Of a stretch of 64,000 nucleotides of DNA, positions 1-64,000 are shown piece by piece; within the stretch, counting starts at the first letter, position 1, and each line of letters opens with the position of its first letter. Under the pieces are notes generated by a model. That model worked only from the letters and a program-made list of their open reading frames with translations. It was not told the DNA's origin and did no database searches. The DNA is from Halieaceae bacterium. Its GTDB lineage: Bacteria > Pseudomonadota > Gammaproteobacteria > Pseudomonadales > Halieaceae. The translations under genes were made by a program, and so were the position numbers. Where the stretch lies: positions 62,001-126,000 of the forward strand of contig CACNSR010000001.1 in NCBI GenBank assembly GCA_902623175.1, given 5' to 3'.

Positions 1-2
1 TC

Positions 3-614
3 ACTGCCTATGCCACCGGGCATCTCGACCACCACCGGCTGGCTGGGACGCCTGATGACCCCGATCTGCCCAATTACCAAGCTTACCCGGTAGACGGCAC
101 AAGCTTTCAGCGCAAGGTGGTGCGCGACCTTACAGGACAGACGGGTTTTAAATTGCTTGCCGGCATTTTGCGCGGCGGGTTGGTCCACTTTGGTGGCCGC
201 AGTTCGGATGGCCAGTCCCTGTTACTCAAACAGGTGGGAGTGCAGGCGGCGCTGGCCGCCATCTTGATGCTGCTGGGTATTGGCTGGACCTGGTGGCTCT
301 GGTTTGCCAGCCTGATGACGTCTTACATGGTGGTGGCGCGACTGCGACAAATCGCTGAGCACGCAGCAGTGCCTGATGCGGATAACCCCGACCCCCGTTA
401 TAACACCCGCACGGTTGAAGCGCCGGTGTGGCAGCGTTTCCTCATGGCCCCGCACTTCGTCAACTACCACCTCGAGCATCACTTGCTACCCGGCGTGCCC
501 TGTTACCGCTTGCCTGGCTTCCGCGCCTTGCTAAAGGAAAAAGGTCTGCTCGACGAGGTGCCCAGCTTCAACGGCTACCAACAGGTATTGCGCCACGTGG
601 TGCAGTGGGGGTGA
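3..614 (+). CDS. Membrane fatty acid desaturase, 5' end cut by window edge
   Basis: Membrane-bound di-iron fatty acid desaturase that would introduce a double bond into acyl chains. The reading frame is open from base 3, so the N-terminus lies outside the window. Two histidine boxes of the H-x-x-H-H type are visible: HLDHH at about bases 21-35 and HLEHH at 468-482, with a hydrophobic membrane segment between them around 245-330. These boxes supply iron ligands in this superfamily; a first box (HxxxH) would be upstream of the window. The stop TGA at 612-614 overlaps the GTG start of the next gene (GTGA), so the two are probably translated from one mRNA. The exact substrate and desaturation position cannot be read from this fragment. 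Confidence 0.85.
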   Translation, partial: TAYATGHLDHHRLAGTPDDPDLPNYQAYPVDGTSFQRKVVRDLTGQTGFKLLAGILRGGLVHFGGRSSDGQSLLLKQVGVQAALAAILMLLGIGWTWWLWFASLMTSYMVVARLRQIAEHAAVPDADNPDPRYNTRTVEAPVWQRFLMAPHFVNYHLEHHLLPGVPCYRLPGFRALLKEKGLLDEVPSFNGYQQVLRHVVQWG

Positions 615-2053
615 GCCTGTCTCCAGACCAGTGGGTGGAAGCGCACCTCGGCCCCATCGCAGAAGCGCTGTCTTCTATCGTCTTCTACACAGTGCCGATT
701 GCGGGTGCCGACGTGCCGCTCATTGTTACGTGGACGGCAGCGGCCGGTCTCTTCTTCACTTTCTATCTGCGAGTCATTAATGTTCGGGCGCTGGGGCTTG
801 CGATCCGTCATGCCCGCGGCGATTTCGCGGACCCTGATGCCCGAGGTGAGATCAGTCATTTCAAGGCGGTTGCCACGGCGGTGTCTGGCACGGTCGGTGT
901 GGGCAACATTGGCGGAGTGGCGGTGGCGATCTCCCTTGGTGGTCCAGGCGCGGCCTTTTGGTTGTTTATCGCCGGGCTTTTATCGATGTCAACCAAGCTG
1001 GTGGAGTGCACGCTGGGCGTCAAGTATCGGCGCTACAACGCCGACGGTTCGGTATCCGGTGGCCCGATGTTTTATATGGAGGCCTACTTTCGGGAGCGGG
1101 GCTGGCCAGGCATAGGCAAGGGCTTTGGCACCTTCTACGCGCTGGCTCTGGTGATTGGCTGTCTGGGCATCGGCAATATGTTTCAGTCCAATCAGGCCTT
1201 TGCGCAGTTCGTGGTGATTACCGGCGGCGAAACCTCTTTTTTTGCTGATCGAGGCTGGCTATTCGGGCTGGCGTTGGCGGCGGTGATTGCTGCGGTGATC
1301 ATCGGTGGCATTCGCTCGATTGCGCGCGTGGCGGCGGTGCTGGTGCCGGTGATGGGTTTGATTTACGTCATCGCCGCATTGGTGGTGATTGGCCTCAGCG
1401 CGGAGCACCTGCCCGCGGCGCTGGCTTTGGTTGTCTCGGAGGCCTTTACCGGACAGGCGGCATCTGGCGGCATTTTGGGTGCGATGGTGATTGGCTTTCA
1501 GCGGGCGCTATTTTCAAATGAGGCGGGTATCGGTTCAGCGTCGATCGCGCACTCTGCGGTCAAGACCGAGCAGCCCGCCTCTGAGGGCATCACGGCGCTG
1601 TTGGAGCCTTTCATCGACACCGTGATTGTTTGTTCACTCAGTTCACTGGTGCTGCTCACAACGGCTATTCCCCAGGGCCTGTTAGGGTCGGGGCTCGCAG
1701 GCATTGAACTTACCTCGGCGGCGTTTGCTTGGCACTATGCCTGGGCGCCCTATGTCATCGCTGTGGCAGCACTTTTGTTCGCGTTCTCGAGTGCTCTGGC
1801 CTGGTCCTATTATGGCCTCAAAGGCTGGACCTATCTGCTGGGTGAGGGGAAAGTCAAGAGCGTCGTCTTCCAGATGATCTTTTGCACCTTTATTGCTTTG
1901 GGCTGTATGTTGGAGCTGCGCGCGGTGCTCGACTTCTCTGACGCGATGACCTTCCTCATCGCGCTGCCTAACGTGTTCATGCTGTACCTGTTCGCGCCTT
2001 TGGTGCGGCGCGAGGTCAATCGGTACCTGGCCGACATTAAGGCTAATCAGTAG
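611..2053 (+). CDS. AGCS family sodium:alanine/glycine symporter
   Basis: Inner-membrane amino acid symporter of the AGCS (AlsT/DagA/CycA-like) family, which couples uptake of alanine or glycine to Na+ entry. The protein is about 480 residues, the usual family size, with about ten hydrophobic segments; the family's glycine/proline-rich region GPGAAFWLF begins near residue 111, and GIGSASIAHSA, another conserved stretch, lies in the middle. The open frame extends upstream to 428, but that would overlap the desaturase by nearly 190 bases. The GTG at 611 gives a 4-base overlap and starts just before the first conserved region, so I prefer it. Substrate specificity is inferred from the family only. 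The 3' end overlaps the convergent dioxygenase gene by 7 bases. Confidence 0.9.
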   Translation: MSLSPDQWVEAHLGPIAEALSSIVFYTVPIAGADVPLIVTWTAAAGLFFTFYLRVINVRALGLAIRHARGDFADPDARGEISHFKAVATAVSGTVGVGNIGGVAVAISLGGPGAAFWLFIAGLLSMSTKLVECTLGVKYRRYNADGSVSGGPMFYMEAYFRERGWPGIGKGFGTFYALALVIGCLGIGNMFQSNQAFAQFVVITGGETSFFADRGWLFGLALAAVIAAVIIGGIRSIARVAAVLVPVMGLIYVIAALVVIGLSAEHLPAALALVVSEAFTGQAASGGILGAMVIGFQRALFSNEAGIGSASIAHSAVKTEQPASEGITALLEPFIDTVIVCSLSSLVLLTTAIPQGLLGSGLAGIELTSAAFAWHYAWAPYVIAVAALLFAFSSALAWSYYGLKGWTYLLGEGKVKSVVFQMIFCTFIALGCMLELRAVLDFSDAMTFLIALPNVFMLYLFAPLVRREVNRYLADIKANQ

Positions 2054-2868
2054 GGCTGATTGCCCTCGCTCACGACACGGTGTAGGCGGCGCGTTGCGGG
2101 AAAGAAATCGTTCACTGGCTTGTGCTGGGTGCTACGGTTGTCCCAGATCACCATACTGTTGGGCTGCCAATTAAACCGGCAGGTGAACTCCGGCAAGCTG
2201 GCGTGACGCCACAGAAATTGCAGAATCTCAGACGACTCTAGCGGTGGCAGGCCCTCAATGTGAGTCGTAAACAGGGCATTCACGAACAGCACCTTTTTGC
2301 CGGTTTCAGGGTGGGTTTGCACCACCGGGTGAAGCACTGGCGGGTTGGCGGCCAAGGCGTCTGCGAGCCGCTCCCGGCCCCCGTGTTCGGCAAGGCTCTC
2401 TTTAAAGCCGTGACTAAAATCGTGCACCGCGATCAGCCCATCAAGGTAGCGTTGCATGCCCAAAGATAGACCGTCATAGGCCGCTGTCATACTGGCAAAC
2501 AGCGTGTCACCCCCGACTTCCGGAATCGTGATGCCGCGCAGCACCGTGACCGAGGGGGGATGCTGACGAAAGGTCATGTCCGAGTGCCAGACTTCAATTT
2601 TTGACGGATTTTCCCGGGTGCTCTCCAGAATCATCACCTCAGGCAGGCCCTCTACTGTGTTGTAGGCGGGATGGGTTTGTAGCGGACCGAAAATTTCGGC
2701 CAATGCTTTTTGTGCTGCAGGTTCGATGTTCTGATCGCGAAGAAACAGCACCTCGTGCTCATTGAGCAGAGCGCGCAAGGTACCAGCGAGCTCGGCATCG
2801 AGTCCGTCGCCCAAATTGACAGCCTGTAACTCGGCACCCAGAGCCCCCGCCACACGCTTCACCATCAT
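2047..2868 (-). CDS. TauD/TfdA family Fe(II)/2-oxoglutarate dioxygenase
   Basis: Non-heme iron dioxygenase of the TauD/TfdA family, 273 residues, close to the family norm. The facial triad is complete: H95 and D97 in WHSDMTF, and H249 in STQHKP. Arginines R260 and R264 near the C-terminus fit the 2-oxoglutarate-binding positions. Members oxidise taurine, alkyl sulfates, 2,4-D or other small acids; nothing here picks the substrate, and there is no neighbouring sulfonate transporter, so calling it taurine dioxygenase would be over-reading. The start is ATGATG at 2868, preceded by AGGAGA seven bases upstream. It converges on the symporter gene with a 7-base overlap. The 278 bases upstream up to the protease gene hold no gene I can support. 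Confidence 0.88.
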   Translation of the reverse strand: MMVKRVAGALGAELQAVNLGDGLDAELAGTLRALLNEHEVLFLRDQNIEPAAQKALAEIFGPLQTHPAYNTVEGLPEVMILESTRENPSKIEVWHSDMTFRQHPPSVTVLRGITIPEVGGDTLFASMTAAYDGLSLGMQRYLDGLIAVHDFSHGFKESLAEHGGRERLADALAANPPVLHPVVQTHPETGKKVLFVNALFTTHIEGLPPLESSEILQFLWRHASLPEFTCRFNWQPNSMVIWDNRSTQHKPVNDFFPATRRLHRVVSEGNQPY

Positions 2869-3146
2869 TGCATTCTCTCCTGTCCTTCAGCGACCTCGTC
2901 GGGGCACTGGTGGATTGTGCTTTCCCATGACGTGGTGAGGCAACAGTCCACTTGGGAGAAGGAGCGCTGAGCGGGTAACGGGGGAAGGTAGCGTTAGCGC
3001 CATTAACAAACCAGAATTCGGTCGAGTGTTGCGGGCGAAGACGACCCACGATACCAGGTGGCGTGTGCGTGAGCGATATTTCGTGCTGCGTATCGTCCCG
3101 GTACCGCTCGCCTGAGCGCCTCGCGGAGAGGGCTATCTGCTCTCGC

Positions 3147-6098
3147 TCAGAGAAGATCCCGCCGGGTGAGGGGCAACTGACGTCCCGCCACGATGTCTGC
3201 GCCGGCGGTATGGGTGATAACCGCCGTACTGGCTAGCTCGGCCTTCAAGTAGGTTTCGGTCACCCTGCGGAGGTCATCGAGGGTGGTGCCCACAATACCG
3301 GCGCGAAGGATGCGGCGGTGCTCTGCAGTGCGTCCGAAGAGTCTCTCGTGGAAGTCTCGCTTCGCTTCGCCTGCGGGGGAACCCGGCTTATCGAGGCTGG
3401 CCATCACACTTAGGATCGCCTCTTCCAGCGCCAACTGCTCATGCTGCGTCTCCAGCAGCCAAACTATGGAGGCGTCGAAGTCGTCGAGGGTCTCGACCAA
3501 GCGCGGGTCGCGGTAAGAGAAGAAGCGAAAAGCGGCGATATTGGGGTCGTGGCTGGCGCCCCCGCCATATGCACCGCCCTGTTCCCGGATAGTGCGATGT
3601 AAAAAGCCATTGCGCAGGAAAGCGGCGAGTACCGACAGAGCCGGCGCATCGGGATGGCCGGAGGGCACCGTCGGATAGGCCTTGGCGCAGAAATTCACCT
3701 GGGTGTTGGTGACCCAAATTTCTTGAATCGCGTCGCGGACCGGTTCCAGCGCGATGCCGTCATGGGAATTCGTTGGCAGGGCGCCTGCGCACTGAGCAGC
3801 GGCCAGGCTCGCGGACTGAATGTTGGGGTCATCGGCGACGGTGCACAAAAGCGGTGCCCCGCCATCGGCCAGCTTCTGATGAATCGCCCTTAGCGAGTGA
3901 GCGAATGCGTCCAGCTCACCTTCATCTTTGTTAAGTGCGTCATCCAGTGCACGAAGCGTGCGGATACCCTCGAGCCCCCCCTGCTCGTGGCCGCGTTTGG
4001 CGAGCGGACTCATACCCGCACAGGCTGCAGTCATGGCCAGCGCATGCCCGCTACCGGTAATGCCCTGATCGCGCCGCGCGCGCATTTGACTCACCAGATC
4101 CCGGATGCGCGAGGATTCATCGAAACGCGCAGCTTGGAGCGTGTCCGACATCAGCTCTAGCTGCGGTTGCAGTCGATCAGCGAGGGCCTTGGAAGACAGC
4201 ACAAAGAAGCTGTCACTGCTTTGCTCGTTGCCGCGGTGCGCGCGGCTACTGACCGATGCAATGAGTGAGCCGACCGTGGCTGAGTGGCGATCCTGGGTGT
4301 CCAGATAGTTGAGATTGCCGACGCCGACCTCGGGCATCAATGCTGTCATTAGCGGCAGATGCTGCTGTTCGGTTGCCGTTAGCGCTGGTAGCGGGCTTAC
4401 CCACTGCTGATACACGAGCCCGTTGGTGCCCGTGGTGTAGCGGTAATGGGTCGATGCACCTGACTCAATAACAGGCTCGGGGGAGGGCGTTTCTGCTGGA
4501 ATATCCGAGAGCGCCACTCTTGGGAGCACATCCGGGTCGTCTTTCTGTCCCTGTCGGGCCTTGAGGCGCTCAGCTAGGTCGAGAATCTCCGCCGTGTGCT
4601 CGCTACTGAGATTTTCTTTCATCTCTGCGAGACGCGCGGTTTCAGCCGACTCGCGGATGGCGGCTAGACCGGTGTCGGGTGCCACGACCAGTCTTACCCG
4701 GTGTGGGTTGTCGAGTAACAGGCGGCGAATGAGACCCGGTAAGTAATCACGGTCTTTGACCCGCTCACGCAGGGTGGCAATCACCGGTTCGAGATCCAGT
4801 GCCGCCACCGCATCGCCGTAGTGCGTGGCCGCGCCCAGCGCTCTCAACATGAGGTTGAGTCCGTAGGGCATCCCGTCGCCACTCACCTCTCTTTGGTGTA
4901 GCTCGATCTGCCGCAGGATCGCGTCGATCTTCTTTTCATCGATACCGTCGGCGGCGACCTGTTCGATACAGGCCAGCACCTCGGCCTCAAGCGCCTCGGC
5001 ATGCTCGGCCTCGCTGCCTTCGATACCACAGCAGAACACCATCTCCCGCATTGATTCTTCCAGTCCGCACAGTGGAGAGGGCGCCACGCCGCGATCGGTC
5101 GTCTCCAGGTAGTGCATCAGTGGCGAGGCACTGTTCTCCATCAACACCGAGGACACCAGCTGTGCCTCCAGCATGGCGGTCAGGTCGGCGCTCTCGCCAA
5201 GCTTCCAACCTATGACCAGATGCGTTTTATTCTCTGTGCCTTCTTCCACATCCACCGCGTAGGGGTGCGTCGCCTGCGCCGGGGCGGTGAAAGGTTTTTC
5301 GAGCGCGACTTCGATTTGCTGCTCCAGCGCCTCAAAACGCTGCAGCACCTGTGCCTCAAAAACCTGCTGGTGTGCTTCGGCGCTGATGTCACCAAAAGTG
5401 AGGAAGATTGCGTTACTGGGGTGGTAGTGCTCGGCGTAGAAGTCCCTCAATTCCTGATAACTCAAATCGGGGATATGCTCCGGGTCGCCGCCGCTATTGA
5501 AGTGGTAGGTGTTGGACGGAAACAGCTCGTGGCAGAGTCGGTCCCAGAGGATCGATGGCGTGGAGGACATAGCCCCCTTCATTTCGTTGAACACGACGCC
5601 CTTAAACACCAACGGTCGCGTACAGTCATCGTTTTCAAACTCGACCCGATGGCCTTCCTGTGCGAAATCCAGTGGGTCCAGTCGTGAGAAGAACACGGCA
5701 TCGAGATAGACATTGAGCAGGTTGCCGAAATCTTTTCGGTTTTGGGTGGCGAAAGGGTAGGCGGTCCAATCTGAGCTGGTGAACGCGTTCATGAACGTAT
5801 TCAGCGACCGCCGCAGCATCATGAAGAAGGGGTCCCGAACCGGGTACCGCTCACTGCCACACAGCGCCGTGTGCTCAAGGATATGTGCCACGCCCGTGGA
5901 ATCCTGGGGCACCGTGCGCAGCGCTACCATGAATACATTTTCAGAGGAGTCACTGCTCAGATGCAGGTGCTGTGCCCCGGTGCCGGGATGCGCGTACTCC
6001 TCGACGGTGAGATTCAGGCTGGGAATCGGCACTGCCCGCTCTAGCACAAACGTATTCGTGATGTGTGCGGCGGCGGGGCGAGTTGAGGCGTCTGTCAT
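3147..6098 (-). CDS. M16C (PreP/insulinase-like) zinc metalloprotease
   Basis: Large peptidasome of the M16C type (presequence protease/Cym1-like), about 983 residues in two homologous halves, expected to degrade peptides inside a closed chamber. The inverted zinc motif HxxEH is at residues 72-76 (HILEH), followed by the typical CGSxRYPVRDPFF-like region, and the distal glutamate region FNEMKGAMS follows about 80 residues later. The open frame continues upstream to 6254, but that would overlap the next gene by more than 100 bases. The ATG at 6098 leaves a 49-base gap and begins just before the conserved part. No signal peptide is evident, so a cytoplasmic location is likely. It follows the glutaminyl cyclase gene on the same strand. 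Confidence 0.92.
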   Translation of the reverse strand: MTDASTRPAAAHITNTFVLERAVPIPSLNLTVEEYAHPGTGAQHLHLSSDSSENVFMVALRTVPQDSTGVAHILEHTALCGSERYPVRDPFFMMLRRSLNTFMNAFTSSDWTAYPFATQNRKDFGNLLNVYLDAVFFSRLDPLDFAQEGHRVEFENDDCTRPLVFKGVVFNEMKGAMSSTPSILWDRLCHELFPSNTYHFNSGGDPEHIPDLSYQELRDFYAEHYHPSNAIFLTFGDISAEAHQQVFEAQVLQRFEALEQQIEVALEKPFTAPAQATHPYAVDVEEGTENKTHLVIGWKLGESADLTAMLEAQLVSSVLMENSASPLMHYLETTDRGVAPSPLCGLEESMREMVFCCGIEGSEAEHAEALEAEVLACIEQVAADGIDEKKIDAILRQIELHQREVSGDGMPYGLNLMLRALGAATHYGDAVAALDLEPVIATLRERVKDRDYLPGLIRRLLLDNPHRVRLVVAPDTGLAAIRESAETARLAEMKENLSSEHTAEILDLAERLKARQGQKDDPDVLPRVALSDIPAETPSPEPVIESGASTHYRYTTGTNGLVYQQWVSPLPALTATEQQHLPLMTALMPEVGVGNLNYLDTQDRHSATVGSLIASVSSRAHRGNEQSSDSFFVLSSKALADRLQPQLELMSDTLQAARFDESSRIRDLVSQMRARRDQGITGSGHALAMTAACAGMSPLAKRGHEQGGLEGIRTLRALDDALNKDEGELDAFAHSLRAIHQKLADGGAPLLCTVADDPNIQSASLAAAQCAGALPTNSHDGIALEPVRDAIQEIWVTNTQVNFCAKAYPTVPSGHPDAPALSVLAAFLRNGFLHRTIREQGGAYGGGASHDPNIAAFRFFSYRDPRLVETLDDFDASIVWLLETQHEQLALEEAILSVMASLDKPGSPAGEAKRDFHERLFGRTAEHRRILRAGIVGTTLDDLRRVTETYLKAELASTAVITHTAGADIVAGRQLPLTRRDLL

Positions 6099-6147
6099 TT
6101 TCGGTTCCAGTTGAGCTGCATTCGTGTTGTCAGGGGCTGATCTGGGG

Positions 6148-6951
6148 TCAGTCTGATTCGTTTTCCAGTGTAATCTCAAAAAGCCACGGCCAGCGTTTGC
6201 CGGTGACCCAAGTACTCCCTGTGACGGGATCGATGGCGATGCCATTGAGCACACCGGTGTCCCGAAGCCGGTCTTCCTCGGGTAGCAGACCCGCGAGGTT
6301 AATCAGGCCAATCACCTCACCAGTGCTGGGGTCGATCCGTGCGATCTCATCGGTCTGCCATACATTAGCCCAGATCTCCTCATTCACCCACTCGAGTTCG
6401 TTCAAATTGCTCAGTGGCGTGCCCCTCAGCGTGACCGGTAGCTGGGTCAGCTTGCCGTCACCGTTTATGTCGGCGGAGTAAAGGTAATGGGAGCCATCGC
6501 TGAACCACAGCGTAGAACCCGAGTGGGTGGCTCCCCAGCCCTGACCGGGCAATGTGCTTTGGCCGAGTAACGACAAATCAGGCAGCGAATACACCAGCAT
6601 GACGCGTTCTCGCCAGGACAGTACCACTAGCCGATTGTCGATCACTGTGAGACCTTCGGCGAAAATTCTGGAATCCACGGGCACGGCCTGTATCTCGTCC
6701 ATGCCGGGGAAGCCGTACACCCTGATCATGGATTCTCCGTATAGGCCCGAGCTGACGTAGAGGCGGCCATCAAAAATTTCGAGTCCCTGAGTGAAATTCG
6801 TGCGATCAAAGCGCAACCGCGACACCACCTGATAGCCGTAGGTGGGAACAGCGCCCAGGGGCAACTCACTCTCTGCGGCTGGGCAGCTCACCGCACCCAA
6901 AAAGGTGAGTCCGGCGACCAGGGATCGGATTAGTGCGGGACCGTGGGTCAT
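6148..6951 (-). CDS. Glutaminyl-peptide cyclotransferase, plant/bacterial type
   Basis: Beta-propeller glutaminyl cyclase that converts N-terminal glutamine of peptides to pyroglutamate, releasing ammonia. The protein is 267 residues with a signal peptide (hydrophobic run ending around AVSCPAAES, residues 20-28; C23 could be a lipobox cysteine, but the -3 residue is alanine, so lipidation is uncertain). Family features include FTQGLE near residue 53, GLYGESMIRVY, and the closing LNGIAIDPVTG region near residue 238. The ATG at 6951 overlaps the stop of mnmC by 4 bases, so the two are probably co-transcribed and coupled. It probably acts in the periplasm or outer envelope. Confidence 0.9.
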   Translation of the reverse strand: MTHGPALIRSLVAGLTFLGAVSCPAAESELPLGAVPTYGYQVVSRLRFDRTNFTQGLEIFDGRLYVSSGLYGESMIRVYGFPGMDEIQAVPVDSRIFAEGLTVIDNRLVVLSWRERVMLVYSLPDLSLLGQSTLPGQGWGATHSGSTLWFSDGSHYLYSADINGDGKLTQLPVTLRGTPLSNLNELEWVNEEIWANVWQTDEIARIDPSTGEVIGLINLAGLLPEEDRLRDTGVLNGIAIDPVTGSTWVTGKRWPWLFEITLENESD

Positions 6952-8954
6952 AACGGCTCGCCGCGTTTCAGCGCGCGCTCGGCAAAGCGCGCTGGGGAGA
7001 GCGCTCGCTGCAGATACCGCGGTACCGGGGGAAGCGTGCCCATTAACTGATCTGCCACCATCTCTGCGGCTAAAGGCGCGGCCGATAAGCCTCTGGAGCC
7101 CAGACTCGTGAGCACCGCGAGTCCGGGCAAGACGGGACTCGGAGCATCGATGACGCGTTTACGATCATGGCGTAAGCGCTCATAGCGGCAGTTGAACTCA
7201 TCGAGCATGGGTACCGGTCCTGCCACGGGCAGATAGTCGTTGCTGTTGCAGCGGTGCGCCACATGACCTTGCCAGCCACCATCGGGGGCGAGCAGATCAA
7301 GATCTGGCAGGGCGGTCTTCATCATGTCGATATTATGCGCATGCTCCGCCTCGCGTTCATCTGTGCCGACGTCCCCCGGGGCAAAACTCGCGCCCAGGCA
7401 GTGCAGACCCGCCCGCGCTGGCGGCAGATAGCCCTGATCGCAGAGGGTCACGGACAGTTGTGCGAGCTCAGGTGGTGTCGATAGATGTGTCGTCTGCCCA
7501 CGAATGGAAGTGAGCGGCAGCCACTCGAGCTCGGGTTGCTGCAATGTGGCGTTGGCTGTGGCCAGAATGACGGTGTCGGCTTCTGCCCTCACAGTGCCCT
7601 GTGCATCGACGGCCTGCCAGCCGCTGTCCGGCCCGCGGCTGAGCGACAGGGGCCCACAGTCGGTCTGAAGCGAGATTAAAGGATGAGCCAGGAGTGCGCG
7701 GCAAACCGCCTGGGGCGTCAGCCAGCCGCCCCGCAGGTAGTGAATGCCGCCGCAACGGGGTGTCAGGCCTGTGAGCGCCGCGATTTCGGTGGCACTGAGC
7801 GTCCGCGCAAATGCTGGCGCAAGAGGCAGAACCTCACGCAGGTGTGCCAGCATTTCGTCGGCCTCGTGAAGTTGCACGTAGCCGCCTAGGCCGATGTCCT
7901 CGTTTGCCATGAGCGCACCCTCACCCAGGAGCATCTCGTAGTGATCGGTGGCAAAGCTAAACCCGGCGAGGGAGAAATCGGTGAGCGGATTATGCTGGTG
8001 AGAGAGTCGCGTGTAAGTGACACCCTGCAGGTTGCTCGAGCCGCCGCTGCCGACGCTCGCGGCTTCCAGCACCATTACGGCGACACCTCGACGGGCGAGT
8101 GCAAACGCGGCGTGTGCCCCAGCCAGCCCTGCGCCGAGCACCAGTGCTTGCTGTGGTGCACGCGGCGCTGGGTTCAGGTCCCAGGGCGTTATTGCAGGTG
8201 CGGTGGCACCAGCGCTACTAATAATCCCGCAGAGGCAATCACGTTTGCTGCCAAAGCCCGGCCGCTTGTGTGCCTCGAATCCAGCCGCTGCGAGACCCCG
8301 TCTGACCTCGCCCGCCGCCGTGAAGGTGGCAAAAGTGGCCTTGGCCTGACTCAGACCCGCCATCGCATCGTAGAGCCGCTGTTGCCAGGGGCCCGGTTCC
8401 CGTGACGGGGCAAAGCCATCGAGGTACCAGGCATCGATCCAAGCTCGGCCGTGACTGGCTAAATCCTGCAGGGCGTCGGCAGCATCTGCCCACCAGAGAT
8501 CTAACGTGAGCCCCCATTCGGGGAAGTATCGCCGGTGGCAACCAGGTAGAGGGTCGGGCCAGCGCGCCAGGAGCGGATTGAGAACGGGCTTCATTTCGGG
8601 CCAGTGGCCGAGGGCGCGGCGCATGTCTTCGGGCCTGAAAGGCGCCCTCTCAAACCCGACATAGTGGAGCGCCGCGCCCGGGCGGCGGTATGTAAGCCAT
8701 TCGGCTATCGTCAGGCAAAGGTTCAGCGCGGTACCTACGCCGACCTCCCCGATAACGAAAGGCTGGTCGGCGGTCTGTGCCGGCCAACGTTCCGACAGCC
8801 GGTTACCCTCAAGAAACACGTACCTGCTCTCGGCCAGTCCGTCTTCCGAGCAAAAGAAAATATCGCCGCAGTCGCTTGCAATCGGCGCGTCGCCGCGCCA
8901 GTCGAGGGTGAGCGGCGCCAGCGGTGTCCAGAGAGTTTGGGTGGGGTTGATCAA
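6948..8954 (-). CDS. mnmC: Bifunctional tRNA mnm5s2U34 biosynthesis protein MnmC
   Basis: Final enzyme of the mnm5s2U wobble-uridine pathway. An N-terminal SAM-dependent methyltransferase is fused to a C-terminal FAD oxidoreductase that removes the carboxymethyl group. The methyltransferase shows a SAM loop (EVGVGTALN), DGFAPSREPGPW, and the FATFTAAGEVRRGL / GFGSKRDCLCG block. The oxidase half begins with the Rossmann fingerprint VLGAGLAGAHAAFAL. The open frame reaches an ATG at 9131, but that would overlap the divergent gene at 9110. Homology starts near TPLAPLTLDW, so the TTG at 8954 is the best visible start; it lacks a strong ribosome binding site and the start remains uncertain. The function call itself is secure. 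Confidence 0.9.
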   Translation of the reverse strand: MINPTQTLWTPLAPLTLDWRGDAPIASDCGDIFFCSEDGLAESRYVFLEGNRLSERWPAQTADQPFVIGEVGVGTALNLCLTIAEWLTYRRPGAALHYVGFERAPFRPEDMRRALGHWPEMKPVLNPLLARWPDPLPGCHRRYFPEWGLTLDLWWADAADALQDLASHGRAWIDAWYLDGFAPSREPGPWQQRLYDAMAGLSQAKATFATFTAAGEVRRGLAAAGFEAHKRPGFGSKRDCLCGIISSAGATAPAITPWDLNPAPRAPQQALVLGAGLAGAHAAFALARRGVAVMVLEAASVGSGGSSNLQGVTYTRLSHQHNPLTDFSLAGFSFATDHYEMLLGEGALMANEDIGLGGYVQLHEADEMLAHLREVLPLAPAFARTLSATEIAALTGLTPRCGGIHYLRGGWLTPQAVCRALLAHPLISLQTDCGPLSLSRGPDSGWQAVDAQGTVRAEADTVILATANATLQQPELEWLPLTSIRGQTTHLSTPPELAQLSVTLCDQGYLPPARAGLHCLGASFAPGDVGTDEREAEHAHNIDMMKTALPDLDLLAPDGGWQGHVAHRCNSNDYLPVAGPVPMLDEFNCRYERLRHDRKRVIDAPSPVLPGLAVLTSLGSRGLSAAPLAAEMVADQLMGTLPPVPRYLQRALSPARFAERALKRGEPL

Positions 8955-9109
8955 GGGTTGGTCACTCTCAACAGCGGGATGGGGCGGGAGCCTCGCCGAG
9001 CCCGCCGTCGCTGAGTCTAACAAACCCCTGTCGGCACCGCGTTCTGGACAAATCACAGTAGGAGTCGACAGAGGGGCAGGGTACACTCGCCGCTCGAGCA
9101 GGAGGGCAC

Positions 9110-9628
9110 ATGGCAGCAGGCGAAAAAACACTGACTGATGAGCAGTTTGCGACCATCAGCGTCAATGTTTTGCATCAAACCTTGATTGAGGTGTCACGCA
9201 CGGTGGGCAAGCGCATTTTTCGCGAGCTCGAAGCCGGGACCCGGGTTGCCCTGACGCAGCTCCGCATGGAGGATGGCGGTCAGGTGCGGCTGGATCTGAC
9301 TCTTGATCACACTGAGTTTCGTGGCGCACTCAACTTCTCACTCTTCCGGGATTCGGTACTGGCGCTGTTGGCCAAGATGACTGAGACGCTCAAAGATGAA
9401 GCAACGCCGTTACTTGCACTGAGAATGATGGATGAAGGCGGTCAGGCCACTTCAGAGCGGCGCTTGTTTGGCGTGCCTGGCTTGATCGCAGTTGAGGGTG
9501 TGCCCAACATGCTGATGATGGGTGCCACACCGTCGCCGAGCGAGCCGGTGGTGCTAATTGAGTTGATGTATATCGACCCCGAGCAGTTCGCTCAGTCAGA
9601 CGCCAGCGCGACCTCTTCCAGCAGCTGA
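9110..9628 (+). CDS. Hypothetical protein, 172 residues
   Basis: A soluble, acidic 172-residue protein that I do not recognise. It has no signal peptide or membrane segment. The ATG at 9110 has an ideal AGGAGG ribosome binding site six bases upstream, which makes it a real gene. The N-terminal half looks amphipathic-helical (LHQTLIEVSRTVGKRIFREL), and the middle looks like beta strands with a repeated QVRLDLTLD/TEFRGALNF pattern; the C-terminus ends in a serine-rich tail. It is divergent from mnmC, and its last 37 bases overlap the 3' end of the MaoC gene on the opposite strand. No function can be assigned. Confidence 0.8.
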   Translation: MAAGEKTLTDEQFATISVNVLHQTLIEVSRTVGKRIFRELEAGTRVALTQLRMEDGGQVRLDLTLDHTEFRGALNFSLFRDSVLALLAKMTETLKDEATPLLALRMMDEGGQATSERRLFGVPGLIAVEGVPNMLMMGATPSPSEPVVLIELMYIDPEQFAQSDASATSSSS

Positions 9629-10086
9629 ATCGACGGCGGCGGCACAACGGTCACGGTTTCTTTCTTTGTCGGTGCTGCAACCTGCGCCTCACCTTTGGCG
9701 ACGGCTTTTCCTGCCTGACTTTCCACCGTGCAGCCCAGTGTGACCCAAGGCCGTTTGCCATGCTTGTCAGTCACCTCAAGGGTGACGGTCAGCGTATCGC
9801 CTAGAAACACGGGCGCGCGGAACTGGATGTTTTGGCTCAGGTAGACCGAGCCTGGCCCTGGCAATTGCATTGCGATCGCGGCGCTGATCAGCGCGCCGGT
9901 GAGCATACCGTGGGCAATGCACTCACCAAAGGCCGTGGTGGCCGCGTATTCGGGGTCTAGGTGCAGTGGGTTGTGATCTCCCGAGATCGCGGCGAAGGCC
10001 TCGACCTCCTGATTGGTGATAAGCCGCGTATAGGTCGCGGTATCACCGATGGCGATCTCATCGAAGGTCACATTGCTGATCTGCAT
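9592..10086 (-). CDS. MaoC family (R)-specific enoyl-CoA hydratase
   Basis: Hot-dog fold hydratase, 164 residues, that adds water to trans-2-enoyl-CoA, like PhaJ or the MaoC-type enzymes. The hydratase-2 motif is intact: ISGDHNPLHLD at residues 35-45, with D37 and H42 as the catalytic pair, followed by AFGECIAHGMLTG. The open frame runs upstream to 10146, but the ATG at 10086 has GAGGAAG eight bases before it and begins where the family does. It is divergent from the acyl-CoA ligase gene, so the two probably serve fatty acid metabolism together; that link is inference. The last 37 bases overlap the convergent hypothetical gene. Confidence 0.9.
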   Translation of the reverse strand: MQISNVTFDEIAIGDTATYTRLITNQEVEAFAAISGDHNPLHLDPEYAATTAFGECIAHGMLTGALISAAIAMQLPGPGSVYLSQNIQFRAPVFLGDTLTVTLEVTDKHGKRPWVTLGCTVESQAGKAVAKGEAQVAAPTKKETVTVVPPPSIQLLEEVALASD

Positions 10087-10260
10087 CCTGCGTCTTCCTC
10101 TCGTTTGTTCCGGTTTGGGTTTCTTTGGCGCCTTCTCGCGACTCACTGTGAAGTGGGCCGAGTCCTATGGGCCCGGTTCATATTGCCGCGTCGCGAGGTT
10201 GACCCCGCACGACTCGATCCACATCATACCCAAACCACCTGTGTTACCCGGGATGAATCC

Positions 10261-11937
10261 ATGACGGAAACCGTCCATAGTGCGATCGCGGCGCGGCTTG
10301 ATGCGCTGAGCATTCCGAGTCGCATTGATACTGACAGCTACTCCTCCATCGTTGCCTTGTTCGAAGAGGCGCTATCGACCTATCGAGACGAGGCCGCGTG
10401 TAGCAGCGTGGGTCACACGCTGACCTACGCCGATCTCGACCGGCTCTCGGCGCAGTTTGCCGGCTGGCTACAGCATGGTGCGGGGCTTGAGCGTGGGGAT
10501 CGCGTGGCCGTGCAGATGCCGAATCTCATCCAGTATCTGGCGGTTTCTCTGGGGGCGTTGCGCGCTGGCATGGTGGTGGTCAATACCAACCCGCTTTACA
10601 CCGAGCGGGAGCTGGAGCATCAGCTCAACGATGCCAATGTCAGAGTAATGGTGGTGCAAGCCAACGTGGCGCAAACCGCGGCAGCGGTGCTGCCCAAAAC
10701 AGGCGTGGAGACCGTCGTGGTTACCGAGATCGCTGACCTTCACCCCCGGCCCAAGCGCACGCTCATTAATTTCCTCGTCAAATATGTGAAGCGGATGGTG
10801 CCTGCTTTCTCGATACCCGGTGCTCTCAAGCTGAATGCCGTACTCAAGGCCGGTGCGAAAACGCCTTACCGTGCCGTCATCCTGAACCGCGACGAGCTGG
10901 CGATGCTGCAGTACACGGGCGGTACCACGGGGGTCGCCAAGGGTGCGATGCTGACCCACGGCAACCTGATTGCCAATGTGCTGCAGAGCGATGCTTTTTT
11001 CGAGACCCATAATATCGATGGGCGGGGCAGCACGATGCTGCAGCCACTCCCCGTCTACCATATCTATGCGTTTACGGCGTCGATGTATGCCCTGCGTATT
11101 GGTGCCCATACCGCGTTTGTCCCGAACCCGCGGGACCTGCCCTCGGTAGTCAAGGCATTTGACGATTACAAGCCTGCTTTGTTCTGTGGCCTGAATACGC
11201 TGTTCGTGGCGCTCTGTAATAACGAGGCGTTTCGCGCCCTCGATTTCTCCAACCTGCAGGTGACTCTCTCCGGCGGTATGGCGCTGACCCACGATGCGGC
11301 CAACCGTTGGGCAGAGGTCACTGGTTGCGGCGTATCGGAGGGCTACGGCCTGACTGAGACATCACCGACGGTATCCGCGAATCCCGGTAACGGCGTGCAG
11401 ATTGGCACGATTGGCGTGCCGGTACCGAGCACCGAGATCCAGATTCGCGACGATGAGGGCAACCCGCTCGGGCTCGACGAGGCGGGGGAGCTTTGTGTGC
11501 GCGGTCCGCAGGTCATGGCCGGCTACTGGCAGCGGCCCGAGGCCACGGCGGAAGTGATTGACCGTGACGGCTGGTTTGCCACCGGCGACATCGCGCTGGT
11601 GCAGGGCGATGGCTACATGCGAATTGTCGATCGCAAGAAGGACATGATCGTAGTGTCGGGCTTTAACGTGTATCCGAACGAGCTTGAGGATGTGCTGGTG
11701 ACGCATCACGATGTGGTCGAGTGCGCGGCGATCGGCGTGCCCAGCGAGAGCACAGGGGAGGCGATCCGCATGTACGTGGTGCGCAGCAACCCTGATCTCT
11801 CTGAGGACGACGTGCGCAATTTCATGCGCGCGGGACTCACGGGCTACAAGGTGCCGAAGTCAGTCGTGTTCAAAGATGAGTTACCGAAGACCGCGGTGGG
11901 TAAGATTCTGCGGCGCGAACTGCGCGATCTCGACTGA
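10261..11937 (+). CDS. fadD: Long-chain fatty acid-CoA ligase (FadD-like)
   Basis: AMP-forming acyl-CoA synthetase, about 558 residues, that activates fatty acids in two steps through an acyl-adenylate. The P-loop motif YTGGTTGVAKGA starts at residue 218. Also present are YGLTETSP, GWFATGDI, DRKKDMIVVSGFNVYPNE, and the catalytic lysine region PKTAVGKILRREL at the C-terminus. The open frame begins much further upstream (9961), inside the divergent MaoC gene, but conserved sequence starts after the ATG at 10261, so I use that. E. coli-type FadD is the closest namesake; chain-length preference is inferred. Only 15 bases separate it from hrpA, so it may share a transcript. Confidence 0.92.
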   Translation: MTETVHSAIAARLDALSIPSRIDTDSYSSIVALFEEALSTYRDEAACSSVGHTLTYADLDRLSAQFAGWLQHGAGLERGDRVAVQMPNLIQYLAVSLGALRAGMVVVNTNPLYTERELEHQLNDANVRVMVVQANVAQTAAAVLPKTGVETVVVTEIADLHPRPKRTLINFLVKYVKRMVPAFSIPGALKLNAVLKAGAKTPYRAVILNRDELAMLQYTGGTTGVAKGAMLTHGNLIANVLQSDAFFETHNIDGRGSTMLQPLPVYHIYAFTASMYALRIGAHTAFVPNPRDLPSVVKAFDDYKPALFCGLNTLFVALCNNEAFRALDFSNLQVTLSGGMALTHDAANRWAEVTGCGVSEGYGLTETSPTVSANPGNGVQIGTIGVPVPSTEIQIRDDEGNPLGLDEAGELCVRGPQVMAGYWQRPEATAEVIDRDGWFATGDIALVQGDGYMRIVDRKKDMIVVSGFNVYPNELEDVLVTHHDVVECAAIGVPSESTGEAIRMYVVRSNPDLSEDDVRNFMRAGLTGYKVPKSVVFKDELPKTAVGKILRRELRDLD

Positions 11938-11952
11938 CGCCGGCATTGAACC

Positions 11953-14900
11953 ATGAGTACTGCCCAGCCGGTGACCGAACGCGAGGTGCCAGCACAGATC
12001 GATTTCCCAGAGCAACTGCCAGTCTCTGAGCGCCGCGCCGATATAGAGGCGGCGATCCGCGATCATCAGGTGGTCATCCTCGCGGGCGAGACGGGCTCGG
12101 GTAAAACTACCCAGCTCCCCAAGATTTGTCTGAATCTTGGCCGTGGCCGCCAATTGAGGATTGGTCACACCCAGCCCCGGCGGATTGCCGCGCGCACCGT
12201 GGCTCAGCGCGTTGCTGATGAGCTCAACACGTCGCTGGGCGGCCTAGTGGGCTATCAGATCCGCTTCAACGACACCGTCTCGGATGCCAGCGCCATTAAG
12301 CTCATGACCGATGGCATCCTGCTCGCTGAGCTGACCCACGACCGTGACCTTAGCGCCTACGATACGCTGATCATCGATGAGGCTCACGAGCGCAGCCTCA
12401 ATATCGATTTTCTGCTCGGCTACCTCAAACAACTATTGCCGCGCCGTCCCGACCTCAAAATTATCGTCACCTCGGCCACCATCGACGTGGCGCGTTTCTC
12501 AGAGCATTTTGATTACGCGCCGGTGATTGAGGTCAGCGGCCGAACTTATCCGGTGGATGTGCAGTACGTCGGAGACACCGAGGATCGGGACGAGGGTGTG
12601 CGTCAGCAGATCGCCGACCTGCTCGGTGAAATCGAGCAGTGCCGGTTTGGTCCCCGGGGCGATGCCTTGGTGTTTTTACCTGGCGAGCGGGATATCCGTG
12701 AACTCGCCAAGGCGCTCCGCTGCAACGATCGATTGCGGGTGTTGCCGCTCTATGCTCGGCTAAGTCAGGCCGAACAAAATCGGGTGTTTCAGAGCGGCGG
12801 CTCGGGTATGCGCGTGGTGCTCGCGACCAATGTGGCGGAAACTTCGTTAACCGTGCCGGGCATCCGCTACGTGATTGACCCGGGCGAGGCGCGGATCAGC
12901 CGCTATAGCGCGCGTAGCCGCCTGCAGCGGCTGCCAATCGAGCCCATCTCCCAAGCCAGTGCGAACCAGCGGAAGGGCCGCTGTGGGAGACTCTCAGACG
13001 GTGTGTGCTTTCGGCTCTACAGCGAGCAGGATTTTCTCGGCCGTCCTGAGTTCACCGATCCCGAGATCCGCCGCACCAATCTTGCGGCGGTGGTGCTGCG
13101 TATGCTTGAGCTAGGCCTCGGTGAAGTCGATCGCTTCCCGTTTATTAATCCGCCTGATCCCAAGGTTGTGCGGGATGGGTATCGGCTTTTAGAGGAATTA
13201 GGTGCGGTGTCGGCGCGTGGCAAGCTGACACCGCTAGGGCAGCGTCTGGCCCGCTTACCCGTAGATCCGCGTTTAGGGCGCATGCTGCTCGCCGCCAACG
13301 AGCTCGGATGCCTTGCCGAGGTGCTGGTGGTTGTCAGCGCCATGTCGATTCAGGACCCGCGGGAGCGGCCCACCGACAAACAGACTCAGGCCGACCAGGC
13401 CCATGCCCGGTTCCAGCATCCTCGCTCAGACTTTTTGGCGTGGATCGCGCTGTGGCGCTACTACGAGGAGCAGCGCCAGGCCCTCAGCCAGAATCAGTTG
13501 CGCAAACTCTGCCAGCGCGAGTATCTGGCCTACATGCGCATGCGCGAGTGGCGCGAGATCCATGTCCAGCTAGTCATCGGTTGCCGACAGCTAGGCTTTC
13601 GGGTGCCGCCACAACTCCCCGAGGAGGAGGCCTATGAAGCGATTCATCAGGCGCTACTGACCGGGCTTTTGGGCAATGTGGCTCAGCGCGACGAGGGCAA
13701 GCAGTTCAATGCCACCCGCAACCGCAAGATTATGGTGTTCCCGGGATCGGGCCTGTATAAAAAGCCGCCGCCTTGGTTGGTGGCTGGAGAGATTGTCGAG
13801 ACCACGCAGGTCTACGCACGCCAGTGCGGTTCGATTGAGCCAGACTGGTTGTTGCGCGTCAATCCACGGGTGCTTAAACGCAGCCACTACGAGCCCGCCT
13901 GGCAGCGCCGCAGCGGGAAGGTGATGGCCAAAGAGCGCGTTACGCTCTTCGGGCTCACCATCAGCGACGGCCGACGGGTGCACTTTGGTGACATCGACGC
14001 CAAGACCTCTCGCGAGATCTTTATCCGCGACGCGCTGGTGACCGGCAACGTGATGAGGCCGCCGCCATTTCTTAAAAATAACCTGGCGCTGGTGCGCTCG
14101 GTGGAGGAGCTGGAATCTCGAACCCGGCGGCGGGATTTGCTTATTGAAGAAGAGGCGCTGGTGCAGTTTTACGATGAGCTTCTGAGTGCGGACTGCGTAG
14201 GCATGACCTCGCTTATCAAGTGGTTGAAGGCTGATCGCGCCCGGGACGAAATGCTGCTGCTCAAGCGCGAGCAGATTATGGTTCGCGACCCCGGTGCCGA
14301 GGTCGAGGCGCAGTTCCCTCCCACCCTGCACTGGCAGGGCGTCGACTATCAGCTGCGCTACCAGTTTGAGCCCGGACGCCAGAACGATGGCGTGTCGATC
14401 ACGATCCCGCTGCCGCTTTTAAATCGCGCGCCGCGGTATCTGTTTGAGTGGTTGGTGCCGGGACTACTGCGTGACAAATGCATCGCGCTCATTAAGGGTT
14501 TGCCCAAAACGCTGCGTAAGCAGCTTGTGCCCGCTCCCGATGTGGTCGATGCCGCACTGGTTGAAATCGCCGCAGTGGACAGCGACCTCTGCGCGGCCCT
14601 GAGCGTTGTGCTCAAGCGACAGCGGGGTGTGCAGGTTGGGCCCTATGACTGGCAGCCGGCGCAGCTCGAAGACTTTTACCGCATGAATATTCGTGTGGTG
14701 GATGCCGAGGGAAAATTGCTGGGTCAGGGCCGCGATATGGCGGCCTTGGTCAAGGAGTTCCGCACCAGAGAGCCTGCGGCGGCCGCCCTCCAGGCCGACT
14801 CGCCGGAGCGAAAAATTGTTGACCGCTGGGACTTTGGCGACTTGCCTTCGGTTTGGAAATCGAAGGCCGCCGGGCTCGAGGTGGTTGCCCACCCGGCGTT

Positions 14901-15690
14901 GGTCGCAGAGAAGGGCAGCATTGCCGTCAGGCTCCTGGATTATCCTGGTGAGGCCGCACTGGCTCACGAGGACGGTTTGGTTGCGCTGGCAATCAAGCAG
15001 GCCAGTCAGGTGGTGAAGTCACTGCGCAAGTCACTGCTGTCGGGGAATGAACTGGTGCTCGCGTTTGCGGCGGTAGAAATCGATCGCAAGGGGCTGGTAG
15101 AGGATGTGATCGCGGCGGCGGCCTATGACTCGCTCAGAGCCATCGAAGCCCCGCGTTCTGATGCAGCGTTTAAAGTGTGGTTTGATGCCTTACGCAGTGA
15201 CTGGCACGCCGGGGCTACTGCACTTGGCGAGCAGCTGGCGGTGGCGCTCAAGGCTTGGAGTGCGGCGCGGACTGCCGCGGCTAGGTTGGGCAGTGATTAT
15301 CAGGACAGTCAGCAGGACTGCTGGGCAAATATGCAATCGCTGTTGTCGCCGGCTACGCTCCGTTATGCCGGTAGCGAATGGCTGCGGGAGTACCCTCGCT
15401 ATGCCAAAGCGGCAGAGCACCGGATCAGCCGCCTAAACGGACAATTCCTGAAAGATCAAAAGGCACTGGAGATGCTGACTCCTTGGCAGGACAAGCTCCT
15501 GGCCGCGGCGGATGGTTATCCAGGGCTTCTCAGGCTTTGCGACGAATCAGATCAGTACCGCTGGATGCTCGAGGAATTTCGGGTGTCATTGTTTGCGCAG
15601 CAAATAAAAACGCGCCTTCCGGTCTCCGGCAAACGCCTTGAACAGCAGTGGCTGAAAGTGCAGCAGTGGATCGAGCACAATCCGCGGTAA
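11953..15690 (+). CDS. hrpA: ATP-dependent RNA helicase HrpA
   Basis: DEAH-box RNA helicase of 1245 residues, the usual HrpA length. The motor is complete: Walker A GETGSGKTTQ at residues 45-54, DEAH at 142-145, TSATID (motif III), ATNVAETSLTVPG (motif V) and QRKGRCGR (motif VI). The long C-terminal part corresponds to the HA2/OB and HrpA-specific C-terminal domains. In E. coli HrpA is tied to mRNA processing and to rescue of stalled ribosomes. The ATG at 11953 lies 15 bases after the ligase stop; its ribosome binding site is weak. Confidence 0.95.
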   Translation: MSTAQPVTEREVPAQIDFPEQLPVSERRADIEAAIRDHQVVILAGETGSGKTTQLPKICLNLGRGRQLRIGHTQPRRIAARTVAQRVADELNTSLGGLVGYQIRFNDTVSDASAIKLMTDGILLAELTHDRDLSAYDTLIIDEAHERSLNIDFLLGYLKQLLPRRPDLKIIVTSATIDVARFSEHFDYAPVIEVSGRTYPVDVQYVGDTEDRDEGVRQQIADLLGEIEQCRFGPRGDALVFLPGERDIRELAKALRCNDRLRVLPLYARLSQAEQNRVFQSGGSGMRVVLATNVAETSLTVPGIRYVIDPGEARISRYSARSRLQRLPIEPISQASANQRKGRCGRLSDGVCFRLYSEQDFLGRPEFTDPEIRRTNLAAVVLRMLELGLGEVDRFPFINPPDPKVVRDGYRLLEELGAVSARGKLTPLGQRLARLPVDPRLGRMLLAANELGCLAEVLVVVSAMSIQDPRERPTDKQTQADQAHARFQHPRSDFLAWIALWRYYEEQRQALSQNQLRKLCQREYLAYMRMREWREIHVQLVIGCRQLGFRVPPQLPEEEAYEAIHQALLTGLLGNVAQRDEGKQFNATRNRKIMVFPGSGLYKKPPPWLVAGEIVETTQVYARQCGSIEPDWLLRVNPRVLKRSHYEPAWQRRSGKVMAKERVTLFGLTISDGRRVHFGDIDAKTSREIFIRDALVTGNVMRPPPFLKNNLALVRSVEELESRTRRRDLLIEEEALVQFYDELLSADCVGMTSLIKWLKADRARDEMLLLKREQIMVRDPGAEVEAQFPPTLHWQGVDYQLRYQFEPGRQNDGVSITIPLPLLNRAPRYLFEWLVPGLLRDKCIALIKGLPKTLRKQLVPAPDVVDAALVEIAAVDSDLCAALSVVLKRQRGVQVGPYDWQPAQLEDFYRMNIRVVDAEGKLLGQGRDMAALVKEFRTREPAAAALQADSPERKIVDRWDFGDLPSVWKSKAAGLEVVAHPALVAEKGSIAVRLLDYPGEAALAHEDGLVALAIKQASQVVKSLRKSLLSGNELVLAFAAVEIDRKGLVEDVIAAAAYDSLRAIEAPRSDAAFKVWFDALRSDWHAGATALGEQLAVALKAWSAARTAAARLGSDYQDSQQDCWANMQSLLSPATLRYAGSEWLREYPRYAKAAEHRISRLNGQFLKDQKALEMLTPWQDKLLAAADGYPGLLRLCDESDQYRWMLEEFRVSLFAQQIKTRLPVSGKRLEQQWLKVQQWIEHNPR

Positions 15691-15809
15691 CCCTTTCAGA
15701 ACACCGACTGGACTGATGACCCCAGCGGTCAATAGCGTTAAAATACTAAGATTAGTCATGCTGGCGTAGCAATCAGCGTCAGCGAGACAAGGAGCCTAGA
15801 GAGCTCAGT

Positions 15810-16577
15810 ATGATGCGGTATGCCACAATCCGTTTCCCACACTCCTTTGCGTCAATCGCGAAGCGGCTAGTCCGTGTGTCTCTGGTAGCGCTTGCGCTAA
15901 TCGTGCCTGTCGTCGAGGCGCAAATGCAGGAAGAGATCGACCCCTGGGAAGGCTACAACCGATGGATGTTCGATTTTAACGGCGACACCGACCGTTGGAT
16001 AATCCGACCCGTGGCCAAGGGCTACGACGCCATCATGCCCGAGTTCGGCCGCGTCGGCGTGAACAACTTCTTCAGCAACTTCTATGACTTCAACGGCGCG
16101 CTGAACGCACTTCTGCAGGGACGGATCGAGCAGGCGGTAAACAACACGTTCCGCGTGGTTGCGAACTCGACCATTGGTCTTTTCGGCTTGTTCGATGTGG
16201 CATCGATGGCGGGCATTCCGCGATACGAGACTGATTTTGGCCACACCCTCTCGATCTGGGGCGTGCCCCGGGGTAATTTCCTGGTACTGCCGATCATTGG
16301 GCCAAGCACCGTGCGCTCATCCTTTGGCGCAAGTATTGATGCGTACATTTCACCCCCTCGCCAGATGATGAATGATGAGGCCTACTGGGGTCTGCGCGCG
16401 CTTAACGTGGTCGATATTCGTGCCCGTCTGCTCGACGCTGAGGAGATTATTACCGGCGATCGCTACGTCTTTTTCCGCGACGCGTACCTGCAGAGCCGCG
16501 CCGCACTGGAAGCCGGTGGACAGGTCAAAGACGACTTCTCCGAGTTTGAGAGTGACTGGGACGAGGACGAATTCTGA
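15810..16577 (+). CDS. mlaA: MlaA/VacJ family outer-membrane phospholipid transport protein
   Basis: Component of the Mla system that takes mislocalised phospholipids out of the outer leaflet of the outer membrane. Family hallmarks are PWEGYNRWMFDFN near residue 45, GRVGVNNFFSNFYD, FGHTLSIWGVPRGNFLVLP and GPSTVRSSFG. The protein is 255 residues with a signal peptide (hydrophobic residues about 22-35). It has no cysteine, so the usual lipoprotein anchor is absent and cleavage after VVEA by signal peptidase I is expected. It lies 33 bases before a PP2C-phosphatase/STAS pair; as I recall, a similar vacJ-rssB-rssC order exists in Pseudomonas aeruginosa. Confidence 0.93.
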   Translation: MMRYATIRFPHSFASIAKRLVRVSLVALALIVPVVEAQMQEEIDPWEGYNRWMFDFNGDTDRWIIRPVAKGYDAIMPEFGRVGVNNFFSNFYDFNGALNALLQGRIEQAVNNTFRVVANSTIGLFGLFDVASMAGIPRYETDFGHTLSIWGVPRGNFLVLPIIGPSTVRSSFGASIDAYISPPRQMMNDEAYWGLRALNVVDIRARLLDAEEIITGDRYVFFRDAYLQSRAALEAGGQVKDDFSEFESDWDEDEF

Positions 16578-16610
16578 TGCCTCGCCAGCGGTGGATTTAG
16601 CGCTGCTGAC

Positions 16611-17801
16611 ATGACTCAGGCGGGCTCGGTATTGGTAGTCGATGATCGGGCGGATCGCGCGTCTGCACTAGTGGCCGCATTGGATGACCTGCACCACCGC
16701 TATGAGATCACCCCCGAAGCCCCCGATATCGAGGCTGTGCTGGGCCCGGAGAGCCCGTGGGATTGTGTGATCTGCCACGTGGAGTTGCTCAACGTATCCT
16801 GGGCGTCGGTGCGCCGTGTGATGCGCAATTTCGATGTGCAAGTGCCCGTGCTGGCAGTGAGTGACCACCGCGACATGGATAGCATGACCACTGCCCTTGG
16901 GTTGGGCGCGGCTAGTTTTTTTGTGAATCCCGCCGAGAAACCCGGTCTTGTTAGGCGCGCTATTGAGCGCAGCGTGCATCACCGGCAATTGCAGCGCGAT
17001 CTAGTCGAGTCCAACGAGAGCTTGGAGCGGGCCAACACAGAACTTAGCCACTCGCTGCGCATTCTCGAGCAGGATCAGGCGGCGGGGCGTCAGGTACAGA
17101 AAGCGATGTTCCCTGCGCGATCCCTGAAGGCGGGGGATTACTGGTTTAGCCACCGCATCCTGCCCTCGCTCTACTTGAGCGGCGATTTCACCGATTACTT
17201 TGAGGTCGGGCAGAGCAAGGTAGTGTTTTTTTTGGCGGACGTAGCGGGCCACGGCAGCTCCTCGGCTTTTGCCACCGTGCTGTTAAAGAATTTGTTTGCT
17301 CGTAAGCGCTCGGACTACCTGCGCCGCGACGACGAGACCGTGACTCATCCTGTCGAAATGTTGGCCCTCGCCAATCAGGAACTCCTTGAGCTCCACGTGA
17401 ACAAGTACGCCACCATGGTGGTGGGGTGCCTTGACTATGACAGTAACACCTTGCAGTACTCCGTGGCCGGTCATCTGCCCAAACCCGTGCTGATGACGCC
17501 GGATCACATTGAGTACATGCCGGGCGAGGGTATGCCGGTTGGTTTGACCCCCGAAGCGAATTTCGAACTCGAGGAGAGGGTGCTGCCTGATACTTTCATG
17601 CTGGTGCTGATGTCCGATGGCGTGCTGGAAACCATCGAGGAAGTCGATCTGATTGAGCGCGAAAAAACTCTGCTTGAGCGCTTGGGCGGCACTCTGGTCA
17701 AGCCCGGCGACCTGATTCGCCGGCTGGATTTAGGCGAAGTGACCTCAGATGATTTGGCCGATGATATCGCGGGACTCTTTATAAGCCGAGGTGTGGGGTG
17801 A
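16611..17801 (+). CDS. Receiver-PP2C (SpoIIE-type) phosphatase, RssB-like
   Basis: Two-domain regulator of 396 residues: an N-terminal receiver-like domain (about 1-125), a coiled linker (about 125-165), and a PP2C/SpoIIE serine phosphatase domain (about 170-396). The phosphatase keeps acidic metal-binding motifs (GDFTDYF, ADVAGHG, MSDGVLE) and would dephosphorylate the STAS partner encoded next. The receiver keeps D11/D12 and the K110-P111 pair, but the phosphoacceptor position in the third strand (VICHVEL) is H56 instead of aspartate, so ordinary phosphorylation seems impossible. The GTGA overlap with the next gene indicates coupled synthesis. Partner switching onto a sigma or anti-sigma factor is inferred from the family. 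Confidence 0.88.
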   Translation: MTQAGSVLVVDDRADRASALVAALDDLHHRYEITPEAPDIEAVLGPESPWDCVICHVELLNVSWASVRRVMRNFDVQVPVLAVSDHRDMDSMTTALGLGAASFFVNPAEKPGLVRRAIERSVHHRQLQRDLVESNESLERANTELSHSLRILEQDQAAGRQVQKAMFPARSLKAGDYWFSHRILPSLYLSGDFTDYFEVGQSKVVFFLADVAGHGSSSAFATVLLKNLFARKRSDYLRRDDETVTHPVEMLALANQELLELHVNKYATMVVGCLDYDSNTLQYSVAGHLPKPVLMTPDHIEYMPGEGMPVGLTPEANFELEERVLPDTFMLVLMSDGVLETIEEVDLIEREKTLLERLGGTLVKPGDLIRRLDLGEVTSDDLADDIAGLFISRGVG

Positions 17802-18280
17802 GCGACTGCCGGATTTGCGCGGCCTCTGAGAAAGGTGCCCACGTGCTGAAGCTAGAGGGCGACGTGCGCCTGACCATGTGCACGGCTCTGGACCAATACT
17901 TTCAGTCGATATTCGCCGAGCCGGACTTTATGAGCGTGTGGGTGGATGTCACCGAGGCCGATGGTCTGGATAGCACCACTTTGGGCATGCTCGCCCAGCT
18001 GGCGATTCAGACCAAGGAGCGCTTCGATTTTAGGCCTGCCATCTTCAGCACCAACCCGAGCATTGACCGGCTGCTCGATACGATGGGCTTTAGCCAGCTC
18101 TTTGAGCGACGCAACGAGTGCTGCAACACCGACTGTACAATCACGGAAATTCCCGCAGTGCTCTGCGAGGAGGGTGAAGTGAAAAAACGTGTGCTCGAAG
18201 CGCACCGCACGCTTATGTCGATGAGCGATGAAAATGCTGATGCGTTTAAGGACTTGGTCAGCACCCTCGAGCGACCGTGA
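17798..18280 (+). CDS. STAS domain anti-sigma factor antagonist, RssC-like
   Basis: 160-residue protein with an N-terminal STAS domain (about 10-100). The phosphorylation loop reads GLDSTTLGML, with S59 after D58 as the likely phospho-serine. It should be the substrate of the PP2C phosphatase encoded just upstream, switching between free and kinase-phosphorylated states. The C-terminal 50 residues, including a C-C-N-T-D-C cluster (residues about 108-113), extend beyond the minimal domain; a metal or redox role is possible but unproven. The start is GTG at 17798, overlapping the previous stop. No anti-sigma kinase is present in the window. Confidence 0.88.
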   Translation: MSDCRICAASEKGAHVLKLEGDVRLTMCTALDQYFQSIFAEPDFMSVWVDVTEADGLDSTTLGMLAQLAIQTKERFDFRPAIFSTNPSIDRLLDTMGFSQLFERRNECCNTDCTITEIPAVLCEEGEVKKRVLEAHRTLMSMSDENADAFKDLVSTLERP

Positions 18281-18307
18281 CTTAGCCGGGCCGCTGAACT
18301 AGCCGAC

Positions 18308-18457
18308 TCAGTCGGACGATTCAGTCAGTAAATACACCTTGTCGATGATGGCCTCGACCTGCAGCTCGAGTGATGCGTAGTCCATCTCTGCCACCAGCTC
18401 CAACTTGAGCTCGTGTAGCAGCTCTATGACTTCTTTCAATTCCACCTCGTTAGACAT
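18308..18457 (-). CDS. Small acidic protein, 49 residues
   Basis: A short open frame of 49 codons starting MSNEVELKEV and ending TESSD. The ATG at 18457 has GAGG five bases upstream. The composition is strongly acidic and leucine-rich (for example ELLHELKLELVAEM), consistent with a single amphipathic or coiled-coil helix hairpin. It converges on the STAS gene with only 27 bases between stops. I do not know a family for it. The good ribosome binding site and helical periodicity argue for a real small protein; length alone cannot prove it. Confidence 0.55.
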   Translation of the reverse strand: MSNEVELKEVIELLHELKLELVAEMDYASLELQVEAIIDKVYLLTESSD

Positions 18458-18725
18458 TACTGCCTCGTCCCCACGTCTTGGGTAAATGTTCCAGAGTAAA
18501 TGTTAAATCATGGCAGGAGCGTTTTACGGCCCCAACCGACGACTGACTCAAAAAAATTTCAACAAAACCAATACAGGGTAGGTAGCCCAGATATTGACGA
18601 TCGTAGCATTTGTAATTTGCGAGACCGGGTTTAGAAATGCGGCCATGCGCTGTCGTAGGGTGCCGTGTGGGTTAGTCAGCGAGTAGGAACAACAACATCC
18701 GTCTGCTGTGGTTGCATTGGGATCC

Positions 18726-19751
18726 TCAGCCAGGGGCGTTTGCGCGTGCGAATGCGGTCGTCGCAAAGGCCATCGCCTCAAGCAGGATCCTCACGTCTGA
18801 CTCGGATTTGTGCGCATGCTCGCTCAGGTAACGCCGATACTGCCGGCCGCCGAACTGCCCTTGATACAGCCCCAGCATGTGACGGGTCACGTGATGCAGC
18901 CGTGCGCCATCGGCCAGCTGTTGTTCAATGTAGGGCACCATAGCGCCTATTATGGCCTTACGGTCTGGGCTGACCGCGTCGCTGGCGCCGAAGAGCCGCG
19001 TATCGACCTCATGGAGCAGCCACGGGTTCTGATAGGACGCGCGGCCGAGCATCACGCCATCAACGTGCTCAAGGTGCTGCTCGCAGGCATCCAGCGTTTC
19101 GATACCGCCGTTGATGACAATAGTGAGCTCGGGAAAGTCGCGCTTAAGGCGATACACCCAGTCGTAATTGAGCGGCGGGATCTCGCGGTTCTCTTTGGGG
19201 GAGAGTCCCTGCAACCAGGCTTTGCGCGCGTGCACAATGAACACCTCGGCACCCCCAGAGGCCACTGTGCCCACAAAGTCGACTAGTTCGGAGTAGCACT
19301 CCTGGTGATCAATACCGATGCGGTGCTTGACGGTTACAGGTATCTTGCAGGCGTCACGCATCGCGGTAATGCAGTCACGTACTAAGGCAGGCTCGGCCAT
19401 GAGGCAGGCACCAAACCGGCCGTTTTGCACTCGGTCACTCGGGCAACCGCAGTTCAGGTTGATCTCGTCGTAACCCCACTCTTCACCGAGCGCCGCGCAC
19501 TGGGCGAGTTCGGCGGCTACAGCGCCGCCCAACTGCAAGGCCACGGGGTGTTCCTCCTCATTAAAGCGTAAATGTCGCTCGACATCCCCATGTAGCAGCG
19601 CGCCGGTGGTGACCATCTCGGTATAGACCCGCGCTTCGCGCGTTAGCGTGCGCCAAAAGCGCCGGCAGTGCCGGTCGGTCCAGTCCATGCAGGGCGCCGT
19701 GCTGAAGCGCCAGGGGCTTTGGAGGTCGCTGTGAGGATTCAGATCTGTCAT
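18726..19751 (-). CDS. dusA: tRNA-dihydrouridine(20/20a) synthase DusA
   Basis: FMN-dependent reductase that forms dihydrouridine in the D-loop of tRNAs. It is 341 residues, a TIM-barrel plus helical domain. STAPCMDWTDRHCRRF near residue 17 and NLNCGCPSDRVQNGRFGACLM-like sequence near residue 98 are DusA-specific, with C103 the catalytic acid. VKHRIGID and the flavin-phosphate region INGGIET / GVMLGRASYQNPW are also present. The C-terminus includes MLGLYQGQFGGRQYRR, typical of subfamily A. It appears to be a single-gene unit; the 268 bases on its 3' side hold no gene. Confidence 0.96.
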   Translation of the reverse strand: MTDLNPHSDLQSPWRFSTAPCMDWTDRHCRRFWRTLTREARVYTEMVTTGALLHGDVERHLRFNEEEHPVALQLGGAVAAELAQCAALGEEWGYDEINLNCGCPSDRVQNGRFGACLMAEPALVRDCITAMRDACKIPVTVKHRIGIDHQECYSELVDFVGTVASGGAEVFIVHARKAWLQGLSPKENREIPPLNYDWVYRLKRDFPELTIVINGGIETLDACEQHLEHVDGVMLGRASYQNPWLLHEVDTRLFGASDAVSPDRKAIIGAMVPYIEQQLADGARLHHVTRHMLGLYQGQFGGRQYRRYLSEHAHKSESDVRILLEAMAFATTAFARANAPG

Positions 19752-19976
19752 CCAGTACCGCCCGTAGGAGGTTGAAACGCAATGTGCCGTGTTGAGGTGT
19801 CACGTCGTATCGCCCTTGGAGGTTGGTAGAATACCGCCTCCAGCCAAAATCCCCAGTCGTCGGCGCGGTAAAATCACCGGCCGAACGGTCACAAAAGTCC
19901 GCCACAATCGTTACGCGTGGAGCACCACTGAGCACTGATTAGATCTCAATCAGCCATTACTAAAGAGGGAACCCTC

Positions 19977-21620
19977 ATGCCCACACCACTCCGTCGCCGC
20001 TCGTTACTTCAAGGCGCCGGTGCGTCCCTCGGGGCGATATCATTACGAGGGTTTGCCATCGATAAACCCACTGCCGCGCACTTCAGCCACGGCATTGCCA
20101 GCGGCGACCCGCTGTCCGATCGAGTCATCCTCTGGACGCGGGTATTACCAGGTAGCGGTAATGCCGAGACGGTGTCCTGCACCTGGCAGGTGGCCACTGA
20201 TGGGACTTTCGATACGATCATTGCCAGCGGCGAGGCGATTGGCCGAGCCGAGCGGGATTACACCGTAAAGGTTGATGCCGCAGGCCTCGCTCCTGGCCAA
20301 AGCTACTGCTACCGCTTTATCGCCAATGGCGTGATTTCACCCATCGGCTGCACTCGCACTCTGCCCCTGGGGGCGGTGAGCGAGTTCAAACTGGCGGTGG
20401 CGTCGTGTTCGAATTACCCACAGGGTTTCTTTCATGCTTACCGCGATATCGCCGAGTCCGAGCTTAATGTGGTGCTGCACCTCGGCGATTACCTCTACGA
20501 GTACCCGATGGGCAAGTACGTGAACCCTGTTGCTGAGAAGACACTGGGGCGCAAGGTCGAGCCCGAACATGAAATCCTGATACTCGAGGATTACCGCATG
20601 CGTCACGGTCTGTACCGCACCGATCCGGACCTGCAAGCGGCCCACGCGGCGCACGCGTGGATCACGGTCTGGGACGACCACGAGATGATGAATGACACCT
20701 GGCGCGCGGGAGCTGAAAACCACGATAAAGGCGAGGGCGATTTCATTCAGCGCATTCATGCTGCCCGGCAGGCCTACCACGAGTGGATGCCGATCCGCAC
20801 CGGTGCCGAGGGCGATCAGGGGGTGATCTATCGCGCGTTTCAGATCGGTGACCTCGCCGATCTCATCATGCTCGACACCCGCTTGGTGGGCCGCGACGAG
20901 CAGCTCGATTACGGCAAAGATATCGAGCAGGCCGGCAGCGTGGAGGCGTTTCTGAAAAGTGATCTCTACAACCCTGACCGACAGATGCTGGGTAAAGAAC
21001 AGGAGTCGTGGTTACAGAAAGCACTGCAAAGCAGCAAAAGCCGCGGTGCTACCTGGCAGGTAATTGGCCAGCAGGTACTCATGGGTAAGCTCAATATCCC
21101 GGTCATACCGCCCGAGGAGATCGCCAAGCTTGAGCTCTCGGAGTACGCCCGACCTCGATTCGAGCAGGCCCAGCAGCTTGCCCCGTATGGCTTGCCCTCC
21201 AACCTCGATGCTTGGGACGGCTACCCTGCAGCGCGAGAGCGGCTGTTTGCCATGCTCAGCGCTGACGCTACCAACCCGATCTCTTTGGCCGGCGATACCC
21301 ATAATGGTTGGGCATTTAATCTGACCAATGCTCAAGGCGAGGCGGTGGGCGTGGAGTGGGGCACTCCGGGGGTTTCAAGCCCGGGGCTTGAGAACTATGT
21401 GCCGCTGCCCCCGGAGCAGATGCAGGCGCTCCTGCAAGGCGCCAGCCCTGAGTTGGTGGCATGTGACACTTCCCAGCGGGGTTGGACACAGGTCACGCTC
21501 ACCCCCGAGGCTGCCACAGCTGAGTGGCAGTTTGTGTCCTCAGTGACTGAACTCACTTACACCACCCAGACCGGCCCTGAGCTTATGATAAGCGCCGGAC
21601 ACCGACGACTGAAGGTGTGA
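19977..21620 (+). CDS. phoD: PhoD family alkaline phosphatase/phosphodiesterase, Tat-exported
   Basis: Extracytoplasmic metallophosphatase of the PhoD family, 547 residues. The N-terminus carries a twin-arginine signal (RRRSLLQ, residues 6-12, then a mild hydrophobic stretch), so it is exported folded. An N-terminal Fn3-like domain (about 35-135) precedes the catalytic domain, which has ASCSNYPQGFFHAYRD, HLGDYLYEYP, WDDHEMMNDTW and GDTHNGWAF as the metal-ligand regions. PhoD enzymes bind calcium plus iron and release phosphate from mono- and diesters. AGAGGGAA lies just before the ATG at 19977. No Pho box is recognisable by eye. Confidence 0.93.
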   Translation: MPTPLRRRSLLQGAGASLGAISLRGFAIDKPTAAHFSHGIASGDPLSDRVILWTRVLPGSGNAETVSCTWQVATDGTFDTIIASGEAIGRAERDYTVKVDAAGLAPGQSYCYRFIANGVISPIGCTRTLPLGAVSEFKLAVASCSNYPQGFFHAYRDIAESELNVVLHLGDYLYEYPMGKYVNPVAEKTLGRKVEPEHEILILEDYRMRHGLYRTDPDLQAAHAAHAWITVWDDHEMMNDTWRAGAENHDKGEGDFIQRIHAARQAYHEWMPIRTGAEGDQGVIYRAFQIGDLADLIMLDTRLVGRDEQLDYGKDIEQAGSVEAFLKSDLYNPDRQMLGKEQESWLQKALQSSKSRGATWQVIGQQVLMGKLNIPVIPPEEIAKLELSEYARPRFEQAQQLAPYGLPSNLDAWDGYPAARERLFAMLSADATNPISLAGDTHNGWAFNLTNAQGEAVGVEWGTPGVSSPGLENYVPLPPEQMQALLQGASPELVACDTSQRGWTQVTLTPEAATAEWQFVSSVTELTYTTQTGPELMISAGHRRLKV

Positions 21621-21832
21621 GGTCTCAGCGCGCCCGGGGCCCGTGCGGCTGCCGCTATGGCTCCTCGCAGCCATCATCAGGCCGCATAGCCCCCTGAATT
21701 ACCAGTCGCGCATTCAATTTGAAGAAGCGGCATAATTTCGGCTTTCTCTCATGGTGAATGGTTACCTAATGGGGTGAAGGTCATCATAACGGCCGCTTTC
21801 TTGGGGCTGAGGTCTGTGCTCAAATCTGCTCC

Positions 21833-22762
21833 ATGAGAGACGCACCTCAACTGCTGATTGTAGCCGCCGAATCGGCGCCCTGGACCGACGCTGTGATGGC
21901 TCTGGCATCACCGCATCGCCGCGCAGTGGTCGTAGCCCCAAAGGATGAAATAGAGGTCTCTGCGGTGGAAGTCGTGGTGGGTGCGCCACCCGATCTCGTC
22001 GCCCCGATTACGCACTGTCCGGGACTGCGCTGGGTGCAAAGCACCTGGGCAGGCATCGACGCCATCGCTCACTTTGCCAGTGAGACGCTTCAAATTACGC
22101 CGCTGAGAGGCGTGTTCGGGCCCGCCATGGCCGAGTACGTTATGGCATGGCTGCTGGCGATAGAGCGCAATGTGATCACCCGCTCGTCACATACCCATTG
22201 GTCGCCTTCCCCTGAGCCGCGCATCACGGGCAAGCGCCTTGGGATTATGGGTACCGGCGGTATCGGCACCGCCATCGCTCTCGCTGCAAGATTGTTTGGA
22301 TTAGTCGTCTCTGGACTGAATTCCGACGGCCGCGCCGTGGATGGCTTTACCAACTGCTACCGAAGTGCAGACCGACTGGCCTTTTCAGAAGGGCTTGATT
22401 ATCTGGTCAGCGCGCTACCGCAAACCTCGCAGACGGATAACCTGATTGATCACGAGTTACTGATGCGGCTTAACCCACAGGCTATCGTGATGAATGTAGG
22501 CAGAGGCAATGCCTTGGTGGAAGCAGAATTGATCGCGTCACTCAATGCAGGCCACTTGAGAGCAGCTGTGCTCGATGTTTTCCGGGAAGAGCCCCTGCCC
22601 AGTGATGATCCGCTCTGGTCAACGCCAGGCGTGCACATTACCTCTCACACCGCGGGCCCCACCCCGGATCAAGCGATTGGCGAGGTGTTCGAACGCAATC
22701 TTAAGCTGTATATCGCTGGGGAGTCCCTTAACGATGCCGTGGTGGCAGGCCGCGGTTACTGA
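21833..22762 (+). CDS. D-2-hydroxyacid dehydrogenase (GhrA-like)
   Basis: NAD(P)-dependent reductase of 2-oxo acids such as glyoxylate or hydroxypyruvate, 309 residues. The nucleotide fold begins with GIMGTGGIGTAIAL (residues 137-150). The catalytic triad is present: R224 in NVGRGNAL, E253 in REEPLP and H272 in TSHTAGP. Length and the SHTAGPT ending fit the GhrA/YcdW-like branch rather than SerA, which would carry an ACT domain. There is a 36-base gap to the next small gene on the same strand, so the two may be co-transcribed. The physiological substrate is not evident. Confidence 0.9.
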   Translation: MRDAPQLLIVAAESAPWTDAVMALASPHRRAVVVAPKDEIEVSAVEVVVGAPPDLVAPITHCPGLRWVQSTWAGIDAIAHFASETLQITPLRGVFGPAMAEYVMAWLLAIERNVITRSSHTHWSPSPEPRITGKRLGIMGTGGIGTAIALAARLFGLVVSGLNSDGRAVDGFTNCYRSADRLAFSEGLDYLVSALPQTSQTDNLIDHELLMRLNPQAIVMNVGRGNALVEAELIASLNAGHLRAAVLDVFREEPLPSDDPLWSTPGVHITSHTAGPTPDQAIGEVFERNLKLYIAGESLNDAVVAGRGY

Positions 22763-22798
22763 CCGTTTTGTGCCATGTGCAGATAGGGGGAGCCTAGC

Positions 22799-23116
22799 AT
22801 GCATTACCTCTTTGAAGTTACCGCCAAGCCTGGCTACTCCATCGAGCAATACGCCGAGTCCTGGGTGCGGGCTAGCGAGTTGATTCAGCGGGCGCCGGGC
22901 GCGCAGGGCACGCGCTTACACCGCAAGATTGGCGACGAGCGCACTGCCTTGGCGATCGCCACGTGGAAGAGCAAGGCCGCGCGGGATGCTTCTCAGGCAT
23001 TACTCCCGGGCGCGGTGCAAAAGATCATTGAGGCTCAAGTGCCGTTTGTAGAGATCCGTTTTATCGGTGAGTTCGAGGCTCCCGACTGGGAGGTGCTTCC
23101 TCCTGATTGGCAGTAG
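22799..23116 (+). CDS. Dimeric alpha-beta barrel (ABM-like) protein
   Basis: 105-residue protein with the size and beta-alpha-beta pattern of the dimeric alpha/beta barrel superfamily (antibiotic biosynthesis monooxygenase/Dabb-like): FEVTAKPGYSIEQYAESW at the N-terminus, then TALAIATWKSKAARDASQ. Catalytic residues are not recognisable, so no activity is claimed. The ATG at 22799 follows a GGGGGAG ribosome binding site and is 36 bases after the dehydrogenase. The following 260 bases contain an open frame (to 23372) that overlaps this gene and shows no convincing start or homology; I leave it out. Confidence 0.7.
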   Translation: MHYLFEVTAKPGYSIEQYAESWVRASELIQRAPGAQGTRLHRKIGDERTALAIATWKSKAARDASQALLPGAVQKIIEAQVPFVEIRFIGEFEAPDWEVLPPDWQ

Positions 23117-23376
23117 CCCTCGATCCACAGGCTTCACGTCCAGTCGCACGCTGGTTGCGTGCGGCGACTCCGCTGTCTCTCTTAGCCGCGGCCCTCGCAT
23201 CCAGCATTGGGGTCATAGGCCTGCCGGGCGCTTGCTAGATTCAGCGCAAGAATTGGTGGCGCGCTTTGGCGGTGAAGCGAGGGTGAGCATCGCTAAACTG
23301 CCTGTTTATTGTAAGCGGGACGAGGCGGGAGTGGCGGCCGCGGCGCGGCGCGTGCTACCGATTGGGTTGTGAAAGA

Positions 23377-23844
23377 TTAGTCTGACGCGTAGGCATTATC
23401 ACCCACCTGGCCCGCCATGTAGGGGGGCAGGTCAGCCTCGTTATACAGCGTGACCACGTAGTCCCCGGCCGAGGGGTTTAGGCGCAGGGGCTTGATCTCG
23501 GTCTGGTAGAAGTCGTCGTACCAGAAGGTCACCGCTGAGCATTCCGATGGGAAGCGCACCATCAAGGCCACGTCATTGACGTCGGGCTCGCCCTCGAGGA
23601 TCCGCACCGGCCGGGGGATATTTAGGTAGTTGCCCCGGGCGTCGGGATAGAGGTCCGAGTTACCCAAAGCAATGGCGTATTCGCGCATGCGCTCGGCATC
23701 CAAGGTGCGCCCGGCGACCAACATTATCACCGGCTTCTTGCTGTCGCAGGTCATGTCGATGTTTATGTTGTTGGTAGCCAAAACTCGGCTTACGCCCAGT
23801 GCTGCGAAGCACAGCCCTAGGGCGGCTTTGGTAACTACGTTCAT
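23377..23844 (-). CDS. Secreted DUF1330-like protein
   Basis: 155-residue protein with a signal peptide (residues 1-23, LGLCFAALGVSRVLA). The mature part carries the pattern of DUF1330 ferredoxin-like-fold proteins: ERMREYAIALG, then MVRFPSECSAVTFWYDDFYQTEIKPLR near the C-terminal half. DUF1330 has no settled function. Two cysteines remain in the mature part (in DMTCDS and SECSA) and could pair in the periplasm. It lies 62 bases downstream of the M20 amidohydrolase on the same strand, so the two may be transcribed together. Confidence 0.7.
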   Translation of the reverse strand: MNVVTKAALGLCFAALGVSRVLATNNINIDMTCDSKKPVIMLVAGRTLDAERMREYAIALGNSDLYPDARGNYLNIPRPVRILEGEPDVNDVALMVRFPSECSAVTFWYDDFYQTEIKPLRLNPSAGDYVVTLYNEADLPPYMAGQVGDNAYASD

Positions 23845-23906
23845 AGCGTGTCCTTTTTTCTTCTATGTTCTGGTGCTTTTTTAGATGTACTGAATGGTGT
23901 GCGCGG

Positions 23907-25400
23907 CTAGCGCCGGTAATCCAGCGGTGGATCGCGGTCGCCCAACAAGGGGACGTAGGCAAAATCGGGCCCGCGCCGATCGTTGAGTTCAGCGGTGGCT
24001 GCGGTCACGAGATCAGGCTTGCTTAGCAGCTCAATTGCCGTGGCCGCCAGTACCTCAGCTGCAAGCAAAGTGCCTTTGTGCGCCAGCGACGTGCCTCCCG
24101 TGGCTACTGCTTGCCAGGTGTGCAGGCCTGTACCCGGTATAAAAGTTGCCGTACGGAGTCCAACGGTGGGCACGTTCCAGCTCACGTCTCCGACATCGGT
24201 AGAGCCCTTGCTTTGTTTAATGGCAAAGGGCTCGATCTCGCCTTCCGAACCCGGCTCGTAACGCCCGCTGGGAAGGGTCTTGGCAATTTCGGCGGCAAAC
24301 GCCTGATCGGTCTCATCGTACTGCGGCCCGCCCAGTGCCAACAGATGATCATAAGCTACCCGCGCAAGCACCTCGTTGGGCAGCACGCTGTGGTTGCCGT
24401 GAATCACTTCATAGTTCAGCGCGGTGCCTGTTCCGAGCGCGGCGGCCTGTGCCGCGGCAATCACGCGATCCCACAGGGTGGCGAGCACGCCTGCATTGGG
24501 ATGGCGCACGTAGTAAAAGCTCTCGGCGAAGTTCGGCACCACATTTGGGGCGGTGCCGCCTTCGGTGATCACATAGTGGATGCGGGTCTGCTCGGGCACG
24601 TGCTCACGCATTAGGTTGACCATAAAGTTCATGGCCTCTATGGCATCGAGCGCCGAGCGACCCCGCTCGGGTCCGGCCGCCGCGTGAGAGGACACTCCTG
24701 AGAACCGGAACTTCGCCGATTTATTTGCGAGTGAGCTCGAGGGGCTGGCGGTGTTGTCATCGCCAGGATGCCAGTGCAGCGCCACATCAACGTCATCAAA
24801 GGCACCAGCGCGGACCAAATAAACCTTACCCGAGCCGCCTTCTTCGGCCGGCGTGCCATAAAAACGAACCGTGCCGGGCTGGCCAGATGCTATGAGCCAG
24901 TCTTTAACTGCTAGTGCCGCACCGAGTGAGCCCGCGCCGAACAGGTTATGCCCGCAGGCGTGGCCGTTTGGTTTACCCTCAATCGTTTCAGTGTAGGGCA
25001 CTGCGGCCTGAGAAATCCCGGGCAGGGCGTCGAACTCACCCATGATGCCAATTACTGGCGCGCCGGTCCCGAAACTGGCGGTAAACGCGGTGGGAATGTC
25101 GCTGATGCCCGCGTTGATCTCAAAGCCAGCTTCGGCGAGGGTGCTTTGCAGGAGCCCGCTAGATTGGGTCTCGAGATAACCGAGCTCCGCCCACTCCCAG
25201 AGCTGGTCTGCCACGGTGATGACGGTCTGCGCATGAGGGCTGACCCGCGTGAGTGTTCTCTCTGATGCGCCTTCAGCATCGCCGAACGCACTGAACGTGT
25301 GCGTCGCGAACCAAGCGCTGACCAGGGCAGCTAAGAGCGGTTTTGCAGCTATCGAGTGACGCTTATTGGAGCGCTTCAGGTGGTGCATTGTCGATGTCAT
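23907..25400 (-). CDS. Secreted M20 family amidohydrolase (AbgB-like)
   Basis: Zinc-dependent amidohydrolase/peptidase of the M20D family, most like the B subunit of aminobenzoyl-glutamate hydrolase. It is about 497 residues with an N-terminal signal (hydrophobic PLLAALVSAWFATHTFSAF). Metal-site regions are MGEFDALPG, NGHACGHNLFG, PAEEGGSGK and the closing HTWQAVATGG region. The dimerisation domain includes KSAKFRFSGVSSHAAAGPE. The open frame extends to 25541, but the ATG at 25400 (with a second at 25388) places the signal peptide correctly; the ribosome binding site is weak either way. Substrate is unknown; export suggests scavenging of acylated amino acids. Confidence 0.87.
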   Translation of the reverse strand: MTSTMHHLKRSNKRHSIAAKPLLAALVSAWFATHTFSAFGDAEGASERTLTRVSPHAQTVITVADQLWEWAELGYLETQSSGLLQSTLAEAGFEINAGISDIPTAFTASFGTGAPVIGIMGEFDALPGISQAAVPYTETIEGKPNGHACGHNLFGAGSLGAALAVKDWLIASGQPGTVRFYGTPAEEGGSGKVYLVRAGAFDDVDVALHWHPGDDNTASPSSSLANKSAKFRFSGVSSHAAAGPERGRSALDAIEAMNFMVNLMREHVPEQTRIHYVITEGGTAPNVVPNFAESFYYVRHPNAGVLATLWDRVIAAAQAAALGTGTALNYEVIHGNHSVLPNEVLARVAYDHLLALGGPQYDETDQAFAAEIAKTLPSGRYEPGSEGEIEPFAIKQSKGSTDVGDVSWNVPTVGLRTATFIPGTGLHTWQAVATGGTSLAHKGTLLAAEVLAATAIELLSKPDLVTAATAELNDRRGPDFAYVPLLGDRDPPLDYRR

Positions 25401-25743
25401 TGTTGGGTCCAGATTACGGTCTAGCGTGGTTTGGTCTGGAGAGTGTCTGTATTGAGAAGTGTGCGCCAGAAAAATCAGGTTGAGTAGGGTGTGGTTCATA
25501 GCGTTGCCTGGGATCATACGCCGCCCGCAGAAAAGGCGCACGCCACTAGCTTTAGATGCGGCCGGTTTCGGAAGCTGTATGCAACTCGCGGGAGAAGGCG
25601 TCCGAGAAGGTCAAGGGTACAAGTGACGATTGATGCTGTATCGTGCGGGGCTCGTTCCAATGACACTTTGTGGCGAGGTGAACCGGTGCGGTTCGCTCGC
25701 CTTGAGAAGCAACATCTAACACATTCGACCGGTAGAGAGACGC

Positions 25744-26763
25744 ATGACGATGAATAGACAGTGGCTTTTGCACGAGCGCCCGGTGGGCATGATCGGCCCA
25801 GAACATTTTAAGTACGTAGAGACCGACATCCCCGAACCCGGTGAGGGTGAAGTGCTGATTCGCAACCTAGTGTTCTCTTTTGATCCCACCCAGCGTGGCT
25901 GGACTATGGACCGCGAGAGCTACCTGCCGCCAGTGCAGATTGGTGAGCCCATGCGCGCTGGTTGCGTAGCGCAAGTGGTGAAGTCGAACCATGCAGATTT
26001 TTCAGCGGGTCAAATGGTGCAGGCCACCAACGGTTGGCAGGACTATGCGGTCGTTGACCCCGCGCACTCGCCCTCGAGCCTAAGGTCTATGCCCGAAGGC
26101 GCCCCCCCTGAAATGATGCTGTCGGTACTGGGTGTAACGGGTCTCACGGCTTACTTTGGTTTGTTGGACCTGGGCGATCCCCAGCCCGGTGAGACGGTGC
26201 TCGTCTCCGGTGCGGCGGGTGCCACGGGCTCGGTTGCCGGCCAAATCGCTAAGATAAGAGGCTGCCGCGTGGTCGGTATTGCAGGTGGCCCCAAAAAGTG
26301 TGCCTGGTTGACCAACGAGGCGGGCTTTGATCACGCCATTGATTATAAGCTAGGCAGTCTCGATCAGCAGATTGCCGATGCTTGCCCCGAAAAATGGAAT
26401 GTGTTTTTCGACAACGTCGGTGGCGCCACCCTCGAGGCGGCCCTTAATCACTTGAACATGCGTTCGAGGGTCGTCATGTGTGGTGGTATCGCCAACTATA
26501 ACGCAACGACGCCTCAGCCGGGCCCAACCAACATCATGAACCTGGTCATCATGCGCAGCCGCATGGAGGGCTTTATCGTGCTCGACTACTTGCCGCGCGC
26601 AGGGGAGGCGATCAAAGACCTGCTTGGTTGGATCGGTGAAGGCAAGCTCAAGTACCAAATCGACATGCAGGAAGGGTTTGAGAACATCCCGAAGACCTTA
26701 CAGCGACTGTTTACGGGCAAGAACCTCGGTAAACAGCTGCTTAAGGTCGCTGACCCCGATTAG
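25744..26763 (+). CDS. MDR family NADP-dependent oxidoreductase (CurA-like)
   Basis: Zinc-free medium-chain reductase, 339 residues, of the curcumin/leukotriene-B4 reductase type that reduces enone double bonds with NADPH. Diagnostic stretches are FSFDPTQRGWTMD, MLSVLGVTGLTAYFGL and the Rossmann motif VSGAAGATGSVAGQIAK; zinc ligands are absent, as expected. The C-terminus reads FENIPKTLQRLFTGKNLGKQ, typical of the family. Two in-frame starts (25744 and 25750) are close together; the choice does not affect the call. It stands alone between divergent and unrelated neighbours. Confidence 0.92.
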   Translation: MTMNRQWLLHERPVGMIGPEHFKYVETDIPEPGEGEVLIRNLVFSFDPTQRGWTMDRESYLPPVQIGEPMRAGCVAQVVKSNHADFSAGQMVQATNGWQDYAVVDPAHSPSSLRSMPEGAPPEMMLSVLGVTGLTAYFGLLDLGDPQPGETVLVSGAAGATGSVAGQIAKIRGCRVVGIAGGPKKCAWLTNEAGFDHAIDYKLGSLDQQIADACPEKWNVFFDNVGGATLEAALNHLNMRSRVVMCGGIANYNATTPQPGPTNIMNLVIMRSRMEGFIVLDYLPRAGEAIKDLLGWIGEGKLKYQIDMQEGFENIPKTLQRLFTGKNLGKQLLKVADPD

Positions 26764-26932
26764 ACCTTGGCCTGCGATCGCAGGGGACACTAGCTAATAT
26801 TCGCACCCGAGCCTTTTTTGAGCGGTTCGGGGAGCGCTATGCGCCTCAAAAGTGTTGCTTTGGGATGATTTTTTTCGATCCGCGGCCCTGTGGCTTGCCG
26901 TATAGAGGCCCAAGTAAACGGAGAGTGCACGG

Positions 26933-27427
26933 ATGATTCAATTCATTCTCAATGGCCAAGCCGTTCAAACCGAAGTTGACCCTAATACCCCGCTATTATG
27001 GGTTGTTCGCGACCATTTCAAGCTTAAGGGCTCCAAGTTTGGCTGTGGTGCCGGTTTATGCGGTGCCTGCACTATGCACGTAAACGGAGCGGCGCTGAAA
27101 ACCTGCGTGACGCCGATCGCGGCGGCGGCTAACAAATCGATTACGACCATTGAGGGTTTGGGCACGCCTGAGGATTTGCACCCTTTGCAGGCAGCGTGGC
27201 ACGAGCACGCAGTTCCTCAATGCGGCTACTGCCAGTCGGGCCAAATTATGGCTGCGGCGGCGCTGCTCGACGCCAATCCCAATCCCAGCAGCGATGAGAT
27301 AGACGCCGCCATGGCGGGGAATATCTGCCGCTGCGGTTGTTACCCCCGTATCAAGCGCGCGATCCAGTCAGTTAGCGAAAACGCGCTCGCTTACGATGCC
27401 ATGTCGCAGACTGAGGGCAGAGCATGA
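26933..27427 (+). CDS. 2Fe-2S subunit of isoquinoline 1-oxidoreductase-like enzyme
   Basis: Small electron-transfer subunit (164 residues) of a molybdenum hydroxylase. The N-terminal plant-type cluster uses C38, C43, C46 and C58; the C-terminal cluster uses C97, C100, C132 and C134 (QCGYC and ICRCGC). The two-subunit arrangement with no FAD subunit matches IorAB (isoquinoline or aldehyde oxidoreductases). The stop overlaps the start of the large subunit by 4 bases (ATGA), so the two are translationally coupled. An electron acceptor such as a cytochrome is not encoded nearby. Confidence 0.93.
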   Translation: MIQFILNGQAVQTEVDPNTPLLWVVRDHFKLKGSKFGCGAGLCGACTMHVNGAALKTCVTPIAAAANKSITTIEGLGTPEDLHPLQAAWHEHAVPQCGYCQSGQIMAAAALLDANPNPSSDEIDAAMAGNICRCGCYPRIKRAIQSVSENALAYDAMSQTEGRA

Positions 27428-29628
27428 ACACGGTCAATGTCTCGCGTCGTAGCTTTTTGCAAGCCAGTGCCGTCGCGGGTGGTGGGCTTGTGGTGGGCGT
27501 TGCATTTACCGGTTGCTCGAGCACATCTGAGCCGCTCCCTGTGGCGAGCACAGAGGGAGCTTGGACCCCTAACGCCTTCATACAAGTGCTACCGGATAAT
27601 ACGATTCGCTTTTACACCGCGCGCTCAGAGATGGGGCAGGGCGTGACCACGGGTCTGGCGACGCTCGTGGGGGAAGAATTGGATGTGAATCCGTTCGACA
27701 TGGACATTTGTTTTGCTGGCGTGCACGAAGATTACGCAAATCCGCTGTTTGGCATGCAAGGCACGGGAGGCAGTACGTCGATCCGCGCGCACTACACGCA
27801 ATTGCGTCAGGCAGGCGCAAACACGCGGGCACTAATACTCGAGGCTGCAGCTAGAGATCTTGGCCTGGCCACCTCGTCACTCACGACTGATAACGGTTAT
27901 GTGTTGGCTGGCGAAGCGCGCCACCCCTACTCTGATTTCATTGCCATGGCGCAATCGCTGACGATTGAGGCTAACGCGCCCTTAAAAGCGGCCGCAGACT
28001 TCCAGTTTATAGGCCGCGAGAGCCGGCGCGTCGACGCCATTGCAAAAGCCACTGGCACCGCTCAATTCGGAATTGATATCGATATCCCTGATCTCCACTA
28101 TGCGGTCGTGGTCCGCGCGCCAGTGGCGGGCACCAAGGTCCGATCTGTCGAGGCTTCGGCCGCTCGCGGGATGCCCGGTGTGACCAATGTGCTCGAAATC
28201 GGCAATGGGGTGGCGGTCGTGGCCGAGAGCTTCTGGCAGGCCAAGCAGGCTGCGGCTCAGGTGCAGGTGGATTGGAATACTGGCGCGCTGGGTCAGTTTG
28301 ATACCGACACGCTTCGAGCGGATTACACCGCCGCGTTAGACGCTGGCGATGGCGTGGAAGGACCGGACGAGGGTAACGTCGAAGAAGCGCTGAGTGCCGC
28401 GTCTACCGTGCACGAAGCGGAGTATTGGGCCCCGCTGTTGGCACATGCTCCTATGGAGCCCATGAATGCCACAGTGCGGATCGATGGCGAGCGCGCCGAA
28501 GTGTGGACGGGCATTCAGTTCCCTTTTGCCGTGCCCGCCATTGTCTCTCGGGTTGCCGGTATCCCCGCGGAAAACGTGCAGTTTCATCAGACCTACTTAG
28601 GTGGCGGTTTTGGACGTCGTGGCGCGGTCAACTACCTCATCGAAGCAGCAGAGATTGCGGTTTATTCGGCAAAGCCAGTGCAGCTGGTCTGGACTCGGGA
28701 AGACGACATTCAGCAGGGTCCATTCCGGCCGGCATCCCTAATGCGGATCAAGGCGGGTGCCGATGCAGACGGCAACCTGACCGCGTGGGATGCCGCGCGA
28801 GCGGGCGGCAACATCTCTCCTGATTCTCTCAGAACGTTATTGCCGGCTGCTTTTCCTTGGATGGGGGACATAGTGGCCGAGGGAGTGGCACAACTCAGCG
28901 AGATATATTTCAAGAAGTTCGCCACTGACAACTCGAGCACTGAGGGCTTGTTCGAGGACTACGATCACGCAAATACCCGAGTGACCCACATGACCGTGGA
29001 CCATGGTTTACCTCTCACGTTTTGGCGATCAGTTGGGCACTCTTACACTGCGTTTGCCAAAGAATCGATGATCGATGAAATGGCCGAAGCGGCGGATATC
29101 GATGAGATAGCGTTTCGCTTGCAGAACACCCAAAACTCTCCAAGGCTCAATAACGTCATTCGTGTAGCCGGTGAACAAATGGCCAAAATGAACCCGCCCG
29201 AAGGTCACCATCTTGGTTTTGCAGCGCACAACTCATTCCTTACCGACGTAGCGGAGATCGCCGAGGTCTCTGTCAAGAACGGCAAGATTCAGGTACATAA
29301 AGTGACTTGCGTACTCGACTGCGGTCAGGCCGTGAATCCCGACATCGTCCGTGCTCAGGTGGAAGGCGGCGTGGTTTATGGCCTCACCGCAGCGCTTTAT
29401 GGCGGACTCAATCTTGAGCGCGGGACGATTAAGGAGAGCAACTTCCATGATTACCCCATGCTGCGGATGAATGAGTCACCGGAGATCGAGGTGATTATTA
29501 TCGACAGTGGCACCGAACCTACTGGTGTTGGCGAGCCCGGACTGCCGCCGATCGCACCTGCGGTAGCGAACGCGGTCTACAAGGCCACCGGCCAGCGCTT
29601 GCGGTCACTGCCGCTGCAGCTGGCCTAA
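27424..29628 (+). CDS. Molybdopterin-binding subunit, IorB-like, Tat-exported
   Basis: Catalytic subunit, 734 residues, of a xanthine dehydrogenase-family hydroxylase that inserts water-derived oxygen into an N-heterocycle or aldehyde. A twin-arginine signal is present (SRRSFLQ, residues 7-13), followed by a possible lipobox ending at C31, so it is probably periplasmic, carrying the small subunit as a hitchhiker. Cofactor-contact regions include TYLGGGFGRRG, RSVGHSYTAFAKES and the catalytic glutamate E704 in GVGEPGLPP. Substrate is unknown: IorB-like proteins include isoquinoline oxidoreductases and aldehyde dehydrogenases. No XdhC-type maturation factor is visible in the window. Confidence 0.92.
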   Translation: MNTVNVSRRSFLQASAVAGGGLVVGVAFTGCSSTSEPLPVASTEGAWTPNAFIQVLPDNTIRFYTARSEMGQGVTTGLATLVGEELDVNPFDMDICFAGVHEDYANPLFGMQGTGGSTSIRAHYTQLRQAGANTRALILEAAARDLGLATSSLTTDNGYVLAGEARHPYSDFIAMAQSLTIEANAPLKAAADFQFIGRESRRVDAIAKATGTAQFGIDIDIPDLHYAVVVRAPVAGTKVRSVEASAARGMPGVTNVLEIGNGVAVVAESFWQAKQAAAQVQVDWNTGALGQFDTDTLRADYTAALDAGDGVEGPDEGNVEEALSAASTVHEAEYWAPLLAHAPMEPMNATVRIDGERAEVWTGIQFPFAVPAIVSRVAGIPAENVQFHQTYLGGGFGRRGAVNYLIEAAEIAVYSAKPVQLVWTREDDIQQGPFRPASLMRIKAGADADGNLTAWDAARAGGNISPDSLRTLLPAAFPWMGDIVAEGVAQLSEIYFKKFATDNSSTEGLFEDYDHANTRVTHMTVDHGLPLTFWRSVGHSYTAFAKESMIDEMAEAADIDEIAFRLQNTQNSPRLNNVIRVAGEQMAKMNPPEGHHLGFAAHNSFLTDVAEIAEVSVKNGKIQVHKVTCVLDCGQAVNPDIVRAQVEGGVVYGLTAALYGGLNLERGTIKESNFHDYPMLRMNESPEIEVIIIDSGTEPTGVGEPGLPPIAPAVANAVYKATGQRLRSLPLQLA

Positions 29629-29893
29629 GCGCCTTGAGCACAACGTGGGGTGGCAAGAGCCGCCGCGGTCTCTTATGTTTTTCACTCACCACTGGCCGCA
29701 CCTACAGCTGGCGCGCTATTCAGATCAGCCTCGCCCGTGCTTTAGTGATGTCCCGACGTGCGCCTCACGCACAGTGCTCCAGATATCTAAGGGAAACTGC
29801 ATGCAACACAGATAGTGCCTTGTAAAGGTGGCGAAACTGCGCCCGGCCGATACACTCGGGTGCATCAAGCATTGTTGGTGGAGCGAAGTGAAA

Positions 29894-30667
29894 ATGGACG
29901 TAGCAGATCGTGTGGTGTTGATTACCGGTGCCAGCTCAGGCGTGGGCGCGGCATTGGCCGCCCAGCTTGGCGAGATGGGCGCGCGAGTGGTGGTGAACTA
30001 CAGCCGCTCGGTTGAGGCGGCCGAAGCTGTCGTAGCAAAGTTGGAGGTGGCGGGTGGTCGCGCACTGGCTGTCCAAGCAGACGTCTCAGAGGAATCGGAC
30101 TGCAAACGACTCGTAGCGACCACGATGGAGCATTTTGGGCAGCTCGACATACTGGTGAACAATGCGGGCACCACGACCTTTGTGCCCCACGACCAACTCG
30201 GTGCACTGACCGAAGACATTTGGCTACGGACGTTACGAGTGAACCTCATTGGTGCCTTTATGATGTCTCGCGAGGCGGCACCTCATATTGAGGCGGCCGG
30301 AGGTGGCGAGATCGTGATGACCTCGAGCATTGCCAGTATGACCGCCAACGGTAGCTCGATTGCCTATTGCGCCTCCAAGGCCGGCATGAACAGCCTGACC
30401 CGAACGCTCGCTAAGACGTTGGGTAAAATGAACATCCGCGTGAATGCAGTGCTGCCAGGCCTTATTGACGGCGAGTGGGCTTTCTCTACTTGGGGAGGTG
30501 GGGATGCCGAGCAGTATGAGGCCTTAAAAAAGATGTTCTCCGACCAGACGCCATTGGGTCATGTAGTGACGCCCGAGGATGTCGCTGACACAATTTTGTC
30601 GCTGATTGCCGGTTCAGACTATGTGACTGGCCAGTTGGTCACGCTGGACTCTGGCTTTACTTTGTAG
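29894..30667 (+). CDS. SDR family oxidoreductase
   Basis: Classical short-chain dehydrogenase/reductase of 257 residues. The cofactor loop TGASSGVG is at residues 11-18, the NNAG motif at 90-93, and the catalytic residues are S145/S146, Y159 and K163 (YCASK). R33/N36 after the second strand hints at NADPH or NADH without settling it. The open frame starts at 29828, but ATG 29894 sits right before the first strand and follows a GGAG ten bases upstream. The enzyme most resembles 3-oxoacyl-ACP reductase-like SDRs; no specific substrate is supported. Confidence 0.9.
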   Translation: MDVADRVVLITGASSGVGAALAAQLGEMGARVVVNYSRSVEAAEAVVAKLEVAGGRALAVQADVSEESDCKRLVATTMEHFGQLDILVNNAGTTTFVPHDQLGALTEDIWLRTLRVNLIGAFMMSREAAPHIEAAGGGEIVMTSSIASMTANGSSIAYCASKAGMNSLTRTLAKTLGKMNIRVNAVLPGLIDGEWAFSTWGGGDAEQYEALKKMFSDQTPLGHVVTPEDVADTILSLIAGSDYVTGQLVTLDSGFTL

Positions 30668-30731
30668 CGTTCACTCGCAGCGCGCTGAGCCTTTTGGCTT
30701 GCAGATGTCCATTGGGTTAGCCCGGTGAAAC

Positions 30732-32318
30732 TCAGGCGGCATTCGCGCCGGGAATCGCAGCCAATAACGCCTGGGTGTATTCCTGCTGGGGCGTTTCAAA
30801 TACTTGGGCGGTAGACCCTTGCTCGACTAGCTTGCCGTGGTACATCACCGCAATGCGGTCAGCGATTTGCCGAATCACCGCCAGATCATGCGAGATAAAC
30901 AGCATAGTGAGTCCGTATTCTTTGGTGAGCTCGGCCAGCAGGTTGAGAATCTGCGCCTGAATGGTCACGTCGAGCGCAGAGACCGGCTCGTCCGCCACAA
31001 TAAACTCCGGGCGCGTCGCGAGCGCGCGACCAATCGCAATGCGTTGACGCTGGCCTCCCGAGAACTCGTGGGGGTACTTGCGCACAAACGTGCGTGCCAG
31101 ACCGACGTTGTCCATGAGCTCGCGGATCGCCTGATCCAGATCGGCTGTGCGAACCAGTCCATGCAGCAGCAGGGGCTCGGCGAGCGTGTCATACACTGTC
31201 ATGCGCGGGTTTAATGAAGCGTATGGATCCTGAAAGATCATCTGCATACGATGGCGGAACTGCTTGAGCGCCCTGCCCTCGAGTGCGGAGAGCTCCATGC
31301 CTTCAAAAGTGATCTGCCCGCTGGTAATAGGCACCAGCCGCAGGATGGAGCGCCCAAGTGTTGACTTTCCGCTCCCAGACTCACCGACCAATCCGAGCAC
31401 CTCGCCGCGGTGAATTTCCAGCGAGACGTCATTAACGGCTTTGACCGGCTCTGCGCCTGCTGTGGGGGTAAACCAAGTCCGAAGATGCTTAATGCGAATC
31501 AGCGGGTCAGGGGCTACGGGGTTGGTTGCCTTTTGGCCGCTAGGAATCGCCGCCAGTAGCTTTTGCGTGTAAGGGTGCTGCGGATTGTCAAAAATCGCCT
31601 TGGGTTTGCCGCCTTCGAGCACCTTGCCTTTTTCCATGACCACGATCTGATCTGCGATGTCTGATACCACCGCCAGATCATGGCTAATAAACAGCACACC
31701 GATGTCACGCTTGATCTGTAGCTCGGCAATCAGCTTGAGAATCTGCGCCTGAATCGTCACGTCCAAGGCGGTCGTCGGTTCATCGGCAATCAGCAACTTG
31801 GGCTCGTTAATCAGCGCCATGGCGATCATCACTCTCTGGCGCATGCCGCCCGAAAACTCATGGGGGAAGGCACTCATTGCCGCTTGCGGGTCTCGGATGT
31901 CTACCTCATCGAGTAGCGCTATGGCCTGCTCTTTGGCCGCGCCTTTGGCCATGCCTTTATGCAGCGTGAGGGGCTCAATCAGCTGATCACCAATTTTCAT
32001 GAAGGGATTCAGGCAGGTCATAGGGTCCTGAAAGATCATCGCGATATCGCGCCCTCGGATGGCGCGCAGCTCCGCCTCAGAGAGCGCCAAAAGATCTTGA
32101 CCTTGAAAGTAGACGGTACCGCCATCGATGCGCCCCGGCGGGCTCGGTATCAAGCCCAGCACCGCGTAGCAGGAAACGGATTTGCCTGAGCCACTCTCAC
32201 CAATGATGGCGGTGATCTGGCGCTCCTCGACCGAGAAGCTCACGTTATTAACGGCCTTATTGGTGCCGTTACGGGTCACGAAGCTCACGGAGAGGTTGTC
32301 GACGGAGAGTAAGGCCAC
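30732..32318 (-). CDS. Peptide ABC transporter, fused double ATPase (DppDF/YejF-like)
   Basis: Energising subunit of a peptide importer with two nucleotide-binding domains on one chain of 528 residues, as in YejF. Domain 1 has Walker A GESGSGKS at 40-47 and signature FSGGMRQR at 155-162; domain 2 has Walker [10 protein letters not shown] at 312-320 and signature FSGGQRQR. Each domain ends with the oligopeptide-transporter extension ([12 protein letters not shown] and [11 protein letters not shown]). Only 3 bases separate it from the permease gene upstream, so it closes a four-gene operon of binding protein, OppB-like, OppC-like and ATPase. Confidence 0.95.
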
Positions 32319-32321
32319 GGT

Positions 32322-33206
32322 TCAGTCCTTGGAGCCGCGAACGTCCAGCGCGTCGCGCAAGCCGTCGCCGAGAAAGTTAAGAGAGAAGAGCGTGAGCGTC
32401 AGGGCGCAGCCTGGAAAAATCAGTAGCCAAGGATATTCCTCCATGGTCTCTGCGCCGTAGCTGATGAGTAGACCCCATGAGGTCGCCGGTGGCTGAATGC
32501 CTAAGCCCAAGAAGCTCAAGAAGGCCTCTAGCAGCATCACGCTTGGAATCGTCAGTGTGGTGTAGACAATGACCGGCCCAAGCGCATTGGGTATGAGGTG
32601 TTTGCGGATAATCGCCGCGGGCGAGAGGCCCACCGAGACCGCCGCCTCGACAAATTCCTGTTGCCGTAGTGATTGAACCTGCGAGCGCATGATGCGCGCC
32701 ATGGTGAGCCATTCCACCGCGCCGATGGCGAGGAACAAGAGCAGGATGTTGCGTCCAAACACCACCATCAGTAGCACAATAAAAATCATGAAAGGCAGGG
32801 CGTAGAGAATGTCGACCAGGCGCATCATCACCGCGTCTACGCGACCTCCGGCATAACCCGCCACGGCACCCCAGGTCACACCAATCAGCAATGCCACAGC
32901 GGTGGCGATAAAGCCGACTGCTAGCGAGATGCGCCCGCCGTACATGATTTGCGTCAACATGTCTCGGCCAAAGATATCGGTACCCAACCAATGCGCCGCA
33001 GAGGGCGCCGAGGCGCCCAGATCAAGGTTCTGGGCCTCGTAGCTGTAGGGAGCGATCCACGGCGTCAGTAGTGCCACCACGACCATGAACAGCAATACGC
33101 TGCCACCAAGCAGGGCGAGCTTGTTTTTGCGTAGCCGGAGCCAAGCATCGTGCCAAAGCGAAGAGCCCTTTTCGGCATCCTCAAACACTGGGGCGACGGT
33201 GTTCAT
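32322..33206 (-). CDS. Peptide ABC transporter permease (OppC/DppC-like)
   Basis: Second inner-membrane permease of the peptide importer, about 294 residues, with six expected membrane helices. The cytoplasmic coupling region is visible around EFVEAAVSVGLSPAAIIRKHLIPN, the EAA loop of this family, and the C-terminus has LGLGIQPPATSWG and FPGCALTLTLFSLNFLGDGLRDALD. The open frame extends to 33251, but the ATG at 33206 forms a 4-base ATGA overlap with the OppB-like gene and is the natural start of a coupled operon. The N-terminal extension before the first helix is typical for OppC. Confidence 0.94.
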   Translation of the reverse strand: MNTVAPVFEDAEKGSSLWHDAWLRLRKNKLALLGGSVLLFMVVVALLTPWIAPYSYEAQNLDLGASAPSAAHWLGTDIFGRDMLTQIMYGGRISLAVGFIATAVALLIGVTWGAVAGYAGGRVDAVMMRLVDILYALPFMIFIVLLMVVFGRNILLLFLAIGAVEWLTMARIMRSQVQSLRQQEFVEAAVSVGLSPAAIIRKHLIPNALGPVIVYTTLTIPSVMLLEAFLSFLGLGIQPPATSWGLLISYGAETMEEYPWLLIFPGCALTLTLFSLNFLGDGLRDALDVRGSKD

Positions 33207-34141
33207 GAACCACCGTGCTGGAAGTGGTGCCGTAGCCGGGGGTTCAGCCACGCCGCGATGATGTCGCTAACGAGGTTAAAGAACACGATGAGTGAGGAGA
33301 GGAATACGGTGGTGCCGAGAATCATCGTGTAGTCGCGGTTAAACGCGGCCTGCACATAGAAACGCCCTAAGCCAGGAATCTGGAAGATGGTCTCGACCAC
33401 GAAAGAGCCCGCCAGCAGCCCCGCCAAGGCGGGGCCAAGAAAGGCAATGACCGGAATCAGACCACCGCGTAGGGCGTGCTGGGTGACCACCCGCCATTCG
33501 GGCAGGCCCTTAGCGCGCGCAGTACGGATGTAATCCTGAGAGAGGATCTCGAGCATGCCAGCACGGCTCAAGCGCGCGATATAGGCGGCATAGGCCGAGC
33601 CCAGAGTCACAGCGGGAAGAATTTTGTCGCCAGGGATATCTCCCCAGCCCGTAATAGGTAGCCAGTCGAGCCAGATACCAAATACCAGCACCAGTAGCGG
33701 CCCTAATAAGAAAGACGGCATACAGATGCCGATCATCGCGAGGCTCATCGGCACATAGTCCTGCGCTGTGTTGGGCCTTAAGGAGGCAAATACCCCCGCT
33801 GTCACGCCAATACACAGCGCGATGATCAGCGCATACAGGCCGAGCTCAGCCGTGACCGGCAGTCCTGCAAAAAGAATCTCATTGACGCTGCGCCCCGGGT
33901 ACTTAAACGAAGGCCCGAGGTCTCCCTGCGCGAGGTCACCCAAATAGGCAAAGTATTGCTCGTGTAACGGCAGATCTAGCCGATACTGGGCCTCGAGGGC
34001 CTTTTTGACCTCGGGGATGACGACTTTTTCTTGATCGAAGGGGCCGCCGGGGGCAGAGCGCACCAAAAAGAAGGTGGCGGTGATCACCACTAAGATCACC
34101 GGCAGTGCTTGCAGGATACGGACGAACATAAAGCGCAGCAT
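33203..34141 (-). CDS. Peptide ABC transporter permease (OppB/DppB-like)
   Basis: First permease of the peptide importer, 312 residues. It starts MLRFMFVRILQALPV, the standard OppB opening, followed by a periplasmic domain with PGGPFDQEK. The EAA loop lies around YIRTARAKGLPEWRVVTQHALRGGLIPV, and GSFVVETIFQIPGLG is conserved in the C-terminal half. The start ATG at 34141 shares one base with the stop of the binding-protein gene, so the operon is tightly coupled. Confidence 0.95.
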   Translation of the reverse strand: MLRFMFVRILQALPVILVVITATFFLVRSAPGGPFDQEKVVIPEVKKALEAQYRLDLPLHEQYFAYLGDLAQGDLGPSFKYPGRSVNEILFAGLPVTAELGLYALIIALCIGVTAGVFASLRPNTAQDYVPMSLAMIGICMPSFLLGPLLVLVFGIWLDWLPITGWGDIPGDKILPAVTLGSAYAAYIARLSRAGMLEILSQDYIRTARAKGLPEWRVVTQHALRGGLIPVIAFLGPALAGLLAGSFVVETIFQIPGLGRFYVQAAFNRDYTMILGTTVFLSSLIVFFNLVSDIIAAWLNPRLRHHFQHGGS

Positions 34142-35859
34142 CAGCGGAGTGTCTCCGGCAATGTGCGGCCCGGTACCAGCTTCACATACTTGAGGTTCAG
34201 GGAATCCATGAGGTTGGAATGAAGCCCCTCGACACTGGGGTGAATCAGGTGTTTGCTGGTGTAGGTGTAGATCGGAATGATAGGCATGTCTTCCATGAGC
34301 ATGGTCTCTGCTTCTGTGAACAACGCATAGCGCTCTTCGCGAGTCGCGGCCTTGGGTGCCTTGTAAAGAATGAGGTCATCGTAGACAGGGTCGCTGTAGT
34401 GGGTGTTGTTATTGCCCCCGTCCGTAATAAAGAGATCGAGGAAGTTGTTGGCATCCACGTAGTCGCCAATCCAGCCGCGACGCGCGACCTGAAAATCGAT
34501 TTGCGTGACTGAGTCGAGGTAGACCTTCCACTCCTGATTGGTAATGGTGATATCGATCCCCAGTTCTGACTTCCACATTTGCTGAATTGCCACGGCTATT
34601 TTTCGATGGCCCTCGTTGGTGTTGTAGAGAATCTCGAGACCGGGCCAACCTTCACCATTCGGGTAGCCGGCCTCGGCGAGCAGCGCGCGGGCTTGCGCCG
34701 GGTCGTAGTCAAATAGCTTGGGTGGGTAGTACCCCAGAGTATCCGGTGGGGTGATAGAGTAGGCAGGCACTGCCGTTTCCTGGAGCACTGTGCGAACCAG
34801 CTTCTCGCGATCCACCGACATCGCCAGCGCCTTGCGCACGCGCACGTCATCGACAGGTGGTCGCTGGGTATTGATTAAGTAGTAGTAAGTGCCGAGATAG
34901 GGTGCCTGCACATAGGGGGTGTCGGGCATGTCGCGGTAGAGCGGGATTTTGTCAAGCGGCACCACCTGCGTGTAATGCAATTGCTCAACGCGGAACATGC
35001 GCTCTTCACTGACCACGTTTTCCATGGGGTAGAAGATTACGGAGTTTAGAGACACCTTGTCACGATCCCAGTAGTGCTCGTTTTTCTCGACAATGATGCG
35101 GCGGTTGAGTGACCACTCGGTCAGAGTGAACGCGCCGTTGCTGACGATATTGCCGACCCGGGTCCAGGGCGTGTAGCGGTCAGTCATCTCGCCAAACTGC
35201 ATGAGTGTCTCGGGGTGCACCGCGAAGGTGCTGTAGTGGTCCATGAGCTGCACAAAATAGGGTGTCGCCGCGTTCAGGGTCACTTTGAGAGTGGTGTCAT
35301 CGAGGGCCTTTACGCCCACGTCGTTGAAATCAGTAACCTCACCCTTGAGATACGCCTCGGCGTTAACCACCGGGAAGAGCATGTAGGAGTACTCGTTACC
35401 CGTCATGGGATGCAACGCGCGGTTCCAGCTCCATACGTAATCGCTGGCCGTCACCTGCTCACCATTGGACCACTTGGCTTCCGAATTCAGGTAAAAGGTG
35501 ATTACACGGCCTTCATCGCTGAACTCCCAGCGTTCGGCGACACCTGGCTCCGGCTCCAGCGTGATCGGGTTCTTGACTGCGAGGCCTTCGAACAGCGCGC
35601 GGATAATATGGTTTTCCGGTACACCCGTGACCACGTGGGGGTCGAGGCCCTGGGGCTCTGTGCCATTGCCGTAGTGCAGTACGCCGTCGCGGTTTCCGGT
35701 GACTACATTACTTTCCCCACCGCCGCAGGCAGACAGCGAGAGCAGCAGTGTGCAGGATAGAGCTGAGAAAACGTAGGAGAGTATGCGAGCGGTGTTGATT
35801 TGCCGCCACACTATCGCTTGGCGTAGCGTCCTGGCCGCGCCTGAAAGGGGGTGTTTCAA
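34141..35859 (-). CDS. Peptide ABC transporter substrate-binding lipoprotein (OppA-like)
   Basis: Cluster C solute-binding protein, about 570 residues, that delivers oligopeptides to the permeases encoded downstream. It has a lipoprotein signal ending in LSLSAC, then GGGESN, so it is membrane-anchored. Family marks are GTEPQGLDPHVVTGVPE, EGLAVKNPITLEPEPGVAERWE, and RVRKALAMSVDREKLV. The start is uncertain: the longest frame begins at a GTG (35877) without a ribosome binding site, a TTG at 35859 has AGGA eight bases upstream, and a GTG lies at 35811. I use 35859. It is divergent from gltX. Confidence 0.92.
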   Translation of the reverse strand: MKHPLSGAARTLRQAIVWRQINTARILSYVFSALSCTLLLSLSACGGGESNVVTGNRDGVLHYGNGTEPQGLDPHVVTGVPENHIIRALFEGLAVKNPITLEPEPGVAERWEFSDEGRVITFYLNSEAKWSNGEQVTASDYVWSWNRALHPMTGNEYSYMLFPVVNAEAYLKGEVTDFNDVGVKALDDTTLKVTLNAATPYFVQLMDHYSTFAVHPETLMQFGEMTDRYTPWTRVGNIVSNGAFTLTEWSLNRRIIVEKNEHYWDRDKVSLNSVIFYPMENVVSEERMFRVEQLHYTQVVPLDKIPLYRDMPDTPYVQAPYLGTYYYLINTQRPPVDDVRVRKALAMSVDREKLVRTVLQETAVPAYSITPPDTLGYYPPKLFDYDPAQARALLAEAGYPNGEGWPGLEILYNTNEGHRKIAVAIQQMWKSELGIDITITNQEWKVYLDSVTQIDFQVARRGWIGDYVDANNFLDLFITDGGNNNTHYSDPVYDDLILYKAPKAATREERYALFTEAETMLMEDMPIIPIYTYTSKHLIHPSVEGLHSNLMDSLNLKYVKLVPGRTLPETLR

Positions 35860-36007
35860 AACTGAGTTCCTGCCCACAGAATGTCACTATGCTACCGAAG
35901 TTTGGGGGTGGATGAGAGTGCGAATATTGCGCGCCATCTATGCCAATGGGAGGGCAGGGCTTTGGTAAACTCCGCTAAGGGGAGTCGCACTTTGCCGACT
36001 CACAATA

Positions 36008-37522
36008 ATGAGCCTTGATCGCCCGAACACGCCCATGACAGTCAGAACTCGTGTCGCACCCTCGCCAACTGGCGATCCTCATGTCGGGACCGCCTATATG
36101 GCCCTTTTCAACCGATGTTTTGCCCATGCTCATGGTGGGCAGTTTGTGCTGCGCATTGAGGACACGGATCAGGCGCGAAGCGCGCCCGAGGCCGAGGCCA
36201 AGATTTTTGAATCATTACGTTGGCTGGGCCTTGACTGGGATGAAGGGCCCGATGTGGGGGGGCCTAAGGGGCCCTACCGGCAGAGCGAGCGGGCCGATGT
36301 GTACAGTGGCTATGCCTGGGAGCTGGTCGAGAAAGGCTACGCCTTTGTCTGTTATCGCACCCCTGAAGAACTGGATGCGTTGAGAGAGGCACGCCGCGAG
36401 GCGGGCAAGTCTACCGCCCTTAAGCCCTCTGATTTGCTCTTGTCTGACGATGAGCAGGCGGCACGAAAAGCGGCTGGCGAGGCTTACGTGATACGCCTGA
36501 TGGTGCCCGAGGAAGAGGGTGTCTGCGCCATCGAGGATATGCTGCGCGGCACGATCGAGCTCGACTGGGGCATGGTGGATGCACAGATCCTCCTGAAGTC
36601 AGATGGACTGCCTACCTACCACCTTGCCAACGTCGTGGATGACCATCTGATGAAGATCACCCACGTGATTCGGGGCGAGGAGTGGATCAACTCGGCGCCC
36701 AAGCACCGCCTGTTATACGAATATTTTGGCTGGGAAATGCCAGTGCTGTGTCATTTACCGCTGTTGCGCAACCCCGATAAATCCAAGCTGAGCAAGCGCA
36801 AGAATCCCACCAGCATCCTCTACTACCAGCGCATGGGTTACCTGCCCGAAGCGGTCGTGAACTATTTGGGCCGCATGGGCTGGTCGATGCCCAATGAAGA
36901 AGAAAAGTTCACGCTGGATGAGATGCAGGCCGCGTTTGATATCAGCCGGGTGTCGCTCGGCGGCCCGGTGTTCGATGTGGAAAAGCTCAAGTGGCTGAAT
37001 GGACTCTGGATACGCGAAGCACTGAGCGCTGACGAGTTGGTCCGACGGCTGCGCGACTGGGCGCTGAATCGGGAGATGCTGGATAAGATTCTCCCCCACG
37101 CTCAGGGTCGTATTGAGGTGCTCTCCGATCTCATCCCTCAGGCGGCCTATCTCGTGTCTGGCGACGTAGCGTTGGATGTCGCAGCGTTTGGCGAGGAAGG
37201 TGAGGCTCGTGAGGGCGCGCTGATGCATATGCAGTTTGTGTTGTGGCGACTCGAGGCCCAGCAAGACTGGAGCCGCGATGCGCTGTTCGTTGCTTTGAAA
37301 GACTTGGCCGAGGCCATGGAACTCAGGCCCAAAGCACTTTTTGCGCCCTTGTTTGTCGCGCTTTCAGGCGAGAGGGTGGCGTATTCAATACCCGATTCGA
37401 TGGAGATTCTCGGCCCGGATCTGACCCGGGCCCGCTTAAGAGCCGCCATTGAGGCCTGTGGTGGGGTCTCGAAGAAAGTCGGTAAGCGGCTCGAGAAGGC
37501 ATACGCCGATCTCAATCTCTAA
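36008..37522 (+). CDS. gltX: Glutamyl-tRNA synthetase
   Basis: Class I aminoacyl-tRNA synthetase that charges tRNA-Glu. It has 504 residues. The HIGH-type motif is [13 protein letters not shown] (residues 19-30, with HVGT at 25-28) and the KMSKS-type motif is KLSKR at 260-264. The anticodon-binding C-terminal half is complete, ending [35 protein letters not shown] and the [15 protein letters not shown] block match gammaproteobacterial GltX. The ATG at 36008 is nine codons before another ATG at 36035; conserved sequence begins at [12 protein letters not shown], so either start would work. Confidence 0.97.
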
Positions 37523-37533
37523 CGGGTTTTCGC

Positions 37534-37968
37534 TCAGTTCTGATTGTCTTTATTAAGCAGGCACAGTCCTGCTAGCACGGCGAAGGTTGCTTCAAAGAGG
37601 AGTGCGTACCAGGTGTAGCTTGTGAAGTCGGAGCTCATCGCCACGTCAGCGGCACCTTGTGCGGCCTGAACTGTTAAATCAAAGTTGCCGAAGGCAACGC
37701 TGCCGCGTGCGGTGGCTAACCCTGCCAGCACCATCATCGACAGCCACAGCCCCGGTCGCAGGTAACCTTTGAGGATGCCTGACAAAAAGATGATGGATCC
37801 CAGGCACAACTGCAATCCACCGTACATCGCCGCGAGCTCTGCCACCCCGTTCTGATGCGCAACCCACAACCCTGCATATTCGGCAGGCAGTTCCGGGTTG
37901 TACCAGCACATGGCCCCGTAAACGATAAACAGGGCGCCTGGAATCATAATAACGGCTCGGGCAAACAT
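37534..37968 (-). CDS. Small membrane protein, four predicted helices
   Basis: 144-residue hydrophobic protein with about four membrane segments (roughly residues 5-25, 45-65, 72-92 and 118-138). The arrangement, with AELAAMYGGLQLCLG and GLATARGSVAFGNFD, resembles DUF4345-type membrane proteins, but I am not certain of the family. It converges on gltX with 11 bases between stops. Its start ATG at 37968 lies about 210 bases before tRNA-Ala. No function is assigned. Confidence 0.75.
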   Translation of the reverse strand: MFARAVIMIPGALFIVYGAMCWYNPELPAEYAGLWVAHQNGVAELAAMYGGLQLCLGSIIFLSGILKGYLRPGLWLSMMVLAGLATARGSVAFGNFDLTVQAAQGAADVAMSSDFTSYTWYALLFEATFAVLAGLCLLNKDNQN

Positions 37969-38118
37969 GGTGATGGCCTCCTGCAGGCATAGGCTATTTA
38001 GCCACCCATGTTACTACCGATAGCTGGGTAGCGGTGTCGACTTCATACGCAAATGCGGCACCTCGGCCTTGAGACAATCAGTGAAATGTGGCCCGACCGA
38101 TTCAAAATGACGGCTCCC

Positions 38119-38147
38119 TTGACACGATTCGGCTTGATCCGTACTGT
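38119..38147 (+). promoter_or_regulatory. Promoter of tRNA-Ala
   Basis: A perfect -35 box TTGACA (38119-38124), a 17-base spacer and a -10-like TACTGT (38142-38147) lie 32 bases before the mature tRNA. The downstream discriminator TGCGCCCC is GC-rich, as in stringently controlled stable-RNA promoters. The -10 match is modest, which is why confidence is not higher. Confidence 0.7.
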
Positions 38148-38179
38148 TGCGCCCCTCGACGCTCGTCGAGACCTGATGT

Positions 38180-38255
38180 GGGGCTATAGCTCAGCTGGGA
38201 GAGCGCAACACTGGCAGTGTTGAGGTCGGCGGTTCGATCCCGCCTAGCTCCACCA
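38180..38255 (+). tRNA. tRNA-Ala (anticodon GGC)
   Basis: 76 bases including encoded CCA. The acceptor stem GGGGCTA pairs with TAGCTCC and contains the G3-U70 wobble that identifies alanine tRNAs. The D-arm, the anticodon arm (stem CAACA/TGTTG with loop CTGGCAG, anticodon GGC) and the T-arm (GGCGG-TTCGATC-CCGCC) are all intact. It marks the left edge of an AT-richer region in which degenerate copies of its 3' half recur three times, so it is the probable insertion site of a genomic island. Confidence 0.97.
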
Positions 38256-38565
38256 AAATCATCTGCGTTCGTTTTTATATTTCCAGTTTGGTTCACGTGC
38301 TCTTGCTTGTGCTCTTCGTGATAAGGCAATGAACATGGCAGTAGCCGGATTCTTGCTAGTACTTGGCCGCTTAAAAATGCCCCGGGAGCAATTGCTTGCT
38401 CTGCATTACCCTCCTGCAGCCACTTAATTTTTCCGAGATCATTTTTTGTATTTTGTGGCGTGCCGAGTTTAAAGTTAGGTCGCTAGGATCTATGGCAGAT
38501 TGCAGCCTCGTCATGGAAACCCTGTTTGCATCTACCGATGAATACAAGGGAAAGCGGAGGGCAAA
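38256..38565. other. Intergenic, tRNA-Ala to glutamate dehydrogenase
   Basis: 310 bases with no open frame I can support. Composition becomes AT-rich soon after the tRNA CCA end. A plausible ribosome binding site (GGAAAGCGGAGGGCAAA) precedes the gdh ATG. No clear promoter, Fur box or terminator is seen. Confidence 0.5.
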
Positions 38566-39996
38566 ATGAATAATGCGGCGGAGCCAACATTCAGGCAGGG
38601 TGTTGATGTTCTTTACAATCGTGCAGCAGATTTACTGACTATACCCCCAGGATTAGCTGAGAAAATTAGGGTCTGCAATTCTACTTACACGGTGCGATTT
38701 GGTGTCCGCCTGCGGGGGAAAGTGCAGGTTTTTGTGGGCTACAGAGCGGTGCACTCTGAGCACATGGAGCCTGTAAAGGGCGGCATTAGGTACTCATCGT
38801 CTGTAAATCAGGACGAGGTCGAGGCATTAGCAGCCCTGATGACATACAAATGCGCCTTAGTGGATACCCCCTTTGGTGGGTCTAAAGGTGGTTTGTGCAT
38901 CGAGCCCAGGGACTTTGACGAGACGGAACTAGAACAAATCACGAGGCGCTTTGCATACGAGCTTATCAAACGCGATCTCATTAACCCCAGTCAAAATGTC
39001 CCTGCGCCTGACATGGGTACTAATGAGCAGGTGATGGCGTGGATCGTCGATCAATATTCCAAAATGAATACCACGGACATTAATTCGGCGGCCTGCGTGA
39101 CCGGCAAACCGATTAACGTCGGTGGAATTCAAGGTAGGACAGAGGCGACAGGTCGAGGTGTTCAGTTTGCCTTGCAAGAATTTTTTAGGTGCCCTGAGGA
39201 TGTTAAAAAAACCGGACTTAACGGAGGTTTAGAGGGAAAGCGGGCAATTGTGCAAGGCTTGGGCAATGTTGGTTATCACGCTGCGAAATTCTTGAGTGAG
39301 GGGGATGGTGTAGTCATAAAGGCAGTAATTGAGAGAGATGGAGCCTGGATTTCAGATCAGGGAATCAATGTTGAAGAGCTTAAAAACTGGATAGACGCTG
39401 GTGAGCCACCTGAAAACTTCCCCGATGCAGATTTCATTCGAGAGGGAGCAAAAGTCTTAGAAGGCGATTGCGATATTCTAGTCCCGGCGGCATTGGAAGG
39501 AACCATAAACCTTAAGAACGCGGCAAAGATAAAGGCACCATTAATCGTTGAGGCTGCTAACGGGCCGATAACAGTGGGGGCCGACGAGGTGCTGCGAGGT
39601 CGGGGCACAGTGATCATTCCTGATTTGTATGCGAATGCTGGAGGAGTGACGGTTTCTTATTTCGAGTGGGTTCGCAATATCTCTCAAATTCGTTTTGGCA
39701 GATTGGAGCGGCGTCGAGAAGAGGCTAGGCATTCGATGTTGCTAGACGAGCTAGACAGGTTAAGCTCACTTTTGGGAGCTGACTGGTCTCTTTCTCACGA
39801 CTTCAAGAAAAAATATATGCAGGGTGCTGGAGAGCTTGAGCTAGTAAGGTCGGGCCTCGACGACACAATGAGAGCAGCGCTGCAAGAGATGAGGACGCTC
39901 TGGCATGAGCGCGGTGACATCGAAGACCTCCGGACAGCGGCCTATGTGTTGGCCATTAAAAAAATCATGACGAGTTACGAAACGAAGAGCCTCTGA
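38566..39996 (+). CDS. Glutamate/leucine dehydrogenase family protein
   Basis: NAD(P)-dependent amino acid dehydrogenase of 476 residues, probably glutamate dehydrogenase (GdhA-like), interconverting glutamate with 2-oxoglutarate and ammonia. Substrate- and catalysis-related lysines are in place: K71 (KGGIRYS), K95 (YKCALVD) and K107 (PFGGSKGG). The nucleotide fold has VQGLGNVGYHAAKFL, and the C-terminal half has LYANAGGVTVSYFEW. Glutamate versus leucine or valine is not certain from motifs. It is the only gene of the first island module, between tRNA-Ala and the first tRNA remnant. GGAGGG precedes the ATG. Confidence 0.93.
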   Translation: MNNAAEPTFRQGVDVLYNRAADLLTIPPGLAEKIRVCNSTYTVRFGVRLRGKVQVFVGYRAVHSEHMEPVKGGIRYSSSVNQDEVEALAALMTYKCALVDTPFGGSKGGLCIEPRDFDETELEQITRRFAYELIKRDLINPSQNVPAPDMGTNEQVMAWIVDQYSKMNTTDINSAACVTGKPINVGGIQGRTEATGRGVQFALQEFFRCPEDVKKTGLNGGLEGKRAIVQGLGNVGYHAAKFLSEGDGVVIKAVIERDGAWISDQGINVEELKNWIDAGEPPENFPDADFIREGAKVLEGDCDILVPAALEGTINLKNAAKIKAPLIVEAANGPITVGADEVLRGRGTVIIPDLYANAGGVTVSYFEWVRNISQIRFGRLERRREEARHSMLLDELDRLSSLLGADWSLSHDFKKKYMQGAGELELVRSGLDDTMRAALQEMRTLWHERGDIEDLRTAAYVLAIKKIMTSYETKSL

Positions 39997-40234
39997 GAAA
40001 AACGTTGATGTCTCGTTGCTATGCTGTCGATAATCCCTGCGCTGCAGTTTGAGAGCGTCACCTAGAGAAATTAACTTAGCGAGGGTGCCTGGCCCACGAA
40101 GAGTTCAAGGTGGCGTTTGAGATAGCGTAAGTTCGCCACTCAAACATAAGCTTAAATCAACAAAAAAATGATGAAAAAGCGTTAAATTCTGCCGGGGATG
40201 CTAGCTAGTTATGCCGTGACCTCCAGTACCGCAC

Positions 40235-40280
40235 CACTGGCAGTGTTGAGGTCGGCGGTTCGATCCCACCTGGCGCCGCC
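40235..40280 (+). repeat. tRNA-Ala 3' half remnant, copy 1 (att-like)
   Basis: Bases 40235-40267 are identical over 33 positions to tRNA-Ala 38209-38241, from the anticodon stem through the T-loop. The following 13 bases still resemble the acceptor stem and CCA end with substitutions. No 5' half is present, so it cannot be a functional tRNA. Identity from the anticodon arm to the 3' end is the usual extent of a tRNA-targeting integrase att site, so this is best read as the scar of an insertion. Confidence 0.85.
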
Positions 40281-40426
40281 GCGTCTTCCAGCCACCACCA
40301 AAGCTCACGAACAGACACTTGCCTCACATGAGTTGTATCTTGCTAAACCTCAGTTCAAAACCCATGAGGCCTAAGGTCCTCGCAGGGTCCTCTGAAGATC
40401 TTATTTAGGTGCCTATGTCACCCGAG

Positions 40427-40473
40427 GAAAAAGCCCCAGCCAGTCAGGGGTCTGATGTCTGACTGGCGGGGCT
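40427..40473 (-). terminator. Strong rho-independent terminator, minus strand
   Basis: Read on the minus strand, AGCCCCGCCAGTCAG and CTGACTGGCTGGGGCT form a 15-pair stem with one bulged base and an 11-base loop, followed by TTTTT. The T-run occurs only on this strand. No minus-strand protein gene lies to its right before the heme receptor gene, which is on the plus strand; this supports a short minus-strand transcript starting near the Fur box at 40599. Confidence 0.7.
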
Positions 40474-40515
40474 AAAAGGCTGCCACCTCGCTTGGCAGGG
40501 AGTCTTGTGGCAGCC
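40474..40515 (-). terminator. Rho-independent terminator, minus strand, proximal copy
   Basis: On the minus strand GGCTGCCAC (40515-40507) and GTGGCAGCC (40486-40478) form a perfect 9-pair stem around a 20-base loop, followed directly by TTTT (40477-40474). It lies immediately upstream of the second terminator, giving a tandem pair. Confidence 0.65.
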
Positions 40516-40585
40516 AATGCCCTGATCAATGATTCTCGGTTGTGCTCGCAAAACGGGAGAGTCATGCGTCCGAGAGAGGAAGCGA
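40474..40585 (-). ncRNA. Candidate Fur-controlled small RNA A
   Basis: Predicted transcript of roughly 105-115 bases from just left of the perfect Fur box (40599-40617) to the terminators at 40515-40474, minus strand. Support is architecture only: operator, short non-coding stretch, strong T-tailed hairpins, no minus-strand gene to the right. RyhB and PrrF RNAs have this layout and size. A convincing -10/-35 pair could not be picked. A 50-codon frame starting MTLPFCEHNRES runs through both terminators and ends at 40413; I consider it less likely than an RNA, but a small protein cannot be excluded. Confidence 0.45.
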
Positions 40586-40598
40586 TCTGAGCAATACA

Positions 40599-40617
40599 AA
40601 TGATAATCATTATCATT
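40599..40617. promoter_or_regulatory. Fur box, perfect 9-1-9 palindrome
   Basis: AATGATAAT-C-ATTATCATT is a perfect inverted repeat matching the Fur consensus at all arm positions. It lies 183 bases upstream of the heme receptor start and immediately upstream, on the minus strand, of candidate RNA A. It could act on either side. Confidence 0.9.
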
Positions 40618-40743
40618 GGTATTCGCAAGTGGTTTACCCCCCTGGCTGCAACACACATTTATCCGACTATCCGACCTCTCCAATAATTTGTATGAGTGGG
40701 ATGACTGGCTCGCCGAGTTGCAGAGAAATACGTGTTTATTGCG

Positions 40744-40762
40744 AATGATAATGATTCGCATT
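40744..40762. promoter_or_regulatory. Fur box of the heme uptake operon
   Basis: AATGATAAT-G-ATTCGCATT matches 16 of the 19 consensus positions (two arm mismatches plus the centre) and ends 38 bases before the receptor ATG, where a repressor would block transcription or promoter escape. Confidence 0.85.
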
Positions 40763-40800
40763 ACCATGAATGTAACTTCGTTTATGCTTTGGGAAAAACC

Positions 40801-43026
40801 ATGAAGAACTTGAGCCGATACGTTTTATGCGCGACCGTCGCCATAGTCATACCGATGAGTGTTGGGGCAACGGACCTCGAGACGATTACCGTAGTGGGGT
40901 CAAGGACGGAGCGTCCACTTAAAGAGATCGCCGCAACAATTGATGTTATTGATTCAGATCGAATAGAGGAGGAGTTGGCCCGAGACATAGCGGATCTCGT
41001 TAGGTTTGAGCCCGGGGTGACTGTATCTGGCACAGGCAGTCGCTTTGGTTTGAGTGGCTTTAACATTCGCGGCATCGGCGGCAACCGAGTCCTGACATTG
41101 GTCGACGGCGTCAGAGTAGCCGAGGAGTTTTCCTTTGGCCCATTTTTATCCTCGAGGCGAGATTTTGTTGACATCGACAGCTTGGCCAGTGCCGAAATCG
41201 CGCGTGGACCGATCTCTTCACTTTGGGGAAGCGATGCATTGGGGGGAGTAGTCTCCTTCAACACGCTGTCCCCTAGCAAATTTTTAGAGGACGACACGTT
41301 CTACTCCAGCTACAAAGTTGGTTACTCCAGTGCTGATGAGTCGGCAGTGGGAACCGTGACAATAGCTGGCAAGCAGGGTTCTTTATCAACGCTGCTCGTT
41401 GCGACGTTGCGGGATGGTCAGGAGACTGAAAATAACGCCTCGGCCGGCCCTGATTTTGGAGCCGGTCGGACACAGCCGGATGAGCAGGACAATAGCACGC
41501 GTAATGTCACGGCAAAGCTGAGTTGGGATATCAGCGAAAACCAACGCCTGCGCTTCGCATTAGACAGCTTCAAAAGCGAGACGGATACGAACATTCTATC
41601 CGACTACGGAATTTTTTCCCGAGGGACCCTAGTAAATTCACGCACTGCAGAAGACGAGAGGGATAGAACGCGGGTTACATTGCGATACGAGCATTCGGAT
41701 ATCAGCGTTCCTCTAATGGATAATCTCACATTGACTGCCTATTGGCAGGATTCTGAGAGCTTTCAGGACCTCACAGAGTCTCGTACACCACCCCCGTATT
41801 TCGCTTCTCAGACGCGAAAACGAGTATCAACATTTCAGCAGGAAATCGTTGGGGCTACAGCTCAATTTTCGAGCGCGATACTTACGCCAAAAACTTCGCA
41901 TACCCTGACATATGGCATTGATTATTACGAGACATCGAATGAGTCAGTGAGAGACGGAGGTACGAGGGATTCCTTGGGAAATCCCGTTTTTGAGTTTTCG
42001 CCGCTGCCCACCAGAGACTTTCCGAAGACCGATGTGGAGAATATAGCCTTCTATATACAAGATGAAATAGAGCTGTTTGATGGCAAGCTCTTGCTATCAC
42101 CAGGTGCTAGGTACGACCGAAATGAAGCTACCACAGCTCCTGACTCTCTTTATCTGCTGGGAAATCCTGGGGTAGCAACACCGGTTGATTACGAAGAATC
42201 TGAACTTACTTTAAAATTCGGCGCCATTGTTCAGTTAACTGACTCCCTGTCGGCATTTGGTAGATACAGTGAAGGGTTCAGGGCTCCGCCGTTCGACGAC
42301 GTGAATTTGGGCTTCACAAACTTTTTAGGTGGGTACAAAACCATATCTGCGCCCGATCTAACCTCAGAAACCAGCGATAGTTTTGAGGTTGGGTTGCGGT
42401 TCTTGTCAAAGAGCGCCGAAATATCAGTCACAGCATTTTCCAGTGACTATGATGATTTCATCGCATCCGCAGGCAGCGGCCACTGCCCCACAGCGTATCG
42501 CCAGTTTGGCTGTTTTGATCCAGTAGATGGGTTTTTGGTATTCCAATCTGAAAACATATCTAGAGTTTCGATCGATGGAGTAGAGCTGCGATTCCTGATG
42601 GACATGGGTGTTATGGGCCTTGACAACTTTGGCGTTCGAGGCGCAGTTGCGTACGCTGATGGGGAGGATGAGGATACGGGCGAACCATTGGACACCATTC
42701 AGCCTTTGACAGCGGTTCTCGGTCTCTCTTACGATTCTGAGGACGGGAAATGGGGAGGACAGCTCATTTGGACCGGCATCAAGGCGAAAGACTCGTCGGA
42801 TATCTCTGCGGGGAGTGCTTTGAGAGAAACTAGCGGTTATGGATTGTTAGACCTGATTGTCAGGTATCGATTGACAGAATCGTTAAGCGCAAACGCTGGG
42901 GTTTATAACATCATGGACAAAACTTATATCAGGTGGGCGGATACCGCAGGTATTGGTCGTGATGCGGCCGACAGGTTCACACAGCCGGGTACAAACTTTA
43001 GCATTGGTCTAAAGCTCGAGTTATAA
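40801..43026 (+). CDS. hmuR: TonB-dependent heme/hemoglobin receptor (HmuR/HemR-like)
   Basis: Outer-membrane receptor of about 741 residues that takes up heme with energy from TonB-ExbBD. It has a signal peptide (residues 1-23), a TonB box (ETITV, 27-31), a plug domain with GSRFGLSGFNIRGIGGNR and RGPISSLWGSDALGG, and a beta-barrel ending in ...SIGLKLEL with a terminal aliphatic residue. The FRAP motif (SEGFRAPPFDDVN) and a nearby PDLTSETS segment are the hallmark of heme/hemoglobin receptors. The frame is open from 40732, but that region holds the Fur box; the ATG at 40801 is the sensible start. The next gene begins 2 bases after the stop. Confidence 0.93.
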   Translation: MKNLSRYVLCATVAIVIPMSVGATDLETITVVGSRTERPLKEIAATIDVIDSDRIEEELARDIADLVRFEPGVTVSGTGSRFGLSGFNIRGIGGNRVLTLVDGVRVAEEFSFGPFLSSRRDFVDIDSLASAEIARGPISSLWGSDALGGVVSFNTLSPSKFLEDDTFYSSYKVGYSSADESAVGTVTIAGKQGSLSTLLVATLRDGQETENNASAGPDFGAGRTQPDEQDNSTRNVTAKLSWDISENQRLRFALDSFKSETDTNILSDYGIFSRGTLVNSRTAEDERDRTRVTLRYEHSDISVPLMDNLTLTAYWQDSESFQDLTESRTPPPYFASQTRKRVSTFQQEIVGATAQFSSAILTPKTSHTLTYGIDYYETSNESVRDGGTRDSLGNPVFEFSPLPTRDFPKTDVENIAFYIQDEIELFDGKLLLSPGARYDRNEATTAPDSLYLLGNPGVATPVDYEESELTLKFGAIVQLTDSLSAFGRYSEGFRAPPFDDVNLGFTNFLGGYKTISAPDLTSETSDSFEVGLRFLSKSAEISVTAFSSDYDDFIASAGSGHCPTAYRQFGCFDPVDGFLVFQSENISRVSIDGVELRFLMDMGVMGLDNFGVRGAVAYADGEDEDTGEPLDTIQPLTAVLGLSYDSEDGKWGGQLIWTGIKAKDSSDISAGSALRETSGYGLLDLIVRYRLTESLSANAGVYNIMDKTYIRWADTAGIGRDAADRFTQPGTNFSIGLKLEL

Positions 43027-43028
43027 AC

Positions 43029-43889
43029 GTGCTGCAGAGCGCTTTGTTAAGCCTTTTCGTGTTGGCATCAGGAGTCGCTCAGGCAGCAATCGAAGACGTC
43101 TGCTTGCCAGCAGGGGATTCCTCAAGAGTAGTCGCGGCTGGCGGCTCAATCGCTGAAATGCTTTACTCACTGGGAGCAGGACATCTTCTGGTCGCCGTAG
43201 ACTCCACCGCCAGCTACCTTCCTGAAACAGTGTCTTTACCCTCGATAGGCTATGTCCGCAATTTATCTGCTGAGGGCATACTTGCCCTGAAGCCCTCTTT
43301 AATATTGGGTGAGCACGACATGGGGCCAGCCGAGGTGCTCAATCAAATATCCAGTGTTGAGGTTGAGGTGAAGCGGATTGACGAGCGACATTCTGCCCAA
43401 GGAATTATCGACAAGTTCGTCTGCATAGCTAGAATTTTAGGTAAAGAGGATACGGCGCAAGACATTTTGAGAGGTCAACTCGCCGGGGTATTGACTTCGC
43501 TTGAAAAAGCCACTGAAGCAAGTGCAGATTTGCCGCGAGCCGCGCTCGTACTCAATTTCGTTGATAACCAGCCAATAGTAGCGGGAGCCAATACTTCGGG
43601 CGATGGTCTGCTGCGCATGGCTGGAGCCCAAAATGTTTTTTCTGACATCGAGGGCTGGAAGCCCTTATCGAGAGAGCTACTGATTGCAGCTAACCCAGAA
43701 CATCTTGTGGTCACTGAGAGGGCTTTGAAGTCGATTGGTGGGCTGGAGGGCATGTTATCGGATCCGCTTCTGGCATCAACCAACGCATTAAGCGACGACA
43801 ATGTTCACGCTTATGGCGGTATGAGCCTGCTTGGCTTCGGATTGCAAACTCTTGAAGTGGCGCTCAGTTTGAAAAAAGCTATCGAGTAA
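43029..43889 (+). CDS. hmuT: Periplasmic heme-binding protein (HmuT-like)
   Basis: Solute-binding protein of the FecB/BtuF fold that hands heme to the HmuUV importer. It is 286 residues with a signal peptide (LLSLFVLASGVAQA). The N-terminal half carries RVVAAGGSIAEMLYSLGAG, and the heme-ligand tyrosine of the family fits Y75 in IGYVRNLSAEGIL. The start is GTG at 43029, 2 bases after the receptor stop. Siderophore-binding relatives exist, but the FRAP-type receptor and the downstream ABM gene make heme much more likely. Confidence 0.9.
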   Translation: MLQSALLSLFVLASGVAQAAIEDVCLPAGDSSRVVAAGGSIAEMLYSLGAGHLLVAVDSTASYLPETVSLPSIGYVRNLSAEGILALKPSLILGEHDMGPAEVLNQISSVEVEVKRIDERHSAQGIIDKFVCIARILGKEDTAQDILRGQLAGVLTSLEKATEASADLPRAALVLNFVDNQPIVAGANTSGDGLLRMAGAQNVFSDIEGWKPLSRELLIAANPEHLVVTERALKSIGGLEGMLSDPLLASTNALSDDNVHAYGGMSLLGFGLQTLEVALSLKKAIE

Positions 43890-43922
43890 GCACCTGAGTG
43901 TTAGGAGGGGATCAGTAGCCAG

Positions 43923-44933
43923 ATGGGTGAAGCGCAGGGCGAGATTAGCAGTCAGGTAAAATTTTCGTTACTGCTTGGGATATGTCTGGCGTCCGTTTTA
44001 TCTGCACTGGCAATTGGCGGGGTACCCCTATCCTTAATTGAGATTGTGCGGGGTGAGGCTAGCAAGCTCGATTTAACTGTCTTCAGTGAAATTCGGGCGC
44101 CTCGCGTAATATTGGCGGCAACGGTGGGTGCCTCCTTGGCCGTTGCCGGTGCAGTACTCCAAGGTTTCTTCCGAAATCCTCTCGCCGATCCCGGGTTAAT
44201 TGGGGTGTCAGGGGGCGCCGCGCTCGGCGCTGTGGCAATGATCGTTCTGGGGTCTTCACTGGCTCTGCCCGCCACGTTTGCTCCATATACGATGCCATTG
44301 GCAGCAATACTAGGGTCACTCTGCGTGACAGGGGCCCTGTATTTATTCTCTGCATATTATGGACAATTTCGGATTGTCACAGTTTTATTGGTGGGTATCG
44401 CTATTAATGCTTTATCGAGCGTCGGCATAGGTATATTTCAATACGTAAGCAATGATGCCCAATTGCGATCATTAATATTTTGGATGATGGGGAGCTTTGG
44501 CAGGGCTCATTGGGTAACAACTGTTCCATGCGTGTTGGCGATGGTATCAGCAGTTTTAGTCCTGATTACGAAATCTAATTCCCTCGATAAGTTGCAGTTG
44601 GGCGAAAATGAAGCGTTTCACCTGGGTGTAGACGTGAAAGCGACAAAGCGCGATCTAGTTTTATTATCAGCGGTCTGCGTGGGTGCAGGCGTCGCAGTTT
44701 CTGGGATTATCGGGTTTGTCGGTCTGATAGTGCCTCATGTTGTGAGGTTCACAATCGGTGTTAGGCACAAGCCGCTGATGATTGGCTCAGCGCTTACTGG
44801 AGGGTCTCTGATGGTCTTGGCAGATCTGCTGGCGCGAATAGTCGCCTTGCCAGCTGAGGTGCCCGTGGGTCTAGTGACCAGCGCAATAGGAGCGCCTTTC
44901 TTTTTATGGCTGATAACAAAGGTTAAACCTTAA
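43923..44933 (+). CDS. hmuU: Heme ABC transporter permease (HmuU-like, FecCD family)
   Basis: Inner-membrane permease of 336 residues with about ten helices. FecCD family stretches are LRAPRVILA-like EIRAPRVILAATVGASLAVAG, GFFRNPLADPGLIGVSGGAALGA, and GIIGFVGLIVPHVVR. GGAGGGG lies about eight bases before the ATG. Its stop codon shares one base with the ATG of the ATPase gene (TAATG), so the two are coupled. Confidence 0.94.
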   Translation: MGEAQGEISSQVKFSLLLGICLASVLSALAIGGVPLSLIEIVRGEASKLDLTVFSEIRAPRVILAATVGASLAVAGAVLQGFFRNPLADPGLIGVSGGAALGAVAMIVLGSSLALPATFAPYTMPLAAILGSLCVTGALYLFSAYYGQFRIVTVLLVGIAINALSSVGIGIFQYVSNDAQLRSLIFWMMGSFGRAHWVTTVPCVLAMVSAVLVLITKSNSLDKLQLGENEAFHLGVDVKATKRDLVLLSAVCVGAGVAVSGIIGFVGLIVPHVVRFTIGVRHKPLMIGSALTGGSLMVLADLLARIVALPAEVPVGLVTSAIGAPFFLWLITKVKP

Positions 44934-45712
44934 TGGCGCTCCAGGCACAGAATGTAACAATCAATGTTGGTACGAAAACCATTGTTGACTCGGCGAGCGT
45001 AACCGTAAAATCTGGGTCCATTACGGTTTTAGTTGGGCCAAATGGAGCCGGAAAATCGACACTTCTGGGTGCGTTGTCGGGTCACTCAACCCCATCTGGT
45101 GGTCGAGTGGTAATCGCGGGGACGGACTTGGCCCAGCTCACACCTTTGCAGCTATGTAATCAACGAGCGGTAATGCTGCAGTCTGACAACCTTGTGTTCG
45201 ATTTCACTGTTGAGGATGTGATTCGAATGGGGCTAGTCTGGCAGTTCGAAGCATCTGAGGGCGAGAAAAGTGAGGTGATTAAAGATTTGGCAAGCACATG
45301 TGGGATAGAAGATCTGCTGAGTCAATCTATCCTTACGCTTTCGGGTGGGGAAAAGCAGAGAGCTCATTTTTGTAGATGTCTTGTTCAAATTTCGGGAAGC
45401 CATGACCGCGATACCTCAAAGTATCTTTTACTTGATGAACCGACATCTAGTCAGGACATTGCTAACGAGCTTCGCGTATTGAAACTACTCAAAGAAACAG
45501 CAATACAGCGTGAAATCGGAGTCTTTTTGATCGTCCACGATCTCAATTTAGCAGCTCACTTCGGCGATATTTTCTACATTATGAAAAACGGTAGGCTTGT
45601 TGCAGATGGAGACAGGGACGCTGTCATGACAGAGAATATACTCTCGTCTGTGTATGAGACACCCGTCAAAACTGAGCTCACTCCGAGTGGGCTAAGAATC
45701 CATACTTTTTAG
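44933..45712 (+). CDS. hmuV: Heme ABC transporter ATP-binding protein (HmuV-like)
   Basis: Nucleotide-binding subunit, 259 residues. Walker A GPNGAGKST at 35-43, Q-loop QSDNLVFDFTVEDV, signature LSGGEKQR, Walker B LLLDEPTSSQD and the switch histidine in IVHDLN are all intact. The DVIRMG phrase and general layout follow HmuV/FepC proteins. Coupled to the permease upstream and 9 bases before the ABM gene. Confidence 0.94.
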   Translation: MALQAQNVTINVGTKTIVDSASVTVKSGSITVLVGPNGAGKSTLLGALSGHSTPSGGRVVIAGTDLAQLTPLQLCNQRAVMLQSDNLVFDFTVEDVIRMGLVWQFEASEGEKSEVIKDLASTCGIEDLLSQSILTLSGGEKQRAHFCRCLVQISGSHDRDTSKYLLLDEPTSSQDIANELRVLKLLKETAIQREIGVFLIVHDLNLAAHFGDIFYIMKNGRLVADGDRDAVMTENILSSVYETPVKTELTPSGLRIHTF

Positions 45713-45721
45713 AGGAAAAAA

Positions 45722-46030
45722 ATGTTCCTTGCCATGAATCGCTTCAAGATTAACCCCAGCTTCACGCAGGATTTTGAGAAGGTATGGCGTGAGAGGGATA
45801 GTTTTCTGTCTGAAGTTCCAGGCTTTAAAAACTTTTCGCTGCTGCGAGGCCCAGAGTCTGAAGACCACGTCCTATACATCTCTCATTCTGTGTGGGAAAG
45901 CCAGGACGCGTTCATTAAATGGACAGAGTCTGAGGCGTTTAAAAAAGCACATCGCCAGTCAAGCGCGCCTAAAGGTACCTACCTCAGTCATCCTGCTCTT
46001 GAGACCTTTATAGCCGTCTTAGAGGAATAA
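45722..46030 (+). CDS. ABM-domain protein, probable heme-degrading monooxygenase
   Basis: 102-residue ferredoxin-like-fold protein of the antibiotic biosynthesis monooxygenase superfamily, with MNRFKINPSFTQDFEKVWRER at the N-terminus and VLYISHSVWESQDAFIKWTES in the second half. IsdG/HmoA-type heme oxygenases share this fold. Being the fifth gene of a heme uptake operon, 9 bases after hmuV, it probably opens the imported heme and releases iron. The heme-contacting residues of IsdG are not clearly traceable by eye, so the activity rests on context. Confidence 0.75.
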   Translation: MFLAMNRFKINPSFTQDFEKVWRERDSFLSEVPGFKNFSLLRGPESEDHVLYISHSVWESQDAFIKWTESEAFKKAHRQSSAPKGTYLSHPALETFIAVLEE

Positions 46031-46157
46031 TGGCTGCGCTCTGAATCATCGCGTGCCAAATTTTCATCAAGTTGGCATGGGCCTGAAATTTACGCGCCCA
46101 GATACTATGGCAAAGGTTCCTCAGAGTGTTGCTTAGGCACCGGTGACATGTATTGCT

Positions 46158-46931
46158 CTACTGCTCTACGAAAGCCCTTTCAATGACATAGTGAGCTGCG
46201 GTGCCATGCCGTGCCTCTTTGAATCCCCTGTCATCAAGAATTTTGCAAAGATCCTTGAGCATGCTAGGGCTTCCACATAGCATAAACCTCGCGTCATCAC
46301 CCGACGGCTTGGGCAAGTCTATATCGAGGAAAAGTTTTCCGGACGTTAGCAGGTCTGTGATCCTGCCTGTGTTACGAAAAGCTTCTCTAGTTACAGTGGG
46401 GTAGTAGATTAGCTTTTGACTCACCTCGCAGCCGAAATATTCATTTTTTGCTAATTCAGTCTGAATGAACTCTGCGTAGGCGAGCTCAGACTGCCACCTT
46501 ACTCCATGAACTAGCACTATTTTTTCGAATCGCTCATATACCTCAGGATCCTGAATTATGCTGATAAAAGGGGCAAGGCCAGTCCCTGTCGCTAAAAGAT
46601 AGAGAAATTTACCAGGCAGTAAATGATCAAGTACTAAAGTTCCCGTTGGTTTCTTGCTGACTAATATCTCGTCACCCACCCGGATGTTCTGAAGCTTTGA
46701 GGTCAACGGGCCATCGGGGACTTTAATGCTGAAAAACTCTAAATAGGACTCATAGTTCGGGCTCACAATACTGTAGGCCCGCATAAGAGGCTTGTCGTCA
46801 ACCATTAGGCCTATCATTACAAAGTGGCCATTCTCAAATCGCAGCCCTTGCGATCTGGTCGCAGTGAAGCTGAATAAGGTGTCGTTCCAATGGTTTACGG
46901 CTAGTACTTTTTCAGTGGTCAGATTACTCAT
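46158..46931 (-). CDS. fpr: Ferredoxin/flavodoxin-NADP+ reductase (Fpr, FVEx-ending subclass)
   Basis: FAD enzyme of 257 residues that passes electrons between NADPH and ferredoxin or flavodoxin. RAYSIVSPNYESYLEFF binds FAD, ATGTGLAPFISII starts the NADP domain, MLCGSPSML is also conserved, and the C-terminal AHYVIERAFVEQ matches the bacterial subclass ending in FVEK-like residues. A Fur box lies 76 bases upstream. Next to heme degradation it may supply electrons for heme opening or for iron release, as reported for Pseudomonas Fpr with heme oxygenase and bacterioferritin; this is inference. Confidence 0.93.
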   Translation of the reverse strand: MSNLTTEKVLAVNHWNDTLFSFTATRSQGLRFENGHFVMIGLMVDDKPLMRAYSIVSPNYESYLEFFSIKVPDGPLTSKLQNIRVGDEILVSKKPTGTLVLDHLLPGKFLYLLATGTGLAPFISIIQDPEVYERFEKIVLVHGVRWQSELAYAEFIQTELAKNEYFGCEVSQKLIYYPTVTREAFRNTGRITDLLTSGKLFLDIDLPKPSGDDARFMLCGSPSMLKDLCKILDDRGFKEARHGTAAHYVIERAFVEQ

Positions 46932-47006
46932 TGGCTCCCTTTAGCACCTCAGGCGCAGTGCCAGTCGAAGGTCTCATTAGCAGTGGTTCTAACGGCTTGT
47001 ATTATA

Positions 47007-47025
47007 TATGAGAATGATTATCCTT
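47007..47025. promoter_or_regulatory. Fur box upstream of fpr
   Basis: TATGAGAAT-G-ATTATCCTT matches 15 of the 19 consensus positions including the central base rule-out, with the core GAATGATTATC. It is 76 bases upstream of the fpr start on the minus strand. It may also face the long gap to its right. Confidence 0.7.
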
Positions 47026-47472
47026 TGTACGAGCGTCTGCCCTGCAGTGCTCATAAAGCCTCACCATGTCATCCCAATGATTGGCGGCAAAGCTGCAGGG
47101 CAGCGCACTTTCATTTCCCGCCGGACTGGAATGCTGTGATGTCACAGACGGTCCCTGCTCCCACGCTCGTTTAGCCTCTCATTACCCGACGTGTTTTTCG
47201 AGCCGACGTCATGCTTGCGCTGCACCAGAGTTTTAATTTCTGAGTCTAAAGATCCCAGCAATGACCAAGTTTTGCTCCTGAAGAACCTTCGGATGTCAAC
47301 ATGGTTGCCTTGCGGGTACCGGGAGAGCGGAGCGGATTTGCGAGTGCGGTGAGGAAAGTGACTACCGTTCTTTAGGTGGCACAGAGCCAAGACACAAGCG
47401 AAGTGGCTGAACCCTCAGATCATGAAAGCTTGGCCAGCACCGGCATTGCGTTTCCTTTGGGTAGTGGTTGAG
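47026..47472. other. Intergenic gap, fpr to FbpB-like gene
   Basis: 447 bases between a Fur box and the 3' end of the permease gene. I see no gene. It contains an exact 11-base inverted repeat, CTGCCCTGCAG (47037-47047) and CTGCAGGGCAG (47093-47103), starting about 12 bases right of the Fur box; without a following T-run it is not a standard terminator. It could be a structured leader or the remnant of a lost gene. Confidence 0.5.
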
Positions 47473-49101
47473 TCAAGCACCAAGGGTCGCTCTGGAGGAT
47501 CCAGATCGCTGCAGTAGCACTACCGGTATCACTCCGACTATCACAATCAGCACGGCCGCCAACGAGGCTTCACTGAGACGCTCATCACTTGCAAAGCGGT
47601 ATACATGTGTTGCCAGAGTGTTGAAGTTGAATGGCCTAAGGATGAGTGTCGCTGGAAGTTCTCGCATGACATCGACAAACACTAATAAGCACGCGCCCAG
47701 AATGCTCGGTTTCAATAGAGGCAAGTGGATACGCCACGTCAGGCCAAGCGTTGTCGCCCCCAGTGTTCGCGCAGCGGCGTCCAGGTCAGTAGAAATACTG
47801 GTGAAGCCAGATTCGAGTGCTTGATAGGCCACTGTGAGAAACCGGCAAACGTATGCATATAGGAGCAGCAACACACCGCCAGTAAAAATAGCATCTGTGC
47901 TGTTTGGCCAGATGTCGACCAGCCAATGGTTCACGGCGCCTAGAGGCCTTAAAAGCGCCACCGCCAGAAGAATACCCGGGAGAGAATAGCCGATCGTGGA
48001 GACGCGGATCAGACTGTGATTAAGTGGGCTTGGATGAAGTCGTTTTGTGTAAGCGAGCAGCCAAGCAATCAATGTAATTGTGACGCTCGCTGTAAGTGCG
48101 AGAGAAACGCTGTTGACTGTCATTCGAAAGAAATCGGCACTGCTGCTTTGTTGTAGGTGTTCAGACGCGTAAATGAGCAGCGTCGTCAGAGGTATGGCAA
48201 ATCCAAGGATAACGGGAACGAGACATGCCGTAACGGCAAGCCCAGCTTTTGCGCCTGTCAAATTTATCTGGGAGGCTTGTGTTAAATCGCTCGAATCTGC
48301 TGTTCCACGTCTATTCCTCTCTTCTAAAACAACCAGCATAATTACAAAGAGCAGCATAAAAGCTGCCAATCTGAGCGCTGCCGTGGCATCACCCAACCCA
48401 AGCCAAGTGCGGAAGATGCCGGTTGAAAATGTGGGCACCGAAAAATAGCTCACCACACCAAAGTCAGCGAGGGTTTCCATCAAGACCAATGCGAGTCCTC
48501 CTAGAATGGCTGGGCGGCTGGCGGGCAGAGCAATGCGGAAAAAAGCGCTATACGGCCCGTGGCCCAATACTCTAGCGGCATCAAACTGGGCGCCAGATCT
48601 ACCTGAAAAACTGTTGCGACTCAGCAGGTAAATGTAGGGATATAGTACCAGCGATAGCAAAATTGCAGCGCCTGGCAGTGTGCGGATCGATGGTAAGGGC
48701 AGTTCTCCAACATCGAGGGACAATAACGAGCGAAGGGCAGTCAGTACAGGTCCGGATACCTCGAACAGGTCAGTGTAGACGTAGGCCACGATGTATGCGG
48801 GCGCAGCCAAAGGAAGCATCAACAACCAGCTGAGAGTCTTCCGACCTTTAAACGAACAGGCACCAATCAGCCATCCAGTGCCGACGCCGAGGACTAGTGA
48901 TATCGCACCTGTTAGCGCCATTAGAGCGAGTGAGTTCAGCACATACTCCTGCAGCACGGTTTCTTGCAAATGTTCCCAGATCGGCCCTTGTGGCTCGGCA
49001 ACAGCCAACAGGGTGGCGACGATGGGGATTGATATCGCAATGGCCATCAGCCAGGCGGGTAACAGAAATAGAACTCTGGCATGTTGCGATACAGTATGCA
49101 T
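47473..49101 (-). CDS. fbpB: Ferric iron ABC transporter permease (FbpB-like)
   Basis: Double-module permease of 542 residues with about twelve membrane helices, as in FbpB/SfuB iron transporters. Each half has an EAA-type loop (ARVLGHGPYSAFFRIALPASRPAI and ARTLGATTLGLTWRIHLPLLKPSI). LPLAAPAYIVAYVY and VDVMRELPATLILRPFNFNTLATHVY are typical. The start ATG at 49101 lies 40 bases from the divergent ATPase gene; usually the three genes form one fbpABC operon, so this arrangement is rearranged. It imports Fe3+ delivered by FbpA. Confidence 0.92.
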   Translation of the reverse strand: MHTVSQHARVLFLLPAWLMAIAISIPIVATLLAVAEPQGPIWEHLQETVLQEYVLNSLALMALTGAISLVLGVGTGWLIGACSFKGRKTLSWLLMLPLAAPAYIVAYVYTDLFEVSGPVLTALRSLLSLDVGELPLPSIRTLPGAAILLSLVLYPYIYLLSRNSFSGRSGAQFDAARVLGHGPYSAFFRIALPASRPAILGGLALVLMETLADFGVVSYFSVPTFSTGIFRTWLGLGDATAALRLAAFMLLFVIMLVVLEERNRRGTADSSDLTQASQINLTGAKAGLAVTACLVPVILGFAIPLTTLLIYASEHLQQSSSADFFRMTVNSVSLALTASVTITLIAWLLAYTKRLHPSPLNHSLIRVSTIGYSLPGILLAVALLRPLGAVNHWLVDIWPNSTDAIFTGGVLLLLYAYVCRFLTVAYQALESGFTSISTDLDAAARTLGATTLGLTWRIHLPLLKPSILGACLLVFVDVMRELPATLILRPFNFNTLATHVYRFASDERLSEASLAAVLIVIVGVIPVVLLQRSGSSRATLGA

Positions 49102-49141
49102 AGACTGATAAGGACGTATTAACCGCGGTTAGTGTATTCAA

Positions 49142-50206
49142 GTGCTGGTAATTGAAAAAGTATCGCATCAGTTTGGTTTGCATCAGGTGCTCAACAATGT
49201 CTCTCTTCAGAGTGTCGGAGGGGAGGTGACTTGCTTGATTGGACACTCCGGCTGCGGCAAAACAACCTTATTGCGGCTATTGGCCGGTTTACTGAGGGTT
49301 CAGCACGGACGCATTCTTCTTGACGGTGAGGTGTTGGCGAGCCAAACGAAGATGGTGTCGCCTGAGGAGAGGCCCATAGGTATGGTATTCCAAGAAGGGG
49401 CTCTATTTCCGCATATGAGCGTTGCTGACAATGTCGCCTTTGGGCTCCCGAAGAAAGGGGCGCGCAAACGGGCCACAGAATGGTTGAAGCGGGTGGGGTT
49501 GGCTGATTTTGCTGGGCGGAATCCAGACAGCCTGTCCGGGGGGCAACGTCAGCGTGTCGCGCTGGCTCGAGCTATGGCGCCAGAACCGAGGGTCCTCCTG
49601 TTTGATGAGCCATTCGCAAATCTAGATGCGCCCCTCAGAAGAGCCCTACGAGATGATGCCAGACGCATCATTCGGGACACAGGCACTGTGGGACTGTTCG
49701 TCACTCATGATCCAGCTGAGGTATTGATGATGGCTGACAATGTCGCGGTGCTTGAACAAGGTTCGATTGTGGAAAGCGGCACACCGCAAGCACTTTACGA
49801 CAGGCCTGAGTCGCAATTCGCCGCAGAGTTATTCGGTGAGCCTCAAGTGTTCGAAGGAACAATTTATGACGATCGAATTGTGACGCCATTGGGGGAGTGG
49901 GAACGCCGCGTGTTGGTTGATTCAGCTGCGAGCAATGGTGATGCGTTGCTGGTCGTCGATGCTGACCGTCTAGAGCTGCGACCTGACGATAATGGGGTCT
50001 TGATCACTAGTATTCAGAGCTTCGGAAGGTTAAATCGCGTTTTCTTTGATGGGACTCGAGGCGAATTGACGGTGATTCTGAATTGGCCAAAAGATGCGGG
50101 TACCTCGATCGGAGTGGGTTCGAGGGTGCGGGTGGTGCCGAAGTCTGGTGCCGTCTTTGCGTCTCCCTGTTTCGTTGAAACGGATAATGATTCTCATTAT
50201 TATTAG
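49142..50206 (+). CDS. fbpC: Ferric iron ABC transporter ATP-binding protein (FbpC-like)
   Basis: ATPase of 354 residues with an N-terminal nucleotide-binding domain and a C-terminal TOBE/regulatory domain (from about 240). Walker A GHSGCGKTT is at 34-42, signature LSGGQRQRVALARAMAPEP, Walker B LLFDEPFANLD and VTHDPAEV follow. The start is GTG at 49142 without a ribosome binding site, so initiation may be leaderless. The last codons (DNDSHYY) are read out of the Fur box for the next gene, so the operator overlaps the coding end. It pairs with the divergent permease and the binding protein downstream. Confidence 0.92.
   Translation: MLVIEKVSHQFGLHQVLNNVSLQSVGGEVTCLIGHSGCGKTTLLRLLAGLLRVQHGRILLDGEVLASQTKMVSPEERPIGMVFQEGALFPHMSVADNVAFGLPKKGARKRATEWLKRVGLADFAGRNPDSLSGGQRQRVALARAMAPEPRVLLFDEPFANLDAPLRRALRDDARRIIRDTGTVGLFVTHDPAEVLMMADNVAVLEQGSIVESGTPQALYDRPESQFAAELFGEPQVFEGTIYDDRIVTPLGEWERRVLVDSAASNGDALLVVDADRLELRPDDNGVLITSIQSFGRLNRVFFDGTRGELTVILNWPKDAGTSIGVGSRVRVVPKSGAVFASPCFVETDNDSHYY
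50183..50201. promoter_or_regulatory. Fur box of FbpA-like gene, inside fbpC 3' end
   Basis: GATAATGATTCTCATTATT matches 16 of 19 positions of GATAATGATAATCATTATC. It overlaps the last codons of the ATPase gene and ends 33 bases before the FbpA ATG, so fbpA probably has its own iron-regulated promoter. Confidence 0.8.
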
Positions 50207-50234
50207 CGGACTCAGCATCGGAATAAATACTTTT

Positions 50235-51281
50235 ATGTCTAAGGCGTTTTTAACTCCTGTCTTCTTATTGGTCCTTTTCGCCACGCTCACGTCCTGCATG
50301 GACGAGAACAATGCTGACGACCCCACGGCCGACGAGGTCAACTTATATTCGTCTCGTCACTATGACACTGACAAAGCACTCTACGACAACTTTACCGCGG
50401 TCACCGGAATCAAAGTTAATTTGATTGAGGCGGGAGCTGACGAGCTTATAGCGCGAATACAAAGTGAGGGAGTGTCTAGTCCCGCCGATTTATTGGTTAC
50501 CGTAGACGCTGGACGTCTATGGCGAGCTGAGCAAGAAGGGATCTTTCAGCCTGTTAAGTCTGCACTGCTTGCTGATCGTTTGCCAGACAACATGCGACAC
50601 CCTGAAGGACTTTGGATCGGGCTCTCCAAACGCGCTCGTGTGATTGTCTACAACCGCGCCGCTGGTATGCCTGAACCTCTCCGTACTTACGCGGATCTGG
50701 CAAACCCAGCCCATCAGGGAAAGGTTTGCATTCGATCCTCGAGCAATATCTATAACATCTCTTTGATGGCGAGCATCGTGGCCAGAAACGGCGAGGCGGC
50801 GGCCGAGGAATGGGCTGCAGGTGTGGTGGCCAATTTTGCACGGACGCCCCAGAGCAACGATACGGGCCAGATTCGAGCTGTTGCTAGCGGTGAATGCGGC
50901 ATTGCCATTGCAAACACTTATTACCTAGCCAGGTTGGCGGCGTCAGAGGACCCCCAAGACCAAGCCGTAGCCTCGGCCGTGGGCGTTGTCTTCCCAGATC
51001 AGGGAGGCAACGGCACCCATGTCAATATTAGTGGCGCAGGTTTGGTTAAAACTGCTCCTAATTCCGAAAACGCGATAAGATTTTTAGAATACCTCGTTAG
51101 TGACGACGCGCAGTTGTTGTTCGCGAATGGAAACTATGAGTACCCTGCCGTGCCCGGACTCGCTGCGACATCAACAGTGGTCGCTCTAGGTGATTTTGAA
51201 GAAGATTCTCTCAATACCTCTGAACTTGGATTAAATCAGGCTGCTGCGCTCATGGTGTTTGATCGTGCCGGTTGGAAGTAG
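50235..51281 (+). CDS. fbpA: Ferric iron-binding lipoprotein (FbpA/FutA-like)
   Basis: Iron(III)-binding receptor of the periplasm, 348 residues. A lipoprotein signal ends in LTSC (C21). The mature part begins VNLYSSRHYDTDKALYDNF, standard for this family, with H42/Y43 in the first ligand region; the adjacent tyrosines Y229-Y230 (ANTYYLARL) are the family's iron ligands. The longest frame begins at 50094 inside the upstream gene; ATG 50235 gives the proper signal peptide. It is expressed from a Fur-controlled promoter and feeds the FbpBC-like importer. Confidence 0.94.
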   Translation: MSKAFLTPVFLLVLFATLTSCMDENNADDPTADEVNLYSSRHYDTDKALYDNFTAVTGIKVNLIEAGADELIARIQSEGVSSPADLLVTVDAGRLWRAEQEGIFQPVKSALLADRLPDNMRHPEGLWIGLSKRARVIVYNRAAGMPEPLRTYADLANPAHQGKVCIRSSSNIYNISLMASIVARNGEAAAEEWAAGVVANFARTPQSNDTGQIRAVASGECGIAIANTYYLARLAASEDPQDQAVASAVGVVFPDQGGNGTHVNISGAGLVKTAPNSENAIRFLEYLVSDDAQLLFANGNYEYPAVPGLAATSTVVALGDFEEDSLNTSELGLNQAAALMVFDRAGWK

Positions 51282-51287
51282 TCCTGC

Positions 51288-51498
51288 CTAGGACTGATTG
51301 TATGTTCCCGTGATCACGCCGAGGGCTGCGCCCAGTAACGCGAAAACTGCATAGAGCGGCCCTATCGCTGAGTCCTCGGTTACAGACCGATAAGAGATTT
51401 ACCCCATCTACGGTAGCAGAGCCCTTATCTACCGAATCGGGCCTAACAAAGATTTTCATGATGATGGTTTTTCCCGCGCCGCTCTCTTCCCTTAGTGT
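51288..51498 (-). pseudogene. Decayed ABC-transporter ATPase fragment
   Basis: On the minus strand, residues resembling an ABC ATPase start (TLREESGAGKTIIMKIF then SVDKGSATVDGVNL) lie at about 51498-51380, recalling the Walker A context xGESGAGKTTxMKIL plus xPxSGxxxVDG. After a likely frameshift the reading continues in another frame as VTEDSAIGPLYAVFALLGA and ends at 51288. Neither frame makes a full gene, and the upstream part of the open frame (to 51639) has no homology I recognise. I call it a remnant with modest confidence; a chance resemblance is possible. Confidence 0.35.
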
Positions 51499-51607
51499 AG
51501 GTTTAGCTCCATGTGCTGGTGATCTCTGGTTGGCAGCAGTAGCGCCTTCAAACCGGCGTTTAGCTTGCACACGGGTATCACTCACCATTTCTCTGCGAAG
51601 GGGATTT

Positions 51608-51646
51608 AAAAAACCCCACCTAAAGGCATAAGTACCCAAGGTGGGG
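51608..51646 (-). terminator. Rho-independent terminator, minus strand
   Basis: On the minus strand CCCCACCT (51646-51639) and AGGTGGGG (51621-51614) make a perfect 8-pair stem around a 17-base loop, followed by TTTTTT (51613-51608). The T-run is only on this strand. Confidence 0.75.
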
Positions 51647-51731
51647 AATAAACTCCTGCCATCGCTTCTTGGGGAGAAGCAGCCCCTCGTAAGGGAGAGC
51701 GTTATCTTTTCCGGTAAAGATTGCTCAGAGG
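51608..51731 (-). ncRNA. Candidate Fur-controlled small RNA B
   Basis: Predicted transcript of about 124 bases on the minus strand, from just after the Fur box (51756-51774) to the terminator at 51646-51608. A weak promoter fits: TGATTA (51766-51761), 17-base spacer, TGTAAA (51743-51738), start near 51731; the Fur box covers its -35. The RNA contains an internal hairpin, GCTTCT-CCCCA-AGAAGC. It also contains an 18-codon frame (MAGVYSPPWVLMPLGGVF) overlapping the terminator. Evidence is layout only; the terminator might instead serve the gene ending at 52066. Confidence 0.45.
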
Positions 51732-51755
51732 AGCTCGTTTACAACAGGAGAAAGG

Positions 51756-51774
51756 AATGATAATCATTCTCATC
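51756..51774. promoter_or_regulatory. Fur box with no adjacent intact gene
   Basis: AATGATAAT-C-ATTCTCATC matches 17 of 19 consensus positions. No protein gene starts near it on either strand: on the plus side about 290 bases are empty up to the 3' end of a minus-strand gene at 52066, and on the minus side only the candidate RNA B and a decayed ABC fragment follow. Confidence 0.85.
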
Positions 51775-52065
51775 TAGGGCGTCAAGTTCGTAGCGGCGAA
51801 ATGTGGATTAGAGTAAACATTGATACCAGTGTTCAAAGCTTTTAGAGCCCAAATACGTTGGCTATGTTCATGCTCGTTCGTCGAGACCGTGAGTAGCCTC
51901 TAGCCGCCACTGAAGGTTTAGGCTGGACGTTGCGAACGCATTAATTTTTCCGGTATCTCAGCGTCCTACTCCTCAGTCCTTTGGAATCAAAAGAGGCTGG
52001 TCGCTTCCACAAAGGACTTTTCTGCTTACTCGACCTAAAAGTGCTGCAATCCCACTAAGCTGATT

Positions 52066-52581
52066 TTACCTTTGCGTGTGAATGAGCACGGACGAGGCTA
52101 CGATTGAGTACTCCGGAGAAGGGTTGTCGGCTGCAACGCGGCTGCTGGACCCGAGATCAGTTTGGTAATGGTGCGCTTGAGCGCCTGATAACTGTACCTC
52201 TGAAAAAATTCCTTCGATGAGAACTAGAGAATCAGCGGCATCAGTTGGGACAAAAAAACCATAGTCACGGAATGTGACGCGAGCCCACTTTTCGCCCTCC
52301 ATAGCGATAAAAAAGCAACCTTTAGCTTGGCAAACTTGCGTAATTTTCGCAGAGACTCGAACCTCCTTACCCAAGTGACTTTGCTTCTGCTCAATAAGAT
52401 CTATAAGGCTCAACCCTGCTGACTTATTCGGCATTGGATCGCCGAATACTTCGTAATTTGATCCCATTTCCACGGGTTCTGAGAGCCTCAGTGCGTCAGT
52501 GCTTAGACTTCCTGCTAAAACTGTTGATGCACCCAAAACTGAAATTGAGAATGCCGACACCAAAACGCCAGTTATTTTCAT
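52066..52581 (-). CDS. Secreted DUF4920 protein
   Basis: 171-residue protein with a signal peptide (ITGVLVSAFSISVLGASTVLA). The mature part has the DUF4920 pattern: LIDLIEQKQSHLGKEVRVSAKITQVCQAKGCFF, then RVTFRDYGFFVPTDAADSLVLIEGIF. The paired cysteines in VCQAKGCF are family-typical and could bind metal or form a disulfide; function is not established. ATG 52581 has GGAGGTGA eight bases upstream, better than the longer frame start at 52599. It is the last gene of a possible minus-strand set with the HPP and DoxX genes. Confidence 0.82.
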   Translation of the reverse strand: MKITGVLVSAFSISVLGASTVLAGSLSTDALRLSEPVEMGSNYEVFGDPMPNKSAGLSLIDLIEQKQSHLGKEVRVSAKITQVCQAKGCFFIAMEGEKWARVTFRDYGFFVPTDAADSLVLIEGIFSEVQLSGAQAHHYQTDLGSSSRVAADNPSPEYSIVASSVLIHTQR

Positions 52582-52626
52582 TTCTATCGTCACCTCCATC
52601 TCGCAGTGCAGGCTCGAGGCGCTGCG

Positions 52627-53154
52627 CTACCAATATTTAGGGTAAGAACGATCACGCCATAAATTGTTATAAGCAATTCCAAGCGTGACGATCACTAGGG
52701 CGCCAGCCAGTGTTGGTGTAAAAAGAAAACTCCAATCGGGGCCTGCCAAAAAAATCGCAATGGGATTAGAGCCGGCAGGTGGATGCGCTACCTTAAAAAA
52801 AAGCATCGCAACAGTAGTCAATCCAAGAGCAAAGCCCATGATAAAAAAGCTTTTTCCGATAAAGTGGAAACAAGCAAGGCCGATAGCAGACGCCAAAAAA
52901 TGACCAATAAGCACATTTCTTGGCTGCGCAAACGGTAAGTCTGGGACAGCCATAACTAAAAAAATCGAGGCTCCAAAGGAGCCCATTATTAGTGCGTGCT
53001 GTGAAAAATCCGCTAGAAAGCCCAGCGCAGCGCCAGCTACCGAAGCACCGATAAAAGCGATGAGCAAACCTTTTACCGGCGGGCCTGTTTGGTCGGGTAA
53101 ATAACGCTGCGGTAATTTGAATCTAAAAGTCATATCGCCGGCAAATTTGACCAT
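52627..53154 (-). CDS. HPP family membrane protein
   Basis: 175-residue integral membrane protein with four predicted helices and the HPPAG motif (residues about 123-127) that names the family, in the context FFKVAHPPAGSNPIAIFLAGPDW. HPP proteins have been linked to nitrite transport in plastids and cyanobacteria, but the bacterial members mostly lack an assigned role. It sits 45 bases upstream of the DUF4920 gene on the same strand. The start at 53154 is GTG/ATG-like at MVKFAGDM; a later methionine (MTFRFKL) is possible. Confidence 0.87.
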   Translation of the reverse strand: MVKFAGDMTFRFKLPQRYLPDQTGPPVKGLLIAFIGASVAGAALGFLADFSQHALIMGSFGASIFLVMAVPDLPFAQPRNVLIGHFLASAIGLACFHFIGKSFFIMGFALGLTTVAMLFFKVAHPPAGSNPIAIFLAGPDWSFLFTPTLAGALVIVTLGIAYNNLWRDRSYPKYW

Positions 53155-53230
53155 ATCTCTGCGATGTCACTCACCGCCGTGCACCACGTTTTCAAAAAGC
53201 ATTTTGTGATGGGACTCGTTTGTGTCGCGC

Positions 53231-53644
53231 CTATGAGTTTTCCTTACCAATGGGTTGTTGGAAATAATTGTCAATGCTCCAAATGCCTGGGCCGTTTGCT
53301 GCGATTGACAAGAAACCGAAGCAGTACAGGGCGGCGAGCTCGCCACCATTGATCATGGGGAAAAAGTTGTTGAGGCCGTGAACCATCCAGTAGGCAACTG
53401 CCATGGTTCCGCTACAAATGAAGGCCACCGGACGAGTCATACACCCTAGTAAGACTAAGGCTCCTCCGACGAGTTCGATTATGCCGGCTGTTTGGCTCAG
53501 GGTATTGAGCTCATAAGGAAATTCCACTGGAATATTGAAGAGCTTTTGTGTCCCATGCCACATGAAAAGGAACCCTAAAACCATTCGGAAAAGGGCGTAC
53601 GATGGATTCGTTAGCGAATCCAGTAATCTATTCAAGTAACTCAT
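53231..53644 (-). CDS. DoxX family membrane protein
   Basis: 137-residue protein with four membrane segments, beginning MSYLNRLLDSLTNPSYALFR, with FLFMWHGTQKLF and the TAGIIELVGGALVLLGCMTRPVAF block of the DoxX/DoxD-like family. Members are linked to thiosulfate oxidation or redox stress systems, with no fixed biochemical role. It lies 76 bases upstream of the HPP gene. No Fur box precedes it. Confidence 0.88.
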   Translation of the reverse strand: MSYLNRLLDSLTNPSYALFRMVLGFLFMWHGTQKLFNIPVEFPYELNTLSQTAGIIELVGGALVLLGCMTRPVAFICSGTMAVAYWMVHGLNNFFPMINGGELAALYCFGFLSIAANGPGIWSIDNYFQQPIGKENS

Positions 53645-53715
53645 GTTTTATTTATTCTCCTTAACGAGGATTTCATCCCAGATCGCGAGACTAGCAATTA
53701 GTCTCCCGTGCTTTT

Positions 53716-53967
53716 TCACTTTATTTTGGCGCCAAAATCGTGGTCCCAAGAAATTTGACTGTAATCTCCCCTCAAAAATAAATCGCAGTTTCGCTCCATT
53801 CGAGAGATTTTTTTTATCCACCAAGGATCCTCGTCGGCTGAGCGTTGGGAAACTTGGATGGAGTAATGCCTATTCAGTATTTCCTGACAAGCATACTTAA
53901 TTTCTTCCGCTAGCTGCCGGTTCAAAAATGTCTCCTGTTTGATTTTCGCTGGTAGGTTGAACAGCAC
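53716..53967 (-). CDS. Possible small hypothetical protein, 83 residues
   Basis: Open frame starting at a GTG (53967) and ending at 53716. The sequence looks protein-like: charged helical EEIKYACQEILNRHYSIQV, then WWIKKISRMERNCDLFLRGDYSQ. No ribosome binding site is seen before the GTG and I know no family. It fills an otherwise empty gap between the DoxX gene and a Fur box. It could be a small protein or chance. Confidence 0.35.
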   Translation of the reverse strand: MLFNLPAKIKQETFLNRQLAEEIKYACQEILNRHYSIQVSQRSADEDPWWIKKISRMERNCDLFLRGDYSQISWDHDFGAKIK

Positions 53968-54101
53968 TCAATCAGAGAGCTCATATTAAATTGGCATGTG
54001 CACATGAAGCAGAATTTGCCTGCCTCATGCGGTGCTGCCAAAAGTGAGAACTTACTGATTTGGTCTTGTTCCGTTACTACAGACGCGCATCTTCATTATA
54101 C

Positions 54102-54120
54102 AATGATAGTCATTCGCATC
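54102..54120. promoter_or_regulatory. Fur box of the fagA-fumC pair
   Basis: AATGATAGT-C-ATTCGCATC matches 15 of 19 consensus positions, 17 bases upstream of the ATG at 54138. Placement this close to the start suggests repression of the two-gene unit. Confidence 0.75.
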
Positions 54121-54137
54121 CCAACGGGCGAACAGTC

Positions 54138-54500
54138 ATGATATTAAAAATCGATGCTGCAACTAGAGAGCTCGAGGAACGTGTAAGGCTTGGTAAAAAC
54201 CCAGATTCTCCTGATCTTCTTTACACCTATCTAGATCTCTACAAAGGAAGACTTTCCCAGATAGGGGTAGAGGTATCACAAGCTTACCTCACACGAATAA
54301 TCGACTTATTGATAGAGACAATTTGTGATCCACTGGTGCCTTACCAATGGCGTGCACTTTGTTTAGACAATATTCATAAACCAGTATTTGATCTAAATAA
54401 TCTTCCCAAAACTGAAAATAATCGCACAATACTAAGAAATAAAACTTATGAAATAGGTGTGCTGACTGGGCACCTATTCAAGTATGGAGATGCCTCGTGA
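54138..54500 (+). CDS. FagA-like small protein upstream of fumC
   Basis: 120-residue soluble protein starting MILKIDAATRELEERVRLG. The frame is open from 54060, but that part contains the Fur box. I identify it by context: in Pseudomonas aeruginosa the Fur-repressed fagA precedes fumC in the fagA-fumC-orfX-sodM operon, and fagA encodes a protein of similar size. Here the same order (Fur box, small protein, fumC) is kept, with 4-base overlap (GTGA) to fumC. Sequence-level homology was not checked and no activity is known. Confidence 0.65.
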   Translation: MILKIDAATRELEERVRLGKNPDSPDLLYTYLDLYKGRLSQIGVEVSQAYLTRIIDLLIETICDPLVPYQWRALCLDNIHKPVFDLNNLPKTENNRTILRNKTYEIGVLTGHLFKYGDAS

Positions 54501-55885
54501 CCAGCTGCAAGAAAAGATCGGTTAGAGACAGTATGGGTGAACTAGAAATAGACGCAGGAGCACTTTACGGCGCACAAACTCAGCGCGCTCTCAATAATTT
54601 TCCTATCAGCGGCGCGAGGATGCCGCTGGAATTTATAAAGGCCCTACTTCAGATCAAAAGAGCAGCTGCTCTCGGGAATCAAAAGCTTGATTGTCTGCCG
54701 GAGGCGATTAGCAGTGCTATCGATACCGTCTGTGGAAGTCTTCTCAATGACCCAAATTTGATTGAACATTTTCCTGTGGATGTTTTTCAGACAGGTTCTG
54801 GTACAAGCTCAAATATGAATGCTAACGAGGTTGTAGCAACCTTAGCGTCTGAAGCATCTGGGTTGACCATAAATCCAAACGATCACGTTAACTTCGGTCA
54901 GAGTAGCAATGATGTAATCCCCACGGCAATTCACGTCAGCGCAGTCACGACTGTTGCTAAAGACTTGATGCCCGCCATAGATCAGTTGATATCTGCGATA
55001 TCTTCAAAATCCGAGATGCTGCAAGGTGTATGTAAAACTGGACGTACCCACCTTATGGACGCGATGCCTGTCAGGATGGATCAAGTTCTTAACGGTTGGG
55101 CTGCTCAGTTGGAAAACGCGAGAGCGTTGATTAATGACACCGTTGCTCAAATGCAGTATCTGGCCATCGGTGGGACCGCAGTTGGCACTGGTGTCAATAC
55201 ACACCATGACTTCTCGGCCGCTGTCACGCGGATTTTATCGCTAAACACAGGGCTTCAGTTCTCTCCTGCGAAAGATCATTTTTCTCTAATAGGCTCTCAA
55301 GACTCTGCGGTCGCGCTATCGGGGCAATTAAAAACACTCGCGGTAGCGTTGCTGAAGATTTCAAATGATCTCAGATGGATGAATTCTGGGCCGCTCGCCG
55401 GGTTGGGCGAGATAAGTCTTGAGCCACTTCAACCTGGCTCCTCAATCATGCCAGGGAAAGTCAACCCAGTAATACCGGAGGCCGTGGCGATGGTAGCAGC
55501 GCAGGTAATCGGCAATGACACCGCAATTACCATTGCCGGGCAGTCAGGTAACTTTGAGTTGAATGTAATGCTCCCCCTGGTTGCTAACAATTTACTGGAA
55601 AGCGTTTCACTGCTCAGCAAAAGCATGCCTTTACTCTCCAACAAGGCGATAGCGACCTTTGAAGTGAATGAGGTTAATCTTAACGCCGCTTTGCATAGGA
55701 ATCCCATACTCGTAACGGCTTTGAATCCAATCATTGGATACGATAAAGCTGCTGAAATAGCGAAGTCTGCTTACCAAAGTAATCGGCCAATAATAGATGT
55801 CGCTGAGGAATCTACTGACCTCTCAAGAGACGAGCTCCTTAGCCTTCTGGACCCACAGAAATTGACCGAGGGAGGAATCGAGTAG
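54497..55885 (+). CDS. fumC: Class II fumarate hydratase (iron-independent)
   Basis: Fumarase of the aspartase/argininosuccinase fold, 462 residues, interconverting fumarate and malate without an Fe-S cluster. Signature regions are GSGTSSNMNANEV, HVNFGQSSNDVIPTAIH, KTGRTHLMDAMPVRM and GSSIMPGKVNPV (family signature). The start is GTG at 54497, overlapping the previous stop. Fur repression of FumC lets cells replace oxygen-sensitive, iron-requiring class I fumarases when iron is scarce; the upstream Fur box fits. Confidence 0.95.
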   Translation: MTSCKKRSVRDSMGELEIDAGALYGAQTQRALNNFPISGARMPLEFIKALLQIKRAAALGNQKLDCLPEAISSAIDTVCGSLLNDPNLIEHFPVDVFQTGSGTSSNMNANEVVATLASEASGLTINPNDHVNFGQSSNDVIPTAIHVSAVTTVAKDLMPAIDQLISAISSKSEMLQGVCKTGRTHLMDAMPVRMDQVLNGWAAQLENARALINDTVAQMQYLAIGGTAVGTGVNTHHDFSAAVTRILSLNTGLQFSPAKDHFSLIGSQDSAVALSGQLKTLAVALLKISNDLRWMNSGPLAGLGEISLEPLQPGSSIMPGKVNPVIPEAVAMVAAQVIGNDTAITIAGQSGNFELNVMLPLVANNLLESVSLLSKSMPLLSNKAIATFEVNEVNLNAALHRNPILVTALNPIIGYDKAAEIAKSAYQSNRPIIDVAEESTDLSRDELLSLLDPQKLTEGGIE

Positions 55886-55986
55886 CTGATCAGAACTATC
55901 GATTCAAGTGCAGTGCGAGCTTCACTGAGTAAACGAAGACAAAGCTTAGAGTTCACTCGGTAGCGAAAATGGGTGGGGGAATTTCA

Positions 55987-56292
55987 ATGCGATTTATGAC
56001 GACGATTCGATTCAAACCAAAGCCAGAATGTATGGATGCGTTTATCTCGATATACCACGAGGTGACCGAAAGAGCCCTCAACGATGGATCCATTGAATCT
56101 TATTTTACTGGCATAGTCGGTGACGAAATCATTTACGTTGGCACTTTCAACGAGAAAGAGAGTGACGCCAACACATTGGACCGAGGCTTAAGTTGGCTTG
56201 GGAAATACCATCACATGTTAAATAAATATCCTGAGACCGAGGAGTATGCCCAAGTAGAGCACGGTCTAATCTGCCATGAGAGTGGCTCTTGA
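55987..56292 (+). CDS. Small ABM-like/dimeric alpha-beta barrel protein
   Basis: 101-residue protein beginning MRFMTTIRFKPKPECMDAFI with the beta-alpha-beta look of the dimeric alpha/beta barrel fold; EIIYVGTFNEKES is the third strand. GGGGGA lies six bases before ATG 55987, better than an upstream in-frame ATG at 55969. It follows fumC by about 100 bases and occupies the place of orfX/sodM in Pseudomonas, but I see no resemblance to superoxide dismutase. Function unknown; similar folds degrade heme or quinones. Confidence 0.65.
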   Translation: MRFMTTIRFKPKPECMDAFISIYHEVTERALNDGSIESYFTGIVGDEIIYVGTFNEKESDANTLDRGLSWLGKYHHMLNKYPETEEYAQVEHGLICHESGS

Positions 56293-56376
56293 GCACGCCG
56301 TTACAGTGTCCTGCGGTCGAGGTCTGTGGCTCCTAGTTTCAAACGCTAATCGCTATTTAAGCAGCGAACATGTCAT

Positions 56377-56922
56377 TCACTGGTTCATTTTTTCCCGTCG
56401 AGATCGCGTTGCCTCCATCAAGCTGACGGTCTGAAAAACAACTGTGTGGGTCTCTAATAATTCCTTTCCGAAGGATCGCAACCAGTCCGAGTGAATGCCT
56501 AGAATCCCTCGATCCGGAGGAGTGATCCTAAAGGTCAGCTTATAGGTTTGATCATCGCGGCCTGGAAGCTTAACGTTCTGTGCGTAGTGCAGGCCGTCTG
56601 ACAAATTTAAGTGCGGTGTGAGCTGTATTGACTGAGATTTTCTTGACTGCTCGTTCGCGATCTCAACATCCACTTGTAAATAAGCGACATGCCCACCTAT
56701 TGGAAAATTAGCTGGAGCATCCTCATTCCACCGCGCCAGTACCTCCAGATGAAGATCACTCTGATCCTCATTCAAGAATTGCTCTGGGGGATAAATAGCG
56801 TCGCGCGCAGCAGCTTCAAATGTCAGAGATATGCCCGGAGAGATTGTCTCAGTACCCAGCAGCGTTTCAGCATAAGCACCCTGACTTGTCAGAGCTGCAA
56901 TTGCCGTTACCAGATATTTCAT
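56377..56922 (-). CDS. P19/Tp34 family periplasmic iron-binding protein
   Basis: 181-residue secreted protein (signal peptide 1-18) of the P19/Tp34/FetP family, which takes part in ferrous or ferric iron uptake with FTR1-type permeases. H58 and E60 (DLHLE), H112 (DGLHYA) and H144 (GIHSDW) align with the metal ligands of Campylobacter P19; the P19 copper-ligand methionine position (MPMVADDGPH) corresponds here to L105 next to H104. GGGAG precedes ATG 56922 by eight bases; the longer frame from 57018 lacks a reason. No FTR1-type permease is seen in the window, so its partner is unknown. Confidence 0.85.
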   Translation of the reverse strand: MKYLVTAIAALTSQGAYAETLLGTETISPGISLTFEAAARDAIYPPEQFLNEDQSDLHLEVLARWNEDAPANFPIGGHVAYLQVDVEIANEQSRKSQSIQLTPHLNLSDGLHYAQNVKLPGRDDQTYKLTFRITPPDRGILGIHSDWLRSFGKELLETHTVVFQTVSLMEATRSRREKMNQ

Positions 56923-57066
56923 TTGAGGACTCCCTCTTTTCATTCCATCGCACGCTATTGAAACCCGCGGCCGCTTCTCACTTGTCCGCTCCCTTGGCAC
57001 CTGTGGCTTACGCGCCACAGTTGGTCGGTGTACATATTAATGGAACAAATATTCCAGGCGCAGCCC

Positions 57067-57420
57067 TCACTTTAAGCTACGCGCAAGGATGAATGATCTG
57101 ATTAAGAGCACAAGGAAACACGATAGAAATGCGGCCATTAACAGCTGCGATGCCGTAGCAACACGCAACTCTCCGCCAGATATAGTGGTGGGCAATGCTC
57201 TTTGTAGCGAGCCGACAATGCCTAGAACAGAGATAGCTGCAGCAAAATGTAGCGCGTGTTTTCTACACCTTTCGATCGTTGCTACCGCGCCTGCTAAAGC
57301 AAGAGTCACCCCGAATCCGCTTGGGATAAGTGCGGTTGCGCTAGAGCGCCCAGTAAGCATCCAACTTAATAGCCCGAGTATGATCAGCGCAGAAGCAAGC
57401 CCGATCGTAATTTTTGCCAT
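57067..57420 (-). CDS. Small membrane protein, 117 residues
   Basis: Hydrophobic protein with about four helices (residues 4-22, 27-47, 55-72 and 90-112). GGAGG lies five bases before ATG 57420; a longer frame starts at 57465. It is upstream of the P19-like gene on the same strand, 144 bases apart, with a 7-pair hairpin (57001-57020) between. I do not recognise its family. A role in iron transport with the P19 protein would be context-based guessing. Confidence 0.7.
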   Translation of the reverse strand: MAKITIGLASALIILGLLSWMLTGRSSATALIPSGFGVTLALAGAVATIERCRKHALHFAAAISVLGIVGSLQRALPTTISGGELRVATASQLLMAAFLSCFLVLLIRSFILARSLK

Positions 57421-57504
57421 GGTGACCTCCGTATAGGCAGCGCCCGAGAGATAGAGACATTTCAACCTTGCGACTGCTGTGTAGGAAAACGTGCCAGTTT
57501 TGCT

Positions 57505-58704
57505 CTATTTGCTTCGGAAATTCGCAGCTTCCTCAGAGCCATCTGTGGCAGTACCGGCGCTGTAAGCGTGAGCACCTGCCCCAGCTAGTTTTCCGCTACT
57601 GACTATCATGTACTCTTCTCTGATTCTATTACCATCGAAAAAGCACTCCAAGATTTCACGCACTCCATCCGCGTATCTGGTTTGTGCTGACAAAGTCGTC
57701 CCTGAGGTGTGAGGTGTCATCCCATGGTTTGGCATAGATCGCCAAGGGTGGTCGGTCGGTGCTGGCTGAGGAAACCATACGTCGCCGGCATAGCCACTTA
57801 GCTGGCCGCTCTCTAACGCGCGAGCAATAGCAGCCCTGTCGCAGATTTTTCCTCTGGCTGTATTGATCAAGTAAGCCCCGGGTTTGCACTTAGCTAAAAG
57901 CTCCTCATTAAATAAGTGTTCAGTCTCCGGGTGCAGCGGGCAGCTGATATTGATCACATCGCAGACGCCTACCAAACTCTCGACTGTCTCGTGATATTGC
58001 AGATTTAATTCTGCTTCCTTTTCCGCTGGTAGTCTGTGCCGATCATTGTAGTGAAGGTGAACATCGAAAGGAGCCATTTTGCGGAGCATGTCGTAGCCTA
58101 TTCGCCCAGCTGCAATTGTTCCGATGTGCATCCCTTCAACGTCGTATGAGCGTTTTACTGCGTCGGCAATGTGCCAACCGCCATCTTTAACAATCTGGTG
58201 CTGCGGGTGATAGTCTCTGACCATTGCGAGGATCATCATTACTATGTGTTCCGCCACAGATCTTGAATTGCAGTAGGTGACCTCGACCACGTCTATGTTG
58301 TTATCCATCGCCGCTTGCAAGTCGACATGATCTGAGCCAATCCCAGCGGTAATAGCCAGCTTCAGATTTCGTGCGCTCTCTATCCGTCTATTTGTGAGGT
58401 AGTAGGGCCAGAAAGGCTGTGAAATGACAATATCGGCGTCGACTAACTCGCGATCAGCTTCGCATCCATCAGCGTCTTTGTCAGATGTGACAACTAAAGT
58501 GTGGCCTCGGTCCTCAAGAAATTTCCGCAGGCCTAGTTCACCTGAGACGCATCCCAGCAATGTACCTGCATCGAAATCCCGTCCCTTAGGGGTGGGTAAT
58601 GGCATACCGTCAGGGTAGTTTGAAATTACCGGTAATGCCGAAAGCGGATACTTTTCCGGCATCCCGTCCGACGGATCTTCATATAGAACACACAATATTT
58701 TCAT
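57505..58704 (-). CDS. fdh: NAD-dependent formate dehydrogenase (metal-free)
   Basis: Single-subunit D-hydroxyacid dehydrogenase-type formate dehydrogenase (EC 1.17.1.9), 399 residues, oxidising formate to CO2 with NAD+. It matches the Pseudomonas sp. 101 enzyme layout: PFWPYYLTNRRI, AGIGSDHVDL (formate site), YCNSRSVAEH, the NAD loop GTIAAGRIG, YNDRHRLP with the NAD-selective aspartate, NTARGKICD (arginine) and TPHTSGTT (histidine). The C-terminal extension is present. It needs no iron, molybdenum or tungsten. The ATG at 58704 is 107 bases from a Fur box in the divergent promoter region. Confidence 0.96.
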   Translation of the reverse strand: MKILCVLYEDPSDGMPEKYPLSALPVISNYPDGMPLPTPKGRDFDAGTLLGCVSGELGLRKFLEDRGHTLVVTSDKDADGCEADRELVDADIVISQPFWPYYLTNRRIESARNLKLAITAGIGSDHVDLQAAMDNNIDVVEVTYCNSRSVAEHIVMMILAMVRDYHPQHQIVKDGGWHIADAVKRSYDVEGMHIGTIAAGRIGYDMLRKMAPFDVHLHYNDRHRLPAEKEAELNLQYHETVESLVGVCDVINISCPLHPETEHLFNEELLAKCKPGAYLINTARGKICDRAAIARALESGQLSGYAGDVWFPQPAPTDHPWRSMPNHGMTPHTSGTTLSAQTRYADGVREILECFFDGNRIREEYMIVSSGKLAGAGAHAYSAGTATDGSEEAANFRSK

Positions 58705-58811
58705 TCGCTGTGCCTGCTTCGTTGGTTTCGCCCGGGTTTCTAGCGCTCTTCTAATTTGGGGATGATTCCCAATGGGACTTGCACCTTAATGGAAGATTTC
58801 GCTAGGATAAA

Positions 58812-58830
58812 AATGATAATCATTCGCATT
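58812..58830. promoter_or_regulatory. Fur box between fdh and the nickel-SOD genes
   Basis: AATGATAAT-C-ATTCGCATT matches 17 of 19 consensus positions. It lies 30 bases before the ATG of the small membrane protein at 58861 and 107 bases upstream of fdh on the other strand; the closer plus-strand unit (58861-sodN-sodX) is the likelier target. Confidence 0.85.
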
Positions 58831-58860
58831 AAATATGTCCAGGGTAGGTAGCAGAGAATA

Positions 58861-59091
58861 ATGAACAGATTGATAAAAACTCCCCTCGTAATGCTGTCTT
58901 GTGCGGCTGGATCGGCGGTGGGCCATGACCACGACCAGATTAGCGATCAGCCCGACGCATTAGCGATATTCGCGTTGTTAATGTTGTCGGTTCTTATCTC
59001 CACCGCGGCAATAAGTTATCAACAATCGAAGAGTCGCAAAGCTGATCTGACACCTGCGGCGGCGAATGAAGAGTTATCTGAAAGCTCCTAG
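58861..59091 (+). CDS. Small membrane protein with HDHD motif, upstream of sodN
   Basis: 76-residue protein: a signal-like N-terminus (1-20), then GHDHDQISDQ, then one membrane helix (about 33-52), then a charged tail. The histidine/aspartate cluster at residues 22-25 could bind metal. It is the first gene behind a Fur box and 20 bases before sodN, so it may assist nickel supply or SOD maturation; this rests only on position. I recognise no family. Actual length and topology look complete. Confidence 0.6.
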   Translation: MNRLIKTPLVMLSCAAGSAVGHDHDQISDQPDALAIFALLMLSVLISTAAISYQQSKSRKADLTPAAANEELSESS

Positions 59092-59111
59092 ACGACAGGC
59101 GGATACCAACA

Positions 59112-59585
59112 GTGTTTACTATCAAAAATATTGCGCAAGGGCATTGCGATATTCCTTGCAAGATCTACGATCCATGTATTGCTCAGGTCGCGTCACTAAG
59201 CGTCGTTCGGCTGCTTAATCTCATTCAAGATGTGACAACGGGAACGCTGGGCGCTTCAGAGGTTTCGAGGCTCAGCCGGCTGACAGCCGAGAAAGAGAAG
59301 GAGTGTCAAATAGTCAAATCAGAGGTGATGATAATTTGGGGGGATTACTTTAAAGAACCTCAGATTATCGAGTATCCCAATATTCATGATTTGACCCACT
59401 CAATCATGCGCTGTGCATCAAAGTGTAAGCAGGACTTAGAGGCGAGCAACGGCGAAGAACTTTTGGCGTTGGTAAATCAATTTGCTGATATTTTTTGGCA
59501 GAGCAAGGGTTACAGCACAGAGCTGTTAGCCGCGCCTTATCCCCCATCTCTTGGAGTTGTGAAACCTATACTTGAACATGTTTGA
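59112..59585 (+). CDS. sodN: Nickel superoxide dismutase
   Basis: Ni-SOD of 157 residues, converting superoxide to oxygen and peroxide. The nickel hook HCDIPCKIYDP starts at residue 11: after removal of ten residues by the SodX protease the mature protein begins H1-C2-x-x-P5-C6 with Y9, all the residues needed for nickel binding and catalysis. An extra cysteine (residue 22, in DPCIAQ) is unlike the Streptomyces DPAQAR context. The start is GTG at 59112. It replaces iron SOD under iron limitation, consistent with the Fur box upstream. Confidence 0.95.
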   Translation: MFTIKNIAQGHCDIPCKIYDPCIAQVASLSVVRLLNLIQDVTTGTLGASEVSRLSRLTAEKEKECQIVKSEVMIIWGDYFKEPQIIEYPNIHDLTHSIMRCASKCKQDLEASNGEELLALVNQFADIFWQSKGYSTELLAAPYPPSLGVVKPILEHV

Positions 59586-59880
59586 TGTTGCGAGGGTAGC
59601 AGGCGACAGCATGGCACCGCTGTTGCTGGACGGCGACATTCTTCTGTTTCGTAAAAGAAAGCAATTTGCGGCAGGCGATATTGTGGTTTATCAAGTAACT
59701 TCAGAGCTCCTATTGGTAAAGAGAGTTGATGAGATAAAAAACGGCGTAATCAATCTGATTTCAGACAACCAATGGTTAGAGTCGTCTCTGAATTTATCTG
59801 GTCTAAGTGTTAATAAAGTCATAGGTGTGGTTTTGGCGAGCTTTTCGAAGCGTCGCAACTTCAAGTTTCAGCTACATTAG
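59578..59880 (+). CDS. sodX: Nickel-SOD maturation protease (S26 signal peptidase family)
   Basis: About 100-residue serine-lysine protease that removes the Ni-SOD propeptide. S11 in AGDSMAPLL and K48 in LLLVKRV form the catalytic dyad of S26 peptidases; GDIVVYQV follows the usual spacing. ATG 59578 overlaps the end of sodN by 8 bases (a TTG at 59572 is also possible). No membrane anchor is visible, as in other SodX proteins. sodN-sodX pairing confirms the neighbour's identity. Confidence 0.93.
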   Translation: MFDVARVAGDSMAPLLLDGDILLFRKRKQFAAGDIVVYQVTSELLLVKRVDEIKNGVINLISDNQWLESSLNLSGLSVNKVIGVVLASFSKRRNFKFQLH

Positions 59881-60011
59881 CGGAAGCAACCTGAGTCGGC
59901 GTAGCAACAACTAGAATCGTCATTTGTGCACTTTTGAATAGATTCAACAGTGCTAGACGGCGGTTATGAATTCGCAGATCATGCGTGATCATTTCAAAAT
60001 GATTCAACGAG

Positions 60012-60854
60012 ATGGCGGATATCCAAGAAGATTTTTCAATCGAAGTTATGCCCCGCACTCTGGCGAAAGTCGATTGCCTGGAGACCTTGTTACCCAAGGG
60101 TTCTCGCGTCTATGTCGCTCATATCGAGGGGGTTGAGTTTCAAGATATGTTGGCGACCGCAAAGCGGCTGTCGGAAGCTGGGTATCGGGTAATGCCTCAT
60201 TTCCCCGCGCGGATTATCAGCAATATCAGGGTATTGGAGTCCTGGATTGAGAGATATGTGGGGGAGGCAAACGTGTCGGAAGCTTTGCTGTTAGCCGGCA
60301 GTCCTATAACACCGTGTGGGGATTTAGCTGACTCCATGCAACTCATGCAGACCGGACTTTTCGAAAAATACCAATTTAAGCGGCTTCACGTAGCTGGGCA
60401 TCCCGAAGGCAACAAAGATATAGACCCCGATGGATCAGGTGAGAAAGTACGAGCGGCACTAGCTTGGAAGCAAGCTTATGCTGACCAGTGCAATACTGAC
60501 ATGGCCGTAGTGACGCAGTTTTCTTTTGATGCCCATGCGATAGTGGATTGGGCAGATATGCTACTCGAGGAGGGTATCAGAATGCCTGTGCACGTTGGTA
60601 TTGCTGGACCTACAAAACTGCAGACTCTGATTAAGTTCGCTATTGCCTGTGGCGTCGGCCCCTCGCTGAAAATTCTGCAAAAACGAGCCCTGGATCTTAC
60701 AAAACTATTGACGCCATACGAGCCGTCCGAAATCCTGCAAGATCTGTCCTGCTTGCTCAGTGCAGGTAGGGCAAAAAATATTGCGGGTATCCATTTTTTC
60801 CCCTTGGGTGGAATTAGCAGCACAGCAGCATGGTTGAGACAGCCTGCGGCATAA
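60012..60854 (+). CDS. MetF-like methylenetetrahydrofolate reductase homolog
   Basis: 280-residue TIM-barrel protein of the methylenetetrahydrofolate reductase family. Matches are MPHFPARIISN, the flavin region AGHPEGNKDID, TQFSFDA and VGIAGPT. MetF itself normally needs FAD and makes methyl-THF; here the context is formate dehydrogenase, suggesting C1 turnover, perhaps demethylation of methylated compounds. A 7-2-7 inverted repeat (ATCATTT-CA-AAATGAT, 59988-60003) lies 8 bases before the ATG, where it could affect translation or act as an operator. It could also be a true metF; I cannot exclude that. Confidence 0.8.
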   Translation: MADIQEDFSIEVMPRTLAKVDCLETLLPKGSRVYVAHIEGVEFQDMLATAKRLSEAGYRVMPHFPARIISNIRVLESWIERYVGEANVSEALLLAGSPITPCGDLADSMQLMQTGLFEKYQFKRLHVAGHPEGNKDIDPDGSGEKVRAALAWKQAYADQCNTDMAVVTQFSFDAHAIVDWADMLLEEGIRMPVHVGIAGPTKLQTLIKFAIACGVGPSLKILQKRALDLTKLLTPYEPSEILQDLSCLLSAGRAKNIAGIHFFPLGGISSTAAWLRQPAA

Positions 60855-60911
60855 AAGTCTGCAACGGCCCTTTAAGTTCTAGTTCAATTTTTTAATAGTC
60901 ATTTTGCACAC

Positions 60912-60957
60912 CAACACTGGCAGTTTTGAGGTCGTCGGTTAGATCCTTCTTAGCTAC
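60912..60957 (+). repeat. tRNA-Ala 3' half remnant, copy 2 (degenerate)
   Basis: Bases 60912-60957 align without gaps to tRNA-Ala 38206-38251 with 39 of 46 identities, from the anticodon stem to the acceptor stem. CACTGGCAGT and TTGAGGTCG are intact while the T-loop and acceptor are mutated. It lies between the MetF-like gene and the hydrolase-cyclase gene. More decayed than copy 1, which suggests an older insertion. Confidence 0.8.
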
Positions 60958-61017
60958 TCTAAACTGACGTTATTTTTGCGGTTTGCGCAGGGGAGTGAAG
61001 GAGTGAATGAGTGCTTC

Positions 61018-62385
61018 CTAGCGAACTTCCGACAATTTCCACTTCCCGTCGAAACCCTTGAGCTCATAGTCGCCAAGTTCCTCGAAGGTTAAACCAGAGC
61101 CAAAAGCCAAGCTTTTTAATACGTCAGAAACTACAACTTGATCTGCAGTGGCGACTGACTGGATGCGCGAAGCCAGGTTTACGTTGATGCCACTTATGTC
61201 GTCAATGTCTCTCTCAATTTCACCAACATGCAGGCCTGTCCTCAGTTCAATGCCTAATCTTTTGGCATCTTCTTTAATTTCAATTGCGCAACGAATCGCT
61301 CGGGCGGGTCCAGAAAATACTGCTAATACCCCGTCACCAAGCCCCTTTATGAAGATGCCATCGAAACGCTGGATGCTGTCTTTGCACATCCGCTCAAAGT
61401 TTCTTATTTTTGTTTTCCATAATTCGTCCCCAAGTTCAGCTTGGAGGCGCGTTGATCCCACTATGTCGTTAAACATCACAGTCGCCAAAACCCGGCCTTG
61501 CATGCTCTGCTCGCGGTTGTTGGACTGCTCATCTGACAGGAATGAAATAATTTCGTCAGCGATCCGAGGGTCTTGTGACATGAAATAGGTATGACCGACA
61601 TCTGACAATTCAATCAGCTCTGAGCCACGAATACCCTCATGTAAGGCCTGCCCATAACTAAAAGGAATTAGCTTGTCGTCATGTGAATGCATCACTAACG
61701 TGGGGCATCTCACATCTTTCAAAAAAGCAGTAACGTCCATCTCGCCCAGGAGAGAAACCATTTTCGCCATATCAGCAGCTTTGGTGGATGCCAGCTCGAA
61801 TTCTTTGAATTTTCGTCTCAATTCGTTGTTAATAATTGTGCTCGAGGGAACTACGCTTCGGACGAAGGAGCCGTCTCCCCAGGTTTTGTAAACAGACTTG
61901 ACTGCTCGCTTCATCATGAAGCGTTTGAGGAGTTTCCCGATAAACTTAGGATAACGTTTGAGCTTCTCAAGTCCCGGCGTATGGGCAAACGCTCCAAATA
62001 AAATCAAATTTGTCGCCCGCTCTGGATACATCGCAGCAAACAGTGCAGATAAAGACCCTCCCTCTGAGACTCCCATGATAGTGGCTTGCTGAGAGCCAAC
62101 TGCATCCATAACGAAACGGATGTCGTCCATGCGTTGTTCCAGCGTTGGCGCCGAGTCTTCAATTTTTTGCGACAGTCCATTTCCTCTCTTATCAAAGACG
62201 ATTATTCGGAAGTGGACAGATAGTCGATTAAGGAATTCGCTGTAGCCCGGTAGTTCGTGTGCATATTCCACATTCGAAATAATACCTGGCACGATTATCA
62301 AATCACGTGGAGCACGCCCGTAGATGCGGTAAGCAATTTTTATGCCTTCCCGCTCAGCGAATTGTGTTTGGACCTCAGGTTCCAT
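61018..62385 (-). CDS. Alpha/beta-hydrolase fused to class III nucleotidyl cyclase
   Basis: 455-residue fusion. Residues about 10-285 form an alpha/beta-hydrolase with S107 (GVSEGG), D236 and H265 as the catalytic triad, over FDKRGNGLSQ. Residues about 295-455 are a class III cyclase domain: metal aspartates D307 and D351, K348 and D396 fit ATP specificity, and N403/R407 fit the transition-state pair, so cAMP is the likely product. Such fusions are known among mycobacterial and marine proteins; here hydrolase activity could control cAMP in response to an ester or lactone. Both halves look intact. ATG 62385; no receptor partner nearby. Confidence 0.88.
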   Translation of the reverse strand: MEPEVQTQFAEREGIKIAYRIYGRAPRDLIIVPGIISNVEYAHELPGYSEFLNRLSVHFRIIVFDKRGNGLSQKIEDSAPTLEQRMDDIRFVMDAVGSQQATIMGVSEGGSLSALFAAMYPERATNLILFGAFAHTPGLEKLKRYPKFIGKLLKRFMMKRAVKSVYKTWGDGSFVRSVVPSSTIINNELRRKFKEFELASTKAADMAKMVSLLGEMDVTAFLKDVRCPTLVMHSHDDKLIPFSYGQALHEGIRGSELIELSDVGHTYFMSQDPRIADEIISFLSDEQSNNREQSMQGRVLATVMFNDIVGSTRLQAELGDELWKTKIRNFERMCKDSIQRFDGIFIKGLGDGVLAVFSGPARAIRCAIEIKEDAKRLGIELRTGLHVGEIERDIDDISGINVNLASRIQSVATADQVVVSDVLKSLAFGSGLTFEELGDYELKGFDGKWKLSEVR

Positions 62386-62473
62386 AAATGCCCTCAGAAA
62401 AGGCCGCAGCTACTTGCATTACTAGGGAACCCCTCATTCTCAGGCGTTATATACCTGCAAATCATTATCTAGT

Positions 62474-62490
62474 ATTGACCGATGGTCAAT
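62474..62490. promoter_or_regulatory. Palindromic operator candidate upstream of hydrolase-cyclase
   Basis: ATTGACC-GAT-GGTCAAT is a perfect 7-3-7 inverted repeat 89 bases upstream of the ATG at 62385. Its TGACC...GGTCA shape recalls TetR-type operators. A weaker Fur-like sequence (12 of 19, CAAATCATTATC core) overlaps 62454-62472. No regulator gene is nearby to pair with either. Confidence 0.45.
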
Positions 62491-62649
62491 TCCTTATGAG
62501 ACGCACAGCCTGCCGCTTTTTACGTTTTTCAGACGGCAAGAGGTTCGAGGCTTTCAGCCCATGAAGGAGCTCGCCCCTCATATTGCTTAATTTGCGCCGC
62601 AAGGCATACATAATGCAGCTTTGGGGTTCGTTGTGAAGCATTGCTGATA

Positions 62650-62706
62650 GGAGCTATAGCACTGGCAATGTTGAGGTCGGCGCTTCGATATAGCCCAGGT
62701 CTACCA
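62650..62706 (+). repeat. tRNA-Ala pseudogene remnant lacking the D-arm (copy 3)
   Basis: GGAGCTATAGC (62650-62660) matches the tRNA 5' end 10 of 11 and joins directly to a copy of tRNA-Ala 38210-38255 (62661-62706, 38 of 46 identities, ending in ACCA). The 19 bases 38191-38209, i.e. the D-arm and 5' side of the anticodon stem, are missing, so it cannot fold as a normal tRNA. It is the last tRNA-derived repeat of the region. Confidence 0.8.
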
Positions 62707-62856
62707 CGAGCCTGTAAATAAAAGCTCAATTTACCTTCACAATGCGGTTGCACACCTGATAGCGTAATGGTGCTGTGCATTGTCCTGCGTGGTGGCGAAC
62801 CTTGCTATGGGACGCGGTGGTCACAGCGAACTCTCTCAAACAATAAGGAAAACGAT

Positions 62857-63189
62857 ATGGGTTTTAATCAAATCTTAACGATCGTCGGCTTATTAATTTC
62901 AATCGTCGCGGTGTTTTTTGCGGAGTTGGCTGCTTACTCTGGGCTACTGTTGGTGATTCTAGGTTTAGTCAATGGCTTTGTCAGTCCAATCGCTGATTTG
63001 ACGGGCCGAATGGCTTACACCGTGGCTGCAGTGGCGATGCCTGTCGTGGCGAACTCACTGGATGTCATTCCAGGAATCGGGATGCACCTGAATGCGATTA
63101 TCGACAACATCGCTGTCATGCTTGCGGGGATGGTGATTGCCAACTTCCTGTTGGCGGTCAAAGACTCGATTCTTCCCTCTAGCAACTGA
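62857..63189 (+). CDS. Small membrane protein, 110 residues
   Basis: Hydrophobic protein with three to four helices (ILTIVGLLISIVAVFFAEL, SGLLLVILGLVNGFV, YTVAAVAMPVV and IAVMLAGMVIANFLLAV). AAGGA precedes ATG 62857 by eight bases; the longer frame from 62767 has no support. I do not recognise the family, and there is no context for its job. It is the first gene after the last tRNA remnant. Confidence 0.75.
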   Translation: MGFNQILTIVGLLISIVAVFFAELAAYSGLLLVILGLVNGFVSPIADLTGRMAYTVAAVAMPVVANSLDVIPGIGMHLNAIIDNIAVMLAGMVIANFLLAVKDSILPSSN

Positions 63190-63199
63190 TTTGTTCCTC

Positions 63200-63223
63200 G
63201 CCCGGCGTCACGCTCCGGGCTTT
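63200..63223 (+). terminator. Weak rho-independent terminator after 62857-63189 gene
   Basis: GCCCGG (63200-63205) and CCGGGC (63215-63220) form a 6-pair GC stem with a 9-base loop followed by TTT. It is 11 bases after the stop codon, the expected place, but the T-run is short. Confidence 0.5.
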
Positions 63224-63282
63224 CCCCCGAACACCACTGCATCGAGTTTGATTGGCCGGAGTTGAGGAACGTCAATTGACTG

Positions 63283-63996
63283 CTATTGGATAAACCAGCC
63301 AGCGCTCGAATATGTGAATCCGCCCCCTGCAAATCCCTGAAAAGCCAGCAAACAACCGGTCACCAGCAGCCCGAGGATGGAGCTAATGAGATCGGTGTCA
63401 GCCTTGTAACCGAGCACCGTTGTGGGGTTCAGAACAATCTCTGAAAAGTTCAGATTGGTGTCTATCTGACGCAGCAGAGGGGTGCAGATGGGTGGTGGCG
63501 TCGCTGTCGCGTCACATTGATTATTGCTGCTTTCGGCGACCTCAATTTCCTCGTTCAGCAACTGTTCAAGCAGTTGAGACCGGGACTCCAAGCTCTGTGT
63601 GTGCAGCTTGATTGCCCGATACATCGCGAAGGTCCCAATGGTGGCAATCACCCCAATTGTGGCGCCAAGTAGAACCACTGTTGAGAGGTGGTGGGGTGTG
63701 CCGGTCCAGGCGAGAAAGTTTAGAAACCCAACGCAGAGGAACGAAAAGCAAAGCAGGATAGAGGTGTAGGTTTGCACGCGCATGTAATAGCGCTCACCGA
63801 ATTTTCGGATGACAGCCCTCGCGCTAACCCAACACCGCAAATCATTCGGCGACCGAGGATCAAACTGCGCAGGAACCCCTCGCTGATTCGTGGACGAGGC
63901 CCAGTAATCAAAGAGCCCTGAATCCAGATTCTCCAGCGCTTTCTGCCTGCGTGAGAACTCAAGTGCGCAGATCAAGCCGAAACCCATGATGCCCAT
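63283..63996 (-). CDS. Membrane protein, start probably beyond window
   Basis: At least 237 residues, with hydrophobic segments near the N-terminus (IMGFGLICAL), at about 76-97 and 103-128, and 208-226, and a cytoplasmic-looking charged coil between (KLHTQSLESRSQLLEQLLNEEIEV). The ATG at 63996 is only 4 bases from the window edge and has the look of an internal methionine inside a hydrophobic stretch, so the true start may be outside. I recognise no family. It converges on the previous small gene with about 90 bases between stops. Confidence 0.6.
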   Translation of the reverse strand: MGIMGFGLICALEFSRRQKALENLDSGLFDYWASSTNQRGVPAQFDPRSPNDLRCWVSARAVIRKFGERYYMRVQTYTSILLCFSFLCVGFLNFLAWTGTPHHLSTVVLLGATIGVIATIGTFAMYRAIKLHTQSLESRSQLLEQLLNEEIEVAESSNNQCDATATPPPICTPLLRQIDTNLNFSEIVLNPTTVLGYKADTDLISSILGLLVTGCLLAFQGFAGGGFTYSSAGWFIQ

Positions 63997-64000
63997 ACCC

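Follow-up and report, generated by a model that had tools for sequence, protein, structure and literature searches.

The 800-base gap between the gdh gene and the gene of a TonB-dependent receptor holds two Fur boxes, which raises the question of what, besides the receptor, may be under Fur control at this locus. The window, i.e., the whole stretch of 64,000 nucleotides that was analysed, belongs to a Halieaceae genome of 65 contigs and 2.39 Mb. A first-pass annotation had proposed that one of the boxes controls a small RNA read from the minus strand, a 50-codon frame being the alternative.

Layout of the gdh-receptor gap

The features on which the following discussion is based are, from left to right:

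38566-39996, plus strand: gdh, a Glu/Leu/Phe/Val-type dehydrogenase gene, left of the putative RNA unit
40413-40565, minus strand: 50-codon open frame (ATG at 40565) across the putative RNA, judged not coding (pN close to pS, no Shine-Dalgarno sequence, C-terminus not kept)
40428-40473, minus strand: second T-tailed hairpin (-28.2 kcal/mol, z -6.3), probable main terminator of a transcript of about 166 nt
40474-40515, minus strand: first T-tailed hairpin (-21.5 kcal/mol, z -3.4), at which a transcript of about 120 nt may end
40523-40587, minus strand: conserved 5' core of the putative RNA, 65 nt, with a UUCCYCUCU stretch and a hairpin with loop CUCCCGU; probable pairing region
40599-40617, palindromic: Fur box AATGATAATCATTATCATT, a perfect 9-1-9 palindrome overlapping the -10 and spacer of the promoter-like site
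40600-40628, minus strand: promoter-like site, with -35 TTGCGA (40628-40623), a 17-nt spacer and -10 TATCAT (40605-40600)
40744-40762, plus strand: second Fur box, found by pattern scan just upstream of the divergent receptor gene
40801-43026, plus strand: TonB-dependent receptor, first gene of an iron/haem-type uptake operon and divergent partner of the putative RNA in all three genomes that carry it

The receptor gene is followed by genes for a periplasmic binding protein, a FecCD permease and an ABC ATPase. Within the gap, no Pfam-supported gene was found for the two minus-strand frames tested. In agreement with the first-pass annotation, the hairpins have no Pfam-supported minus-strand gene to their right that they could terminate, the receptor being encoded on the plus strand. 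The stretch between Fur box and hairpins, of about 75 bases, contains no supported gene. On the left side, gdh also lies on the plus strand. A tRNA-Ala(GGC) is located at 38180-38255 and its 3' part (38204-38254) is repeated at 40230-40280, as a direct repeat of 51 bases (90%) lying 2026 bases downstream. Hence gdh sits between the tRNA and its partial copy, and this pair may be the footprint of an integration that brought gdh beside the putative RNA gene.

A scan with a 16-base Fur-box pattern, allowing up to 3 mismatches, gave 14 matches in the window versus 0.29 expected from shuffles. The RNA-side box has no mismatch to this pattern on the minus strand, and its description as a perfect 9-1-9 palindrome was verified. 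The minus-strand promoter prediction that had been suggested as a check yielded the -35/-10 pair at 40628-40600, which matches 9 of 12 consensus positions and has its -10 inside the Fur box. Since the scan of 1 kb on both strands found 2 sites versus 1.0 by chance, this match is weak on its own. It would place the RNA start near 40593. A Fur box at the promoter is thus seen in the sequence, as in the class of Fur-repressed iron-responsive small RNAs to which RyhB, PrrF, NrrF and HrrF belong.

The two tandem T-tailed hairpins claimed for the locus both fold, and only on the minus strand are they followed by T runs. A simple terminator scan of 1 kb found the second hairpin only, i.e., 1 terminator versus 0.8 in shuffles, which is no excess. 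Judged from sequence features only, the locus is a short intergenic unit with an intrinsic terminator, as is typical of the same class.

Further Fur boxes occur in an iron island covering 40599-58830. Near them are ABC-transport genes and the genes of two enzymes that are iron-free replacements for iron enzymes, namely class II fumarase (54497-55885) and nickel superoxide dismutase (59112-59585).

Distribution and conservation of the unit

The unit recurs in two Halieaceae MAGs of the same genus, G021 and G046, where the covariance search of relatives proposed in the first-pass annotation recovered it. BLAST, the exact core pattern and the covariance model agree on these two and the window's genome as carriers, i.e., 3 of 57 genomes of the genus and 3 of 140 of the family. 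BLAST against 97 genomes gave matches in 15, including the window's own; matches of at least 200 bases were confined to the three carriers and the remaining ones covered 20-28 bases at the Fur box. The exact core pattern (22 fixed bases), run on one genome per species for 84,980 species, found only records of G046 and G021, and had no match in the viral contig collection. There is no second copy in the window's genome, where the other match is the reverse strand of the second hairpin.

In the 140 family genomes, the covariance model gave matches at E 0.1 or better in 6, of which 3 are real (186-203 bits). The other three were rejected, having 15-22 bits, a GC content of 0.71-0.81 and, as best Fur-box likeness within 550 bases, sites with 8-10 mismatches in 18. 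A sample of 390 genomes of the order, searched at E 0.01, returned the window's own element and two matches that were also rejected (19.9 and 18.7 bits; 7 and 9 mismatches). Because the family and order searches used the stricter filters of Infernal and scored at most 20 and at most 7 candidates per genome, respectively, diverged copies may have been missed; since many genomes are also incomplete, absence is not proven genome by genome.

The receptors of the two other carriers share 90% and 85% protein identity with that of the window. On the 3' side of the unit, the neighbouring frame differs: it is gdh in the window; in G021, it is a 288-codon frame with no Pfam match; and in G046, a peptidase-S24-like gene. 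The RNA unit and the receptor stay together while this frame changes, which argues for an independent unit. A receptor homologue (71% and 70%) without the RNA occurs in two more members of the genus; in each, a single Fur-box-like site (4 mismatches) lies close to the gene, and the 700 bases upstream contain no other. Second box and RNA therefore occur together. From the comparison of carriers, the RNA behaves as a separate gene, either travelling with the receptor or arisen beside it.

All three genomes retain the promoter-like site, the Fur box, the 5' core and the two hairpins, whereas the spacer and flanks diverge. In the three genome pairs, the 65-nt core differs at 1, 5 and 6 positions, whereas the spacer between the receptor-side Fur box and the -35 of the RNA differs at 53 of 104, 39 of 106 and 53 of 114 positions (37-51%, gaps ignored; Fisher p of 1.6e-13, 9.5e-6 and 9e-8). 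The core is also better kept than fourfold sites of the receptor gene, which differ at 52%, 42% and 49% (p of 2.8e-17, 9.9e-9 and 2.6e-10). The RNA-side Fur box shows 1 or 3 differences in 19 across the three genomes and the receptor-side box 0 or 1 in 19 in the two other carriers. The TTGC of the -35 is retained with a spacing of 16-17, as read from the alignment. The hairpins are better kept than the spacer as well (p of 8.1e-8, 0.0012 and 4.3e-9), with 9, 10 and 5 differences in 42 for the first and 4/46, 4/44 and 3/44 for the second; beyond it, 60 columns differ at 28/52, 26/52 and 20/59 positions, gaps again being ignored.

The stability of the hairpins is less exceptional in the relatives, with z of -1.5 and -3.5 in G021 and -1.4 for both in G046. 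The tail of the first hairpin reads TTTT in the window and CTTT and TTGT in the relatives. This short T run makes its role as a terminator uncertain. The second hairpin has a run of five or six T behind it in each genome and is thus the firmer terminator. The putative small RNA would measure about 166 nt, or about 120 nt if the first hairpin terminates. One compensatory change, U-A to C-G, was found in the first hairpin. The three sequences are too alike for a significant covariation signal, the one pair changed on both sides being reached in 148 of 500 shuffles. Before this count, the automatic structure was trimmed by 5 outer pairs, because a 2-base deletion in G046 misaligns its last columns; the deletion also accounts for 3 unpaired cells.

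Taken alone, the 5' domain has z of -0.5, -2.5 and +0.5 against shuffles and is not more stable than these in the window or G046. Its central hairpin is predicted for each of the three genomes, an outer stem only for the window and G021. The 5' domain thus seems to be kept as primary sequence, as would be expected of a pairing region. Kept as a sequence and devoid of a coding signal (see below), the unit shares a further property with the Fur-repressed class.

Other stretches adjoining Fur boxes were observed in the genus. On the plus strand of the window, 47007-47160 lies between an oxidoreductase gene (46158-46931) and a permease gene (47473-49101). About 85 bases of it are nearly identical in G046 (L017), and it has a 12-pair hairpin, only short plus-strand frames and a z of -0.9 over the whole stretch. 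It is possibly a second Fur-controlled RNA. In two other members of the genus (L006 and L007, from 1501 onwards), a similar stretch follows a Fur box. It lies opposite the apparent start of a gene that is also present in L010, and could hold a different Fur-controlled element.

Small RNA, small protein or transcription barrier

The 50-codon frame exists as the first-pass annotation had claimed, from the ATG at 40565 to 40413, and one may ask whether this frame (MTLPFCEHNRESLI...), or another one, is translated under Fur control. All three genomes keep it open, with the ATG at the same place and hardly any change in the first 14 codons. However, over 38 codons pN amounts to 0.133, 0.146 and 0.104 for a pS of 0.090, 0.124 and 0.110; the two are about equal, and the frame shows no coding signal. 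Besides, the conserved ATG has no Shine-Dalgarno-like sequence ahead of it, the C-terminus varies (50, 68 and 101 residues), the frame passes through both hairpins, and the product encoded in the window has no Pfam match at E 0.01. A second frame showed a pS of 0.31 versus a pN of 0.07 in one pair, but this excess did not hold across all three sequences, and none of the six frames on both strands beats column shuffles (lowest 341 of 2000). Two internal conserved starts are preceded by short purine runs (GAGAA before TTG; AAGCGAG or AAGCAAG before GTG), so that the Shine-Dalgarno test alone leaves room for a shorter product. Overall, a small-protein gene is very improbable.

Nor does it seem at all likely that the Fur box serves the receptor side only, the hairpins being a transcription barrier between convergent units with no regulatory RNA involved. 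Such an arrangement would fit with the frame beyond the hairpins, which converges on them in all three genomes, and with the Fur box present upstream of the receptor. However, it leaves unexplained why the 65-nt core is better kept than the spacer, and the T runs face the minus strand only. The co-occurrence of second box and RNA, drawn from the receptor homologues without RNA, also argues against it. The unit kept in three genomes and the frame devoid of coding signal instead support the Fur-controlled RNA proposed at the outset, with a presumed role in iron starvation in the sense of RyhB and PrrF. A Fur-repressed, intrinsically terminated, trans-acting small RNA gene is the best explanation of the locus, with a probability of roughly 75%. 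Points against it are the narrow spread of the unit, the lack of significant covariation, the unexceptional folding of the 5' domain in two of the three species, the less exceptional hairpins of the relatives and the ordinary complementarity to the usual iron-sparing targets.

From these elements, we infer the following course of events. In iron-replete cells, Fe-Fur would occupy 40599-40617, thereby masking the -10 and spacer and preventing transcription. Under iron shortage, synthesis of the RNA would start at about 40593, proceed leftwards and stop at the second hairpin (about 166 nt), perhaps also at the first (about 120 nt), as in HrrF and HrrF-L. The conserved 5' domain would then pair with ribosome-binding regions of mRNAs, probably assisted by Hfq, and lower their translation. 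An Hfq gene is present in all three carriers; Hfq is reportedly not required by all members of the class.

Known iron-responsive RNAs and candidate targets

The first-pass annotation had compared the locus with RyhB and PrrF. As far as layout is concerned this likeness stands, and it extends especially to HrrF; it does not extend to sequence families, since no Rfam family matches. At gathering score, Rfam found only a tRNA in the whole window, its library presumably including the RyhB and PrrF models. Permissive matches were far below cut-offs and disagreed between species, and were taken as chance; neither RyhB nor PrrF appeared in any of these scans. The element shares with RyhB of Escherichia coli the order operator, RNA, terminator, without belonging to its Rfam family. 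At the predicted 5' end, positions 40578-40595 of the minus strand (ATTGCTCAGATCGCTTCC) are identical to positions 41-58 of RyhB (NC_000913) at 16 of the 18 bases, a score reached in 6 of 1000 shuffles. This part of RyhB belongs to its pairing region. In the relatives, the corresponding match is not the best one, with scores of 10 in G021 (197/1000) and 9 in G046 (420/1000). As the look-alike is not kept, it is not a conserved seed and the element was not filed as RyhB.

PrrF1 and PrrF2 of Pseudomonas were reportedly found through an intergenic Fur site and a predicted Rho-independent terminator (PMC4211561). The same two features pick out the present element, which is single-copy, unlike these siblings. 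HrrF of Haemophilus influenzae is described as having a Fur site and one start, with two Rho-independent terminators in tandem that yield a short form and a long one, HrrF-L being about 260 nt (PMC4144887). Compared by description, this layout is especially similar; HrrF differs in bacterial family, gene neighbours and the greater length of HrrF-L. BrrF, in contrast, is described as having no Fur box of its own and as thought to be co-expressed with hemP (PMC7377471). RusT of Caulobacter crescentus is presented as an iron-starvation RNA controlled by NtrYX, many of whose candidate targets are outer-membrane transporters (PMC11005374). One weak candidate target here is likewise a TonB receptor, while the present element has a Fur box. 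Taken together, the absence of an Rfam family, the unconserved RyhB look-alike and the HrrF-like layout point to a new member of a known functional class.

As for pairing, the likeliest candidates are the conserved UUCCYCUCU stretch, for the most part unpaired, and the CUCCCGU loop; each is complementary to Shine-Dalgarno-like sequences. The complement GAGAGGAA lies 2-11 bases before an ATG at 7, 9 and 10 sites in the three genomes versus 2, 5 and 7 for the reversed pattern. These sites include apparent orthologue pairs, namely rubredoxin-rubredoxin reductase (G000 and G021), a TonB-dependent receptor (G000 and G021; in G000 with 14 contiguous pairs, G-U counted) and a DUF3450 gene (G021 and G046). 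Orthology was judged from translations, and for rubredoxin reductase also from 92% identity. The classical targets acnB (three genomes), leuC (two) and sdhC (one) are not prominent: between 23 and 43 of the 47 window genes show equal or better pairing. This score counts contiguous pairs with approximate stacking energies against a single background, the 47 window genes paired with the window's RNA. The leuC pattern matched in two of three genomes (not G000), and sdhC was found in two of three and scored in one, at a doubtful GTG start. Energies from duplexfold over whole sequences were implausibly large and were excluded from target assessment.

As a variant of the small RNA reading, it could tentatively be proposed that the RNA remodels the envelope or a few redox genes rather than sparing iron in the classical manner, as RusT does in the case of outer-membrane transporters. 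The orthologue pairs agree with this, and so does the lack of prominence of acnB, leuC and sdhC. However, the candidates were selected by the seed itself, which biases their pairing rank, and the sites, of a Shine-Dalgarno-like motif, are only modestly above the reversed-pattern control. Moreover, of two relatives that lack the RNA, one (G050) has AGAGAGGA ahead of rubredoxin reductase and the other (G033) has not; G046 has no match for the rubredoxin reductase gene; and the DUF3450 pairing is weaker in G046 (-14.5 versus -19.7).

Iron is often limiting for marine bacteria. Among the papers listed in literature searches, none was seen to describe this element or another Fur-controlled small RNA in Halieaceae (OM60/NOR5), and papers retrieved with the names of the two other carriers concerned, by title, other subjects. 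The small RNA reading yields clear predictions: a transcript, the sizes of its forms and its regulation by iron. A fuller and more speculative picture would be a lineage-specific, Fur-controlled RNA of recent origin beside a TonB operon in one Halieaceae genus, whose pyrimidine-rich 5' seed would block the ribosome-binding sites of non-classical targets, namely rubredoxin reductase, TonB receptors and DUF3450, instead of those of the usual iron-sparing set of the TCA cycle. If the RNA is real, the genus would offer a recent example, restricted to one lineage, of a type of control that reappears in bacteria without shared sequence.
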